Below, piece after piece: positions 1 to 50,020 of a stretch of DNA of 50,020 nucleotides. The notes under the pieces are model-generated. The model did no database searches. It saw only the letters and a list, made by a program, of their open reading frames with translations, and had not been told where the DNA came from. The stretch spans positions 1 through 50,020 of the forward strand of contig WFXH01000085.1 of assembly GCA_015490715.1 (NCBI GenBank), written 5' to 3'. Position numbers and translations under genes: made by a program. The number at the start of each line of letters is the position of its first letter. Position 1 is the first letter of the stretch. Origin of the DNA: Saprospiraceae bacterium (lineage in GTDB: Bacteria; Bacteroidota; Bacteroidia; Chitinophagales; Saprospiraceae).

Positions 1-626
1 GCCTTAGGGCCCAGACCCTGTACGATATTGAGCACGCCCTCGGGCAATCCCACTTCGCTACAGATCTCCCCGAGCAAATAAGCTGTCACAGGTGTCAACT
101 CACTCGGCTTAGCTACGACGGTATTACCTGCAGCAAGGGCCGGCGCTACCTTCCAGGTAAATAAATACAAGGGCAAATTCCAGGGCGAAATACACCCCAC
201 TACGCCCAGGGGTTTGCGCAAGACGTAGTTGATCGCCTGAGGTTTGCGCATTTCATACGACTCACTGCCAAAGTGCAAGGCTGCCGTAGCAAAAAAGCGA
301 AAATTTTTCGACGCCCTCGGTATGTCCACGCTCCTGGCAAGCCATAAAGGCTTGCCGTTATCTCGCGATTCGGCCTCTGCCAATTCCTTTGCCCGGGCCT
401 CTATACGCTCCGCGATGCGCATCAGATAAGCGTAACGATCTTCTGCACTTAAGCCCGACCACAGGGGAAAGGCTTTCTTTGCTGCGCGATAGGCCTCCTC
501 TACATCGCGCGCATCTGAATCGGGTAGCTGACTATACACCTGTCCCGTGGCCGGCTCGATATTGTCCAACCATCGACCGCTCAGCGCAGGTCGCATTTCA
601 CCCGCTATGAAATTGTACACCTTCAT
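1..626 (-). CDS. Aldehyde dehydrogenase, N-terminal part (2-aminomuconate semialdehyde dehydrogenase-like)
   Basis: Reading the minus strand from an ATG at 624-626 gives 208 open residues that run off the left edge. The protein is an NAD(P)-dependent aldehyde dehydrogenase. Visible are the SPWNLPLY segment near residue 155 and the cofactor-binding AKPSE motif about 25 residues later. The catalytic Cys and Glu lie beyond the window. The stretch SRDNGKPLWLARSVDIPR followed by NFRFFA resembles animal ALDH8A1 and bacterial 2-hydroxymuconate/2-aminomuconate semialdehyde dehydrogenases, which act in tryptophan (kynurenine) or aromatic ring-cleavage breakdown. The family call is firm. The substrate is inference from recalled similarity, and no other pathway gene is visible. 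The gene is transcribed away from the glycosyltransferase at 770. Confidence 0.9.
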   Translation of the reverse strand, partial: MKVYNFIAGEMRPALSGRWLDNIEPATGQVYSQLPDSDARDVEEAYRAAKKAFPLWSGLSAEDRYAYLMRIAERIEARAKELAEAESRDNGKPLWLARSVDIPRASKNFRFFATAALHFGSESYEMRKPQAINYVLRKPLGVVGCISPWNLPLYLFTWKVAPALAAGNTVVAKPSELTPVTAYLLGEICSEVGLPEGVLNIVQGLGPK

Positions 627-740
627 AGGACTATACTTTGCACCATTTTATACCCATGCCCTACAAATACCTATCTCTACGCAACTCAAGATGCCGATCC
701 AATTCTTGCCCGACAATGCACGGATTTGGGTCGAAAATAA

Positions 741-748
741 TACTTTTG
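741..748 (+). promoter_or_regulatory. Bacteroidota -7 promoter element (TACTTTTG)
   Basis: Exact match to the phylum consensus TAnnTTTG, 21 bases before the TTG start of the glycosyltransferase. It supports the otherwise weak TTG start. No convincing -33 TTG at normal spacing was seen. Confidence 0.6.
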
Positions 749-769
749 TGACAACGTAAAGCGCAGGCA

Positions 770-1981
770 TTGTCCACACTATCCCCTTCCGTTGCGGTGT
801 TTACTTCGCGTTTTCCCTATCCTTTGGAGCGCGGGGACAAGCTGCGCATCTACCATCAGATACGCGTCTTGAGTCGTCAGTTTGAGGTCTATCTCTTTGC
901 GCTAAGCGATGGAGATGTACCGCCTTCTCACTGGGCGCAAGTAGAACAGTATTGTCGGCAAATACGGGTCTACCCTATCTCCAAGTCACGTCGGTTGTGG
1001 AACATCGCTCGGGGAGGTCTGCGTGGTTTGCCGCTTCAGGTCGGTTATTTTTACGATCCCGATGTGGCGGCAAAAATGCGCGAGGACGTCGAACGCATTG
1101 GTCCGGATCTCCTGTACTTTCATCTGGCGCGTATGGCTCCCTACGCCCACCATTTCATACAGCCTAAAATACTCGACTATATGGACGCCTTTGGCTGGGG
1201 TATGCGCCATCGGCGGTACCGCCTCCCCCTGTGGCAACAACTGCTCTACGTATTGGAGTCAAAGTGGATGGAGCACTATGAGGCAAATATTTTTGACAGC
1301 TTTGATGGTCACACCATCATCTCTCAGCAAGACCGTGAGCGCTTACCCCTACCTGAGCGACAACGCCAACGCATCGTCATCGTGCCCAACGGGGTAGACA
1401 TCTTCTTCTTCCAACCGTATATGGGCCTCGAACGTCAGTACGATTTGTGCTTTGTCGGCAATCTCGGCTATCCACCCAACATCCACGCTGCGCGTTATCT
1501 CGTCAGGCAAATACTCCCCCTTTTACGTCGAAAGAGTAATCACCCCTGGAAAGTGTTGCTTGCAGGAGCACGGCCCCATGCTCAGGTACGTCGACTCGCG
1601 TCCAAGGATATCACAGTCTCGGGCTGGCTCGAAGATATCCGCCATGCCTATGCCAGCTCACGGATTTTTGTCGCTCCGCTCTTCACGGGCACGGGCCTGC
1701 AGAATAAAATCCTTGAAGCCATGGCTATGGGCATTCCCTGCATTACGAGCACAATGGTTAACAACGCCATCGGGGCTACCGACGGTGAGACCATCCTACT
1801 GGCCAACACACCCGAGGAATTTGCCAATAAAATACTACTCCTCCATCAGAATGAAGCACTGTATAAGGGCATATCCGAACGCGCTCGACAGTTTGTCGAA
1901 CAGCGCTATAGCTGGGAGCATAAGACCCAGCCCTTAATCGAGCTAGTCAACCGATTGTGGAGGAGCAATCGGCGCTCCTGA
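770..1981 (+). CDS. Glycosyltransferase family 4 (GT-B fold)
   Basis: 403 residues with the two-domain GT-B layout. The N-terminal acceptor domain opens with SRFPYPLERGDKLR, typical of the stp1/XrtA-type sugar transferases. The C-terminal donor domain carries GTGLQNKILEAMAMGIPC, the EX7E-type sugar-nucleotide binding signature. It probably transfers a sugar from a nucleotide donor at the cytoplasmic face of the membrane, for polysaccharide or glycolipid assembly. The start is a TTG: no ATG lies between the upstream in-frame stop at 749 and the conserved first beta-strand, and a TAnnTTTG element sits at 741-748. It is a single gene; the next gene converges from the other strand. Donor and acceptor cannot be told from sequence. 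Confidence 0.88.
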   Translation: MSTLSPSVAVFTSRFPYPLERGDKLRIYHQIRVLSRQFEVYLFALSDGDVPPSHWAQVEQYCRQIRVYPISKSRRLWNIARGGLRGLPLQVGYFYDPDVAAKMREDVERIGPDLLYFHLARMAPYAHHFIQPKILDYMDAFGWGMRHRRYRLPLWQQLLYVLESKWMEHYEANIFDSFDGHTIISQQDRERLPLPERQRQRIVIVPNGVDIFFFQPYMGLERQYDLCFVGNLGYPPNIHAARYLVRQILPLLRRKSNHPWKVLLAGARPHAQVRRLASKDITVSGWLEDIRHAYASSRIFVAPLFTGTGLQNKILEAMAMGIPCITSTMVNNAIGATDGETILLANTPEEFANKILLLHQNEALYKGISERARQFVEQRYSWEHKTQPLIELVNRLWRSNRRS

Positions 1982-2035
1982 GGATTGTATTAGGCATGTC
2001 CTTTAAGTGCAAGATACCGCCTTGGCCAATCGGAG

Positions 2036-2977
2036 TTACTGCTTACTCAAAATATTTTCAAAGAGATTAAAGGCTAGTGTAATCTCGTGCGAGCCGTTGT
2101 TGTACTGTTGAAATTCCCTGAAGGAGACATCGTAGGAATAGAAGAAGTAGAAGTTGCTGACATTGACACCGAGCAGAAAGCCTAAGCTATTGGGGGCACC
2201 TATGCTGCTGAGCACCCCACCAAAGAGCTTGTCGTCCAAAAAGCTGGCAATGACATTCAAGTCGACGTGTAGCGGAATGTCTCCCAACTTCTTGATGTAG
2301 ACGCTCGGTTCGACCTCGAGTTGATAGCCCTGGATTTTAAAGGGCATGGATAGGTTGGCGATAAAGTTAAATCGGTTTTCCGTTGCTTGGTTGATGGCCG
2401 TCCCGCCCAGGCGCGTATTGATCACACTGGGAAAAGTTAAGCCGAAGATCAGCCGATTGGAATAACTGGCCACCATACCGATCGATGATGCGAAGTACTC
2501 CACGCCATTGACTGCGTTGAAGACAATAGGATCATCTCTATCCATACTCGGATCGGTCAACACCGACGGTGAGAGGGAATATCGTATATATCCCGTCATC
2601 AGTCCGAGGGAAAAGTCCAGTTCGCCGGCGCGAAAGCGGTAAGCATAGGACAGCTGGCCGCGAAAGCGCTGCGATTTTCCGAAGGTCTCTACGTGCATCA
2701 GTCCCCCTATACCGATCTTGCTGTAGGCAGGTCCGTGGTATGCCAGGCTAAAGGCTTGCGGTGCACCGTCGTGACCGGCCCATTGGCTGCGGTAATTGAA
2801 AAACAACCGGTATTTGCCCGACAAGCCTGTATAAGCGGGATTGAGGAGCACGGGATTGAGGGCGTATTGCGTAAAAACCCCGGGCATCTCGGGGGTAATG
2901 GCGTAGTCCTGGGCACGCATATTTTGCCCCCAAATGTACAACGCAAAGACGACCATTCCGATAAAACCCTTCTTCAT
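2036..2977 (-). CDS. PorP/SprF family type IX secretion outer-membrane protein
   Basis: 313 residues. A signal peptide (MKKGFIGMVVFALYIWGQ, cleavage near AQD) is followed by the family opening, with QYALNPVLLNPAYTG near residue 40 and then NYRSQWAG. The rest is a run of short amphipathic beta-strands rich in aromatic residues, as expected for an outer-membrane beta-barrel of about 300 residues. PorP/SprF proteins work with the T9SS and hold type B (CHU_C) cargo such as SprB at the cell surface. It lies 40 bases downstream of the cohesin/SprB/CHU_C gene on the same strand with no terminator between, so the two are probably one operon and a cargo-anchor pair. The family call is firm; the pairing is inference from position. 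Confidence 0.92.
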   Translation of the reverse strand: MKKGFIGMVVFALYIWGQNMRAQDYAITPEMPGVFTQYALNPVLLNPAYTGLSGKYRLFFNYRSQWAGHDGAPQAFSLAYHGPAYSKIGIGGLMHVETFGKSQRFRGQLSYAYRFRAGELDFSLGLMTGYIRYSLSPSVLTDPSMDRDDPIVFNAVNGVEYFASSIGMVASYSNRLIFGLTFPSVINTRLGGTAINQATENRFNFIANLSMPFKIQGYQLEVEPSVYIKKLGDIPLHVDLNVIASFLDDKLFGGVLSSIGAPNSLGFLLGVNVSNFYFFYSYDVSFREFQQYNNGSHEITLAFNLFENILSKQ

Positions 2978-3017
2978 TCGTCGATATTTTTATGATAGCA
3001 TGTAGCTCGATTCAATC

Positions 3018-6000
3018 TCAACGCTCGATGACGACTGTACCCTTGTAATACCGCTCTACTCCCGAAGGCAGGATGACTTTGAATACCCAGAGGTATCCAC
3101 CTTCAGGGAGTGGATTGTTGTTGAAGTCGACTCCGTGCCATCCTTCTTGCAGCTCGCTGCGGTAATTTACTTTTTCCCAGACGAGGCGGCCCCACCGATC
3201 GTAAATGCGCAGGACGTTGTCGTACTGGGCATCACAGGTGATGAGCAAGAAGTCGTTGAGCCCGTCGTCGTTGGGCGTGATCACGGGGCGAGCGGTAAAG
3301 CACTCGGTGGGCTCGTCACCCCTGATGCATACTTTAAAGTTTACAATGACTTCACAGCCCTTGGCATCGGTGACGATGACATTGCAATTGACGCCTCCGG
3401 GGAGATTGTCGACCACCTCATCTGTGGCGTCATTGCACCACAGATACGTGTAGGGCGGAGTACCTCCCTGAACATTGACCCGATAGATAGCATCTAAAGC
3501 TCCACTTGCCGTAGCACACGAATCCACTTGGATACTCGCCTCCAGTACCGGCGGTTCGGTCAAGATCACTACCTCTTCGAAGACGATGTTGCCGTCCTTA
3601 TCTATGACGGTCACGGTGTAGGTGCCTGCGGGCAGATTGGTCGCAATCGTATCGCGCAGGTTGTCGTCGTGGCTCCACATGACGGTGTAGTCCGCAGGAT
3701 TGGCACCCTTGATGTGTACGGCAATCCAGCCGTCTTTGGCCCCAGCGCAACTGATGTTGTAATTGCCGTTATACTCCGAGGTCGTCACCATGATCTCTAC
3801 CGTATCTCCACCACCACCACCGCATTCCAACAAAGGTAGTAAGATGGTCGAATCTGTCGTACATCCTTTGCTGTCTGTCACCTTAAGGGTATAATACCCA
3901 GGCTCTACACCGATGAGGTCTTTATTGTTGCTCACGACCTGTTCGTCTTCGTTTTGCCATTCATATGTGTAATCGGGTGTACCTCCCGTCACTTTGATGT
4001 AGATCGCTCCATCGCGCCTTCCCGGGCAGGTGGTATCGATGGCCATGATGGTGATTTCGATCGGATCGGGCCCATTGACGACAAAGGTGTCGGTATAGAC
4101 GATATTGGTGGTATCCATGAGGTGCACCACGTAGGTGCCGGGGCAGAGATTTTCTAAGGTGAAGCCTTCGACATTGTTCACCCCGGGTCCGTTCCAAACT
4201 GCCTTCAACGGACCACATCCGCCTTCCGCGCTAATCTGAATGCGGCCGTCGCAAGAGCCTGGGCAGGTTTCGTCACGTACCTCTGACGAGGTGATTCGGA
4301 TCTCCTGTCCTGGCACGAAGATGGTGTCGTTGCCCACAAAACAATAGACTCCTTGATAGACCGTATCGTAGTCCGTGCCATTAAAGACATATTGGGGCAC
4401 CGAATCCCGTACATTTAATACCTCATAAGTGCACGCACAGACATTTTCCACCACAGGTCCCTGGGTACCACTTACCAACCACCGTATGGAATACTTTCCG
4501 TAACCTCCATTCACCTGCGCAACGATGCGTCCGGTGCAATTTCCAGTGGTATCGGGAGTGATCATCCAGCTTTTGGTCAACGGCGGAGGATCCTGTATGA
4601 CGAAATTGCCGAATGTGTCTTTTTCACCCGTAGTAGTATTTTCGATGACGACGAAATACGTCCCCGCACTTACGTTGTTCAGTGTCTGATTGGTGCCGCC
4701 CTCAGAGGCGGGTATGGGCATGCCATTGCGGTACCATTGATAGCGATAAGAGCCGGGCGGTTGCACATCGAGCACGATCAATCCGTTGTTGTCGCCATGG
4801 CACCGCGGTGGATGGATGCGCGTCGCGGTAGCGTTGATGCCTCCACCTCCGGGACAGACGATCGTCACTTTTCCGTGTTCGACCCGGTACGGTACTGTGT
4901 TAAAATTGCTATCATTAAACTCAATCCTCTTAATCGTTCCAGCGGTATCAATGCGAACGGGAGACATATCCTTACAATCCCCTCTTGCGTAGAAACACAC
5001 CTTGAATAGGGCCGTACTATCCTGCAGAGTGACACCCGTAGACGACGGATGGCTCCACGAAAAGAACAGGAACTTCGTCTTCGAATCCACACTAAAGGGG
5101 TCGAGCCCCTGAGGTAAAATGAAATCTTCGACGGGATTATCGCGGTCGATCTCTAAGACATTGGTGTCGTACTTGACGACAAATTGTGCGGTTTCGATAT
5201 CCTTGAAATTGTTGACCTGTATGGGCACACAGATACGCTCCCCCTTGTTGACATTGTAATCCTGGACAAAGACCGTCAGGCGATCATCGCCTCCTGTATC
5301 ACACGCCACGGTGACCGTGCCGGGCAGATAGAGATTGCGCGGATCTTCGTCGGTCAAGACGCTCGTGTAGACCCGGTTGAGGTAGAAGATATCGACCGTG
5401 TCGGGTTGATAGAGAGTATCGTCTTGGATGTAGATGAGTGTCGAATCGTTGCAATTGCCCACCACATCGAAGCAAACATCAAAAAGGCGCGTACCATCCG
5501 GTGCATTCAATGGATCCACAAGAAGCGCTATCAAGGATAATGCTCCATCAAAGACCTCCTCACTAAAGACAGTACCGCTCGAATCTGGAATGTACTGCAA
5601 GTTGAAGTTTTTCAATCGCGGGTTGCTCAACACAGCGGGATCCCACTGGATCGCAAATTGAAAGGACAATACGTCTTGATAGTGATAAAAGCGCACGGGC
5701 ACGCACACTTCCTCACCCGGTCGTGCATCGCGACTTTCAAAGGCAACTAAAAAAGTATCGATTCCCGAAGTGTCCAATTGGATGGTGAGGCTACCCGGTG
5801 TGGTCCGAACGGGTAATTCATTGCCGTCGGGATCGGTAAATTCAAGGTAATACGTGTTTAGCTTGTGATCAAAGGTCTCCGAAGTCACCTGCGTTGTGTT
5901 GCCCGGATTGCCCGTCAATTGGAAACACGCCTTAAAAATGGTCGATCCATCGGGTAGGGACACTCCATTGGGGGAATTTGGCTGCCAGGATACATTTAAA

Positions 6001-6746
6001 AAGGTGCTATCGACATAATTGTATTGCTTGGTGGGCTCAAAAGTGCCCAAGGATGGGTGTGCATCGATGATGCGCGTAAAACGCGCCACTTTGGTGTCCC
6101 ACCGCACCGGCATGGTAAAAGAAGCGACATTATCAAAATTGTCGACAGTAAAATCGATGCACACCTCCTCGTTGGGAGCGCCTATCGCACTACCAATATG
6201 CACTACGATAGTGGTATCACTATTGCCTCCACCGCCAGCACCCTCGACAAGGTACACCGCATGCGTCAAGGTATAGGGCAGGTTAACATCCGGCCCTGAC
6301 CTCTTGTCCTGGACAATCTCAATCTCGGTCTTTGTCGTGTTCGAAGGCACAATGTAGACGGTATCCGGCCTGGACGTGGACTGTAATGCGGTGAAATACA
6401 GGCTTAACAAATGCGTCTTCGGAATCTTAGTCACACCTTCGTTGGTAGCCTTATTCCATTGCACGCGAATGGTGTCCGAATCAAACGGTTTAAACACCGA
6501 CATGGAGGAAAAATCGGAATCCTCTATCCTGTGTCCGAGGTATTGCAAGGTATTGGTGTCAAACTTGAAGCCAAAATCCAAACCAATAACATCTTCGAGA
6601 TTGGAGATATAGACCTTTACTTGGAGGGAATCTCCTACCGATACAGTATCTCCCACTGCAATGAGTTCGACCACCTGATTTTGTTGAGACCAGAGCTGGA
6701 CAGTGGAAAATACCACAACCGATAATGCCCATAGGATTTTTTTCAT
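3018..6746 (-). CDS. Giant T9SS surface protein: four cohesin-like modules, SprB-like repeats, CHU_C end
   Basis: 1242 residues from the ATG at 6744-6746, which gives a clean signal peptide (MKKILWALSVVVFSTVQLWS). An in-frame ATG at 6890 would add 48 residues with no signal character. Modules in order: four cohesin-like beta-sandwiches (about residues 24-165, 178-322, 330-482, 489-632), each with a G-[ED]-x-[VI]-C/Q-V-P/K-V-type opening and an F.V.[FYW]D...L strand; about six SprB-like repeats (637-1140) with GGTPPYTYLW- and AGTYTVTVIDKDG-type signatures; and a CHU_C gliding-motility C-terminal module (1150-1242) with ITPNDDGLND and IYDRWGRLVW. Oligo-glycine linkers separate blocks (169-174, 633-636, 976-980). 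It is probably exported by the T9SS and anchored with the adjacent PorP/SprF protein. The ligand is unknown; cohesins classically bind dockerins, and the upstream gene encodes one. Confidence 0.9.
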   Translation of the reverse strand: MKKILWALSVVVFSTVQLWSQQNQVVELIAVGDTVSVGDSLQVKVYISNLEDVIGLDFGFKFDTNTLQYLGHRIEDSDFSSMSVFKPFDSDTIRVQWNKATNEGVTKIPKTHLLSLYFTALQSTSRPDTVYIVPSNTTKTEIEIVQDKRSGPDVNLPYTLTHAVYLVEGAGGGGNSDTTIVVHIGSAIGAPNEEVCIDFTVDNFDNVASFTMPVRWDTKVARFTRIIDAHPSLGTFEPTKQYNYVDSTFLNVSWQPNSPNGVSLPDGSTIFKACFQLTGNPGNTTQVTSETFDHKLNTYYLEFTDPDGNELPVRTTPGSLTIQLDTSGIDTFLVAFESRDARPGEEVCVPVRFYHYQDVLSFQFAIQWDPAVLSNPRLKNFNLQYIPDSSGTVFSEEVFDGALSLIALLVDPLNAPDGTRLFDVCFDVVGNCNDSTLIYIQDDTLYQPDTVDIFYLNRVYTSVLTDEDPRNLYLPGTVTVACDTGGDDRLTVFVQDYNVNKGERICVPIQVNNFKDIETAQFVVKYDTNVLEIDRDNPVEDFILPQGLDPFSVDSKTKFLFFSWSHPSSTGVTLQDSTALFKVCFYARGDCKDMSPVRIDTAGTIKRIEFNDSNFNTVPYRVEHGKVTIVCPGGGGINATATRIHPPRCHGDNNGLIVLDVQPPGSYRYQWYRNGMPIPASEGGTNQTLNNVSAGTYFVVIENTTTGEKDTFGNFVIQDPPPLTKSWMITPDTTGNCTGRIVAQVNGGYGKYSIRWLVSGTQGPVVENVCACTYEVLNVRDSVPQYVFNGTDYDTVYQGVYCFVGNDTIFVPGQEIRITSSEVRDETCPGSCDGRIQISAEGGCGPLKAVWNGPGVNNVEGFTLENLCPGTYVVHLMDTTNIVYTDTFVVNGPDPIEITIMAIDTTCPGRRDGAIYIKVTGGTPDYTYEWQNEDEQVVSNNKDLIGVEPGYYTLKVTDSKGCTTDSTILLPLLECGGGGGDTVEIMVTTSEYNGNYNISCAGAKDGWIAVHIKGANPADYTVMWSHDDNLRDTIATNLPAGTYTVTVIDKDGNIVFEEVVILTEPPVLEASIQVDSCATASGALDAIYRVNVQGGTPPYTYLWCNDATDEVVDNLPGGVNCNVIVTDAKGCEVIVNFKVCIRGDEPTECFTARPVITPNDDGLNDFLLITCDAQYDNVLRIYDRWGRLVWEKVNYRSELQEGWHGVDFNNNPLPEGGYLWVFKVILPSGVERYYKGTVVIER

Positions 6747-6905
6747 CTTCGAGGTATTTGGATTCACCAATTTGGATGCTGATGTCTCAGCCTTCCATCC
6801 AGTGGTATGCATGCTTTTGACTTTATAATGCAGTAAATTACGAAATTGTTGCATACCGATCTCTACTCTACCAATCAAAAACCTTACCATTATGCACCTT
6901 TAACG

Positions 6906-6939
6906 AAAAAAAATGCCCACCATTGAGCATGGTGGGCAT
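6906..6939 (-). terminator. Rho-independent terminator after the dockerin/cohesin gene
   Basis: A perfect 11-base stem (ATGCCCACCAT / ATGGTGGGCAT, 6913-6939) with a five-base loop. It is followed on the minus strand by a run of eight T (complement of 6906-6913). It lies 32 bases past the stop of the 6971-11191 gene, so that transcript should end before the cohesin-array gene. Confidence 0.9.
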
Positions 6940-6970
6940 AGAGAGGGTTACTTACCACGGTGGATTTACC

Positions 6971-9900
6971 TTACCGCAAGAGAATCATCTTCCGCGTAGC
7001 GGTGTATTTACCTGCTTCGAGTTGGTAGTACATGATTCCACTTCCTCGGAGTTCGCGTTCGTCGATTTCGACTTCATTGTACCCCTTGTCGTAGTATCCT
7101 TCGACGACGTGCAATACCTTTCCGGAAATGTCAAACACCGTCAGTTTGATCCAACCCGCTTCGGGCAGTACGAAGCCAATGGTGGTGTAGTGCGAAAACG
7201 GATTGGGACGGTTTTGGAGTAGTGCGAACCCATTTTCATCGACCTGCTCCTTAAACTGCATACGTGCCTTGTGGGTCTGGAACTGGGCATCGTACACCTC
7301 GGCAGGCGTCATAGCTGAGTTGATGGCAAAGGCCTCCCGCAAATCGCCGTCACGTAGTGCCGTAAACACGATCGTAAAGATCACATCGCCCTCTTTCAGC
7401 CCCTCTAAATGCATCCAGCTCGTGGTAAACATGCCCTGCTCGAGCTCGGCAAAGTTGAAGTTGTCGTTGGTGAGTACTACTTCGCCCTCTTCGATTTCGT
7501 CAAATCGTAGGATAGACGGATCGAATTTGACGGTAAACTGACCGGCGATGATTTTATCCAGCTGAATGCGGATGGGCACTTTGACGACTTGTCCCTCTTC
7601 GTAACGCACATTATCGACCAGGAAGGCCATTTCTTGCCCACGCGTACCGTTCGGATCGTAGGCATCACCCGACACGTCACCGATTTTAATGCCCATGAAG
7701 TTGGCATTCGGCACATTGGTCTGGAGATTTTGCAGCACGAGCTTGTCCGCAAAGGGGAACGGATTGCGCGGATCGTCAAACTGGAAGCTCTCGGGTACGA
7801 AGCGCCACGATTTCTGATCGTTCATCGTAAAGCGTCGTATCTTGCCCAATACCAGATGGCGGATGATCTGAATGTCGCCGACCGTGACCTTGCCATCGTT
7901 TGTGGCATCGGCAGCGATAAACTGTACCGGATCCGACAACAGACGTCTACCGAGGATGTGATTTTGAATGAGCACCAAATCGAGCGTCGTCACTCCACGG
8001 AGATGCTCCTTGTCATACTCCGGCTGGATAGTGTAGTCGTACCCCTTCTGGATATTGCGGAAGGCATAGTACCCAGTGCTGGGATCCGGCTGTACGACTT
8101 TTCGCGTACCACTGACGTTGTTGGTCAGCGCGACATCGACATCTTTGAGCAAATTGCCCTTGGCATCGTAAATCTTTCCACCTACAGCTATAAGACTGTT
8201 GCCACAGACAGAATCGGGATCTTGCAAGTCGAGCGTGACTTCGCAGTACGTCTGGTTGTTGCACTGGTCGATGACGTACATCCAGAACACCTGCTTGCCG
8301 ATGAAATCACAATCTAAGACGAACTCTCCCGTGCGAGCATCCGACCAACGCCCCGTTGCGGGATGGAAGAGTCGGAATCGCACATCGGTATTTTCGGGGC
8401 AATTGTCGTAGCTCTTGAGATTGAATTCGTTGGCCCAAATTGAAACGGTCTTCGACGAAGGCATGATGACCGTGCGCACTTCGTTGCGGCAGCTGGGCGT
8501 CGGCAGCTTGCGATCCAGTACGTCGAAGTAGAAGTACTTACACTCGCTGACGTTGCCGCATTGATCTTTTACTTTCCAGTGGATGCGATACTCGCCAAAG
8601 TCGAAGTACCCCACTACGCTATCGGCCGTGCCGTGGACAAACCTTCCGTATGGCTCCCATGTGCCTGCACCGTTGTGCGGGCCAGGGCGGCAGATGTTGC
8701 CGTTGACTTTGCGCTCGATCCAGTACTCCCACTGGAGATTGTCGGAGGCGCAATTGTCGTTGGCCGACGCCTTGAGTCGGATCTTGCGCGTCGAGGTGAA
8801 GTTGTCCTGTTTGCAGGCATAATCATCCAGCGGAGTAAATTCGATGTTGTCGCATGTAAAGGCCGGTGGCTCATTGTCGATGACCTTGATGATCTGCGTA
8901 TGGCACCATACACCCGGTGCACCACAGTTGAGATTGTCGCGCACCACCTGACACCAATCGATGACTGTCCACTGGCGGATAATCTTCAGGCACGCATCCG
9001 ACCCAAGGGTGAAGATCTTATCGTCATAGTTGATCGCCAGCGAATAACATCCACGCGCATTGCCGGCTACGAGCTCGGGCGTAAGCGTACCCCACGGCGC
9101 GTCTTCCGAAGGATCAAGGTCGTAGTCCGATGCACATCCGTCGTCAATGGTCGTATCGGGCACAAGTCCCCATATTTCATCGTCGAGCTGAAAGCGCTGG
9201 GTCTCTCGAATCGTTATGACCTGCGTACACGAAGCCGTATTGCCTGATCCGTCGCGCACGATGAAGGTGCGACGTACCCAGCCGATATTGCGCTTGCAGT
9301 CGTATTCTCGCTCGGATACGCGCACTTCGAAGGTCACGTTGCACATATCGTTGTCGTAGTATTCGCCATCGATACGCTCTTCTACGGGCACGCTCCACTG
9401 CACGCGCGGATCATTGGCTGCCGGAACGGGATTGCGCGGCGAGCCTGCCTTGACGATGGTGCCGAAGACGCTGAGATCCGACAAATCGTAGTCGCACGGC
9501 ACCGTCACATCCGGCGGACAGACCACCGTCGGCGGCAGCTTGTCTTGCACCGTCACCTCTACCATACAGGTGTTCATATTGCCGCGCTCGTCGACTACCT
9601 TGAGCACCACCATGTGCGGATTGCGCGTCAAATCCCGACAGCAAAATTCGACAAACTCTCCAAAGCTGGTATTGCCGCGTATACCACAGTTGTCGCGCAT
9701 GCGGCGTATCAACATCGTATCTATACCGCAGTTGTCCGTACTACCATCGTCAATACTGGTGGCATAGAGTTTGGCCTTGCCGTCGTAATTGAGCGACACG
9801 ACGGTGTGCTCATCGCATACGGGATTAGGCGGCACATCGTCGTAGACGTAGACATCGTACCGCGCAGTGACGTAGTTATTGCATTGATCCCTGAAATGGT

Positions 9901-11191
9901 AGATGATCCAGCTGTAGCCCGGCGGCAGATCTTCGACGTACCACTTACCCTTGATACTGTCGTAGTGCGACAGATCAAAGCGCTCAGGATAGGTTGCACC
10001 CACACAAGACTCGGGATCGCGCGCTACTTTCACACCTACCTTAAACAACTCGACCTCACTACAAGCCTGTACAGTAAACCTCGGATCCGTAAAGGGATCG
10101 GGGATATAAAACTTCTTGCTAAGGCAATTCCAGTAGTTCATCCCTACCAGGTCGGTATATTTTGCTATACAATCGAGATCACCTCGGCAGGTATCCCCAA
10201 ACGGCTCAGGACAAGTACCCGGTGCCGATACCGCCAATCCCACATCGATCACTTTGATGATCTGAAGATGCTCCAGCGGATTGTCGGGTCCCGTAGGTGT
10301 ACAATCATTAATGCACTTCCAGTGTCTCAATATTTTGAACGAACCCGGACAAATATCGACCGTATCATCTGTATAGTCCATCCACAGCTCACAGGCATAA
10401 TACTGTGGCTTGGGAGTCTGGATGGGTAGAGGCGTACCGTTTAACATAGGCATACCTGCACTGCGCGGATCGGTCAAGGTGGGATTGAGGCGATAGTCCA
10501 CGCACGAGAATATCGTATCCGGCGGAAACGTGATGTCCGCGCAGGTCGCCCGACGCAAGTACACCTCCATCATACACGTGTCCGATACGTTGCCCGAAGC
10601 ATCCGTCCAGTACACCCATCGACGCCACACACCACTAATGCCCGCCGAATCACAGGGATAATCCACCCATTCGGTGTTGACGACGTGCATCGTCACAGGC
10701 CCACACGCATCGAAGGCTGCACTATCGGTAGGCCAACGATACCTGTCCGGACCCGGAAACTGATGGCACCACACGGTATCGGGCGGCGGACATTGTACCA
10801 CTGGAGGAAATTTATCCTCGATCTTGAGATGTCCCCAGCACGAGTTGCCATCAATATACACGGCATATTGCAGGGTCTGCCCTACGTACTCGGCTGTAAT
10901 GGTATCTCCAGGGATGGTGTCACCATTGCTGTCGTACACGCGTACTTCATAGGGACACCCTGCTCCTGGATCTTCCAACACCATGTCTGGCGTGATGACC
11001 GCAATACAATTGGTGTCCATCGAAACATGCACCAAGTCGTTGCATGCTAATGGACAAATTGCTTGCGCCTGCACTTGCTGTTGGCTTAAGAGCAGTCCCA
11101 ACCAGATGGCCATGATCCGCCACGTCAGGTGAAGCACTCCTCTCCATGTGCTCTTCAAGTTCATCGGTTTTTGGTAAGCCTCTCTTCTCAT
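6971..11191 (-). CDS. Giant T9SS protein: HYR-like modules, dockerin, cohesin-like module, type A sorting domain
   Basis: 1406 residues. A signal peptide ends near AQA at residue 44; an alternative ATG at 11164 would still keep it. Residues 45-1000 are a series of HYR/PKD-like immunoglobulin-type modules, with repeated DKFPPVVQCPPP-, DASGNVSDTC- and DNEPPAFTCD-type signatures and many cysteines. Then come a carboxypeptidase-regulatory-like fold (1004-1055) and a dockerin: a degenerate first calcium loop, RGVTTLDLVLIQNHILG, and a near-canonical second loop, DATNDGKVTVGD, at 1095-1106. A cohesin-like module follows (about 1185-1310), then a type A T9SS sorting domain (1318-1406) with QNRPNPFSHYTTIGF. 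It is followed by a strong terminator. It is probably secreted and cell-surface bound through the T9SS. No enzyme domain is visible. Its job is not known; a structural or adhesive role is inferred. Confidence 0.9.
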   Translation of the reverse strand: MRREAYQKPMNLKSTWRGVLHLTWRIMAIWLGLLLSQQQVQAQAICPLACNDLVHVSMDTNCIAVITPDMVLEDPGAGCPYEVRVYDSNGDTIPGDTITAEYVGQTLQYAVYIDGNSCWGHLKIEDKFPPVVQCPPPDTVWCHQFPGPDRYRWPTDSAAFDACGPVTMHVVNTEWVDYPCDSAGISGVWRRWVYWTDASGNVSDTCMMEVYLRRATCADITFPPDTIFSCVDYRLNPTLTDPRSAGMPMLNGTPLPIQTPKPQYYACELWMDYTDDTVDICPGSFKILRHWKCINDCTPTGPDNPLEHLQIIKVIDVGLAVSAPGTCPEPFGDTCRGDLDCIAKYTDLVGMNYWNCLSKKFYIPDPFTDPRFTVQACSEVELFKVGVKVARDPESCVGATYPERFDLSHYDSIKGKWYVEDLPPGYSWIIYHFRDQCNNYVTARYDVYVYDDVPPNPVCDEHTVVSLNYDGKAKLYATSIDDGSTDNCGIDTMLIRRMRDNCGIRGNTSFGEFVEFCCRDLTRNPHMVVLKVVDERGNMNTCMVEVTVQDKLPPTVVCPPDVTVPCDYDLSDLSVFGTIVKAGSPRNPVPAANDPRVQWSVPVEERIDGEYYDNDMCNVTFEVRVSEREYDCKRNIGWVRRTFIVRDGSGNTASCTQVITIRETQRFQLDDEIWGLVPDTTIDDGCASDYDLDPSEDAPWGTLTPELVAGNARGCYSLAINYDDKIFTLGSDACLKIIRQWTVIDWCQVVRDNLNCGAPGVWCHTQIIKVIDNEPPAFTCDNIEFTPLDDYACKQDNFTSTRKIRLKASANDNCASDNLQWEYWIERKVNGNICRPGPHNGAGTWEPYGRFVHGTADSVVGYFDFGEYRIHWKVKDQCGNVSECKYFYFDVLDRKLPTPSCRNEVRTVIMPSSKTVSIWANEFNLKSYDNCPENTDVRFRLFHPATGRWSDARTGEFVLDCDFIGKQVFWMYVIDQCNNQTYCEVTLDLQDPDSVCGNSLIAVGGKIYDAKGNLLKDVDVALTNNVSGTRKVVQPDPSTGYYAFRNIQKGYDYTIQPEYDKEHLRGVTTLDLVLIQNHILGRRLLSDPVQFIAADATNDGKVTVGDIQIIRHLVLGKIRRFTMNDQKSWRFVPESFQFDDPRNPFPFADKLVLQNLQTNVPNANFMGIKIGDVSGDAYDPNGTRGQEMAFLVDNVRYEEGQVVKVPIRIQLDKIIAGQFTVKFDPSILRFDEIEEGEVVLTNDNFNFAELEQGMFTTSWMHLEGLKEGDVIFTIVFTALRDGDLREAFAINSAMTPAEVYDAQFQTHKARMQFKEQVDENGFALLQNRPNPFSHYTTIGFVLPEAGWIKLTVFDISGKVLHVVEGYYDKGYNEVEIDERELRGSGIMYYQLEAGKYTATRKMILLR

Positions 11192-11242
11192 TTTCCGAAA
11201 TTTTAATTGTCAACCTTAGTTAAAGCAACTACTGTGCCGAAG

Positions 11243-11254
11243 TGTCAATTGACA
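11243..11254. promoter_or_regulatory. 12-base perfect palindrome upstream of the dockerin gene
   Basis: TGTCAATTGACA is self-complementary over all 12 bases. It lies between the stop of the response regulator gene and the start of the 1406-residue surface protein, both on the minus strand, about 52 bases before that start codon. The minus strand has no T-run after it, so it is not a terminator for these genes. An operator is plausible but unproven. Confidence 0.35.
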
Positions 11255-11271
11255 AATTTTTTTAATGTTTT

Positions 11272-11961
11272 TTAGCCATTTAACAACACGCGATTGTCCT
11301 TGAAATACTGCACCAAATCCTCTACAGAATTCATGCCCAACTTCTTCAGGATCCGGTTCTTATGCGCCTTGGCTGTGTTCTTACTTATGTACAATCGTCG
11401 GGCAATCTCATCAGTCGAAAGCTCCTCCAATAACAGCTTCAATACCTCCATCTCACGCTTGGTCAAAAGCATCAATACATCGCACTGATGCAAAGGTTCC
11501 TTCTGCGCACTCCCCCCCTGTTCCCCCTCCTTCAATGGCGGCGATAGACGCAAGCCTGAACTCAAGTATTTCTTTCCCATCAACACCGTACGCAAAGCCG
11601 AGAGTAACTCCTCTGTACCCTCTCGCTTCGAGTAAAATCCATGAACTCCACAGCGAAAGGCATACTTGACATAGCGGTACTCTTCCTGATCAGACAACAC
11701 CAACACATAAAAGGGCGGGCGCCCCTTATAGCGCTCTTTGATCTTCGTCAACACTGCTCCCCCATCCAGACGCGGCAAAAACAAATCAATGAGCAGAAGC
11801 TCCAATTCCCCCTTTACGACCTGCTCCATTACACATATGCCATCGTAACACACCGCCACTACCTCATACTGTGCCTCCCCCTCCGAGCGCACCAACAACT
11901 CCTCCAATCGATGCGCATATCCTCGATCTCCACACGCAATCACTGTCCGTATTTTCCCCAT
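11272..11961 (-). CDS. LuxR/NarL-family response regulator (orphan)
   Basis: 229 residues from the ATG at 11959-11961; the longer reading begins with a TTG and adds 15 residues with no domain content. An N-terminal receiver domain has phospho-acceptor D59 (LLLIDLFLP), S90 at the switch position and K112. The usual paired acidic residues near the N-terminus are reduced to one (CGD instead of DD). A C-terminal LuxR-type helix-turn-helix follows (LTKREMEVLKLLLEE, then ISKNTAKAHKNRILKKLGM). No sensor kinase is adjacent. It lies just upstream of the giant surface protein on the same strand with 80 bases between, so control of the surface cluster is a reasonable guess. The family call is firm; the target is inference. 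Confidence 0.88.
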   Translation of the reverse strand: MGKIRTVIACGDRGYAHRLEELLVRSEGEAQYEVVAVCYDGICVMEQVVKGELELLLIDLFLPRLDGGAVLTKIKERYKGRPPFYVLVLSDQEEYRYVKYAFRCGVHGFYSKREGTEELLSALRTVLMGKKYLSSGLRLSPPLKEGEQGGSAQKEPLHQCDVLMLLTKREMEVLKLLLEELSTDEIARRLYISKNTAKAHKNRILKKLGMNSVEDLVQYFKDNRVLLNG

Positions 11962-12059
11962 CTTTGTATCGATTCTCAGGTGTTCATCTCTCAAATAAAA
12001 TGCCAATTTTTACTTTACACCTTCGCATGACCTATTTTTTAGAAGTATAAAATCCTGAA

Positions 12060-12953
12060 ATGCAATATTTTATACAACTTACTCATCGATTGACCTACAT
12101 AGCCTACCTCGCCGTCGTACAGGGCATCCGCCTCTTAGGTGCGCGCAAGAGCTATCGCCTCTCTGTACTGCTGTATGTATTGCTGTATAAAATCTTTCGC
12201 TATCGACAAAAGGTGGTGCGCCGCAACCTCAGCTATATCTTCCCTCACTACGACACAGTGCAGTTGCGTACCATCGAGCGTACCTATTACCGACACCTGG
12301 CGCACAGTTTGATCGACATCGTCTTGCCCATGCATTTGTCGCCCGAGGAGCTCTTAGAGCGGTATACCATCGACAATCCAGAGGTGTTCGACGAATTTTA
12401 TCAGAAGGGACAAAGCGTGATCCTTGCAGCTTCCCATTATGCCAACTGGGAATGGGCCGCCTATGCCCTACCGCTGTTGACCCCTTTTGAGGGCAAGACC
12501 GTCTATCAGCCCTTGTCCAATCCCTATATCGACCGCCACATCAAGCAGATGCGCGCTCGCTTCGGATTCCAACTCGTCGGTGTGCGCTACGCCGGATTGC
12601 TCTTCCGACGATTGACGAAGCCCACCATATTGGGATTTATCTGCGACCAAAGCCCCTGGGATCTCCAACGCGCTGTAGAGGTGGAGTTTTTTGGCAAACC
12701 CCTATACAGTCTTTCTGGACCCGAGCGATATGCCCGCCGCTTCAATCTGTCCGTACTGTATATCGAAGTGCAAAAGGTCGGTGTGGGGCGTTACAGGGCA
12801 AAGCTACACGTCATTGCGCGCAACCCCAGACAGGTACCCGAGGGCCAAATCATGCAAGATATTTACGCAATATTAGAACGCCAGATTCGAGAGAATCCCC
12901 CCTACTGGCTGTGGTCTCATCGTCGATGGAAACATCAAATGCGTTATGATTAA
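12060..12953 (+). CDS. LpxL/HtrB-type lysophospholipid acyltransferase (lipid A acylation)
   Basis: 297 residues. A hydrophobic N-terminal segment (about 10-45) would tether it to the inner membrane. The acyltransferase HX4E motif is present as H126-YANW-E131 in AASHYANWEW, followed by the CDQSPWDLQRAVEVEFFG block and the C-terminal PYWLWSHRRWK typical of the family. The expected role is transfer of a secondary acyl chain onto a lipid A precursor or related lipid. A near-match to the -7 element (TATTTTTT, 12033-12040) lies 19 bases upstream of the ATG. It ends one base from the convergent peroxidase gene. Acyl donor and exact acceptor are not visible. Confidence 0.9.
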   Translation: MQYFIQLTHRLTYIAYLAVVQGIRLLGARKSYRLSVLLYVLLYKIFRYRQKVVRRNLSYIFPHYDTVQLRTIERTYYRHLAHSLIDIVLPMHLSPEELLERYTIDNPEVFDEFYQKGQSVILAASHYANWEWAAYALPLLTPFEGKTVYQPLSNPYIDRHIKQMRARFGFQLVGVRYAGLLFRRLTKPTILGFICDQSPWDLQRAVEVEFFGKPLYSLSGPERYARRFNLSVLYIEVQKVGVGRYRAKLHVIARNPRQVPEGQIMQDIYAILERQIRENPPYWLWSHRRWKHQMRYD

Positions 12954-12954
12954 A

Positions 12955-14859
12955 TCACTTCAATAGACGCACCATTTTATAGGCGTCATTGGTCTCGACG
13001 ATAAAGAGGTAGAGACCCGGTGTCAGAGCGCGATCAAAGTGGAGGCGAAACTTATTTTCGCCCTTAGTTAAAAACATCGTGCGCGCCCATTTCGTCGAGC
13101 CATCGGCCGCGACCAGCTTGAGTTGCACTTCCTTGTCGTCGGCCGCGTAGATATTGACGAGATGTTCATCGGTGAGGATGCGCGGCAGGATATTGACATC
13201 TAGATCATTGGCCACTACCTCGGGCCAGCACCGCATTTGCGATTGTTCGCGATAGATGAAGACGCTATCTTGAATACAATCGATGTCGGTATTGCGGAGG
13301 ATGATGTCGCTCAGGCGCGTACGGCGTATTTCTTCCTTTTCTTCTTCGCTGAGCCTGGGATCGTTTTCGTAGTAAAATCGATCGCCGTCTCGGAGTCGCA
13401 GGAATTGCTCGGTGAGGATGCGATTGAGCAGCGTACCTACCATCTTGTCGGACATGTCCTTTTCGGCCAAAAGCCCTACCCACGAGTCGATACTATCCAC
13501 ATCATTGAACGCCGCCTGGATCTCCTGCAACAAATCGGGATCATCTGTGAGTTCATCAAAGGACTTCAATCGCGGCAAGCCGAAGTCCTCTCGCAGGTCG
13601 TTGTAGCACGGTATTCCCATATCGCGACCGCGCTGCATGTTGATGGCTGCCAAATCAAATCCCACGACAAAGTTGGAATGCGGATCTTCAAAGACAAAAT
13701 TGCGCAAGCCGTTGATCATCTCGTCATCGAGCTCTTGCATCATGTGACCCGCCATGCCTTTAAAGAAGGGGTCTATGCCGAAACGTAGGACATGGATGGG
13801 CTGGAAAAACGCATCATTAAAGTCCAGCGCTCCCTGTGGCAATGGATTGCCGTTGTGATCAAGACGCAAAAACTCCTGGCCGATGAGGGAATGACCCATG
13901 CGGAAAGCCGAGGCTGCAAAGCTCAAGATGATATTGGGGTTGACCTCTGGGTTATACCCCTGATATTCGGGTAGATGTACGCCTATTGCCGGCAGCCACT
14001 CGTCGAATGTGATGTGTTGGAGCAGAGCCGACACCCATCGACGTCCCCTTTGGAAGAGCTCTTCGTCGCTTAACGAGGGATCTTTTCGTGCCAGCTCTTC
14101 GCAGTAGCGGTTGTGCTCACGTACAAAGAGGGTATGCATAGCGGTGAGCAACACGTTTTCGTTGGCGCGCACATCGCCGGCGATGAAATATTTTTTGACA
14201 TTGCCAAAATCGATGGCCATCTCCGGCGCATTGGGGTCGACCGGCGAATTAAACTCCCCATCCACGGTATTCCACGGCATGAGATTGCCCTCCGAGACGC
14301 GCAACTTCCCTCCTTCGTAACTGCGCAACCACACATCACGGTCGCCCACACCGTAGACATTGCTGGCATCGATAAAGGCGGTAATCCTATTGCGGTACTG
14401 CCGCGGATTGTCTTCACTGGTCCCCGTACCTTCTATCGGACGGGCTCGCAAAAAAGGTATGAAGCGCACCTTCGACATGAGCGTGTCGTCGTCGGGCACT
14501 GCAATGGGGAAAAACTCATTCCCCACCTCCATCAATACAATATCGTGATCGATAAATTGTCCCCACACCCAAAACAAATCACTGACCTGTCGCGCATTGT
14601 ACTTCACCTCCGACTGATGGCACACAATATTGCTCACCAGACGGGGATTGACCGATGCACCTCCGGGCGACCCTATCTTGTCGCGAAAGGCCACACGACC
14701 TACACGCACCATCGGAGCCCCCGCCGCCCCCCAATCCGGATGATTGGGATTATTTCCACGGCCATCCATCCTCGGTATCTCCTGCCCCATACTTGCCCCC
14801 ACCAATAACCCCACACACACCATCATGCTCAGCCCCCTTACATAGCGCGATACCTTCAT
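12955..14859 (-). CDS. Secreted animal-type heme peroxidase with T9SS sorting domain
   Basis: 634 residues. A signal peptide (1-25, ending SMGQ) is followed by an animal/peroxinectin-type heme peroxidase domain (about 30-520) with its key residues: QFIDHD at 101-106 (distal His105, heme-linking Asp104), REHN at 247-250 (catalytic Arg247 and heme-linking Glu248), proximal His323 in RMGHS, and Asn407 in INMQRGRD. The last 70 residues form a beta-rich module ending in ETNDAYKMVRLLK, consistent with a type A T9SS sorting domain. By family knowledge it uses hydrogen peroxide to oxidise halides or organic substrates outside the cell. The start agrees with a TAnnTTTG element at 14888-14895. It stands alone with its own promoter. 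Substrate and physiological role are unknown. Confidence 0.92.
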   Translation of the reverse strand: MKVSRYVRGLSMMVCVGLLVGASMGQEIPRMDGRGNNPNHPDWGAAGAPMVRVGRVAFRDKIGSPGGASVNPRLVSNIVCHQSEVKYNARQVSDLFWVWGQFIDHDIVLMEVGNEFFPIAVPDDDTLMSKVRFIPFLRARPIEGTGTSEDNPRQYRNRITAFIDASNVYGVGDRDVWLRSYEGGKLRVSEGNLMPWNTVDGEFNSPVDPNAPEMAIDFGNVKKYFIAGDVRANENVLLTAMHTLFVREHNRYCEELARKDPSLSDEELFQRGRRWVSALLQHITFDEWLPAIGVHLPEYQGYNPEVNPNIILSFAASAFRMGHSLIGQEFLRLDHNGNPLPQGALDFNDAFFQPIHVLRFGIDPFFKGMAGHMMQELDDEMINGLRNFVFEDPHSNFVVGFDLAAINMQRGRDMGIPCYNDLREDFGLPRLKSFDELTDDPDLLQEIQAAFNDVDSIDSWVGLLAEKDMSDKMVGTLLNRILTEQFLRLRDGDRFYYENDPRLSEEEKEEIRRTRLSDIILRNTDIDCIQDSVFIYREQSQMRCWPEVVANDLDVNILPRILTDEHLVNIYAADDKEVQLKLVAADGSTKWARTMFLTKGENKFRLHFDRALTPGLYLFIVETNDAYKMVRLLK

Positions 14860-15371
14860 GGGTTTATGTATTTATCCATTCAATCAGCAAATATAGGGCA
14901 CCATAAAATTTTGACTCACAAGAATCGTGCACTTTTTTTGTTTGCCCATCGCAGCTGATCCCCATCTGCCCACCCCTCAAAATTCTCTTTTATATACCCC
15001 ATAAGCTCAATATATGATCATCCGTAATACGTATGCTCATGAGGACAAACATTTTATACCAGCCCAATGGATCAATACCAATGGCTTTTGACCCATTATT
15101 GGACATCCCTTTTCTTTCCCCATTTTGCTTATACATGGGAAATTTTTTTTCACATCTCCAGCGCAGATTCACATATCCGACGAATGCACAGCCGCCAATC
15201 AAGACCATATCTGTATTGCTCTGGCGAATGTTTTCTGATGTTTTATTCTGTATGAAATAGTAGCTCACCGTCATCGAGCACCACTGTGGTGAGATTTAAC
15301 TCTTCTCTCATAGCGTCTATGCACAGGCTGATCTACCGATGCGCGACCCTCTACAATTTTACACCACTACC
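14860..15371. other. AT-rich intergenic region without a convincing gene
   Basis: About 510 bases between the peroxidase and a small lipoprotein gene. It holds the peroxidase promoter (14888-14895) and a short inverted repeat, CACCA-CTG-TGGTG, at 15279-15291 that could be a weak hairpin but lacks a T-run. Short open frames on both strands (for example 94 codons on the minus strand, 14990-15274) show no recognisable motif, signal peptide or promoter. Confidence 0.6.
14888..14895 (-). promoter_or_regulatory. -7 promoter element (TATATTTG) of the heme peroxidase gene
   Basis: Exact TAnnTTTG on the minus strand, 28 bases before the ATG at 14859. A TTG lies 23 bases further upstream, slightly farther than usual for a -33 box. 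Confidence 0.6.
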
Positions 15372-15764
15372 TTAGCGCTTGGCAAGCCTATAGGAACAAG
15401 ATTCTGTTGGGTAATTGATGTTTCCACTGATCTCTTGGCCGTTCCAGTAGAGTGCACCATCGACTTTGCCGTTGACTGCCGTTACATTTTGCTTTTTAAT
15501 CTCAATGGCTGCGCAATCGTAGGAGAGCTTTCCAATAAATTCGATACCCGTCCCGACAAAGGTACACCGCACTTCATCTTCCTTGGAAGTCTTCTCAATG
15601 GTGAGCGTCACGGTGGTCAGACTCTGCGGACACGACTCTTCTCCCACATATGTGCCGACCAATTCCCCCAAGCACTTCTCATCCATCACACACGACACCA
15701 AGCCCATAAGCACAATGCCATAGATCACCCCCTTCAATGCAGAGTTTAGATACTTTACAAACAT
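15372..15764 (-). CDS. Small predicted lipoprotein, function unknown
   Basis: 130 residues from the ATG at 15762-15764. This start gives a proper lipoprotein signal: KYLNSALKGVIYGIVLMG and then the lipobox L22-V-S-C25. In-frame ATGs at 15788 and 15812 would only lengthen the N-terminus. After the Cys come about 105 residues with several cysteines and alternating beta-type segments (TTVTLTIEKTSK, then VRCTFVGTGIEFIG). I do not recognise the family. It is expected to be lipid-anchored to the periplasmic face of the inner or outer membrane. It sits alone in an AT-rich stretch with no clear operon partner. The call as a real gene rests on the lipobox and signal peptide. Confidence 0.6.
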   Translation of the reverse strand: MFVKYLNSALKGVIYGIVLMGLVSCVMDEKCLGELVGTYVGEESCPQSLTTVTLTIEKTSKEDEVRCTFVGTGIEFIGKLSYDCAAIEIKKQNVTAVNGKVDGALYWNGQEISGNINYPTESCSYRLAKR

Positions 15765-16087
15765 AAGTACAAAAGGATTTAACCGCATATCACTTGAGGG
15801 GAGGCATCGCATCTCCAGGGGAGAGGAAACACATCCCTTATTATATTTTTAACCATCCCATGAGCCATTTTATTATTGAGAGGGTATAAAATTGTAGCCC
15901 ACAAGGAAAGAGCAATTAAAAAATACCTGTCTGCATCGCCTCAATGTGGAAGAGAGGGTCATGCGATCTTGTCGAAAGCTGCGCTGAAAGAGTAGTTTGG
16001 CTTTACCCCTTGGCCAAATGGCTTATTTCGATCGCTCTCCCAGCTCAAATCGCCTGTTTCCCAAATGAAGTGATGCGCCGGTGGGGA
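15765..16087. other. Intergenic region, nothing recognised
   Basis: About 320 bases, AT-rich in its left half (around 15840-15930, including GGTATAAAATTG). No convincing gene, RNA or hairpin with a T-run was seen. A 116-codon plus-strand frame (15944-16294) overlaps the BatD-like gene in antisense and has no recognisable content. Confidence 0.5.
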
Positions 16088-16684
16088 TCAAAACTTATAG
16101 CGCTTACGCTTCTTACGGGGCCGTGTATCGGGCATAGTCGGATTTGTTGGGGGATGTGGTGCGTCAAAGTGCCAGAAGAAGCGATTTTGTTGCCAGCCGT
16201 AGTCTTGTCGTCGCGGGGGTATTGTCTTGTTGTCGGGATTGGGCAAGACGCATATTTCGACGGGTTCGGTTTCGAGTACACTGCCGTCTTGTAAGTAAAA
16301 TCGTGCGGGGGGGATGAGATAATCGCCCGGTTCCTCTGCCCGCAACACATAGGTAAAGCTCTGTACTCTACGGGCTCCCTCGCCCGTGCTGAAGATATAA
16401 CTACTTCTCATGGATTGTGAAAGTATCTCCAGACCTTCGATTTCGGGAAGCTCAAATTTCCCTTCATCGCCTTTGACGGTGTAAGTCAGGTAAAACACAT
16501 TGCCCGCCAGGATGCTGTCGGGATCCAGCTCCACTTCGATCGTGGTCCCCCCCGTTTGGGCATGAAGGATTTGCAGTGTCCCCAGAAGTGCAATCCATAC
16601 CATCGCGTAGAGTTTCAGCAATTGCTCACCTATGGAATACCCTTTTCCCATTTGTCCTTTCATTTTCAATGCGATGTTCTTCAT
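16088..16684 (-). CDS. Short BatD-like protein (oxygen-tolerance N-terminal domain only)
   Basis: 198 residues from the ATG at 16682-16684; other in-frame ATGs at 16687, 16699 and 16738 make the start uncertain. A hydrophobic stretch ending in LQILHAQ is the likely signal peptide. It precedes a beta-rich domain with VELDPDSILAGNVFYLTYTV, LPEIEGLEILSQS and the SFTYVLRAEEPGDYLIPPA block typical of the first domain of BatD. Classical BatD is much longer, ends in a membrane helix and is encoded in a bat operon with von Willebrand and TPR proteins; none of these are here. The C-terminus is basic and proline-rich (DTRPRKKRKRYKF). It is probably periplasmic. Function unknown. Confidence 0.7.
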   Translation of the reverse strand: MKNIALKMKGQMGKGYSIGEQLLKLYAMVWIALLGTLQILHAQTGGTTIEVELDPDSILAGNVFYLTYTVKGDEGKFELPEIEGLEILSQSMRSSYIFSTGEGARRVQSFTYVLRAEEPGDYLIPPARFYLQDGSVLETEPVEICVLPNPDNKTIPPRRQDYGWQQNRFFWHFDAPHPPTNPTMPDTRPRKKRKRYKF

Positions 16685-16853
16685 CATACTGGGGTGCATT
16701 CTGCTGTATACAACGCTGCATGGGCGGAATTCGTACATCGATTGGCCCGGGTGTGGGCCATCCGTCAAAGTCCATCCGATGAGCGCGATTTATTTTATAG
16801 AGCCACATCGAGGGGATAGCATGGCGAGTGATTAATCGATGTATGTCTTACCG

Positions 16854-18683
16854 CTAAGAACGGTCGTGCTCCAATACAAGTTCGTCTTCGTTGAGTGGCA
16901 CGACGATGAGGGTGGAAGTGCCTTCGTCGAGGGCTGTCTGGACGTTGATTTCGGCATGGAGGTAATTGACGCGGAAGCGGATATTTTCGGTGCCCATACC
17001 TCGATGGACAGTAGTGGGGTCGTAGCCGGTACCGTCATCTTCCACCAGGATTTGGAGGTAGCCGTCTTGTTCGGTGAGCTGTACCAAGATATGGCGGGCA
17101 TTGGCGTGTTTGATGCTGTTGTGGAGGAGCTCCTGGATGATATGGTAGATATGGATGATTTTGGATTGGGGTACGGGTGTGTGGAGGTTGTAGCACTGTA
17201 GGTTAATCTCTGCTTTGGAGCCCTTTTGGTATTTGCGGATTAATTCTCTGACGGCTCCTTCGAGCCCCAGGCCATCGAGCGAGGTGGGCATGAGGTTGCG
17301 TGCGATGATGCGCACCTCTTGGCAGGCGAGGTGGATGAGCTCTTTGATTTTTTGAATTTCGGTGGTCTTCTGCTGTGCATTATTCGAGCCGTGGATGAGC
17401 TCGTCAAATCGCAGTCTGATGGTCGACAACAAGCCACCGAGGCTATCGTGGAGGTCGCGAGCGACGCGTGCTCTTTCGAGTTGTTGGCCTTTGAGCATGC
17501 TCTCCATAGTGGCCAGTTCTTTTTCGCGCTGAAGCTCTTTGATGCGTTGTTCGTTGATTTTTTTCTGTTGTTCGAGGATGATTTGATTGGATTTCAATCG
17601 ATTGTAATAGTACACCACCATGATAAATACGATGATTAAAAGGGCGGAAACAGTGACAGCGATGGCATAGAATCCCACTTGTTTGAGGCGCACTTGGAGT
17701 TCTCTGCGGCGACGCTCGTCTTCGAGTAGCTGAATTTCACGTTGTTTTTGTTCGGTCTCGTACTTGACGATGAGGCGATTGATGATGGATTGGCGTTCGC
17801 GGTTGAGCAGGCTGTCGTTGAGCTGGATGTAGGCGTTGAGGTAGAGATTGGCTTCTTCAAACTTGCCGAGTTGCTGGAGGTTGTCCGCAAGTTTGCGGTA
17901 GCACATGCGTCGGAAGAAGGCATTTTTGCGCCCTTCATCGGTTTGCAAGGCCTGCAGGAGCGCTTTGACGGCTTCTTCGGTGGAATCGATGTACTGGTAG
18001 ATGTTTGCCTTGTAGAAGAGGCTCCTGGCCAGGTAGACTTCTTTGCCGAGGGATTGGCTGAGGTGGATGGCGCTATCGAGAGCTTCGAAGGCCTGGAGGT
18101 AGTTGTCGGGGTCGTTGGAGGCAAGCCACATGCCCTTTGCAAAGTACCAGCGCATGCGCACTTCGGGGTGGTGGAGCTGGCGGTTGAGTTTTTCCAGCTC
18201 CAGCAGGTGATTTTCAGCAAGGGGAATGTCGCCGCTGTGGAGATGCACCGGTACAGACAAGGACAAGGCATAAGCCACTTGCTCTTTTAAATGAGGCTGT
18301 GACCGAAAATAGCGCAATGCCTTGGTCAACAATCGTGCAGCTTCGGGATAGTATCCCATCTGGTAGTAGATGTCGGCAAGGTAAAGGGAGGATTTGTAAT
18401 GCGCTAAGGTGTCTCGATTGCGCAGCTGAAGCTTCATCAGGCGCGTGAAGTACTCTACTGCTTGGAGAAAATCGCGTTGGGTCCGCGCCTTATGTGCCTG
18501 ATAGAAGAGCTGGTTGAGCAATGTGGTGTCGGTGGGTTTTTTGATGAGGGAGTCCCAAAACACATACCAATCGACACTGGGAAAAGGTATATCGCGTGGT
18601 TTTTGACTATTCGCCCTAAAGGGAATCAAAAAGAGCAAGATTCCGACATAGACCGCTGAGCGTATGAGGTTGGATAGACACAT
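16854..18683 (-). CDS. TPR-containing sensor histidine kinase (NarL/HisKA_3 class)
   Basis: 609 residues. A signal peptide or first membrane segment (about 8-25) precedes a periplasmic TPR-like helical region (about 55-300). A coiled segment rich in Glu/Arg follows, then one membrane helix (338-360), a cytoplasmic coiled coil (365-405), the HisKA_3 dimerisation and phospho-acceptor region with H412 in ARDLHDSLGG, and an HATPase domain with N-box ELLHNSIKHANA and G-box VEDDGTGYDP. It autophosphorylates and should pass the phosphate to the response regulator encoded immediately upstream on the same strand (12 bases between the genes). The signal sensed is unknown; TPR sensors of this layout are common in Bacteroidota. 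Confidence 0.93.
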   Translation of the reverse strand: MCLSNLIRSAVYVGILLFLIPFRANSQKPRDIPFPSVDWYVFWDSLIKKPTDTTLLNQLFYQAHKARTQRDFLQAVEYFTRLMKLQLRNRDTLAHYKSSLYLADIYYQMGYYPEAARLLTKALRYFRSQPHLKEQVAYALSLSVPVHLHSGDIPLAENHLLELEKLNRQLHHPEVRMRWYFAKGMWLASNDPDNYLQAFEALDSAIHLSQSLGKEVYLARSLFYKANIYQYIDSTEEAVKALLQALQTDEGRKNAFFRRMCYRKLADNLQQLGKFEEANLYLNAYIQLNDSLLNRERQSIINRLIVKYETEQKQREIQLLEDERRRRELQVRLKQVGFYAIAVTVSALLIIVFIMVVYYYNRLKSNQIILEQQKKINEQRIKELQREKELATMESMLKGQQLERARVARDLHDSLGGLLSTIRLRFDELIHGSNNAQQKTTEIQKIKELIHLACQEVRIIARNLMPTSLDGLGLEGAVRELIRKYQKGSKAEINLQCYNLHTPVPQSKIIHIYHIIQELLHNSIKHANARHILVQLTEQDGYLQILVEDDGTGYDPTTVHRGMGTENIRFRVNYLHAEINVQTALDEGTSTLIVVPLNEDELVLEHDRS

Positions 18684-18695
18684 TGCAAAGCGGTA

Positions 18696-19346
18696 TTATT
18701 GGTCGATATCGATGAGGCCTTTTTCGAGCGCTTTGCGCACCAGTCCAGCGATGTTGCGCACGTTGAGCTTGGTCATCAAGTTGCGGCGATGGGTTTCGAC
18801 GGTTTTGAGCGTAATGGATAGCTTGTCGGCTATTTCCTGAGTGGTGTGCTCTTTGACGATGAGTTCGAGTACCTGGCGCTCGCGTCGGGAGATCCACGGG
18901 CTGTCTTTGCTTCGTCTCAGACGCATTCGGTCCCGTTTGTGCTCGTGTATGATGCGGGACACTTCGGGGCTAATGTACTGACCGCCTTCGTAAACAGTGC
19001 GAATAGCTGTGAGAAGTTCGCGCTTGCCGCTATCCTTTAATATATAGCTGTGCACCCCCAACTGCAGGGCCTGAAGGATGAAGCTCGGCTCGTTGTGCAT
19101 GGTCAATGCGATGATGCGGACCCCATCGAGTGAGTGCAAGACTCTCCGCGCTACCTCAAGCCCCGGACAATCGGGCAGATTCAAATCGAGCAGCAAAACA
19201 TCTGCCGGTCGCAGCATCAAAGAGTCCAATACTTCTCGACCGCGATGGCACCATCCCGTCACCTCAATGTCGCGAGCGTCTTGCAAAATCGAGACGATTC
19301 CATCGACAAACATTTCGTGGTCATCGGCGATGAGCACTCGAATCAT
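18696..19346 (-). CDS. NarL/LuxR-family response regulator, partner of the adjacent kinase
   Basis: 216 residues. The receiver domain is complete: acidic pair D8-D9, phospho-acceptor D54 in LLLDLNLPD, T82 and K104. A C-terminal LuxR helix-turn-helix (about 150-210) has ISRRERQVLELIVKEHTTQ and the recognition helix ITLKTVETHRRNLMTKL. It is the first gene of a two-gene unit, followed 12 bases later by the TPR sensor kinase. It presumably binds DNA as a phosphorylated dimer. Target genes are not visible. No TAnnTTTG element was seen directly upstream. Confidence 0.93.
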   Translation of the reverse strand: MIRVLIADDHEMFVDGIVSILQDARDIEVTGWCHRGREVLDSLMLRPADVLLLDLNLPDCPGLEVARRVLHSLDGVRIIALTMHNEPSFILQALQLGVHSYILKDSGKRELLTAIRTVYEGGQYISPEVSRIIHEHKRDRMRLRRSKDSPWISRRERQVLELIVKEHTTQEIADKLSITLKTVETHRRNLMTKLNVRNIAGLVRKALEKGLIDIDQ

Positions 19347-19415
19347 AGAGAGGCCGAGCTTTTTATTGTAACGCCTACAGTTGTTTCTTTTGGTATGAAA
19401 TCGTAGACCCGTGCA

Positions 19416-20276
19416 CTACCCACAACCGGTATCTGCCTCAAAGGGCAGGGATTCGTTGCGCCACAAATCCATCAGCCGCAGTGCAATGGTCTGCCCAAGG
19501 AAATATCGGCTCATCCGCTCAAAGGTGCGGGTATAATCGGATACGTAATACTCGTCTTCTCCAGACGGGGTATCTCCCCCGTACAGCATATTGCGCTCTC
19601 GCAGTATTTCCTCAAGGTATTCGGCGGTAGGTACGGCTGAGTCGAGCACGCGCACATGCGGCAATAGAGTTTGTATTTCATCCCTGATCACGGCATAGTG
19701 GGTACAAGCCAGTAGCAAGGTGTCGATACCTTGTAGGGTAGGATTCTGGAGGTATTCGTGGAGCACCACATCGCTAATTCGGTGATGGATGTATCCCTCT
19801 TCGATAATCGGGACTAAGAGGGGCGTAGCCATGCTGACGACTTCGACATCGGGTAGGTACTGACGTATCAATTTCGGGTAGATGCCGCTCTTGATGGTGA
19901 GTTTGGTACCGATGATGCCGACTTTGTGTGGGTTTTGTCTTCGAAGGCTTTCGACCAGGGGATGGATGACGTTGACGACGGGGAGCTGCTGGGCGTAACG
20001 CTCGTGCAGCAATGGATAGGCTACAGCTGAGGCTGTATTGCAAGCAATGACGAGGGCCTTAACACCCTTGTCGACCAAGAAAGCAGCAATGGTCTGCGCA
20101 TAATGGCGGATGGCCTCGGCCGATTTGTCGCCATAGGGCAAATGAGCGGTATCGCCGAAGTAGATGATGCGCTCACTGGGCATGCGCTCTTTGATCGCTC
20201 GCACGACCGTCAGACCACCCATACCCGAATCGAAGACACCTATGGGAGCATCGGGCGGTATGTCGCTGCGCAGCAT
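19416..20276 (-). CDS. murI: Glutamate racemase
   Basis: 286 residues from the ATG at 20274-20276; the codon before it is an in-frame TTG. The enzyme interconverts L- and D-glutamate for peptidoglycan. Visible signatures are the N-terminal GVFDSGMGGLTV, both catalytic cysteines (C79 in VIACNTAS and C191 in LLACTHY), and the FGDTAHLPYGDKS segment. It follows the two ompH-type genes on the same strand with 21 bases between, an arrangement (ompH-ompH-murI) often seen in Bacteroidota, so co-transcription is likely. It is slightly longer than usual through its C-terminal tail. Confidence 0.96.
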   Translation of the reverse strand: MLRSDIPPDAPIGVFDSGMGGLTVVRAIKERMPSERIIYFGDTAHLPYGDKSAEAIRHYAQTIAAFLVDKGVKALVIACNTASAVAYPLLHERYAQQLPVVNVIHPLVESLRRQNPHKVGIIGTKLTIKSGIYPKLIRQYLPDVEVVSMATPLLVPIIEEGYIHHRISDVVLHEYLQNPTLQGIDTLLLACTHYAVIRDEIQTLLPHVRVLDSAVPTAEYLEEILRERNMLYGGDTPSGEDEYYVSDYTRTFERMSRYFLGQTIALRLMDLWRNESLPFEADTGCG

Positions 20277-20297
20277 CAAGGGTTAAAAGGCTGGAAT

Positions 20298-20816
20298 TTA
20301 ATTTCCGCCGGCCTGGAGTTTTTGGCGCACTAAGTCGGAGACGTCGTACTGTGGATCGGCATACAACACCCCCGCTGCTGCATCGAGTATGTAGGTATAA
20401 CCCTTTTCCTTAGCAACTGCCTCAATGGCCTTTTGCACCTTTTCCAGCACAGGAGCCATCAGCTCTTGTTGTTTTTTCAAGAGTTGATCGCGCATCTCCT
20501 GTTCAAACTGAGCGATTTTCAACTTTTCTTGCTCCAACTTTTGCGCCTCTTCTTCCAATTGCTTTGGAGCAATCAGGCCTTGTTTTTGCTTTCGCTCGAG
20601 GTCTTGATACTTCTTTTGTAGCTCTTCGACCATCTTTTGGCCTTTCTTCTGCAGTTGTTGTTCTAAGGATTTGAGATTGGCCTCAGCTTGTTTGACCTCA
20701 GGCAGTTCGGCGAGGATTTCCTGCGTATTGACATAGCCGATCTTTATTTGGGCGGAGACCCCCGTAGTAAATGCGGGCAAACACATGCCCATGAAAAGAA
20801 AGCTCAACCATTTCAT
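20298..20816 (-). CDS. OmpH/Skp family periplasmic chaperone (second copy)
   Basis: 172 residues from the ATG at 20814-20816; the upstream in-frame start is a TTG without signal character. A signal peptide (MKWLSFLFMGMCLPAFTTG, cleavage near SAQ) is followed by IKIGYVNTQEILAELPE, the beta-strand and helix that form the trimer body of Skp. A long Lys/Glu/Gln-rich coiled coil (about 45-130) makes the tentacle, and KEKGYTYILDAAAGVLYADP closes the fold. It holds unfolded outer-membrane proteins in the periplasm. It is paired with a similar gene immediately upstream and murI downstream. The two copies are both 172 residues but clearly diverged. Confidence 0.92.
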   Translation of the reverse strand: MKWLSFLFMGMCLPAFTTGVSAQIKIGYVNTQEILAELPEVKQAEANLKSLEQQLQKKGQKMVEELQKKYQDLERKQKQGLIAPKQLEEEAQKLEQEKLKIAQFEQEMRDQLLKKQQELMAPVLEKVQKAIEAVAKEKGYTYILDAAAGVLYADPQYDVSDLVRQKLQAGGN

Positions 20817-20851
20817 ACACCTCAATACTTTAGTGAAGGGCAAAAATACGG

Positions 20852-21370
20852 CTATTGTTTGGCTTTTAAGCCAAGTGAGGCCATAATTTGTTTTGTCTTG
20901 TCGAGATCGGGGCTCACGTAGATCAGCCCTGCGGCAATGCTCTTGTCGATGATGGCGTCATAGCCGCGCTTTTCGGCATAGTCGGCCACGGCTTTCTGGA
21001 TTTTGTCTTGCAGGGGTTGGATGAGCTCTTGCCGGCGCCTGAAGAGGTCGCCCTCTGGGCCAAAGCGCTGCTTTTTGAGTTCCATGACCTCTTTTTCCTT
21101 CTGCATGATTTCCTCTTCTCTGCGGCGGCGTTCTTCGTCGCTGAGCAGCACTTGCTCGGCTTGATACTTGTTGTAGAGGCTTTTGACCTCGTCGTACTTT
21201 TCGTTGATCTCCTGCTTCCATTTTGCTGCCAGCGATTCCAGCTCCTTCTGGGCCTGTTGATATTCCGGCATCGCCTCGAGAATGCGGGATACATCCACTA
21301 CTGCAAACCGCTGACCGTAGGCAAGGACGCTCGTCAATGCGAGCAAGGCACTCATTACGTAGGTTTTCAT
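20852..21370 (-). CDS. OmpH/Skp family periplasmic chaperone (first copy)
   Basis: 172 residues from the ATG at 21368-21370 (a TTG two codons earlier is less likely). A signal peptide MKTYVMSALLALTSVLAYG precedes RFAVVDVSRILEAMPEYQQ. A charged coiled coil follows (about 40-110, with DEERRRREEEIMQKEKEVME), then the C-terminal EKRGYDAIIDKSIAAGLIY strand region. It is the first gene of the ompH-ompH-murI unit. In many Bacteroidota a bamA gene precedes this pair; here a divergent BNR-repeat gene lies there instead. Its role is periplasmic chaperoning of outer-membrane proteins. Confidence 0.92.
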   Translation of the reverse strand: MKTYVMSALLALTSVLAYGQRFAVVDVSRILEAMPEYQQAQKELESLAAKWKQEINEKYDEVKSLYNKYQAEQVLLSDEERRRREEEIMQKEKEVMELKKQRFGPEGDLFRRRQELIQPLQDKIQKAVADYAEKRGYDAIIDKSIAAGLIYVSPDLDKTKQIMASLGLKAKQ

Positions 21371-21477
21371 GGGCAAACGATTTTATTCTGTAAATACAAT
21401 CGCTGTTTTGAGCGTCGTACTTTCATTCATAACGAGAATTAACACAATTTTAACGCCCCAAGCGTTTTGTTATCGAT

Positions 21478-24213
21478 ATGCACAGACATGGTATACAACG
21501 CACATTTCTTTGCCGTATTCTTTTCCTTGCGACTGTTGACTGTCTGCTTCTATGTATCTCTGAGCTTAGGGCGCAGAGTAATGGGCTTGACTTGACGGCC
21601 TACGGCAGGTGGTATGTCTCTCAGGGCAAAGACGATTGTATGGCATCGTCTTGGCGGCAAATTGGGCCTGTGGGGCGTCTACCAAAGGGGACGAGCTCTC
21701 GCGGCCAGGGGCAAGTGCACGACATCGTGCTGAGCCCTCACTACTCGCAGGACTCCATCCTCTTTTTAGCCAGTGTCTACGGGGGCGTATGGCAAAAGCG
21801 AGGTCAAGGACCATGGCGACCCACATCGACCGATACTGCCCTTCCACAGGCCAGTGTCTCCTCTATAGCCATCCATCCGCTTCAACCACACCTGCTCTTC
21901 ATCACTACGGGCGATGGGGAAAGTCCCCTCGGCAGGCACGCCGTCGTCATCGACAACCAATCGCCCACGCGCATGACTCCGCTCTTTAGCACAGGCGTGT
22001 ATCGCAGTACGGACGGCGGACAAAGCTGGCAATGGCTTCACACTTCCGACGACCCATTAGTACATGCATTGAGCGGTGGGGGCTTCCTGCGTGTCGTACG
22101 CATCCACCCGCTACGCCCTCATCGACTATGGGTGGTGGGAACGACGGGAGTATGGGTAGCTGAAGATGCCACCTCGCCGACTGTCCGTTGGCGACGCGTA
22201 TCGAGCTCACTCAAGACATTAGACGACGACCAATCGCTCAAGGGGATAGCCTTCCACCCCACCGATCCTCAAACGGTCTATGTCGGTGGTAGGCACATCT
22301 ATCGCAGCGTCGATGGGGGTAAGACTTGGGACATTTTACCCGACATTGGAGAGAGCGATGGGGGATTTGGCAATGATTTTACTATCGAGCGCATCAACTT
22401 GGCGACCACCCCTGCAGCACCGGATAAGTTGTATGCCTATTGTATAGGCATGCGGGGGCAAGCGCCGGCTTATGTAGTGGGCATCTGGGATGGTCGGCGC
22501 TGGAAGGTGGTGGACAAGCGTGCCACAGTAAGTCCTTTTGAGGGCATTGCGGTGACGCGTGCTGCTATCGCAGTATCGCCAACTTCGGCGGATACGCTCT
22601 TTTGGGGCACGGCCATCGTACGGGGAGGCAATGTCTCTCGGCCTCGCCGCTATTCGCCCTATTCGGGAGCGGGTTACCACGCCGACGTACATGCTCTGGC
22701 TTTTACACCCGATGGGCGCTACCTCCTCGCCGGTACCGATGGTGGTGTGCATATCTTGGATTTGCACACACCAGGTGCACGATGGAAGGACATTTCCGAC
22801 GGATTAGCCCTTAAGATGGGCTATCGCTTTGGCCAGAGTGAACGACGCCGCGACGGCATCATCGTGGGATGGCAAGACACAGGTACCGATGTATACGTCG
22901 ACGGCCAGTGGACGAACATCGTGGGAGGCGATGGCTTTCTCGGTGGCGTAGACCTCGCTTCCGGGCTGGCCTTTGGGGGGTCGAATGCGAGCAACTATCG
23001 CCTATTCAGTTACGATTTCAGCCGCAAGAAAGTCCGTGTTGAAGGTAGTGCGCGATGTCTACCTGTTGATCCCGTCGAGCACCAACCCACTTTAATTAAG
23101 TCGACACGCATGCGATCCCATCCGCGTACCGGGCACCTATGGATGGGCATGACCGAGCTGTACGAGCGCAAAAAACGCGGCCCCGCCACGACAAAAGACC
23201 GCGCTAAAGCGCTGTGGATTCGCCGCTCCGACATTGGGCGGTATATTCCACAATCATGGAAGCGCCAGCTCACCGAATTCGATATCTGCCCCGCAGCACC
23301 TCAATACATCTACCTCGTCATCAACGGCTACCAAAACGACGCCGATGACGGCTTTGCCATCCAACCTGAGCTCTTTTTATCTACGCACGGAGGATGTGAC
23401 GGTCGGAGCTCCACCTACCGCGACACTTGTTTTTTACGCATCACGCCACGCCTCTACGATAGTGGTATACGCCTACGGCATTACACCCCGCTCTATTTGA
23501 AAGACACCATTCGCATGCCGCCTATTTCAGCGGTTTGTTTTGCGCCTGACGATCCGCGCAAGGCATGGATTGCCTTTACTGGGCGCGAGCCGGGTGTCCG
23601 CATCTGGATGACTGATGACGGCGGGCACACCTGGCGCAATGCCGACCCCGAAGGTTCACTCTTTGACATACCAATCAATGCGATTTTATACATCCCCGGT
23701 AGCGACGACGGCATCTACCTCGGCACAGATATGGGTGTATTCGCCAAGGATCGCCATATGCGACGTTGGAAACGCCTGTGTGGCTTTCCCAACGTGCGCG
23801 TTTCCGAATTACAATACCACGCATGTTCAGGTAGGGTGCGAGCCTTGACCTTTGGCAGAGGGCTCTGGGAAGGCATACCTGTATGGACTGCCACCGACCT
23901 CAGCCAAGGCCAATACGTCGTCGACACTATCGAGCTATGGGAAGAAGATAAAGTCCTCGTGAGGGATTTGTACATTCCCTCGGGCCATACGCTACTCATC
24001 CGTGGCAATACCGATAAGCCCGTAACCATCTACATGCCGCACGACGGCCGTGTTGTACTCGAAGACGGGGCGCGGTTGATTGCCTCGAATGTCGTATGGA
24101 CCAACGGCTGTTCATCTTACTGGAAGGGTATCCACTGGCGCAAGACCCCCGGCACCATTCCCCCAACGATTTCACTTTACAACAACAAATTCGAACACCT
24201 TGAAGGTCATTAA
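21478..24213 (+). CDS. Secreted BNR/Asp-box beta-propeller protein (sortilin/VPS10-like)
   Basis: 911 residues. A signal peptide (1-33, ending LRAQ) is followed by a large beta-propeller region with Asp-box (BNR) signatures: STDGGQSW at 177-184, SVDGGKTW at 277-284 and TDDGGHTW at 712-719. Repeated AIHPLQPHLLF-, AFHPTDPQTVYVGG- and CFAPDDPRKAWIA-type strands mark the blades. The last 80 residues (VLVRDLYIPSGHTLLIRG, then LEDGARLIASN and YWKGIHW) look like the opening coils of a right-handed beta-helix but stop after about three strands. No T9SS sorting domain is present. It is expected to be exported. No catalytic motif is visible; sialidase activity should not be assumed. It starts divergently from ompH and is monocistronic. 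Confidence 0.85.
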   Translation: MHRHGIQRTFLCRILFLATVDCLLLCISELRAQSNGLDLTAYGRWYVSQGKDDCMASSWRQIGPVGRLPKGTSSRGQGQVHDIVLSPHYSQDSILFLASVYGGVWQKRGQGPWRPTSTDTALPQASVSSIAIHPLQPHLLFITTGDGESPLGRHAVVIDNQSPTRMTPLFSTGVYRSTDGGQSWQWLHTSDDPLVHALSGGGFLRVVRIHPLRPHRLWVVGTTGVWVAEDATSPTVRWRRVSSSLKTLDDDQSLKGIAFHPTDPQTVYVGGRHIYRSVDGGKTWDILPDIGESDGGFGNDFTIERINLATTPAAPDKLYAYCIGMRGQAPAYVVGIWDGRRWKVVDKRATVSPFEGIAVTRAAIAVSPTSADTLFWGTAIVRGGNVSRPRRYSPYSGAGYHADVHALAFTPDGRYLLAGTDGGVHILDLHTPGARWKDISDGLALKMGYRFGQSERRRDGIIVGWQDTGTDVYVDGQWTNIVGGDGFLGGVDLASGLAFGGSNASNYRLFSYDFSRKKVRVEGSARCLPVDPVEHQPTLIKSTRMRSHPRTGHLWMGMTELYERKKRGPATTKDRAKALWIRRSDIGRYIPQSWKRQLTEFDICPAAPQYIYLVINGYQNDADDGFAIQPELFLSTHGGCDGRSSTYRDTCFLRITPRLYDSGIRLRHYTPLYLKDTIRMPPISAVCFAPDDPRKAWIAFTGREPGVRIWMTDDGGHTWRNADPEGSLFDIPINAILYIPGSDDGIYLGTDMGVFAKDRHMRRWKRLCGFPNVRVSELQYHACSGRVRALTFGRGLWEGIPVWTATDLSQGQYVVDTIELWEEDKVLVRDLYIPSGHTLLIRGNTDKPVTIYMPHDGRVVLEDGARLIASNVVWTNGCSSYWKGIHWRKTPGTIPPTISLYNNKFEHLEGH

Positions 24214-24252
24214 AAAGCGGTACAGAGTATTCTGAGCTCATAAATATTTGGC

Positions 24253-24260
24253 TATCTTTG
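24253..24260 (+). promoter_or_regulatory. -7 promoter element (TATCTTTG) of the antiporter gene
   Basis: Exact TAnnTTTG, 20 bases before the ATG at 24281. It overlaps the longer TTG-initiated reading frame, which argues for the ATG as the true start. Confidence 0.65.
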
Positions 24261-24280
24261 CGAAATTTATTGCATCTGGC

Positions 24281-26230
24281 ATGGTTAAATTGGCTTCGAT
24301 CATCATATTGGGTGTCTTTGCGCAACTCATCGCTTCGCGCACGAAGATACCGGCCATTTTGCCCTTGATATTGATAGGTCTGTTGGTAGGACCACTATCG
24401 ACGTTTTTTACACCTGATGGCTCCAAGTGGCTTAACCCTTCTTATGATCCGATGACCGGTGAGGGGATGTTTCTTCCCGAAGTGTTGTTCAATTTTGTGA
24501 CGCTGGCCATTGGTGTCATCTTGTTTGAAGGAGGGTTGACGCTCAACTTTCGCGAGGTACGTGGGACGACGCCGGCCATCTTAAAACTCATCACGCTTGG
24601 GGCTTTGATTACCTTTATTGGTGGTGCGATAGCTGCGCATTACATTCTCTCTCTGGATTGGCCCATGGCTTTTTTGTTTTCGTCGCTCATCATCGTGACG
24701 GGGCCGACGGTCATTGGCCCCATCTTGCGACACCTGCCGATCAAAAACCACATTGCCGCGATCCTCAAATGGGAAGGCATACTCATCGATCCCATTGGGG
24801 CCTTGGTGGCCATCTTGACCTTTGAGCTCATCTTATCCAGCGGTGCAGGCGAGGAGATTTTAGCCAGCCACACGATTGCATCTTTTTTTAAGACGCTCAT
24901 ACTCGGCGGCAGTATTGGCTTCAGTGCAGCGTGGATCTTCTACTATTTCATGCGGATCGACATCATACCCGAATACCTACTCAATCTCTTTACGCTGGCA
25001 TGGGTATTGTTGATCTTTATTCTCAGCGATGCTTTCTTTAAGGAGTCGGGCTTGCTCGCCGTAGTGATCATGGGGATGACCCTGGCCAATATCAAGCTCA
25101 AGGAGTTTAAGGAGATTCTCACCTTTAAGGAATCCATCAGCATCTTGCTCATCTCCATATTGTTTATTCTCCTCTCGGCCAATATCGAGCTGTATCAATT
25201 GAAATTCTTGCTCGACTGGAAGGTGGCGCTGCTCTTCTTAGCGATTGTGTTTATCCTGCGGCCATTGAGTGTATTTGCCAGCACGCGCGGAGCACAGATG
25301 AGTTTCAACGAAAAGCTCTTTATCTCTTTAATCGGTCCGAGGGGAATTGTCGCAGCGGGTATTGCTTCGCTTTTTGGTATGAAATTGAAGAACGTCATCG
25401 AAGGAGCGGAATACATCACCCCGCTGGTATTTATGGTCGTATTGGGCACGGTACTTTTTACTTCTCTGACTGCCAAGCCGCTATCGCGTCTGCTCGGTGT
25501 GGCTGTCCAGGAGCGTTCGGGTATACTCATCATCGGAGCCAACAAGGCGGCGCGGCTATTGGCTAAATTCCTGAAATCTCAGGGCAGAAAGGTCATCCTT
25601 ATCGACCGAAGCCCTGAAAAAATAGAAAAGGCTCGACAAGAAGGCCTCGAAGCCTTCATCGCCGATGTGTACAAGGATGATTTGTCTGAAATCGTCGACC
25701 TCAACGAAACGGGCTATCTCGTCGCACTGACCGAAAACGACCAGGTCAACAAATTCGTCATCGAGCACCTCAAAGAGAGCTATGGCACCCTGGGACACTT
25801 CCGCCTGCTAAGCTCCGATGAAATCACCCTTTCACCCGACAAAATCCCCCACGAAGGTCTCTTTTCAGGCAAAGACGACTACTTCAACCTTCACGAAGTA
25901 TCGCGTCAATATCCCTTTATCTGGGAAGTACCCGTCGAAGGCGATCGCTCCACTTTCCTCATCATCCTGGATAAAATCCTACAGAGAAAACACGCCATTC
26001 CGCTCTTCATCAAGCACGAAGACGGCTCTTTTGACTTTGTCACATCGCATCCGGAAGACTTCCAGCTCAACGACAAGGTATCCATCATCTATCTGGGAGA
26101 GAAAATTGACGAACTTCACCCTCGTTTGCTCATTGACTGCTCCGACCATCGATCAACCATTCCCGCCCTGCCGGGGCGAGGTCCCGACGAGCTGCCACCC
26201 CCCGACGATGGCGACGAAGCTCCTGCGTAA
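24281..26230 (+). CDS. CPA1-type Na+/H+ (K+/H+) antiporter with TrkA-N domain
   Basis: 649 residues from the ATG; a TTG 11 codons upstream lies on the promoter. Twelve to thirteen membrane helices span about 5-415, with TGPTVIGPILRHLP, the Asp-containing EGILIDPIGALVAI helix expected to carry ions, and LFISLIGPRGIVAAGIASL, typical of cation/proton antiporters of the CPA1 group. A cytoplasmic TrkA/RCK-N Rossmann domain follows (about 420-530), opening with GILIIGANKAARLLAKFL and binding a nucleotide such as NAD(H), then a TrkA-C-like tail and a Pro/Asp-rich C-terminus. It exports Na+ or K+ in exchange for protons at the inner membrane, probably gated by nucleotide. Ion preference is not readable. 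Confidence 0.92.
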   Translation: MVKLASIIILGVFAQLIASRTKIPAILPLILIGLLVGPLSTFFTPDGSKWLNPSYDPMTGEGMFLPEVLFNFVTLAIGVILFEGGLTLNFREVRGTTPAILKLITLGALITFIGGAIAAHYILSLDWPMAFLFSSLIIVTGPTVIGPILRHLPIKNHIAAILKWEGILIDPIGALVAILTFELILSSGAGEEILASHTIASFFKTLILGGSIGFSAAWIFYYFMRIDIIPEYLLNLFTLAWVLLIFILSDAFFKESGLLAVVIMGMTLANIKLKEFKEILTFKESISILLISILFILLSANIELYQLKFLLDWKVALLFLAIVFILRPLSVFASTRGAQMSFNEKLFISLIGPRGIVAAGIASLFGMKLKNVIEGAEYITPLVFMVVLGTVLFTSLTAKPLSRLLGVAVQERSGILIIGANKAARLLAKFLKSQGRKVILIDRSPEKIEKARQEGLEAFIADVYKDDLSEIVDLNETGYLVALTENDQVNKFVIEHLKESYGTLGHFRLLSSDEITLSPDKIPHEGLFSGKDDYFNLHEVSRQYPFIWEVPVEGDRSTFLIILDKILQRKHAIPLFIKHEDGSFDFVTSHPEDFQLNDKVSIIYLGEKIDELHPRLLIDCSDHRSTIPALPGRGPDELPPPDDGDEAPA

Positions 26231-26367
26231 GGGATTGCTCCGATTAAATAGAGGGTGCGATGCATTCTCCTTCTTCAGACGTCAATCGGAAGGTATGGTG
26301 TCGTACTGTCGTCCGAAGTACATTTTGTAAATTTTCCTACATTGCCCAACGCGAAAAGCTCAGCGCC

Positions 26368-27972
26368 ATGCGGTACGATTTCATAGTGCTTTCGCTGCTA
26401 TGGCTCATAGCGGTCCCCTTACTCGCCCTGTACATCGACCCGCGATTCTGGTGGTTGTATCTCCTGGTAGTGCCCTTCAGTCTCTGGGGATACTACGACA
26501 TGTGGCAGAAGAAGCACACGATTTTACGAAATTTTCCCGTGGTGGGGCACGTGCGGTATTGGATGGAGTGGTTGCGCCCCAAGGTGTATCAATATTTCAT
26601 CGAATCGGACTGGGATGGCCGACCGTTTCACCGCATGTTTCGCTCTATCGTGTATCAACGAGCGAAGGGAGCCATCGACACGGTGCCTTTTGGCACGCAA
26701 TACGACGTCTATGCCGAAGGATATGAATGGATGATGCATTCGGTGTGTCCGACCGATCCGAACACGCTCGACCACGATCCACGCATTTGCATTGGAGGGC
26801 CTCAGTGTCGACATCCGTATCGCGCATCGATATTCAACATATCGGCCATGAGCTTTGGAGCACTGAGCAAGCCAGCCATCGAGGCCCTCAATGGCGGTGC
26901 GCGCAAGGGAGGATTTTATCACAACACGGGCGAAGGTGGTGTCAGCCCTTACCACCTCAAATACGGAGCCGATCTGGTCTGGCAAATCGGCACGGGATAC
27001 TTCGGCTGCCGAACCCCCGATGGGAGATTCGATGCGGAGATGTTCAAAGACACGGCAGCACATCCATCGATCAAGATGATCGAGTTAAAGCTCTCACAAG
27101 GAGCTAAGCCCGGCCACGGTGGAATCCTCCCCGCCGTCAAGGTGACTCCCGAGATCGCCAAAATCCGCGGTTTAGAGCCCTACAAGACCGTATATTCCCC
27201 ACCCTACCACAGGGAATTTTCAACCCCCGTAGGTCTACTGGAGTTTCTTCAGCGCCTTCGCGAGCTCAGTGGCGGCAAGCCCGTAGGCTTTAAGCTCTGC
27301 GTAGGCGATCCCGTCGACTTTCTCTCCATATGCCTAGCTATGCACCGGACGGGCATACTGCCGGACTACATTGCCGTTGATGGTGGAGAAGGTGGTACTG
27401 GGGCGGCCCCGCTGGAATTTGCCAATTCGGTGGGGATGCCGCTGCGCGAAGGCTTAGCCTTTGTCGACGATGCACTGCGCGGCTTTGGATTACGCAAGCA
27501 CATACGCATCGTCGCCTCGGGTAAGATCGTCACGGGATTTCACGTAGTGCGCTCTATCGCTCTCGGAGCCGACTTATGCGCCTCTGCAAGGGGGATGATG
27601 ATGGCGCTCGGCTGCATACAAGCCCTCGAATGCAATAAAAACACCTGCCCCGTGGGCATCACCACACACGATCCCGAATTGACCTATGGCCTGGTGGTCG
27701 AAGACAAGATCCAGCGCGTCTATCGCTATCACCGTGAGACCATCGATGCCGTCGTAGAGCTCATCGCAGCCGCAGGCCTGCGGTCGACAGACCAAATCTC
27801 GCGGCACCACATCTATCGCCGCACTCACATGGATAAAATACTGTGCTATCGCGATATCTACCCACCCCTCCAGCACAACGAGCTGCTCAGCCGCTCCACC
27901 GTACCTCCGAGCTGGCAACAGTGGATGGAGGCTGCCAATCCCGACAACTTTCGTAGCACCTTATCTTCTTAA
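26368..27972 (+). CDS. FMN-binding glutamate synthase family protein (membrane-anchored)
   Basis: 534 residues from the ATG at 26368; a longer frame back to 26260 has no homologous content. Two hydrophobic helices lie at the N-terminus (about 5-45). The GltS FMN barrel follows, with NISAMSFGALSKPAIEALN, GEGGVSPYH, IAVDGGEGGTGAAP, the FMN-phosphate loop ASGKIVTG and the cysteine cluster ECNKNTCPVGI, which in the family binds a 3Fe-4S centre. No glutaminase (class II amidotransferase) domain is present, so it is not a complete glutamate synthase. Stand-alone proteins of this group are widespread and mostly uncharacterised. Its stop overlaps that of the convergent aminotransferase. Confidence 0.9.
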   Translation: MRYDFIVLSLLWLIAVPLLALYIDPRFWWLYLLVVPFSLWGYYDMWQKKHTILRNFPVVGHVRYWMEWLRPKVYQYFIESDWDGRPFHRMFRSIVYQRAKGAIDTVPFGTQYDVYAEGYEWMMHSVCPTDPNTLDHDPRICIGGPQCRHPYRASIFNISAMSFGALSKPAIEALNGGARKGGFYHNTGEGGVSPYHLKYGADLVWQIGTGYFGCRTPDGRFDAEMFKDTAAHPSIKMIELKLSQGAKPGHGGILPAVKVTPEIAKIRGLEPYKTVYSPPYHREFSTPVGLLEFLQRLRELSGGKPVGFKLCVGDPVDFLSICLAMHRTGILPDYIAVDGGEGGTGAAPLEFANSVGMPLREGLAFVDDALRGFGLRKHIRIVASGKIVTGFHVVRSIALGADLCASARGMMMALGCIQALECNKNTCPVGITTHDPELTYGLVVEDKIQRVYRYHRETIDAVVELIAAAGLRSTDQISRHHIYRRTHMDKILCYRDIYPPLQHNELLSRSTVPPSWQQWMEAANPDNFRSTLSS

Positions 27973-29297
27973 GTCGGACAGCCCTGACGCGACAGGTGGA
28001 ACATCTGTACACGCCGGGCGAGCTCGTCGAAATCCCTTTCGGGGATGAGCGATACACAAGCGCGAATGCCGTCGAGGCGACGGCTACCCGCTATCTTCAG
28101 CGAAATGGCGCTAATGCCGTACGACAACAAGCTGCGAAGCAACTCATCGGCATCCATTCCGGGATAGCGCAAGGTGAAGTAGAAACCATCGGCAATGGGC
28201 TCGTCGCCATCGCGGTCGTAAACAATTTCAAAACCGTTGTGCAAAAAAATCTCCTTCATCTTCACAGCCTTCTGCGCATAGGGTTTGACCCCCTCGACAA
28301 AGTTGTACTCACCCTCGTTGCAAGCTCGCAACATTGCTGCAAAGGCGTATTGCGCCGAATGTGCAGTGCCCGCACTTAGGGCATACAAGGTGCCATAAAT
28401 CAAGGCATGACCAAAGCGATCTGTACCATAATGCGCTCTTAAGGATTCGTATCGGCGATGATAGAGCATATCGGAGATGGCCAGCAGGGCTATGCGCTGT
28501 CCCGCATAGCTAAACACCTTCGACGCCGAAATAAATGCGATCCAGCGATCCGTGTATTTCGCTACCGTATTCTGGTAGGGCGGCTCTCCCGGTCGGGAGA
28601 TGTCCTTGCGAAAGTCCATACCGAAGTACGCCAAATCTTCAAGGGCAACGACATCGTACTCGTCGCACAAGCGTCCGAGGATGGACAGCTCCTCTTCCGT
28701 CAAGCAAATCCATGTAGGATTATTGGGATTGGAGTATAAAATAGAAGATATGCGACCGCTATCCAAAATACGGCGCAGCGCCTCTTCGAGCTTTGCACCG
28801 CGGTAGTCGTATACATCAATAGAGGTATAGGGAAGGCCGAGAAGACGCAATTGTTGTTCTTGCACGGGAAATCCCGGATGGAGGAGTAAGGTCGTATTGC
28901 GTTGATCATGGCAGCGATTGACGGCTATAAAGGCGGCAAAACTCGCCTGCATCGCCCCAACCGTGGGGACGATACACTCTGGCGACACTTCGACATCCAT
29001 AAAATTTTTTATAAACCGCGCAGCCTCCCTTTTCAATGCCGCAATGCCGTGGATAGGGGGATATCTGGAAGCCACTCTGCGTTCAAGAGCAGCTATTTCG
29101 GCGCGAAGCCCTATGGGATTGGGCGGTAATCCCGGAATGCCCATTTCCATGCGCAAAAAACGGACACCCGTGCGCTTTTCCAGCTCATCGGCAATCTTCT
29201 TCATCTCACGTATACTGGCATCGATAGGTGTAATACCCACTTCATCGATGACCTCATCGACTACCTGGCGCGGTATGAGGGATTCGATTTGATCCAT
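27969..29297 (-). CDS. PLP-dependent aminotransferase class I/II
   Basis: 442 residues with the fold-type I aminotransferase signatures: YSNPNNPTW (188-196), ALEDLAYFG with the PLP-nitrogen-binding Asp221 and Tyr224, the Schiff-base lysine K260 in SASKVFSYAGQRIAL, and a C-terminal substrate-carboxylate Arg region (RACVSLIP). It transfers an amino group between an amino acid and a 2-oxo acid; the substrate is not readable. A TAnnTTTG element at 29321-29328 supports the ATG at 29295-29297. The gene is monocistronic and ends head-on with the glutamate synthase-like gene, sharing TTAA. Confidence 0.92.
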   Translation of the reverse strand: MDQIESLIPRQVVDEVIDEVGITPIDASIREMKKIADELEKRTGVRFLRMEMGIPGLPPNPIGLRAEIAALERRVASRYPPIHGIAALKREAARFIKNFMDVEVSPECIVPTVGAMQASFAAFIAVNRCHDQRNTTLLLHPGFPVQEQQLRLLGLPYTSIDVYDYRGAKLEEALRRILDSGRISSILYSNPNNPTWICLTEEELSILGRLCDEYDVVALEDLAYFGMDFRKDISRPGEPPYQNTVAKYTDRWIAFISASKVFSYAGQRIALLAISDMLYHRRYESLRAHYGTDRFGHALIYGTLYALSAGTAHSAQYAFAAMLRACNEGEYNFVEGVKPYAQKAVKMKEIFLHNGFEIVYDRDGDEPIADGFYFTLRYPGMDADELLRSLLSYGISAISLKIAGSRRLDGIRACVSLIPERDFDELARRVQMFHLSRQGCPT

Positions 29298-29320
29298 GAC
29301 GGCGTTGCTTTAGGCCCTGC

Positions 29321-29328
29321 CAAAGATA
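29321..29328 (-). promoter_or_regulatory. -7 promoter element (TATCTTTG) of the aminotransferase gene
   Basis: Exact TAnnTTTG on the minus strand, 23 bases before the aminotransferase ATG. Confidence 0.6.
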
Positions 29329-29430
29329 CGCATTTCATCCGACATCTACACGCTGCCGGCCTATGGAAATACCTCCATACCAGGACGAAGGATTTGGCTT
29401 CGACAGGTACGCTTTTTGCTGTAAGTTTTG

Positions 29431-29438
29431 TAACTTTG
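29431..29438 (+). promoter_or_regulatory. -7 promoter element (TAACTTTG) of the tRNA-Thr gene
   Basis: Exact TAnnTTTG ending 11 bases before the mature 5' end of the tRNA. No second element is seen between the tRNA and pssA. Confidence 0.65.
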
Positions 29439-29449
29439 CGCACCTGAAA

Positions 29450-29522
29450 GCCACCCTAGCTCAGTTGGTAGAGCAACGCACTCGTAATGCGTGGGTCGGG
29501 GGTTCGAGTCCCCTGGGTGGCT
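29450..29522 (+). tRNA. tRNA-Thr (anticodon CGT)
   Basis: A 73-base cloverleaf can be folded by eye. The acceptor stem GCCACCC/GGGTGGC is perfect, the D-arm is GCTC-AGTTGGTA-GAGC, and the anticodon stem ACGCA/TGCGT has loop CTCGTAA, giving anticodon CGT (reads ACG). The variable loop is GGGTC, the T-arm GGGGG-TTCGAGT-CCCCT has one G-T pair, and the discriminator is T. The CCA end is not encoded and must be added after transcription. Confidence 0.96.
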
Positions 29523-29562
29523 CAGGTTGTTCGCAGCATTTCGATTGGCTACCACCGCATCC

Positions 29563-30246
29563 ATGAAACGGCACATCCCCAATCTGTTGAGCCTTACCAA
29601 TCTCCTGTGTGGTTTTTGGGCACTTTTACTCAATGATCCTATCTGGAGTCCTCGACTGATATTGTTGGGAGCGCTGCTCGACTTGACGGATGGCCTTGCT
29701 GCACGCAAGCTGCGCGTATCCAGTGCGTTGGGCACGCAGCTCGACTCACTTGCCGACATGGTCAACTTCGTCGTTGGGCCGGCGTACTTGTATTACCATC
29801 ACGTATTGGGGCCGTCCCCAATGGCGTTCCTCGTCGTCAGCACGCTGCCCTTTAGCGGAGCCATTCGCCTGGCAAGGTACAATGTCGCACACGCCGAGGC
29901 CAAACATTTCATAGGATTGGCGACTCCTTCGGTAGGGCTGCTCATCGCCTTTACTGCCTATGCCTTTGTTGACCAGTCTTTCCCAACAGTAGTCTTTCAC
30001 CCCTCAGTGCTGTGGAGTTTACCTCTATTGCTCGCACTATTGATGAATGCGCCGATCCGCATGTTTACCCTCAAGGGTATTCGCACAAAGCCTATGGCCG
30101 AGCGCTGGTTGGTGTATGTCTTCTTGGCTTGTATCGTCCTCTTTGCCGTCCTTTACGAGTTTGCTTCCCTGCCACTCATTATCTTGAGCTATATTGTCTT
30201 GAGTGTTGTAGGGCATTTTAGCGGAGCTTTTTCATCAAAATCTTAG
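29563..30246 (+). CDS. pssA: CDP-diacylglycerol--serine O-phosphatidyltransferase
   Basis: 227 residues from the ATG at 29563, 40 bases after the tRNA; the longer frame runs back through the tRNA and is not credible. It carries the complete CDP-alcohol phosphotransferase signature DGX2ARX8GX3DX3D, with D43, G44, A47-R48, G57, D61 and D65. About seven membrane helices follow the opening RHIPNLLSLTNLLCGFWA. It makes phosphatidylserine from CDP-diacylglycerol and serine in the inner membrane, the first step towards phosphatidylethanolamine. Serine rather than glycerol or inositol as acceptor is inferred from overall resemblance to PssA. No separate promoter was seen, so it may be read through from the tRNA. 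A weak hairpin lies past the stop (30245-30270). Confidence 0.9.
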   Translation: MKRHIPNLLSLTNLLCGFWALLLNDPIWSPRLILLGALLDLTDGLAARKLRVSSALGTQLDSLADMVNFVVGPAYLYYHHVLGPSPMAFLVVSTLPFSGAIRLARYNVAHAEAKHFIGLATPSVGLLIAFTAYAFVDQSFPTVVFHPSVLWSLPLLLALLMNAPIRMFTLKGIRTKPMAERWLVYVFLACIVLFAVLYEFASLPLIILSYIVLSVVGHFSGAFSSKS

Positions 30247-30295
30247 AGCCACACGGTCCATGGTGGTTCTGAGTTTCTGGAGTGGGAATCCTGTG

Positions 30296-30303
30296 TATCT
30301 TTG
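30296..30303 (+). promoter_or_regulatory. -7 promoter element (TATCTTTG) of lpd
   Basis: Exact TAnnTTTG, 14 bases before the ATG at 30318. It lies inside the longer GTG-initiated frame and therefore supports the ATG start. Confidence 0.65.
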
Positions 30304-30317
30304 CTTTAAAAATACCG

Positions 30318-31724
30318 ATGGCTGAACGCTTTGACGTACTCGTTATTGGCTCGGGGCCCGGTGGATATGTGGCCGCCATACGATGTGCACAACTTGGGAT
30401 GAAAGTAGCCATAGCAGAGCGGTATGCTACGCTGGGAGGCACCTGCCTCAATGTGGGATGCATACCTTCTAAAGCGCTGTTGGATGTGAGCGAGCAGTAT
30501 TACCGCGCTCGCACGCGATTTTCCCTTTACGGCATCGAAGGCGGTGACGGTCTTCAAATCCACTGGAATAAAAGTGTCGAATACAAGGACAAGGTCGTCC
30601 AGCGGATCACTTCGGGCGTGGATTTTCTCATGCGCAAAAACAAGATTACCGTCTATCACGGTCATGCTTCTTTTTTGAGCAATGAAATCGTGCGCATCCA
30701 ATCCGACGATCAATCCATCGATGTGCAAGCGCGTCATTACATCATTGCTACGGGCTCCAAGCCTGCCACGTTGCCCAACATACCCATCGATAAGAAGCGC
30801 ATCATTTCATCTACCGAAGCCCTCTCCCTGACCAAGATCCCCTCGCGGATAGTCGTCATTGGCGGAGGGGTGATCGGCGTGGAGATGGGTTCGATCTTTG
30901 CTCGGCTGGGCACCGAAGTCACCATCGTAGAGTTCCAACCGCGCATTCTCCCCGGCATGGACGACGACATCAGCCGAGAGTTGGAGCGCCAACTCAAAAA
31001 GCTCGGTATCACCATACACACGCGCATGGGCGTCCAATCCGCAAAAGTACACGCTCGCAGTGTGACCATCGAAGCAGAATCGCTGCGCGGCGAGCGCCAG
31101 ACCTTTAAAGCTCCCCTCTGCCTCATGGCCATCGGCCGACGTCCCTATACCGACGGATTGGGCCTTGAAAATACCGATGTAGTGCTCGACCCACGCAAGC
31201 GCATCGAAGTCAACGAACACCTACAGACGAAAGTACCACATATCTTCGCCATAGGCGATGTCATTCGTGGACCCATGCTGGCCCATAAAGCCGAAGAAGA
31301 AGGTATCTATGTAGCCGAATACATTGCCGGCCAAAAGCCGCACATCCACTACCACCTCATCCCCACTGCCGTGTACACCTCTCCTGAAGTGGCAGCCGTG
31401 GGATGGACCGAAAAACAGCTGCGCGAAAAGCAAATCCCCTTTAAAGCAGGCACCTTCAACTATCGAGCCAACGGAAGGGCCGTGGCTTCCGATCACGACC
31501 ACGGATTTGTCAAAATATTGGCCGATGCTCGCACCGATGAAGTCCTCGGCGTCCACATCATTGGGCCAAAGGCGAGCGAGCTGATCCACGAAGCAGTAGT
31601 GGCCATGGAGTTTCGAGCATCTGCCGAGGATATCGCGCGCATATGTCACGCCCACCCCACCTATGCCGAAGCCGTCCGCGAAGCAAGCCTCGACGCCACC
31701 GACCATCGACCCATCCACATGTAA
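30318..31724 (+). CDS. lpdA: Dihydrolipoyl dehydrogenase (E3)
   Basis: 468 residues from the ATG at 30318. FAD-binding GSGPGGYVAAIRC (11-23), the redox disulfide C43-LNVG-C48 in GGTCLNVGCIPSKALL, the NAD-binding VVIGGGVIGVEMGS, the second FAD motif HIFAIGDVIRGPMLAHKAEEE, and the C-terminal catalytic His-Glu pair in CHAHPTYAEAVREA are all present. It reoxidises dihydrolipoamide in the pyruvate, 2-oxoglutarate or branched-chain dehydrogenase complexes or the glycine cleavage system, reducing NAD+. It is followed after 14 bases by the DUF5683 gene, so they may share a transcript. No E1 or E2 genes are adjacent. Confidence 0.97.
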   Translation: MAERFDVLVIGSGPGGYVAAIRCAQLGMKVAIAERYATLGGTCLNVGCIPSKALLDVSEQYYRARTRFSLYGIEGGDGLQIHWNKSVEYKDKVVQRITSGVDFLMRKNKITVYHGHASFLSNEIVRIQSDDQSIDVQARHYIIATGSKPATLPNIPIDKKRIISSTEALSLTKIPSRIVVIGGGVIGVEMGSIFARLGTEVTIVEFQPRILPGMDDDISRELERQLKKLGITIHTRMGVQSAKVHARSVTIEAESLRGERQTFKAPLCLMAIGRRPYTDGLGLENTDVVLDPRKRIEVNEHLQTKVPHIFAIGDVIRGPMLAHKAEEEGIYVAEYIAGQKPHIHYHLIPTAVYTSPEVAAVGWTEKQLREKQIPFKAGTFNYRANGRAVASDHDHGFVKILADARTDEVLGVHIIGPKASELIHEAVVAMEFRASAEDIARICHAHPTYAEAVREASLDATDHRPIHM

Positions 31725-31738
31725 GTTGATGTCTACTT

Positions 31739-32383
31739 ATGCGTTTGTCGCAAACCTTGCGTTGTATCCATCAAACACCGTCAAATTTGAAGGCCTCCGT
31801 ACTCTTCGCATTGTTTTTGGCACTTGCATGTCCCAACGGGCACGCAATGGTGTCTTCAAACAGTACGACTGCTGCTTTATCCCCTCCATCGGACACGAGC
31901 GCGCCAAAGCCTGAGCCGATATTGAAAATCATCTTTTCGGGCCCACCCGCCAAGGCCTTTGCCATGTCGCTCTTGCTACCGGGCTCGGGCCAAATCTACA
32001 ACCGCAAATATTGGAAGCTGCCCTTCGTCTACGGAGCTCTCGCCGGCATGGGGTACATCGTCTACGTCAACCGACAGAACTATCGGCGTTTGGACAGGGC
32101 GTACAAAATGCGCGTAGACCTTGGCCAAGCCTCCATGGATGAGTTTCAAGGCATTTACAACATCGATCAGTTGCAGAGCTTGCGCCAACAGTATTCGAAG
32201 ATCCTGTTTGAGAGCTATGTGCGTTTTGGTTTGGTGTATTTGGCCATCGCTGTAGATGCCTATGTCGATCGGCATCTGCTGCATTTCGACATCAGCGATA
32301 AGCTCAGCTGGCAGTGGGGCACGCCGCCGATGCCCAACAGCGGTGGCTCCCCAGCAGCCTTTACTATCCACTATCACTGGTAA
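31739..32383 (+). CDS. DUF5683 domain-containing protein
   Basis: 214 residues. A hydrophobic N-terminal signal-like segment (about 18-36) precedes a low-complexity Ser/Thr/Pro stretch. The DUF5683 core follows, with KAFAMSLLLPGSGQIYNRKY, the KLPFVYGALAGMGYIVYVNR helix, and a membrane-associated region with YVRFGLVYLAIAVDAYVDRHL. This family is found across Bacteroidota and has no known function. Two or three hydrophobic helices suggest an envelope protein. It lies 14 bases after lpdA and 16 bases before the methyltransferase, in a probable operon. Confidence 0.85.
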   Translation: MRLSQTLRCIHQTPSNLKASVLFALFLALACPNGHAMVSSNSTTAALSPPSDTSAPKPEPILKIIFSGPPAKAFAMSLLLPGSGQIYNRKYWKLPFVYGALAGMGYIVYVNRQNYRRLDRAYKMRVDLGQASMDEFQGIYNIDQLQSLRQQYSKILFESYVRFGLVYLAIAVDAYVDRHLLHFDISDKLSWQWGTPPMPNSGGSPAAFTIHYHW

Positions 32384-32399
32384 TGCACCACCTACGAAT

Positions 32400-33038
32400 A
32401 TGAGTCGGATGTACGAACGCCTCTTTGCTGCGATCTACGATAGGGTCATGGTCGGACTCGAAGAGGACTTCTTAGCCGATTGGCGCCGTGAGATGCTCGC
32501 CTCCGTAAAGGGTGTAGTGCTCGATGTAGGAGCAGGCACCGGTGCCAATTTTCCCTATTACAACCCACAATCAGTAGAGCTATGGTGCTTAGAGCCCTCG
32601 GAAGCCATGTGGAGCAAGGCGAGGAAGAAAGCACCCCCAGCCCTCGATATCCATTGGTTACCCTATCGCGTAGAAGACCGAACGGCCTTTCGACATCTTC
32701 CCGAAAGAAGTGTGGACGTCGTAGTGGCCACCTTGGTATTGTGTACTGTCAACGATCCTGCACTTGCCGCTGAGCACTTTTTTCGTTGGCTCAAACCCGG
32801 GGGCAAGCTCCTCCTCATCGAACACATCATCGCTGACCAACCGTGGAAAATTGCCCTTCAAAAGCTGGTGCAACCCTTGTGGACCCCTCTCGCCTGCGGC
32901 TGTCATCTCACGCGCAATACGCCCGCACTATTTCATACGCCCCAATGGAAAATACACTTTGAGGAATACGAAAATCACTGGGTGCGATGGTACCGCGCAG
33001 TGCTTGAGAAGACCATGGCCGAGGAAGAGAGCGTATAA
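32400..33038 (+). CDS. Class I SAM-dependent methyltransferase (METTL7-like)
   Basis: 212 residues from the ATG at 32400; the longer frame overlaps the DUF5683 gene. It has the Rossmann-type methyltransferase motifs: motif I VVLDVGAGTGANFPYY, the acidic motif ELWCLEPSEAMW, VDVVVATLVLCTVNDP, and motif post-III LKPGGKLLLIEHI. The layout (N-terminal RVMVGLEEDFLADWRREML and the GCHLTRNTP segment) resembles the METTL7/UbiE-like group that methylates thiols or small molecules. The substrate is unknown. It is the third gene of the lpdA-DUF5683-methyltransferase run. Confidence 0.85.
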   Translation: MSRMYERLFAAIYDRVMVGLEEDFLADWRREMLASVKGVVLDVGAGTGANFPYYNPQSVELWCLEPSEAMWSKARKKAPPALDIHWLPYRVEDRTAFRHLPERSVDVVVATLVLCTVNDPALAAEHFFRWLKPGGKLLLIEHIIADQPWKIALQKLVQPLWTPLACGCHLTRNTPALFHTPQWKIHFEEYENHWVRWYRAVLEKTMAEEESV

Positions 33039-33057
33039 AATCGTTGATCGGTTTTTC

Positions 33058-33065
33058 TACATTTG
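33058..33065 (+). promoter_or_regulatory. -7 promoter element (TACATTTG) of the second glycosyltransferase
   Basis: Exact TAnnTTTG between the methyltransferase stop and the next gene, 17 bases before the ATG at 33083 and 8 before an in-frame ATG at 33074. Confidence 0.6.
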
Positions 33066-33082
33066 CACGATCGATGGCAACC

Positions 33083-34201
33083 ATGCATGTACTCTTCCTC
33101 AATAGCTGGTATCCGAGCCGCATCCATCCCACTAATGGCGACTTCATTCAGCGCCACGCGGAGGCAGTAGCCACCATTCACCTCGTCACTGCAATCCACG
33201 TCGTGACCGATCCCCACGCACAACGAATTGAATGGGAAGAACACACAAAAAACAATGTCCGCACCCTCATCGCCTATGTACCCAAGCACCTACTCTTAAA
33301 ACCCTACCTCTTTTTTAAGGCGTACCGGACGTTGTTGAATAAGGCTGGCCCGTGGGACATCGTCCACCTCAACCGACTCTATCCCGCTGGAATTATGGCG
33401 CTCTACGTCCATAAGACGAAGGGCACGCCCTATATCGCAAGTGAGCATTGGACAGGCTATTTGCCTACACATCCGACGGGGCCGACACTTTGGGAAAAGT
33501 GGTGGGTCCGCCACATTGCCCGACATGCGGCCTGTCTCTGTCCCGTATCGAGACATCTGGCCCACCACATGCAAGGCCTCGGCATGGCAAACGATTACCA
33601 CATCGTGCCCAATGTCGTCTACACAGAGGTGTTTTATCCGCCTGCTGAGCCTCGGTCGGGACCCTTTCGCATCTTGCACGCCTCCACTCTCAACGACCGG
33701 CATAAAAACATCAGCGGCATGCTGCGGGGCATTGGTCGTTTTATGCGCCAATACGCCGACACAGAGCTCATTCTCATAGGCCCATCGCCTGAGCGCTATG
33801 GGGCGCTGTTGCGCCAGCAGGGCATGGATCACCGCACCACATTGCTCGAACATATGCCTCAACACGAGCTGGCTCAATGGATGCGAAGGGCTTCGGTCTT
33901 CGTCCTGTTTAGCCGCATCGAAAACCAACCCTGCGTGATCCCCGAGGCCTTTGCCTGCGGCCTCCCCGTCATCAGCAGCGATGTCGGAGGTGTCGCCGAA
34001 TACTTTCCGGACAATTTTGGTCTGCGCATTCCCTCCGAAGACGAGGCTGCCCTTTCGGATGCACTGACTGCCCTCTATAAAGGACAGCATGCGATAGCTC
34101 CGCCGCTGGAGATGTACCAGTACGTTGAACGCCACTTTTCCCCCAAGGCTATCGCCCGCGCGTTTGACCGTGTGTACAAGAAGGCCTTAGGTCTTCTTTA
34201 A
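33083..34201 (+). CDS. Glycosyltransferase family 4 (GT-B fold)
   Basis: 372 residues from the ATG at 33083. The ATG at 33074 would leave almost no leader after the promoter, and the TTG at 33044 precedes the promoter. The N-terminal domain opens MHVLFLNSWYPSRIHPTNG; IVHLNRLYPAG and ASEHWTGY lie in the acceptor half. The donor half has LHASTLNDRHKNISGMLRG and the nucleotide-sugar EX7E region in IENQPCVIPEAFACGLPVI. It probably builds a surface polysaccharide or glycolipid. Its last 15 bases overlap the convergent OmpA-like gene. It is distinct from the glycosyltransferase at 770. Confidence 0.9.
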   Translation: MHVLFLNSWYPSRIHPTNGDFIQRHAEAVATIHLVTAIHVVTDPHAQRIEWEEHTKNNVRTLIAYVPKHLLLKPYLFFKAYRTLLNKAGPWDIVHLNRLYPAGIMALYVHKTKGTPYIASEHWTGYLPTHPTGPTLWEKWWVRHIARHAACLCPVSRHLAHHMQGLGMANDYHIVPNVVYTEVFYPPAEPRSGPFRILHASTLNDRHKNISGMLRGIGRFMRQYADTELILIGPSPERYGALLRQQGMDHRTTLLEHMPQHELAQWMRRASVFVLFSRIENQPCVIPEAFACGLPVISSDVGGVAEYFPDNFGLRIPSEDEAALSDALTALYKGQHAIAPPLEMYQYVERHFSPKAIARAFDRVYKKALGLL

Positions 34202-35779
34202 CCACAGGCGCACCCATCCTGCACGTCGGCTGCTTCGATGCTCTTCGATCTGACGAACTTCAATGCGCTCTGCATTTATGCCTTTCAACTTCATGTATTT
34301 CACGATGGCTGAAAGGCGTTTCTTCGTCAAAAGCTCGTCGTAATAGGGGTGTTTATAATCAGTCGAATGCGGCAGGAGCACGAGACGATATTCGGGATGG
34401 GCCTTCATTTGACGCACGATTTCATACAGATGAGGGAGATGACTCTTTTGAAGCGCAGCCACACGATAGGGAAAGCGCAAGGTCGTCGTGCTGATGACTC
34501 CCTTCTCTAAGGGTGTATCAAGTACTTTTGCAGTATGGGATTCGCTTATACTACGATGCGAGGGTTGGTTTTGCCCTATGGTTTTCCCCTTCTCCTTTGG
34601 GCGCTCAGTCTTTGGCAGCTTGTCGACTCTCGCTACGGTGTGGTCTTTTCTATTCTGCGAAGGCGGTTTCTCTATGTGCACCGTCTTGTACACAGTGTCG
34701 TATACGATCACAGTTTTCACCACTGTGTCGTAGACGGTCACCGTGCGATAGAGGGTATCGGTAATGACGATGCGCTGATAGAGCGTATCGCTTTGCTCGC
34801 GAGGATTCGGGGCGAACTTCTCGTCGGAAAGGGTCGGCGGATGCGCATCCTTTTGCTCTTGTTGCTGTATTACGGTCGCCGTATCCGCTGGAGGCGAGGC
34901 CTTTGATTTCAAATCGGCCACGACGACAGTATCCTCAGGGCAACCGTAGTTAAAGACGGAGCCAAACACCCGTGGACACCTGTCAATGGAGTCAGGTACC
35001 CCATCGTGATCGGTATCTTTTGCAGGAAGAGGTGATATCGGTTGTGCCGTGGCTACCGAAGTAGAGTCCGGACAGCCTTTCCGTCGGGCTGGGCCCGGTC
35101 GATGGGGGCACTGATCCTCTTTGTCGGGTATGCCGTCGCCGTCGCTATCCGGGACCTGGCCGATGTGCACATCCACCTCGGGCACGCGACGTCGAATGCT
35201 CTTTCCGAAGCGATAGCGAAGACCCACGCCGTGAGAGAAGTACCCCTCGTTGCCCGACAAGCTGCGGTAGTAATTGGTCTCCACAAAGAAGTAGAGCCGA
35301 TCCCACGCCTTGACATTCAAGCCAAGTCCCATCGGTATGCGCCAGTGCAAACCGCGATTGTCCGATTCCGACAGCCAATAGGCTCCCGCGCCAAGACACA
35401 CATAGGGGCTCAAACGAGGGGCATGGGGGTACCATTCGAGCTTGACTTTCGTATCAAAATGTACAAACCACACCGGTGTGGCCTTCTCTCCACCTGCTCC
35501 GGGATAGTAAGGCGTTTTGCCCAGCTTGATGGGAAAGTGCAGCGCTAAAAATGGGGTGAGTTGACGGCTGTAGTTGAGCCCCAACAGTTGCGGAAAGCGA
35601 TCGATTTGACGGGTGGGATTCCAACCGCTGAGCTCGGTGGTATAATCGAAATAATGCAGGGACAAGCCCACCTCTTGTATCTGGGCAGTTCCCGTGGTGT
35701 GCCACAAGAAACAACCACATAGGATCAACCAAGAGACGTGTTGAGGATAGCGCATGGTGAACGGCTTGACCCAATTCAT
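34187..35779 (-). CDS. OmpA-like outer-membrane protein with thrombospondin type 3 repeats and a decapeptide repeat linker
   Basis: 530 residues. An alternative ATG at 35755 gives the neater signal peptide MRYPQHVSWLILCGCFLWH. Residues 33-195 form a beta-barrel-like region with repeated Gly/aromatic strands ending in GVGLRYRFGK. Two calcium-type thrombospondin type 3 repeats follow, DSDGDGIPDKEDQCP (211-225) and DTDHDGVPDSIDRCP (255-269). Residues 331-370 hold four tandem decapeptides beginning DTLY or DTV. A Lys/Pro-rich linker leads to a diverged OmpA C-terminal peptidoglycan-binding domain (434-530) with LTKKRLSAIVKYMKLKGI. It should tether the outer membrane to the cell wall. A TAnnTTTG-like CACTTTTG precedes it. 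Confidence 0.85.
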   Translation of the reverse strand: MNWVKPFTMRYPQHVSWLILCGCFLWHTTGTAQIQEVGLSLHYFDYTTELSGWNPTRQIDRFPQLLGLNYSRQLTPFLALHFPIKLGKTPYYPGAGGEKATPVWFVHFDTKVKLEWYPHAPRLSPYVCLGAGAYWLSESDNRGLHWRIPMGLGLNVKAWDRLYFFVETNYYRSLSGNEGYFSHGVGLRYRFGKSIRRRVPEVDVHIGQVPDSDGDGIPDKEDQCPHRPGPARRKGCPDSTSVATAQPISPLPAKDTDHDGVPDSIDRCPRVFGSVFNYGCPEDTVVVADLKSKASPPADTATVIQQQEQKDAHPPTLSDEKFAPNPREQSDTLYQRIVITDTLYRTVTVYDTVVKTVIVYDTVYKTVHIEKPPSQNRKDHTVARVDKLPKTERPKEKGKTIGQNQPSHRSISESHTAKVLDTPLEKGVISTTTLRFPYRVAALQKSHLPHLYEIVRQMKAHPEYRLVLLPHSTDYKHPYYDELLTKKRLSAIVKYMKLKGINAERIEVRQIEEHRSSRRAGWVRLWLKKT

Positions 35780-35805
35780 TACAAAAGTGAAGGGGCTAAT
35801 CGAAA

Positions 35806-36741
35806 TTAGGCCCTGATGTCGGGCACGACCTTAAAGATGGCCTCCTTCTCTTCAAGTATATTCAAAATTCGGTCCAAAATGCCGTTGATAAACACCTTGC
35901 TGCGCTCCGTACTGTATTGCTTGGCTAATTCGACGTATTCGACGATCGTCACACTGGTATGGATGGTGGGAAATTTCAAAAACTCCAACACTCCCATCTT
36001 GAGCAAGATGAGATCAATAGCTGCCAGGCGCTCCAAATCCCAGTTTTCAACCACGGGACGAATGATTTCGTCGAGATTTTTCCACTCCTCCATGGACAAT
36101 AGCAAGAGCTGTTTGCCAAGGTCTTCGGTTTTATCCTTTTCGGGATAAAATTGTAAAAACAGCTCTTCATCGTTGTCGGCGGGTATGGCTTTGAGCAGTT
36201 TTTTCGTCGCTCCAATGAGCAGGGACTTGTCGTCGAGCCAACAATAGCAAAAATCTTCCATCATGTCGTTGAAATCGTCGTCCTTGCGGCAAAAGCGATA
36301 CAGCTCGAGCACCACATCCAAATCGGATATCGAGCCGTCGCCATAGAGGTAATCTCGATAGATTTCGTTGGGGATAAACTCACGATACAATCGGTTGAGC
36401 ACATCGGCATTGATGAAGTGATCAAAGTTACCCTCTTCAGCTCGTTTTTTCAGGTACTTAGAAGTGGCGAGCCATTGGATGAGTGGGTTGGTGAAAAGTC
36501 GAGGCGTAAACTTGACGTCCTCTTCGGTGGGGATAAACTTGTTACTGCGCTTCTTGGCATCCTCGACGGCGCGTCGGGCCAGCTCCACCAGGGTATAGAC
36601 ATGGAACAAGAAGAGTTCAAATACATTGTCGATGGTTTGATCGTAGCTCTTGATACACTCCTCCTGGGTGAGCGTCTTATCGCGGTCCATCATGTAGAGG
36701 TGCTGCATCGCCTTGATCCGCACACTTCTTCTACTCAGCAT
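35806..36741 (-). CDS. nusB: Transcription antitermination protein NusB (long Bacteroidota form)
   Basis: 311 residues, roughly twice the length of E. coli NusB, which is usual in Bacteroidota. The N-terminus MLSRRSVRIKAMQHLYM and the C-terminal NusB core, with LERLAAIDLILLKMGVLEFL, TSVTIVEYVELAKQYSTER and KVFINGILDRIL, are diagnostic. The middle (about 60-190) is an acidic, aromatic-rich insert. It binds boxA RNA with NusE in rRNA antitermination. A near -7 match (TAATTTCG, 36768-36775) lies upstream. A GC-rich hairpin overlaps its stop codon (about 35791-35813) and could act as a terminator, though the T-run is poor. Confidence 0.93.
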   Translation of the reverse strand: MLSRRSVRIKAMQHLYMMDRDKTLTQEECIKSYDQTIDNVFELFLFHVYTLVELARRAVEDAKKRSNKFIPTEEDVKFTPRLFTNPLIQWLATSKYLKKRAEEGNFDHFINADVLNRLYREFIPNEIYRDYLYGDGSISDLDVVLELYRFCRKDDDFNDMMEDFCYCWLDDKSLLIGATKKLLKAIPADNDEELFLQFYPEKDKTEDLGKQLLLLSMEEWKNLDEIIRPVVENWDLERLAAIDLILLKMGVLEFLKFPTIHTSVTIVEYVELAKQYSTERSKVFINGILDRILNILEEKEAIFKVVPDIRA

Positions 36742-36815
36742 CGGCTTATGGCATATCGTTTGAAATGCGAAATTAGCATAAAAACCTCTGTTGTGGTCTG
36801 GCTTTTCAATTTTAT

Positions 36816-39800
36816 TTAGCGCAATATGGTCACATTACCCGTTTTGACAAACTCCTGTCCGTCGACGCAATACACATACACCCGTACGGCATAGACATCA
36901 GGCGGGAGCCTTTTGCCTTGGTACGTTCCGTCCCACGACTCGTCCGGACGCTTTGTTTCAAACACCTTCTCACCCCATCGGTCGTAGACCATCACGTGGA
37001 TGGAGTCGATAAAATTGCTGAAGACTTTCCATTCGTCGTTGATACCATCGCCGTTAGGACTAAACGCATTGGGAATGTAGATATCGTTGTCGTCACAGGT
37101 AGGTCGCTTGACCACGACCAATACCGAAGCCGAGTCGAGGCAATTGCTGTCGTTGGTCACATAGACGGTATAGCGCGTAGTATAATCGGGCATAGCCACT
37201 GGATCATTGCAATTGTCGCAGCTGAGCGTTTCGGAGGGATCCCACTCATACGAACTATATCCCACTTGCACTTCCAACTGGGATTTTTGACCCAAATAAA
37301 TCGTATCCGGCGTGGCCGTCGCAATGGGCTTCGGGCGCACCCTCGACACGATAAGGGTATCGTAGAGCTCGTACATGCACCCCAAGGTCCGATGTCGTAT
37401 CTTGAGGACAAATTCCGTAGTCGTATCGACGCGCACCCAGATACGGGTCAAATCACTGGAATCAACGATCACATCGCTCGGCATCCAGCGATAGGTCAGT
37501 GGTCCTCCCCCCTTGTTGACAACGCCGATCTCCGCCTCGTGACCGTAACACACGTAGGGCGGCATTAAGATTTCCACGTTTAAGAAATACGGAATCACCC
37601 GCACGCTATCTAAGCGATAACAGCCGTACGGATCCTTTAGCAACACGTAATAGGTCGTCGGCTTTTGGACATGCACCAGGAGCGTATCCGTCGTATCGAT
37701 CAGTACCCCGCTAGCATCGCGCCACTCATAGGTCAGCGGCAAATCACTGCGTACTCCCAAATACGTACTGTCTGAATAACAAAGTATCGTGTCGTCGGAG
37801 ATTTCGTATGAAATCGTTGGCGGTACGAGCAACAGCACAGACCGCTCTACTTGGCAATCCGGATACGTCGTATCAATGACCGTGACGGTATAGACGCTCG
37901 TCGTATCGACACGCGCAATGGGATTGCCGACATTGGGATCAGACAGTCCCCGTGGAGGATGCCAACGATATCGATATTGCGGCGGCGCATCGGGCCACAG
38001 CTCCACCGGGGCTCCCTCACACGATATAACGGTGTCTGGCGGAAATTCCGGTATGTAGCCTACCTCCACCGTCTGCGTGATCGCATTGACGCAATACCCC
38101 TCCACAATGAGGCTGACACGATAGCGGCCTCTCTGCTCGTAGACATGTACTGGATGCGTCTCCATCGAACTTTGACCATCTCCAAAATCCCACTGATATC
38201 GCCCAGATTCGGAGAGATTGGTAAAGCGCACCTCCAGCGAATCGCAATCATGCTCCCAGCGAAATCCCACGTCTGGCAAAGGCTGTACATCGACGTTGAT
38301 ATCGCCTTCATCGCTACAGCCGTATTGATTGGTCGCGGTGAAGTGCAAGGTATGTCTTCCCACCGTATCGAAATACGCCACGATCGTTCCGGTCCCTTGC
38401 CCCCTGACGACAACATCTGCAGGGGTCCATTGATAGTTGATTACGTGCTCAGGTCGTTGATTGGCGACACGTATGTCTACCGTGTCGTACAAGCACGGTT
38501 TTATACTGTCGACGAAAGAGAGCCGCACTATTTGATTGCTGACATGGATGCTGTCCATGCCCGGACAGTTGTTTTGACTCACCGCACGCACGTAAATAAC
38601 GGTATCCGGAGTGTGTACGTCTAAATCAAAGGTGTACGATCCTCGCTTTAAGATTTGTGAAAAGTCGCGTCGATTAGACCATTCCACGGTGCTCTCCACG
38701 CCTCCATTGGTGTGGAGGCGAATGCGCTCTGTGCAGGCAATGCTATCGCCCAACACGTCGATGTCGAGTAGTTCGTTGACCTTGACAAACACACTGCGCT
38801 CAATTGCACAGAGACCGTCTGAAATTGTCACGTAGTATCGGGTCGGACGATCCGGAAAGGCGAGCGGATTGGGACAATCGGCACAGCTCAAGCTATTAGG
38901 CGGCGACCACCGATATTGGAATTGCTCATCGACCGTGTCGATGATCCGCGCCGTATCGCCAAAACATATCGCCACACTGTCCGAGATGAAATCAATGTCG
39001 AGGATGTGGATGGGTATCGTCTGGACCACACTATCGACACACCCTCCCTGTGTATTCAAAACGAGCTGTACCTCCACAGTGTCCGAGCGATGGTGGACAA
39101 AGCGCACCTTCTGACCGGTGGCCCGAAAGACCCCACCCGAATAGCGCACTCTCCAGTGTAAACTGTCATCGATGATGGCATAGCGGCGATCAAAACTGAT
39201 CGATTGGAGTTCGAGCACTACAGAATCTTCACAATGGCTGACTTGATAGTCGAAGTCGGCCCCATAGCCACCGTCACCGTAGATGTATATGATTTTTTCC
39301 GCGCTGTCGATACAGAGACTGTCGCGCTCTGCGATCAACACGACGCGGTATTCACCTGGACCGGGATAGGTATAACTGGGATTTTCCTCGGTAGAAAACT
39401 GACTGCGGTCGCGATTGGCCTGAAAATACCAGCGAAAATTGCCGCCGCTGCTGTTGTTGGTAAACTGCACTGTCAGGCCTTCACAGACGATTGTATCTAC
39501 AAAGAAATCGGCGATGGGCTTTTCGGGGCAAATGCGTATGTTGATCTCAAAATCCCTGCGCACGACATTGATGAGCTTGCCATTGCGATATTCTTCGACG
39601 CAGACGCCTATGAGGAAGGTGCCGGTTTCTTGCGGTACTCCGCGCATGATACCCGTGACGGGATCGATCGTCAAGGGCGTACCTCCAAAGAGATTGTTCA
39701 GCCCGTAGGGAGGTTTGTAACGCACCAATTCCCAGGTACGAGGAGATGGGGGAGGTACGGGCTTTTGGTGATTGCGATCGCCACCGGCATAGGGCACGCA

Positions 39801-40481
39801 CAAGCGATACACCAACGAATCGCCATCGGGATCGACCGCGGAATGATCGAAGACAAAATCTCGCCCCGAACACCAATAGATCGGTGCCCAATTTTTAAAT
39901 CGCGCGCTGGTATTGCCCAAGCGCAAGGCCTCTTCGGAGAGGTACAACCAATAGGTTGCACCCGTGTTTTCGGGGTCAAAGATGTTGTCGATCTTGTTGC
40001 GACAGCACCGCTGATAGACGACGTAGTAGCCACCCTCGCGAAACGGTAGTCTTAAAACTCCGCTAAAGATCCCCGAACCATCACTGAAGTAATTGTACGT
40101 CGTCGTGTGCACGCATACATCCTCCCCGATGACCTGGCATTCGCTGTTGAGCATCTCGTTGAGGGTGTCGTCGGGATTGAAGGGCATGAGCAAGACGCCA
40201 TTGAGCCCAAAGGCGCGCAAGAGATTGCCTTCGATATCATAGAGGGCTATCGCCGCATTGGCATCAAACTGCGCATCGGGAGCTCCATTATAGCAATCCC
40301 GACGCATCGAAAAATAGATACGATACAAGTCATCCCCCAAAAACTCGTAGCGCATTTCACCCCCCACGATGTGGGTCGCCCATGCCGTAGGCATACACAG
40401 CAGGACGCTCACCACCATCCCGGTCCACCACAACAATACGTGCTTTATGAATTTCATAGTCGAAGTCATTTTATGCTTCAT
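36816..40481 (-). CDS. Large T9SS type B surface protein with PKD modules and CHU_C end
   Basis: 1221 residues. A signal peptide (ending near AWA) precedes an N-terminal region beginning THIVGGEMRYEFLGDDLYRIYF, a conserved opening in Bacteroidota gliding-associated proteins (about 35-320). A series of PKD/Ig-like modules follows (about 320-1115), with WDFGDGQSSMETHPVHVYEQ as the clearest PKD core and repeated WSPPNSLSCADCPNP-type motifs. The end is a CHU_C module (last 95 residues) with IPNAFSPNGDGINDEW and VYDRWGEKVFETK. Its ATG overlaps the stop of the PorE-like gene (ATGA), so translation is probably coupled in a three-gene operon with PorP/SprF. It is expected to be T9SS cargo attached at the cell surface. 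Ligand unknown. Confidence 0.9.
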   Translation of the reverse strand: MKHKMTSTMKFIKHVLLWWTGMVVSVLLCMPTAWATHIVGGEMRYEFLGDDLYRIYFSMRRDCYNGAPDAQFDANAAIALYDIEGNLLRAFGLNGVLLMPFNPDDTLNEMLNSECQVIGEDVCVHTTTYNYFSDGSGIFSGVLRLPFREGGYYVVYQRCCRNKIDNIFDPENTGATYWLYLSEEALRLGNTSARFKNWAPIYWCSGRDFVFDHSAVDPDGDSLVYRLCVPYAGGDRNHQKPVPPPSPRTWELVRYKPPYGLNNLFGGTPLTIDPVTGIMRGVPQETGTFLIGVCVEEYRNGKLINVVRRDFEINIRICPEKPIADFFVDTIVCEGLTVQFTNNSSGGNFRWYFQANRDRSQFSTEENPSYTYPGPGEYRVVLIAERDSLCIDSAEKIIYIYGDGGYGADFDYQVSHCEDSVVLELQSISFDRRYAIIDDSLHWRVRYSGGVFRATGQKVRFVHHRSDTVEVQLVLNTQGGCVDSVVQTIPIHILDIDFISDSVAICFGDTARIIDTVDEQFQYRWSPPNSLSCADCPNPLAFPDRPTRYYVTISDGLCAIERSVFVKVNELLDIDVLGDSIACTERIRLHTNGGVESTVEWSNRRDFSQILKRGSYTFDLDVHTPDTVIYVRAVSQNNCPGMDSIHVSNQIVRLSFVDSIKPCLYDTVDIRVANQRPEHVINYQWTPADVVVRGQGTGTIVAYFDTVGRHTLHFTATNQYGCSDEGDINVDVQPLPDVGFRWEHDCDSLEVRFTNLSESGRYQWDFGDGQSSMETHPVHVYEQRGRYRVSLIVEGYCVNAITQTVEVGYIPEFPPDTVISCEGAPVELWPDAPPQYRYRWHPPRGLSDPNVGNPIARVDTTSVYTVTVIDTTYPDCQVERSVLLLVPPTISYEISDDTILCYSDSTYLGVRSDLPLTYEWRDASGVLIDTTDTLLVHVQKPTTYYVLLKDPYGCYRLDSVRVIPYFLNVEILMPPYVCYGHEAEIGVVNKGGGPLTYRWMPSDVIVDSSDLTRIWVRVDTTTEFVLKIRHRTLGCMYELYDTLIVSRVRPKPIATATPDTIYLGQKSQLEVQVGYSSYEWDPSETLSCDNCNDPVAMPDYTTRYTVYVTNDSNCLDSASVLVVVKRPTCDDNDIYIPNAFSPNGDGINDEWKVFSNFIDSIHVMVYDRWGEKVFETKRPDESWDGTYQGKRLPPDVYAVRVYVYCVDGQEFVKTGNVTILR

Positions 40482-42970
40482 TTCAACTTGACATTCTCTT
40501 TGGCTTTAGCCAAACGCTTGACGGCAATGACTTCTACGCGGCGCTCGCGCGATGCTGCTGGACTGTATACGGACAGCGACCGCTCAAACGGCGAATCGCT
40601 GACGTCCTTAGGGGCCTTCGACTCCCCAAACGGAGCTTCATACAAGACCAATTTTCCCTTGTAAATCCACGGGAGCAACAATCCGTTGCGCCAGGTGTAA
40701 AATTCGTTTTTCAAACACTGCACGCGGCGCTTACTCAGCCGGTAATTGTACTTTTCGTTCGCCAGTGGACTGGTATAGCCCTTGATGGTCACCTCGAGCA
40801 AGAGTCCACCTTCCAATACGCCGAGTACTTGTTCCATAAAGTAGTCGAGCTTGTCGTAGCCCGCCTTCAACTCTTCTTCAAAAAACTTCTCCACTTCCCT
40901 CTCGCGTAGCGGCCTCTCCACCTCGGGAAAGGCCTTGGCATACTCCCGCTTGTACTCTTCCTTGCGATCATAAAAGGCCTGAAAGAGATCGCGATACCGC
41001 TTATTGGTCGTCGTGTCCATGCTCTTGGGCTCGGGCTCGTCGTTTTCAAAGTAGAGCACTAAGGGGAGAATTTGCTCCAACTTGCGAATCGCTTGTCGCA
41101 CCAGGCCGATCTTCTTCGCAAGGGGCTCTCCTTTCCCCGTTTCCTCTTCCGGGATAAAGACCTCTGCAGTATCGTACTTCGGCGCTGTGCCCCACAACTT
41201 GTACACGTGTCCACGTATTAAGGTGTAGTGATAGGTATTGCCCGTGGGATTGCTATCGTCGTGCAAGAGCAAGGTATCACCATCTGCAATTTCATACAAC
41301 TGCACCCGTGCATTGGAAAGGGGCTCCGAGGTGTTGTCGTCCCACACCGTCACTTCCAGCGGTATGTACTTGGTCAGGTAGGCGCGCAATTCCACAAAGG
41401 GATGCTTGTGCATATTGATCGTCTTCAAGTAGAGGGTATCGGTCGAATACGAGCGCTTCGACACGACGATCGTGTATTCCTTGTCGTGCTCGATGAGCGT
41501 CTGCATCACAGGTACGGTGTCGACCAGCCAGATGGTCGTATCCCACTGGTCTGTGCGATTGACGATGTGAAAGCGCGCTCCCCCGATGCCGGAGCTGTCG
41601 TAATTGTCCAGAGCCCACACCTTTAACTGGATGGGCGGCGGTATGAAATGGACGCGATACAGGTCGAAACAGCAGGCTTCCAGAAGCTCGTCGTAATACA
41701 TGGAGCCCTCGCGATTGGACGCAAAGTAGGCGTACTTTTCGTCTGGGCCCATGCGGAAATACACTTCATCATAGCTCGAATTGATGGGCTTGCCGAGATT
41801 AGCCACGCTGTCGAAGCGTGCCAGGCCCACGCCCTTGGCGCGATAGATATCCAGCCCTCCCAGGTTTTGTACATACCCATCGGAACTGAAGTAGAGTATG
41901 TCTTCCGTACTGAGATAGTAGGGACTCATCTCATCGCCCTCGGTATTGACACTTTCGAGATTAACGGGCACATCAAAGCTGCCGTCGGCTTTGCGCAGGG
42001 CATACCAAATATCCATCCCCCCTTGTCCGCCCGGGCGATCGGAAACGAAATACAACACCTCCCGAAAGCGTATCGAATCATAGGCCAAAAAGGGATGTGT
42101 GGAGGTATACCCCTGCAAGTTGATGGGTGTGGGCAGCTTTTCGGGAGCACTCCACAGGTTGTTGTGCCAAAGGGATCGCCATATCTCACACCGTATTTTG
42201 CCGCCCTCGCCTACGTAATCGCAGAGCGTAAAGTACATCTCTCGTCCATCGGGGCTGATGCTTGCGTTGACTGCGTGGCGCTCAGCCACGTTGAGATGGT
42301 CGGGCAGAAGCTCTTTGCCATTGCCTTCGCTATAGCGCCATAGGCGACCCAGCTTGCGCGGAGGTCGGTACGGGTCTTTTTTCTTCTGCCCCGTCATGGA
42401 GGAGTAGTACAACACGCTGTCGTGTTGGTAGGGACTAAAATCCGAATGCGGCGTGTTGATCGTCGTATCTAAGCGCTCGACGTATTGCATCGAATCTTCC
42501 GCGACCGTAACAGCCCAGCTCGCCCGATCGACGAGCAACTGGGCCTCCGACCAATCTTCCGAAGTGCTATCGACCATTTCCATAAACTTCCGGGCATAGC
42601 GCATAGCTTCTCGATAATAACCGAGCTTGAAATACGCCTGGGCAATATCCAACATCAAGCGGGATTCTTGACCCGTGGTATCCGATGCCAAGAGGGTGTT
42701 GTAGTGCAGCAATGCGCGCTTGTAGGCGTGTAATTGCCAGGCCGCCTGAGCCATCTTTTTGTGCAGGGACAGGGTATCCCGCCCATAGCGCATGGCCTGC
42801 TGAAAAAAGGCATAAGCCGAATAGTAATCTTGCGATGCCAATCGCTTTTCGGCTTCCTCCAACACTTGACGAAAGTTCGGGCTGCCAATCTGCGCCCATC
42901 CAAACAACGGAATTAGCAATAATAGAGTGTGGATAAATTGCTTTAAAAGTGTCGTCTTAATTGTTCGCAT
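40478..42970 (-). CDS. PorE-like protein: TPR, PD40 beta-propeller and OmpA C-terminal domain
   Basis: 830 residues. A signal peptide (1-26, LFGWAQ) is followed by TPR-like helices (about 30-160; YYSAYAFFQQAMRYG, AYFKLGYYREAMRYARK). A PD40/WD40-like propeller comes next (about 180-440) with VNASISPDGREMYFTLCD, FVSDRPGGQGGMDIWYA and YFASNREGS. A beta-sandwich region (about 460-640) leads to an OmpA-type domain (about 645-830) with LVLYFENDEPEPKS and NYRLSKRRVQCLKNEF. This order matches the T9SS component PorE, which links the secretion machine to peptidoglycan. It lies between PorP/SprF and the CHU_C cargo gene: 19 bases from the first and overlapping the second by 4. The PorE equivalence is inferred from architecture, and many paralogues exist. 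Confidence 0.88.
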   Translation of the reverse strand: MRTIKTTLLKQFIHTLLLLIPLFGWAQIGSPNFRQVLEEAEKRLASQDYYSAYAFFQQAMRYGRDTLSLHKKMAQAAWQLHAYKRALLHYNTLLASDTTGQESRLMLDIAQAYFKLGYYREAMRYARKFMEMVDSTSEDWSEAQLLVDRASWAVTVAEDSMQYVERLDTTINTPHSDFSPYQHDSVLYYSSMTGQKKKDPYRPPRKLGRLWRYSEGNGKELLPDHLNVAERHAVNASISPDGREMYFTLCDYVGEGGKIRCEIWRSLWHNNLWSAPEKLPTPINLQGYTSTHPFLAYDSIRFREVLYFVSDRPGGQGGMDIWYALRKADGSFDVPVNLESVNTEGDEMSPYYLSTEDILYFSSDGYVQNLGGLDIYRAKGVGLARFDSVANLGKPINSSYDEVYFRMGPDEKYAYFASNREGSMYYDELLEACCFDLYRVHFIPPPIQLKVWALDNYDSSGIGGARFHIVNRTDQWDTTIWLVDTVPVMQTLIEHDKEYTIVVSKRSYSTDTLYLKTINMHKHPFVELRAYLTKYIPLEVTVWDDNTSEPLSNARVQLYEIADGDTLLLHDDSNPTGNTYHYTLIRGHVYKLWGTAPKYDTAEVFIPEEETGKGEPLAKKIGLVRQAIRKLEQILPLVLYFENDEPEPKSMDTTTNKRYRDLFQAFYDRKEEYKREYAKAFPEVERPLREREVEKFFEEELKAGYDKLDYFMEQVLGVLEGGLLLEVTIKGYTSPLANEKYNYRLSKRRVQCLKNEFYTWRNGLLLPWIYKGKLVLYEAPFGESKAPKDVSDSPFERSLSVYSPAASRERRVEVIAVKRLAKAKENVKLK

Positions 42971-42989
42971 TTCCTCTACCCTTTAGGTG

Positions 42990-44000
42990 TTAATACACAG
43001 GACAGCTCTTAAACTGCGCGGGGGGCCTGGGACGAAAGAAGTAATACTGCACGTGCATCTCAGGCCCTCCCCTTCCTGACGTCGCCACTTTAAAGGGCGA
43101 ATAATTGTAGTCATAGCTCAAGCCCACATACCAATTTCGATAGTGCAGACCCAGTTGCGGAATGATGGCATCGTCTACTCTCCATCCTGCTCCCAGGTCA
43201 AGGGCAAGCTCCCGCCCCGGCACCAGGCTCAAATACCACCGAAAGAGCCCTCCTGCTACGATTTCGCGATATACTTCCTGCCGTTGCCACAATGCCGAAG
43301 CCACGAGATCCAATCGGCGCACCAATTGCAGGCTCAACTGTGCCGAAGCACTCAACCTGCTAAAACGCGGCACATTCATACCACTGGAGTAAAAGGTCTG
43401 TTGTGCACGCAAAAAGTGATGATACGCCCCACCGATGTTCAACCACGTCCGCGGCGAATGTTGATAGCGATAGTGGATCCCCCCTGCAAGGTCGACATAG
43501 ACAAAATCCAGCCGCGCAAACGGCTCCTGGGGATTAAGCCCGGGATTGTATCGCTCCCCATCCCACTGATTGGGAAAGCGCAAATTCCCCTCTCTAAAAG
43601 CCCTCCTGCCCAAATTGATTGCCATTCCTGCACTTAAAATATTTCGCCTTGAGGGTATGAAATGGTAGGCGCCCATGAGATTGGCATCGAGGATTTCCAA
43701 CTTGCTATCCCCCGCATAATCGTATAAGAGCTTTCCGCCAAGACCCCAAAAGTGCTTCAAAGCATAGGTGGGGTACCATTTCATATCAAAGCTCACTCCA
43801 AAGGTGGTATACGGCACCGGCACCGTCGTCCACTGATTGCGGTACACGGCAGCTACGCGCATATCCGCTCGATGCACCGACGTCATCGCAGGGTTGAGAT
43901 CCATCGGCGCATTGAAAAACTGACTAAAATGGACATCCTGACCAAACCCTATGCCGGGTAGGAGGATCACAATCCAGAGGTATAGATATGCCATGCGCAT
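42990..44000 (-). CDS. PorP/SprF family type IX secretion outer-membrane protein
   Basis: 336 residues from the ATG at 43998-44000; the longer reading begins at a TTG. A signal peptide (MRMAYLYLWIVILLPGIGF, cleavage near GQD) is followed by the family opening VHFSQFFNAPMDLNPAMT and VYRNQWTTVPVPYTTFG. Beta-barrel strands end in GPEMHVQYYFFRPR. It is the first gene of the operon PorP/SprF - PorE-like - CHU_C protein. It likely holds or exports the type B cargo encoded two genes downstream. It is more diverged from the copy at 2036 than a recent duplicate would be. Confidence 0.92.
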   Translation of the reverse strand: MRMAYLYLWIVILLPGIGFGQDVHFSQFFNAPMDLNPAMTSVHRADMRVAAVYRNQWTTVPVPYTTFGVSFDMKWYPTYALKHFWGLGGKLLYDYAGDSKLEILDANLMGAYHFIPSRRNILSAGMAINLGRRAFREGNLRFPNQWDGERYNPGLNPQEPFARLDFVYVDLAGGIHYRYQHSPRTWLNIGGAYHHFLRAQQTFYSSGMNVPRFSRLSASAQLSLQLVRRLDLVASALWQRQEVYREIVAGGLFRWYLSLVPGRELALDLGAGWRVDDAIIPQLGLHYRNWYVGLSYDYNYSPFKVATSGRGGPEMHVQYYFFRPRPPAQFKSCPVY

Positions 44001-44080
44001 AGAGGGTACATTTAGATGGACCAATCTTTTTGATTTTAACGATGTAAGGGTTTATTTGGCTTGTATATTTCGAAGGCTAA

Positions 44081-44096
44081 AATAAAAATTTTTATT
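44081..44096. repeat. 16-base perfect AT palindrome between divergent genes
   Basis: AATAAAAATTTTTATT is fully self-complementary. It lies in the 190-base gap between the PorP operon (minus) and the dipeptidase gene (plus), 80 bases before the PorP start. It could be an operator, an intrinsically bent upstream element, or chance in AT-rich DNA. Confidence 0.35.
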
Positions 44097-44163
44097 CTAA
44101 GAAATTCCCATCGCCTCCATTGGCTTTTATGCCTCACGCACTTCAGCCGTAGGTTAAAAGCCG

Positions 44164-44171
44164 TACCTTTG
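44164..44171 (+). promoter_or_regulatory. -7 promoter element (TACCTTTG) of the dipeptidase gene
   Basis: Exact TAnnTTTG, 19 bases before the ATG at 44191. Confidence 0.65.
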
Positions 44172-44190
44172 AGCTCAAAACGCGTATCCT

Positions 44191-45591
44191 ATGGACAAAA
44201 CCGTCGAATACTGCCACAATCATCTCGACCAGACCATCGACGAATTGATGGAGCTGCTTCGCATTCCGTCGGTCAGTGCCGACTCGTCGCACAAACAAGA
44301 TATGTACCGCGCTGCAGAATACCTGCGCAATCGCCTCCTGCAAGCCGGCGTAGATAGGGCCGACATCATAGAGACCGAAGGCCATCCGATCGTTTACGCA
44401 GAAAAGATCATCGATCCAGAGCTGCCGACGGTCCTCGTCTACGGTCACTACGATGTGCAGCCTCCCGATCCGCTCGACCTATGGGAGAGCCCTCCCTTCG
44501 ATCCCGTGATCAAAGCTACCGATATCCATCCCGAGGGAGCCATCTTTGCACGCGGAGCCAGCGACGACAAGGGGCAAGTCTACATGCACGTCAAGGTGCT
44601 GGAAGCCATGAATGCTACCGGTGAGCTACCCTGCAATGTCAAGTGCATCATCGAAGGCGAAGAAGAAGTCGGCTCCAAACACCTCGAACCATTCGTCCGA
44701 GACCACAGAGATATGCTCCAATGCGATATCATACTCATCTCCGATACCGGCATCATCGACCGCAATACGCCCGCCATTACGGTAGGCCTGCGCGGACTGT
44801 GCTACATGGAAGTAGAAGTGACGGGGCCCAATAGAGATCTTCACTCCGGACTCTTCGGAGGAGCAGTGGCCAACCCCGCTAACGAGCTGGCCAAAATGAT
44901 CGCTCAAATGCACGATGCCAACTACCGCATCACTATTCCGGGATTTTACGACAAGGTGCGGGAAGCCTCCGAGGAAGAACGCCGCGCACTCAACAATGCA
45001 CCATTCGATCTGGAAGCCTTCAAAAAAGACCTCGGCATCCGTCAAGAATGCGGCGAAGCAGGCTATACCACCATCGAACGCATAGGTATACGTCCCACCC
45101 TCGACGTCAACGGCATGTGGAGCGGCTATACGGGCGAAGGCGCGAAGACCGTCTTGCCCTCCCGCGCCCATGCCAAAATCAGCATGCGCCTCGTACCCGA
45201 CCAGGACTACCGCGAAATAGCCGAGCTCTTTACGAACTACGTACGACAAATCACTCCGCCCTGTGTCGACGTCGAAGTGCGCTTTCTCCACGGCGGTCAT
45301 CCCTACCTGATGCCCATCGACAATATCGGCTATCGAGCAGCCCACCGCGCCATGGCCAAAGGCTTCGGCAAAGAACCCGTGCCCGTGCGCGGCGGCGGAT
45401 CCATCCCCATCGTCCCACTCTTCGAACAACTCCTCGGCGTCAAGACCATCCTCATGGGTTTTGGCCTGGATTCCGATAAAATCCACTCCCCCAACGAACA
45501 TTTCGGCCTCTACAACCTCCAAAAGGGCCTCGCCTCTATCCCCTGGTTTTACCACTATTACACCAATCTCTACAAAGAAACCACATCATAA
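44191..45591 (+). CDS. M20 family dipeptidase
   Basis: 466 residues of the M20/M25/M40 metallopeptidase family (CNDP/carnosinase-like dipeptidase group). Dinuclear zinc ligands are visible: H86 in VYGHYDVQPP, D125 in ASDDKGQ, the catalytic and ligand glutamates in IEGEEEVGS (157-158), D185 in ISDTG, and the C-terminal His in SPNEHFG. The dimerisation lid lies between (about 200-390, with HSGLFGGAVANPANEL). It probably hydrolyses dipeptides in the cytoplasm; no signal peptide is present. A TAnnTTTG element precedes it. It ends 3 bases from the convergent rlmI gene. Confidence 0.94.
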   Translation: MDKTVEYCHNHLDQTIDELMELLRIPSVSADSSHKQDMYRAAEYLRNRLLQAGVDRADIIETEGHPIVYAEKIIDPELPTVLVYGHYDVQPPDPLDLWESPPFDPVIKATDIHPEGAIFARGASDDKGQVYMHVKVLEAMNATGELPCNVKCIIEGEEEVGSKHLEPFVRDHRDMLQCDIILISDTGIIDRNTPAITVGLRGLCYMEVEVTGPNRDLHSGLFGGAVANPANELAKMIAQMHDANYRITIPGFYDKVREASEEERRALNNAPFDLEAFKKDLGIRQECGEAGYTTIERIGIRPTLDVNGMWSGYTGEGAKTVLPSRAHAKISMRLVPDQDYREIAELFTNYVRQITPPCVDVEVRFLHGGHPYLMPIDNIGYRAAHRAMAKGFGKEPVPVRGGGSIPIVPLFEQLLGVKTILMGFGLDSDKIHSPNEHFGLYNLQKGLASIPWFYHYYTNLYKETTS

Positions 45592-45594
45592 CCC

Positions 45595-46788
45595 CTACGG
45601 CCGCAACGGACAGTACGCGATGAAAAACTTCAAATATGAAGTCTGTTCCATCCACGGATGAATCGGATGATCCGGCGGGTGTGTGCCGCGATGGATAATG
45701 CGTACATCTCTACCCTGGCGGTACGCTTCTTCTCGCAGCAGCCCGATGAGTGACGCTTCTTCGACGTAATAGGAGCAGCTCGCCGCTGCGAGGATGCCAT
45801 CACTTTTCAACACCCTGAGTGCCTGGCGATACAGGCGTCGATAGCCTCGATGGGCCGAGGCAATGTGTGCCCTGTCTTTGGCAAAGGCAGGCGGATCGAC
45901 AATCACCACATCCCACCGTTGAGACTCTGTACGCTCCTGTAAAAACGCAAAGACGTCTTCCCGCACGAGCTCCGCACGATCAGGGCTAAAGCCATTGGCC
46001 TGAAGGTTAGAGCGCACCTTTTCCAGTGCCTTCGCAGAACTGTCGACAAACCACACCTTGCGAGCACCTGCCTGCAAGGCATTGAGCCCAAAGCCCCCCT
46101 GATTGCAATACGCATCCAATACCGTCTTATCCCTACAGTAGGGACGTATATGGAGCCTATTGCATCGCTGATCGAGGAAAAAGCCCGTCTTCTGCCCTCC
46201 CAGGGGAGCAATATTATATCGTATGCCGTGCTCCCGACACCACCAACTCTGCGGCACCTCGCCCCATTCAACTATTTCATACAGTGGAAGACCCTCCTTG
46301 CGGCGTATGGCTACGTCGTTTTTTGCGACGATCCCCTTGAGTGACGGCATAATGTGCCGTATCGCTTCGACAATAACTGCCTTTTGCCGCTCCATACCCG
46401 CCGAGAGGATTTGCACGACGGCATAGCTCCCAAATACGTCGAGGATGAGCCCCGGCAAGTAATCCGACTCACCGTACACCCAGCGAAACATGCCCTCCGG
46501 CTCTATCTCCATACTCCGCTGGCGTAGCTGTAGAGCGCGCTCCAGACGTCCAACCCAGAAATCACGCGTGGGATAGTCTTCGGTATGCAGTAGACGTAGA
46601 CGTATCTTGCTGTGGGGATTGTAAAACGCATACCCCAAGGGGCGACCACCGCGCATCGCAGCCCAGACGATATCGCCCGCCTGTGGCGCTCCGTGTACTT
46701 CAGCGATTTCGTTGTCGAAGACCCACGACTGTGCCATGCGTGCCATGCGGCGAAAGCGATCCTTGACGACGACTTCTACAACGTCCAT
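45595..46788 (-). CDS. rlmI: 23S rRNA (cytosine-C5)-methyltransferase RlmI-type
   Basis: 397 residues: an N-terminal PUA-like RNA-binding domain (about 1-80), a central beta domain with EPEGMFRWVYGESDYLPGLILD, and a C-terminal SAM methyltransferase domain with LGGQKTGFFLDQRCNR, the SAM loop DAYCNQGGFGLNALQAG, motif IV VDPPAFAKDR and the C-terminal AASCSYYV containing the likely catalytic cysteine region. RlmI methylates a cytosine of 23S rRNA in E. coli; the exact target here is by analogy. A TAnnTTTG element at 46812-46819 precedes it. Confidence 0.9.
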   Translation of the reverse strand: MDVVEVVVKDRFRRMARMAQSWVFDNEIAEVHGAPQAGDIVWAAMRGGRPLGYAFYNPHSKIRLRLLHTEDYPTRDFWVGRLERALQLRQRSMEIEPEGMFRWVYGESDYLPGLILDVFGSYAVVQILSAGMERQKAVIVEAIRHIMPSLKGIVAKNDVAIRRKEGLPLYEIVEWGEVPQSWWCREHGIRYNIAPLGGQKTGFFLDQRCNRLHIRPYCRDKTVLDAYCNQGGFGLNALQAGARKVWFVDSSAKALEKVRSNLQANGFSPDRAELVREDVFAFLQERTESQRWDVVIVDPPAFAKDRAHIASAHRGYRRLYRQALRVLKSDGILAAASCSYYVEEASLIGLLREEAYRQGRDVRIIHRGTHPPDHPIHPWMEQTSYLKFFIAYCPLRP

Positions 46789-46811
46789 CGCACTATTTTA
46801 CGGCCTGGTAG

Positions 46812-46819
46812 CAAATGTA
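46812..46819 (-). promoter_or_regulatory. -7 promoter element (TACATTTG) of rlmI
   Basis: Exact TAnnTTTG on the minus strand, 23 bases before the rlmI ATG. Confidence 0.6.
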
Positions 46820-46919
46820 GGACCAAACGTATACATATGCTATCTCACCGAAATTTTATCCAAAAAATGAACATCTCCGCATCATCCAACGATATATTAC
46901 CGTACAAACTCTCACGGCA

Positions 46920-47609
46920 ATGCAGTATTTCAGCCCCTTCCTCTTGACACTGGCAATGGTCATCGCACCCACGTCAAAGGATATATGGGCCCAATCTCCG
47001 TCATCGAATAACTCAACTCATATGGATTCACTTTCGTATCAAATTGGTGTCATCATTGGGCAAAACATCCAAGAAAACGGCTTTGACAGCTTAGACTACG
47101 AGTCTTTTATGCGTGGCGTAGCCGACTACCTGGAGGGCAAGGCCTCTGCAGCAGATTTCGAGCGCGCACAGCAATACGTCCATCAATACTTACAACAGCG
47201 CCAACAGGAGCATTATCGCGATAAAATCGAGCGCGCCGAGGCATTTTTCCAACAGAATGCTAAACGTCCTGAAGTGCACGTCCTCCCATCGGGAGTGCAA
47301 TACGAAGTACTCCGTCAGGGCGACGGCCCTAAACCTCAACTGACCGACAAAGTACGCGTGCACTACCGCGGCACCCTCTTAGATGGAACGGTCTTCGACA
47401 GTTCGTACGACAGGGGGGAGCCCCTCGAGTTTGCCCTCAATCAAGTGATCAAGGGCTGGCAAGATGCTCTGCAGCACATGCCAGTCGGATCGAAGTGGAA
47501 AATCTACATCCCCTACCAGCTCGGCTACGGCGAACGCGGTGCGGGCAATGTCATCGGCCCCTACGAACCCCTTATCTTTGAAGTCGAACTCCTCGACATC
47601 GTCAAATAA
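46920..47609 (+). CDS. FKBP-type peptidyl-prolyl cis-trans isomerase (periplasmic, FkpA/Mip-like)
   Basis: 229 residues. A signal peptide (1-25, ending DIWAQ) precedes an N-terminal helical dimerisation domain (about 37-115) with QIGVIIGQNIQENG and a Gln-rich helix. The FKBP domain follows (about 123-228) with VRVHYRGTLLDGTVFDSSYD, EFALNQVIKGWQDALQ and YIPYQLGYGERGAG, carrying the aromatic active-site residues. It catalyses proline isomerisation and helps fold exported proteins. It is followed after 25 bases by trmD, possibly in one transcript. Confidence 0.94.
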   Translation: MQYFSPFLLTLAMVIAPTSKDIWAQSPSSNNSTHMDSLSYQIGVIIGQNIQENGFDSLDYESFMRGVADYLEGKASAADFERAQQYVHQYLQQRQQEHYRDKIERAEAFFQQNAKRPEVHVLPSGVQYEVLRQGDGPKPQLTDKVRVHYRGTLLDGTVFDSSYDRGEPLEFALNQVIKGWQDALQHMPVGSKWKIYIPYQLGYGERGAGNVIGPYEPLIFEVELLDIVK

Positions 47610-47634
47610 AATAGTACTGCAGACTGCAGCGACT

Positions 47635-48339
47635 ATGCGCATCGACATATTGGCAGTCATCCCCGAGCTCTTACAAAGCCCCTTTGAGCATTCCATCTTG
47701 CGCCGGGCGCGCGATAAGGGAATACTCGACCTGCACGTGTACGATCTCAAGGAGTGGGGTCTGGGCAAGCATCGCCAAATTGACGATTATCCCTACGGCG
47801 GGGGACCGGGTATGGTCCTGCGTCCCGAACCCCTGGCCCGAGCCATTCGGCAACTCCAGGAACGAGCAGGAGGCTACGACGAAATCATCTACCTCACTCC
47901 CGACGGCACACCGCTCAACCAATCCCTCGTCAATGCACTGTCGCTAAAAGAAAAGCTCCTCCTCATCTGTGGACACTACAAAGGCATTGACCAGCGCATC
48001 CGCGACAAATACGTCACGATGGAGCTCAGCATTGGAGATTACGTGCTCAGCGGAGGAGAAACCGCCGCCATCGTCTTAGTCGACGCCATCGGCAGGCTGC
48101 TGCCCGGCGTACTCGGCGACGAATCGTCGGCACTCACCGACTCGTTCCAGGACGGACTATTGGCCCCTCCCGTCTATACCCGTCCCTCCGAATTTGAAGG
48201 AATGAAAGTACCCGAAGTGCTCCGTAGCGGCCACGCCGCCAAAATCGAAGAGTGGCGCTACCAACAAGCACTACAAAAGACGCGACAGCGCAGACCAGAC
48301 TTGCTCAGCGACGACGACACCTCCGACACCAGCGACTAA
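47635..48339 (+). CDS. trmD: tRNA (guanine37-N1)-methyltransferase
   Basis: 234 residues from the ATG at 47635; the longer frame overlaps the FKBP gene and is not homologous. SPOUT-fold signatures are present: MRIDILAVIPELLQSPFE, DDYPYGGGPGMVLRPEP, LLICGHYKGIDQRI and the trefoil-knot SAM loop ELSIGDYVLSGGETAAIVL, then LTDSFQDGLLAPPVYTRP. It methylates G37 of tRNAs reading CNN codons and prevents frameshifting. The usual rimM/rplS neighbours are not here. The C-terminus ends in an acidic Asp/Ser/Thr tail (SDDDTSDTSD). Confidence 0.97.
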   Translation: MRIDILAVIPELLQSPFEHSILRRARDKGILDLHVYDLKEWGLGKHRQIDDYPYGGGPGMVLRPEPLARAIRQLQERAGGYDEIIYLTPDGTPLNQSLVNALSLKEKLLLICGHYKGIDQRIRDKYVTMELSIGDYVLSGGETAAIVLVDAIGRLLPGVLGDESSALTDSFQDGLLAPPVYTRPSEFEGMKVPEVLRSGHAAKIEEWRYQQALQKTRQRRPDLLSDDDTSDTSD

Positions 48340-48408
48340 CCCCAAGCACCTCCTACCCCCCCCCATCGCTTAATGCATCACCCAAAGGTGGGAAAATCAC
48401 AAGGCGCA

Positions 48409-49380
48409 CTATGAAGACTGTGCCTCTGTCGATCGCTGATAGGCATCGAGGATGATGTCGACCACCTCATGCGCAATGCGTTTTTGGGCCTCGATCGTGC
48501 TGGCACCAATATGCGGTGTCACACTTACCTGCGGGTGTTGGAGCAACGCTTTTTTGGGATGGGGCTCCCCCTCAAACACATCCAAACCAGCTGCGCGTAC
48601 AATCCCTGCATCCAGGGCTTCGAGCAAGGCATCTTCGTCGACCACGCCACCCCGCGCCGCATTGATGAGTATCACTCCGCGTTTCATCTTCTCAAAGGCC
48701 ACACGGTCGATCAACGGCTTGGACTGCGCAGGCACATGGATGCTGATGAAATCCGCCTGAGGTAGCATCTCATCCAGCGACACAACGGGGATATCGAGTG
48801 GTATCATGCGCTCCGCAATGTAGATGTCGATCTCAAGCGTATCAAACACATCGACGGGAATCACCTCCATGCCCATGCCAAGGGCCAGCACCGCCAAGGC
48901 CTTGCCGATGCGTCCACACCCCACAATGCCCAGCTTCTTCCCCGCCAACTCTATCCCCTTGGAATACTTCTTCTTCAGCGATTTAAATTCGACATCTCCC
49001 ACCTGTGGCATCTCCCGATTGCTCAGATGTATAAAACGCGCCAAGCTCAACATATGGCCTATGACGAGTTCTGCCACCGACCGCGAAGAGGCCGCTGGCG
49101 TATTGCGCACCTCAATACCCTTGCTCTGTGCGTATGCTACGTCGATATTGTCCAAACCCACGCCTCCTCGTACGATGAGCTTCAAGCGCTGCGCCTCCGA
49201 CAGCAGCTCCTTGCGCAACTTGGTCGCACTGCGCACAACCACCACATCAAATTCGTCAAGCCTCTGCCGAAGCTCTTCCGAAGATAACGGCCCCTCAACC
49301 ACCTCAAAACCCTCTTGACGCAAACGCTCCATACCTTCGGCATGCATGCCGTCGTTGATGAGTATCTTCCACTTCTTCAT
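48409..49380 (-). CDS. serA: D-3-phosphoglycerate dehydrogenase (short form without ACT domain)
   Basis: 323 residues of the D-2-hydroxyacid dehydrogenase family. The NAD-binding GIVGCGRIGKALAVLALGMG, the substrate/catalytic Arg in NAARGGVVDE, the Glu in DVFEGEPHP and the catalytic His in TPHIGAST are all visible. The N-terminal substrate domain has VVRSATKLRKELL and IVRGGVGLDNIDV. It oxidises 3-phosphoglycerate to start serine synthesis. The regulatory ACT domain of longer SerA forms is absent, as in many Bacteroidota enzymes. A near -7 match (CATCTTTG, 49403-49410) lies upstream. Another hydroxyacid substrate is possible, but VGLDNIDV and overall resemblance favour SerA. Confidence 0.9.
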   Translation of the reverse strand: MKKWKILINDGMHAEGMERLRQEGFEVVEGPLSSEELRQRLDEFDVVVVRSATKLRKELLSEAQRLKLIVRGGVGLDNIDVAYAQSKGIEVRNTPAASSRSVAELVIGHMLSLARFIHLSNREMPQVGDVEFKSLKKKYSKGIELAGKKLGIVGCGRIGKALAVLALGMGMEVIPVDVFDTLEIDIYIAERMIPLDIPVVSLDEMLPQADFISIHVPAQSKPLIDRVAFEKMKRGVILINAARGGVVDEDALLEALDAGIVRAAGLDVFEGEPHPKKALLQHPQVSVTPHIGASTIEAQKRIAHEVVDIILDAYQRSTEAQSS

Positions 49381-49456
49381 ACATTGATCTTTAAACTACC
49401 CACAAAGATGAAAAGAAATGCACGAACGATTTTATAACAATGTCTTGTCCCTTCAC

Positions 49457-50020
49457 TCATCGCAAGAGCGTGACGTATCCCTTTTTGTGCCGTAGCTTGC
49501 CACGCGTGGTGCGGTAAGTGACCTTGTACAAATACACCCCTGTGGGGACCGGTTGCCCGCTCTCTTGATAGGTTCCGTCCCAGCCCTCCTCGGGATTGTC
49601 GGTAGAAAACACTCTACTCCCCCACCGATCCCATATCTCCAACCGAAAATCGCGTATCGCATCAAAATACCCCACCCCGTAAAAGAAATCATTGACGCCA
49701 TCGCCGTTGGGCGTAAACACATTGGGCATGAGGAGCTTATCCAGAGGAATCACATCGATATACTGGATAAAAGTGTCCGTACAGCCGTTTTCGTGAAAGG
49801 CCACCAACATCACCTGGTGTACACCCGTGTCGCGAAAATCGTAAACCAGATCCCTGGTGTAGTAGACATCTGTGCTGTCGATGATCCACTGCCATGAGAT
49901 GGAATTTTCCGATTGGTTGGTAAACTCCACCTCGGTCTGCTGGCTGGTGACCTTTTCAGGCGAATAAGTATAGAGTGCCTTGGGGCCCTTTTCAATGCGA
50001 ATCCAGTCTTCAAAAAAGCC
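49457..50020 (-). CDS. C-terminal part of a T9SS type B (PKD/CHU_C) surface protein
   Basis: 188 codons are open to the right edge on the minus strand; the gene continues beyond the window. The visible part has the end of a PKD-like module (VEFTNQSENSISWQW, then VHQVMLVAFHENGCTDTF) followed by the CHU_C gliding-motility C-terminal module with MPNVFTPNGDGVNDFF, EIWDRWGSRVFSTDNPEEGWDG and a final RHKKGYVTLLR. It is T9SS cargo by family knowledge. Unlike the two complete CHU_C genes here, no PorP/SprF gene follows it; serA comes next on the same strand. Confidence 0.9.
   Translation of the reverse strand, partial: GFFEDWIRIEKGPKALYTYSPEKVTSQQTEVEFTNQSENSISWQWIIDSTDVYYTRDLVYDFRDTGVHQVMLVAFHENGCTDTFIQYIDVIPLDKLLMPNVFTPNGDGVNDFFYGVGYFDAIRDFRLEIWDRWGSRVFSTDNPEEGWDGTYQESGQPVPTGVYLYKVTYRTTRGKLRHKKGYVTLLR

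Follow-up and report, generated by a model that had tools for sequence, protein, structure and literature searches.

The stretch of Saprospiraceae DNA analysed here (50,020 nucleotides of contig WFXH01000085.1, hereafter the window) contains two adjacent genes for large surface proteins, one with an array of cohesin modules (P1) and the other, upstream of it, with a dockerin and a cohesin of its own (P2). They are flanked by a PorP/SprF gene and a response-regulator gene, and the features are as follows:

2036..2977, reverse strand: PorP/SprF carrier of the array, with zero cysteines (PF11751 9.3e-45, 153.7 bits)
3018..6890, reverse strand: P1, four-cohesin array, SprB repeats and T9SS type-B tail, 1290 aa
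3021..3308, reverse strand: P1 CHU_C, T9SS type-B sorting domain (CHU_C 67 bits; TIGR04131)
3309..4838, reverse strand: P1 SprB-repeat region (Pfam SprB, 5 stretches; 6 with our own profile)
4833..5291, reverse strand: P1 cohesin module 4 (Pfam 39.8 bits; model 472-610, Z 15.6)
5334..5762, reverse strand: P1 cohesin module 3 (Pfam 24.4 bits; by profile)
5769..6221, reverse strand: P1 cohesin module 2 (iterated profile; model 157-309, Z up to 17.6; without Pfam match)
6234..6683, reverse strand: P1 cohesin module 1 (Pfam 27.1 bits; model 3-151, Z up to 17.8)
6971..11191, reverse strand: P2, surface protein of 1406 aa with a dockerin, a C-terminal cohesin and a T9SS type-A tail
6974..7207, reverse strand: P2 T9SS type-A sorting domain (TIGR04183 28.6 bits against a cut-off of 23)
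7277..7627, reverse strand: P2 residues 1189-1305, tail-type cohesin (Pfam 3.5e-9; solved cohesins at Z 10.5-12.7)
7841..8014, reverse strand: P2 residues 1060-1117, dockerin, loop 1 non-canonical and loop 2 near-canonical
8015..8185, reverse strand: P2 residues 1003-1059, CNA_B/CarboxypepD_reg-like beta-sandwich before the dockerin (22.5 bits, under the 32.3 cut-off; ordered in the model)
8222..11059, reverse strand: P2 residues 45-990, HYR-like extracellular region (motif D-x-x-PP-x-x-x-C in the sequence; no Pfam HYR)
11272..12006, reverse strand: LuxR-type response regulator, 80 bp upstream of P2 (GerE 7.1e-16, Response_reg 2.7e-11)

P1 comprises 1290 codons; with Met49 of the signal peptide as the start, it would have 1242. 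A Pfam scan of the protein rendered Cohesin in three stretches (E 3.9e-22), SprB (2.1e-22) and CHU_C (1.4e-18), and its type-B tail scores 35.4 bits with TIGR04131, just above the cut-off of 35. When the modules were scanned singly, modules 1, 3 and 4 lay above the Pfam Cohesin (PF00963) cut-off of 24.1 bits; module 2 gave no Pfam Cohesin match in such a scan and was recovered by an iterated profile and by its predicted fold. The cohesin jelly-roll is found in the P1 model for modules 1, 2 and 4 (best Z 17.8, 17.6 and 15.6; rmsd 1.8, 1.9 and 1.9). In the VIA rows for the model of the four modules, only cohesin entries occur down to Z 11.8 (many of them from dockerin complexes, and among them 2xdh of Archaeoglobus fulgidus at Z 16.2), and the next fold appears at Z 10.3; the Foldseek lists for the P1 and P2 models, which contain many long multi-Ig chains at TM about 0.1-0.25, were not relied on. 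Pfam Cohesin at E 0.01 was found in 50 of the 56 array modules of P1 and its relatives, and a profile of these modules searched against the PDB placed scaffoldin cohesins at the top (2vn5_A, 7.8e-13). The four cohesin-like modules that the initial annotation had assigned to P1 are thus confirmed, and their placement in another Ig-like family, considered by profile and by structure, is ruled out by these matches. With its four cohesins (2 to 10 in relatives) P1 has the multi-cohesin make-up of a scaffoldin.

The dockerin and further cohesin-like module claimed for P2 also held, the dockerin being of the Bacteroidota type. Dockerin_1 (PF00404) is matched at residues 1067-1113 with 21.6 bits in a whole-protein scan, against a cut-off of 22.9, and exceeds that cut-off both as a lone stretch (25.4 bits) and in the genome search (27.2 bits); in the PDB the dockerin profile matches 4uyp_B, a ScaB dockerin solved with a cohesin (9.4e-12). 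A type I dockerin has two canonical 12-residue calcium loops, and loop 1 of the P2-type dockerins departs from this pattern, Leu occupying position 5 in 30 of 44 and Gly falling at 7, not 6, in 41 of 44; loop 2 has Asp at positions 1 and 12 in 44/44 and, in P2, Thr at position 3 (2/44). The C-terminal cohesin is a diverged one, above the Pfam cut-off at residues 1190-1282 (E 3.5e-9) and matched in the tail model by 2xdh at Z 12.2; residues 296-417 of the same model match a PorU chain (Z 10.4). The tail model has an overall pTM of 0.73, and the hinge before the tail cohesin a pLDDT <50. The T9SS ends of P1 and P2 are of types B and A, as had been read initially. As for the modules proposed to make up the surface, SprB was borne out in P1, whereas HYR was not in P2, where Pfam gave no match even at E 10; HYR or HYR_4C occurs in 8 of the 14 other dockerin proteins of this genome scanned with Pfam at E 0.01.

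A comparison with the family revealed a conserved locus, in which a type-A protein with a dockerin (and often a cohesin) or with a lone cohesin is followed by an array (2-10 cohesins, SprB repeats, type-B tail) and a PorP/SprF carrier. Arrays were found in 29 of 37 family genomes, in a total of 31 loci, made up of 26 kept from 31 rows and five added (L148, L149, L150, L151, L154); the count leaves out L033, L035 and L040, which have two cohesins but lack a type-B tail, as well as the one-cohesin loci L022 and L034. Two loci are cut by contig ends (L059, L150), L039 breaks off with its fourth cohesin 80 bases short of the end of its contig, and in L154, also cut, one cohesin is visible. The type-B tail was seen in 28 of the 31 arrays and a PorP/SprF neighbour in 28 of the 31 loci. 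The gene at position -1 bears a dockerin in nine cases and a lone cohesin with a type-A tail in 13; the others are PorP/SprF (five), unrelated genes (two) or a contig end (two). Where PorP/SprF lies upstream, no dockerin or cohesin gene is found there, and the two unrelated genes are those of G003 and G008. A P2-type dockerin gene lies within 8 kb of the array in 17 of the 31 loci, against 1.35 expected from dockerin density, counts that ignore shared ancestry. The neighbourhood is indeed conserved in relatives. In G004 the sole P2-type dockerin and the sole two array-profile cohesins are in two adjacent genes. The small single-cohesin type-A proteins found beside the array in many relatives (256-327 aa) carry an array-type cohesin, and 15 of 16 lone cohesins cluster with the array type; the tail cohesins form a separate clade. 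A search for plasmid-borne relatives of the array gave no match. Since Cohesin was matched in only one, and Dockerin_1 in two, of 14 control genomes, and dN/dS against a same-genus genome is low (P1, 0.13; P2, 0.055 over the 982 codons present there; PorP/SprF, 0.037), the cohesin and dockerin calls are not noise.

The genome under study encodes 16 P2-type dockerins, P2 among them, for one multi-cohesin gene. The initial annotation had presented the P1 array as the receptor of its neighbour; the adjacency stands, but with these numbers P1 and P2 are not a private pair. No enzyme domain was detected by Pfam in 12 of the 16 P2-type proteins (the scan left out C9, C75, twice, and C102) nor in three other dockerin proteins of this genome, and the absence of enzymes initially described for the two neighbours therefore extends to P2 and 14 other dockerin proteins, some of them incomplete (four cut by contig ends, one by the stretch taken). 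Dockerin-borne plant-wall enzymes, which define a cellulosome, were thus not seen in the 15 proteins scanned. Across the family, P2-type dockerins number 3-24 (median 13) in the 29 array genomes versus 0-3 in the eight without an array, again ignoring shared ancestry. These counts are in part trivially linked to those of cohesins, since 36 of 44 type-A-tailed dockerin genes, in loci fetched first and chosen for cohesins, have their own cohesin. A scaling of dockerin number with array size was rejected (Spearman 0.16, p 0.44, 25 genomes), and outside the family the presence of cohesins and that of dockerins were not associated (3/5 versus 7/18). In three genomes where Pfam cohesins are absent or marginal, dockerins and cohesins number 6 and 0 (G006), 3 and 1 (G007), and 2 and 1 (G034).

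P1 bears a type-B domain and adjoins a PorP/SprF gene, as a T9SS substrate with a cognate carrier does, and SprA and GldM are present in the genome. Type-B proteins are described as anchored through PorP-like partners (PMC9143113), and a Cys-X-Cys in the periplasmic tail of the carrier is described as needed for sustained track movement (PMC12635249). None of the 28 array-adjacent carriers has tail cysteines. Because the residues that tie SprF to the gliding track are missing from them, P1 and its carrier are, judging from the sequence, likelier a static anchor than a gliding adhesin, and the latter was set aside as less probable even though the locus is sprB/sprF-like. Cysteines do occur, at 308 and 311 of 319, in the carrier next to L034, a single-cohesin type-B protein of G029 that was not counted as an array. 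A GldJ relative lies under the cut-off (best stretch 375 versus 458 bits), and two control genomes also match. Regulator homologues lie upstream, on the strand of the array, in eight other array loci (L028, L030, L032, L051, L063, L064, L067, L150). The surface scaffold that had been proposed from the sequence keeps its families, tail types and conserved locus, but not its limitation to two genes, since the PorP/SprF carrier is part of the locus and the response regulator probably is as well.

These results suggest that P1 may be a non-cellulosomal, T9SS-anchored scaffoldin with non-enzymatic dockerin clients, a reading of the sequence to which we would give roughly even chances. P1 would be exported via the T9SS, and the PorP/SprF carrier encoded next to it would hold it on the outer membrane. 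The four cohesins of P1 would be the sockets into which a set of large, non-enzymatic surface proteins, most of them T9SS type-A, plug their dockerins, namely P2 and some 15 other dockerin proteins of the same genome. Different repeat proteins would in this way be assembled into a mixed coat or matrix on the cell, and in many relatives the small single-cohesin type-A protein beside the array would resemble a single-socket anchor. Binding between dockerins and cohesins, as well as the pairing of a particular cohesin with a particular dockerin, is putative here, and static anchoring of the array and a coat function, in structure or adhesion, are presumed. P2's own cohesin is an equally possible partner of the dockerin.

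Head-to-tail chaining through that cohesin is possible, as is adhesion in which the dockerin has no role. In the former case the dockerin of one P2-type protein would bind the tail cohesin of another, and arrays and lone cohesins would only start or cap the resulting polymer. The order dockerin, linker, tail cohesin is fixed in 36 aligned tails (selected for both modules); of the 588 stretches listed as matching the pattern in named genomes, 562 encode tail relatives; array-less genomes retain up to three P2-type dockerins; and the low-confidence hinge indicates that dockerin and tail cohesin may be free to part. We nevertheless regard such chains as rather unlikely, since the tail cohesins belong to a different clade from the array cohesins, so that one dockerin type need not fit both, since array-less genomes have few P2-type dockerins, and since 8 of the 44 type-A-tailed dockerin genes have no visible cohesin. 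The fixed order in these tails, together with the whole-tail pTM, would also fit a dockerin folded onto the cohesin of its own chain, stiffening each type-A tail, with the array being an adhesin that shares the module by chance. This appears very unlikely in view of the hinge that separates the two modules, of some type-A proteins on the array side in which a dockerin but no cohesin was detected (L028, L030, L064), and of lone-cohesin proteins without a dockerin.

It can also be the case that no mutual binding takes place, the cohesins being only sturdy Ig-like modules of a stalk or adhesin and the dockerin-like part a structural piece of the type-A tail region. Animal adhesion molecules have likewise been described with cohesin domains (TMEM132, in the account of PMC6030884), loop 1 of the dockerin is non-canonical, and Pfam dockerins persist in G006, G007 and G034 with zero or one marginal Pfam cohesin. 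However, the adjacency is conserved far beyond the expectation from dockerin density, and arrays and P2-type dockerins co-occur in the family. Moreover, Gln is kept at one position of a cohesin strand, in 39 of the 56 array modules and in 35 of the 36 tail modules, and this position presumably faces the dockerin in known complexes. A purely structural role is, in our opinion, doubtful.

The cohesin-dockerin joint is best known from clostridia that degrade plant walls, with CipA/CipC, OlpA and OlpC as scaffoldins and single-cohesin anchors of the cellulosome. P1 shares with the clostridial scaffoldins its surface-borne cohesins in tandem, putative partners whose dockerins are type-I-like, matches by both fold and profile, and, in relatives, small anchor-like single-cohesin proteins. 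Unlike in the clostridial system, no cellulose-binding module or enzyme was seen here, the type-B tail and PorP/SprF would take the place of SLH or sortase in anchoring, a cohesin is present in many of the dockerin proteins themselves, loop 1 is non-canonical, and binding is putative. A cellulosome-like complex predicted from the genome of Ca. Stygibacter (Cloacimonadota) is described as having a tandem-cohesin scaffoldin-like protein, a conserved C-terminal surface-attachment domain (for which a T9SS review is cited there) and dockerin clients (PMC8542988); the clients described include glycoside hydrolases and peptidases and the scaffoldin has CBM2/CBM3, in contrast to the SprB repeats, the type-B tail with its own PorP/SprF and the lack of a visible enzyme domain here. 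Archaeal cohesin-dockerin proteins (A. fulgidus 2xdh; those of ANME, described with a dockerin and up to five cohesins, PMC9012536) also place these modules outside cellulose degradation, although they belong to another domain of life, have no T9SS and, according to PMC9012536, show verified strong, specific binding. The Flavobacterium johnsoniae SprB/SprF pair, as described in PMC9143113 and PMC12635249, resembles the locus in its SprB repeats, type-B tail and adjoining PorP/SprF, with no PD40 (PorE-like) gene seen beside; it differs from P1, which has an N-terminal cohesin array and a carrier without Cys-X-Cys.

A more general picture, which we find unlikely, is that the Saprospiraceae surface is an enzyme-free cohesin-dockerin polymer. 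Each species would have some dozen or more large repeat proteins, the majority bearing both plug and socket, which would chain to one another from a static multi-cohesin protein that the T9SS and PorP/SprF keep in place. The cellulosome joint would then be a general means of coat building in bacteria, made and regulated as one locus. Single purified modules would allow clear bench tests and may be a source of new orthogonal binding pairs. Saprospiraceae are described as abundant in wastewater plants (PMC9304909). An enzyme-free, family-wide cohesin-dockerin system on T9SS carriers would, if true, show the use of this joint outside cellulose degradation, and such a scaffold would suggest how Saprospiraceae construct their surfaces.

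The window is the whole of contig C85 (50,020 bases) of a 2.45 Mb genome in 115 contigs. Its minus strand carries four successive genes, separated by 80, 80 and 40 bases:

11272-12006, minus strand, LuxR-type response regulator
6971-11191, minus strand, P2, the protein with a dockerin and a cohesin
3018-6890, minus strand, P1, the protein with the four-cohesin array
2036-2977, minus strand, PorP/SprF carrier

P1 matched Pfam Cohesin (3.9e-22) and SprB (2.1e-22), and its type-B T9SS tail was recognized by CHU_C (1.4e-18) and, barely above the cut-off, by TIGR04131. When modules were scanned one by one, 1, 3 and 4 scored above the Pfam Cohesin cut-off and module 2 did not. In a structure model of the four modules (mean pLDDT 76.7, pTM 0.44, 24 sequences), comparison with solved cohesins, covering modules 1, 2 and 4, gave Z up to 17.8, up to 17.6 and 15.6, respectively; every row of the fold search down to Z 11.8 was a cohesin entry, the next fold being a pilin (Z 10.3). 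A PDB search with a profile of cohesin relatives found scaffoldin cohesins (2vn5_A, 7.8e-13).

The tail of P2 was modelled (mean pLDDT 89.9, pTM 0.73, 36 sequences) as a CNA_B-like sandwich, dockerin, linker, cohesin and sorting domain, the cohesin matching solved cohesins at Z 10.5-12.7 and the sorting domain the PorU chain at Z 10.4. The profile of dockerin relatives retrieved 8x39, deposited as a serine protease (6.5e-14), and 4uyp_B (9.4e-12). An alignment of 44 dockerins shows Asp at loop 2 positions 1 and 12 in every sequence and Asn or Asp at position 3 in 37, P2 having Thr there. In loop 1, position 5 is Leu in 30/44 and position 7 is Gly in 41/44, so that calcium binding by this loop should not be taken for granted. 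Residues of the helices are strongly conserved (His of helix 1 in 42/44, Arg of helix 2 in 37/44). Judged by its sequence, the P2-type dockerin, defined by a profile built from P2 relatives, is unusual among dockerins. The 79 named loci with P2-tail relatives among the matches listed comprised 57 from Saprospiraceae/Saprospirales, 5 from Aureispira/Phaeodactylibacter, 1 from Cyclobacteriaceae and 16 titled merely Bacteroidota, Bacteroidetes, Bacteroidia or bacterium.

Sixty genomes, 37 of the family (kinship as given by the genome search) and 23 of the order, our own included, were searched with Pfam Cohesin and Dockerin_1; per-genome counts are complete, and loci were fetched from among the matches listed. 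The array-cohesin profile was run on 19 of the 60, including all eight scored as array-less. Of the 37 family genomes, 29 were found to have arrays, at 31 loci in all (two each in G016 and G019), with 2 to 10 cohesins per complete array, SprB repeats in 29/31 and a type-B tail in 28/31. All but three of the arrays adjoin a PorP/SprF gene (28/31), two of these exceptions being contig ends, and a response regulator homologue lies upstream on the same strand in nine, including the window. The gene directly upstream encodes a dockerin-bearing type-A protein in 9 cases, a lone-cohesin type-A protein of 256-327 aa in 13 (L049, L050, L051, L052, L053, L054, L056, L058, L059, L060, L062, L063 and L065), PorP/SprF in 5 and an unrelated protein in 2, the last 2 being contig ends; the window has no lone-cohesin gene at the corresponding place.

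A P2-type dockerin gene lies within 8 kb of the array in 17/31 loci, versus 1.35 expected from the density of such dockerins (P 2.8e-16, assuming an independence that the loci do not have). Array genomes hold 3-24 P2-type dockerins (median 13, n = 29) versus 0-3 in the eight array-less ones (Mann-Whitney p 1.2e-5, uncorrected for shared ancestry). In G004, a family genome, the sole P2-type dockerin and the sole two array-profile cohesins sit in two adjacent genes; among the 23 order genomes, P2-type dockerins occur in G048 only, as two in neighbouring cohesin-bearing genes. Beyond the family, Pfam counts gave no cohesin-dockerin association.

These data leave about an even chance that the P1 cohesins are sockets for dockerin proteins, with binding as predicted. 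When 182 cohesins were placed in a midpoint-rooted tree, one side (the two sides being supported at 0.79 and 0.84) gathered 117 array, 15 of 16 lone, 12 other and 2 tail cohesins, the latter of the C-terminal kind of P2, and the other side held nearly all tail cohesins (34 of 36) together with one lone and one other cohesin. The grouping of lone with array cohesins fits partners common to both. That the dockerin of one P2-type protein binds the tail cohesin of another, head to tail, seems improbable, and it is very unlikely that the dockerin folds back onto the cohesin of its own chain. Cohesins serving as structural modules that bind no dockerin are likewise an unlikely explanation. Array size and dockerin number showed no relation (rho 0.16, 25 genomes). 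Pfam dockerins occur in family genomes G006, G007 and G034 with no clear cohesin.

At E 1e-6 our genome shows 16 P2-type dockerins, rising to 18 at 1e-3, and P1 is its sole multi-cohesin gene. On its contig C22, SprB repeats occur in a protein truncated by the contig end; at least 901 aa are present, with a single array-type cohesin at the N-terminus. Fifteen dockerin proteins were scanned with Pfam, namely 12 of the 16 P2-type (all but one on C9, two on C75 and one on C102), P2 included, and three others. They carry HYR, Big_9, PKD, SdrD_B and CarboxypepD_reg-like domains and no enzyme domain was seen, although four frames start at contig ends and one is clipped by the stretch taken, so that an N-terminal or missing part might conceal an enzyme. 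Another kind of dockerin was seen at L018 (4326-6794) in an 822-aa protein with Big_9, Cadherin_5 and dockerin, the match (profile 1-52) spanning about 220 bases; G004 and G006, with 1 and 0 P2-type dockerins, have matches of this shape as well.

PorP-like partners are described as anchoring type-B proteins, SprF being bound by SprB (PMC9143113), and specialised carriers as serving type-B substrates (PMC12618676). In F. johnsoniae, a Cys-X-Cys in the SprF tail is reported to link the adhesin with the moving track, export being independent of it (PMC12635249). Tail cysteines are absent from all 28 carriers beside arrays, and that of the window is entirely cysteine-free. This makes a static anchor a likelier role for the array than gliding adhesion, although tracks in Saprospiraceae might be attached in another way. 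Our genome was found to have SprA and GldM, and a GldJ relative scored under its cut-off. Outside the array count, L034 (6689-13920, G029) encodes a 2084-aa type-B protein with one cohesin, a dockerin-cohesin protein directly upstream, and a PorP/SprF carrier with cysteines 308 and 311 of 319.

Elsewhere in the window, an animal-type haem peroxidase (12955-14859, minus strand; PF03098, E 6.4e-141), also matched by the iterated type-A sorting profile, is probably a surface or secreted protein in a Bacteroidota. At 16854-19346 (minus strand), a TPR histidine kinase precedes a response regulator, again LuxR-type, that is a relative of the regulator upstream of P2; this pair could be the sensor system of the latter. 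A second type-B set of a different kind (36816-44024, minus strand) comprises a PKD/CHU_C protein (1221 aa), a PD40/TPR protein (830 aa), perhaps PorE-like, and a PorP/SprF protein (344 aa) with a single cysteine followed by just the last three residues.

If P1 is indeed a scaffold, the response regulator, by its position, may switch the locus on; P1 would be exported and loaded onto its PorP/SprF carrier, its cohesins would project as sockets, and dockerin proteins would plug into them, building a protein coat from parts. The predicted cohesin-dockerin binding is the weakest link of this mechanism. Archaeal non-cellulosomal cohesin-dockerin systems with verified binding are known (PMC9012536), and for Ca. 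Stygibacter a protein was proposed that, like P1, has tandem cohesins and a surface-attachment CTD; its clients include enzymes (PMC8542988), whereas none was seen in the dockerin proteins scanned in our genome. No paper among the matches listed in the open PMC literature dealt with such a system in Saprospiraceae. Cohesin-dockerin assembly is itself already known; what would be new here is a putative enzyme-free assembly of this type on a type-B T9SS scaffold.
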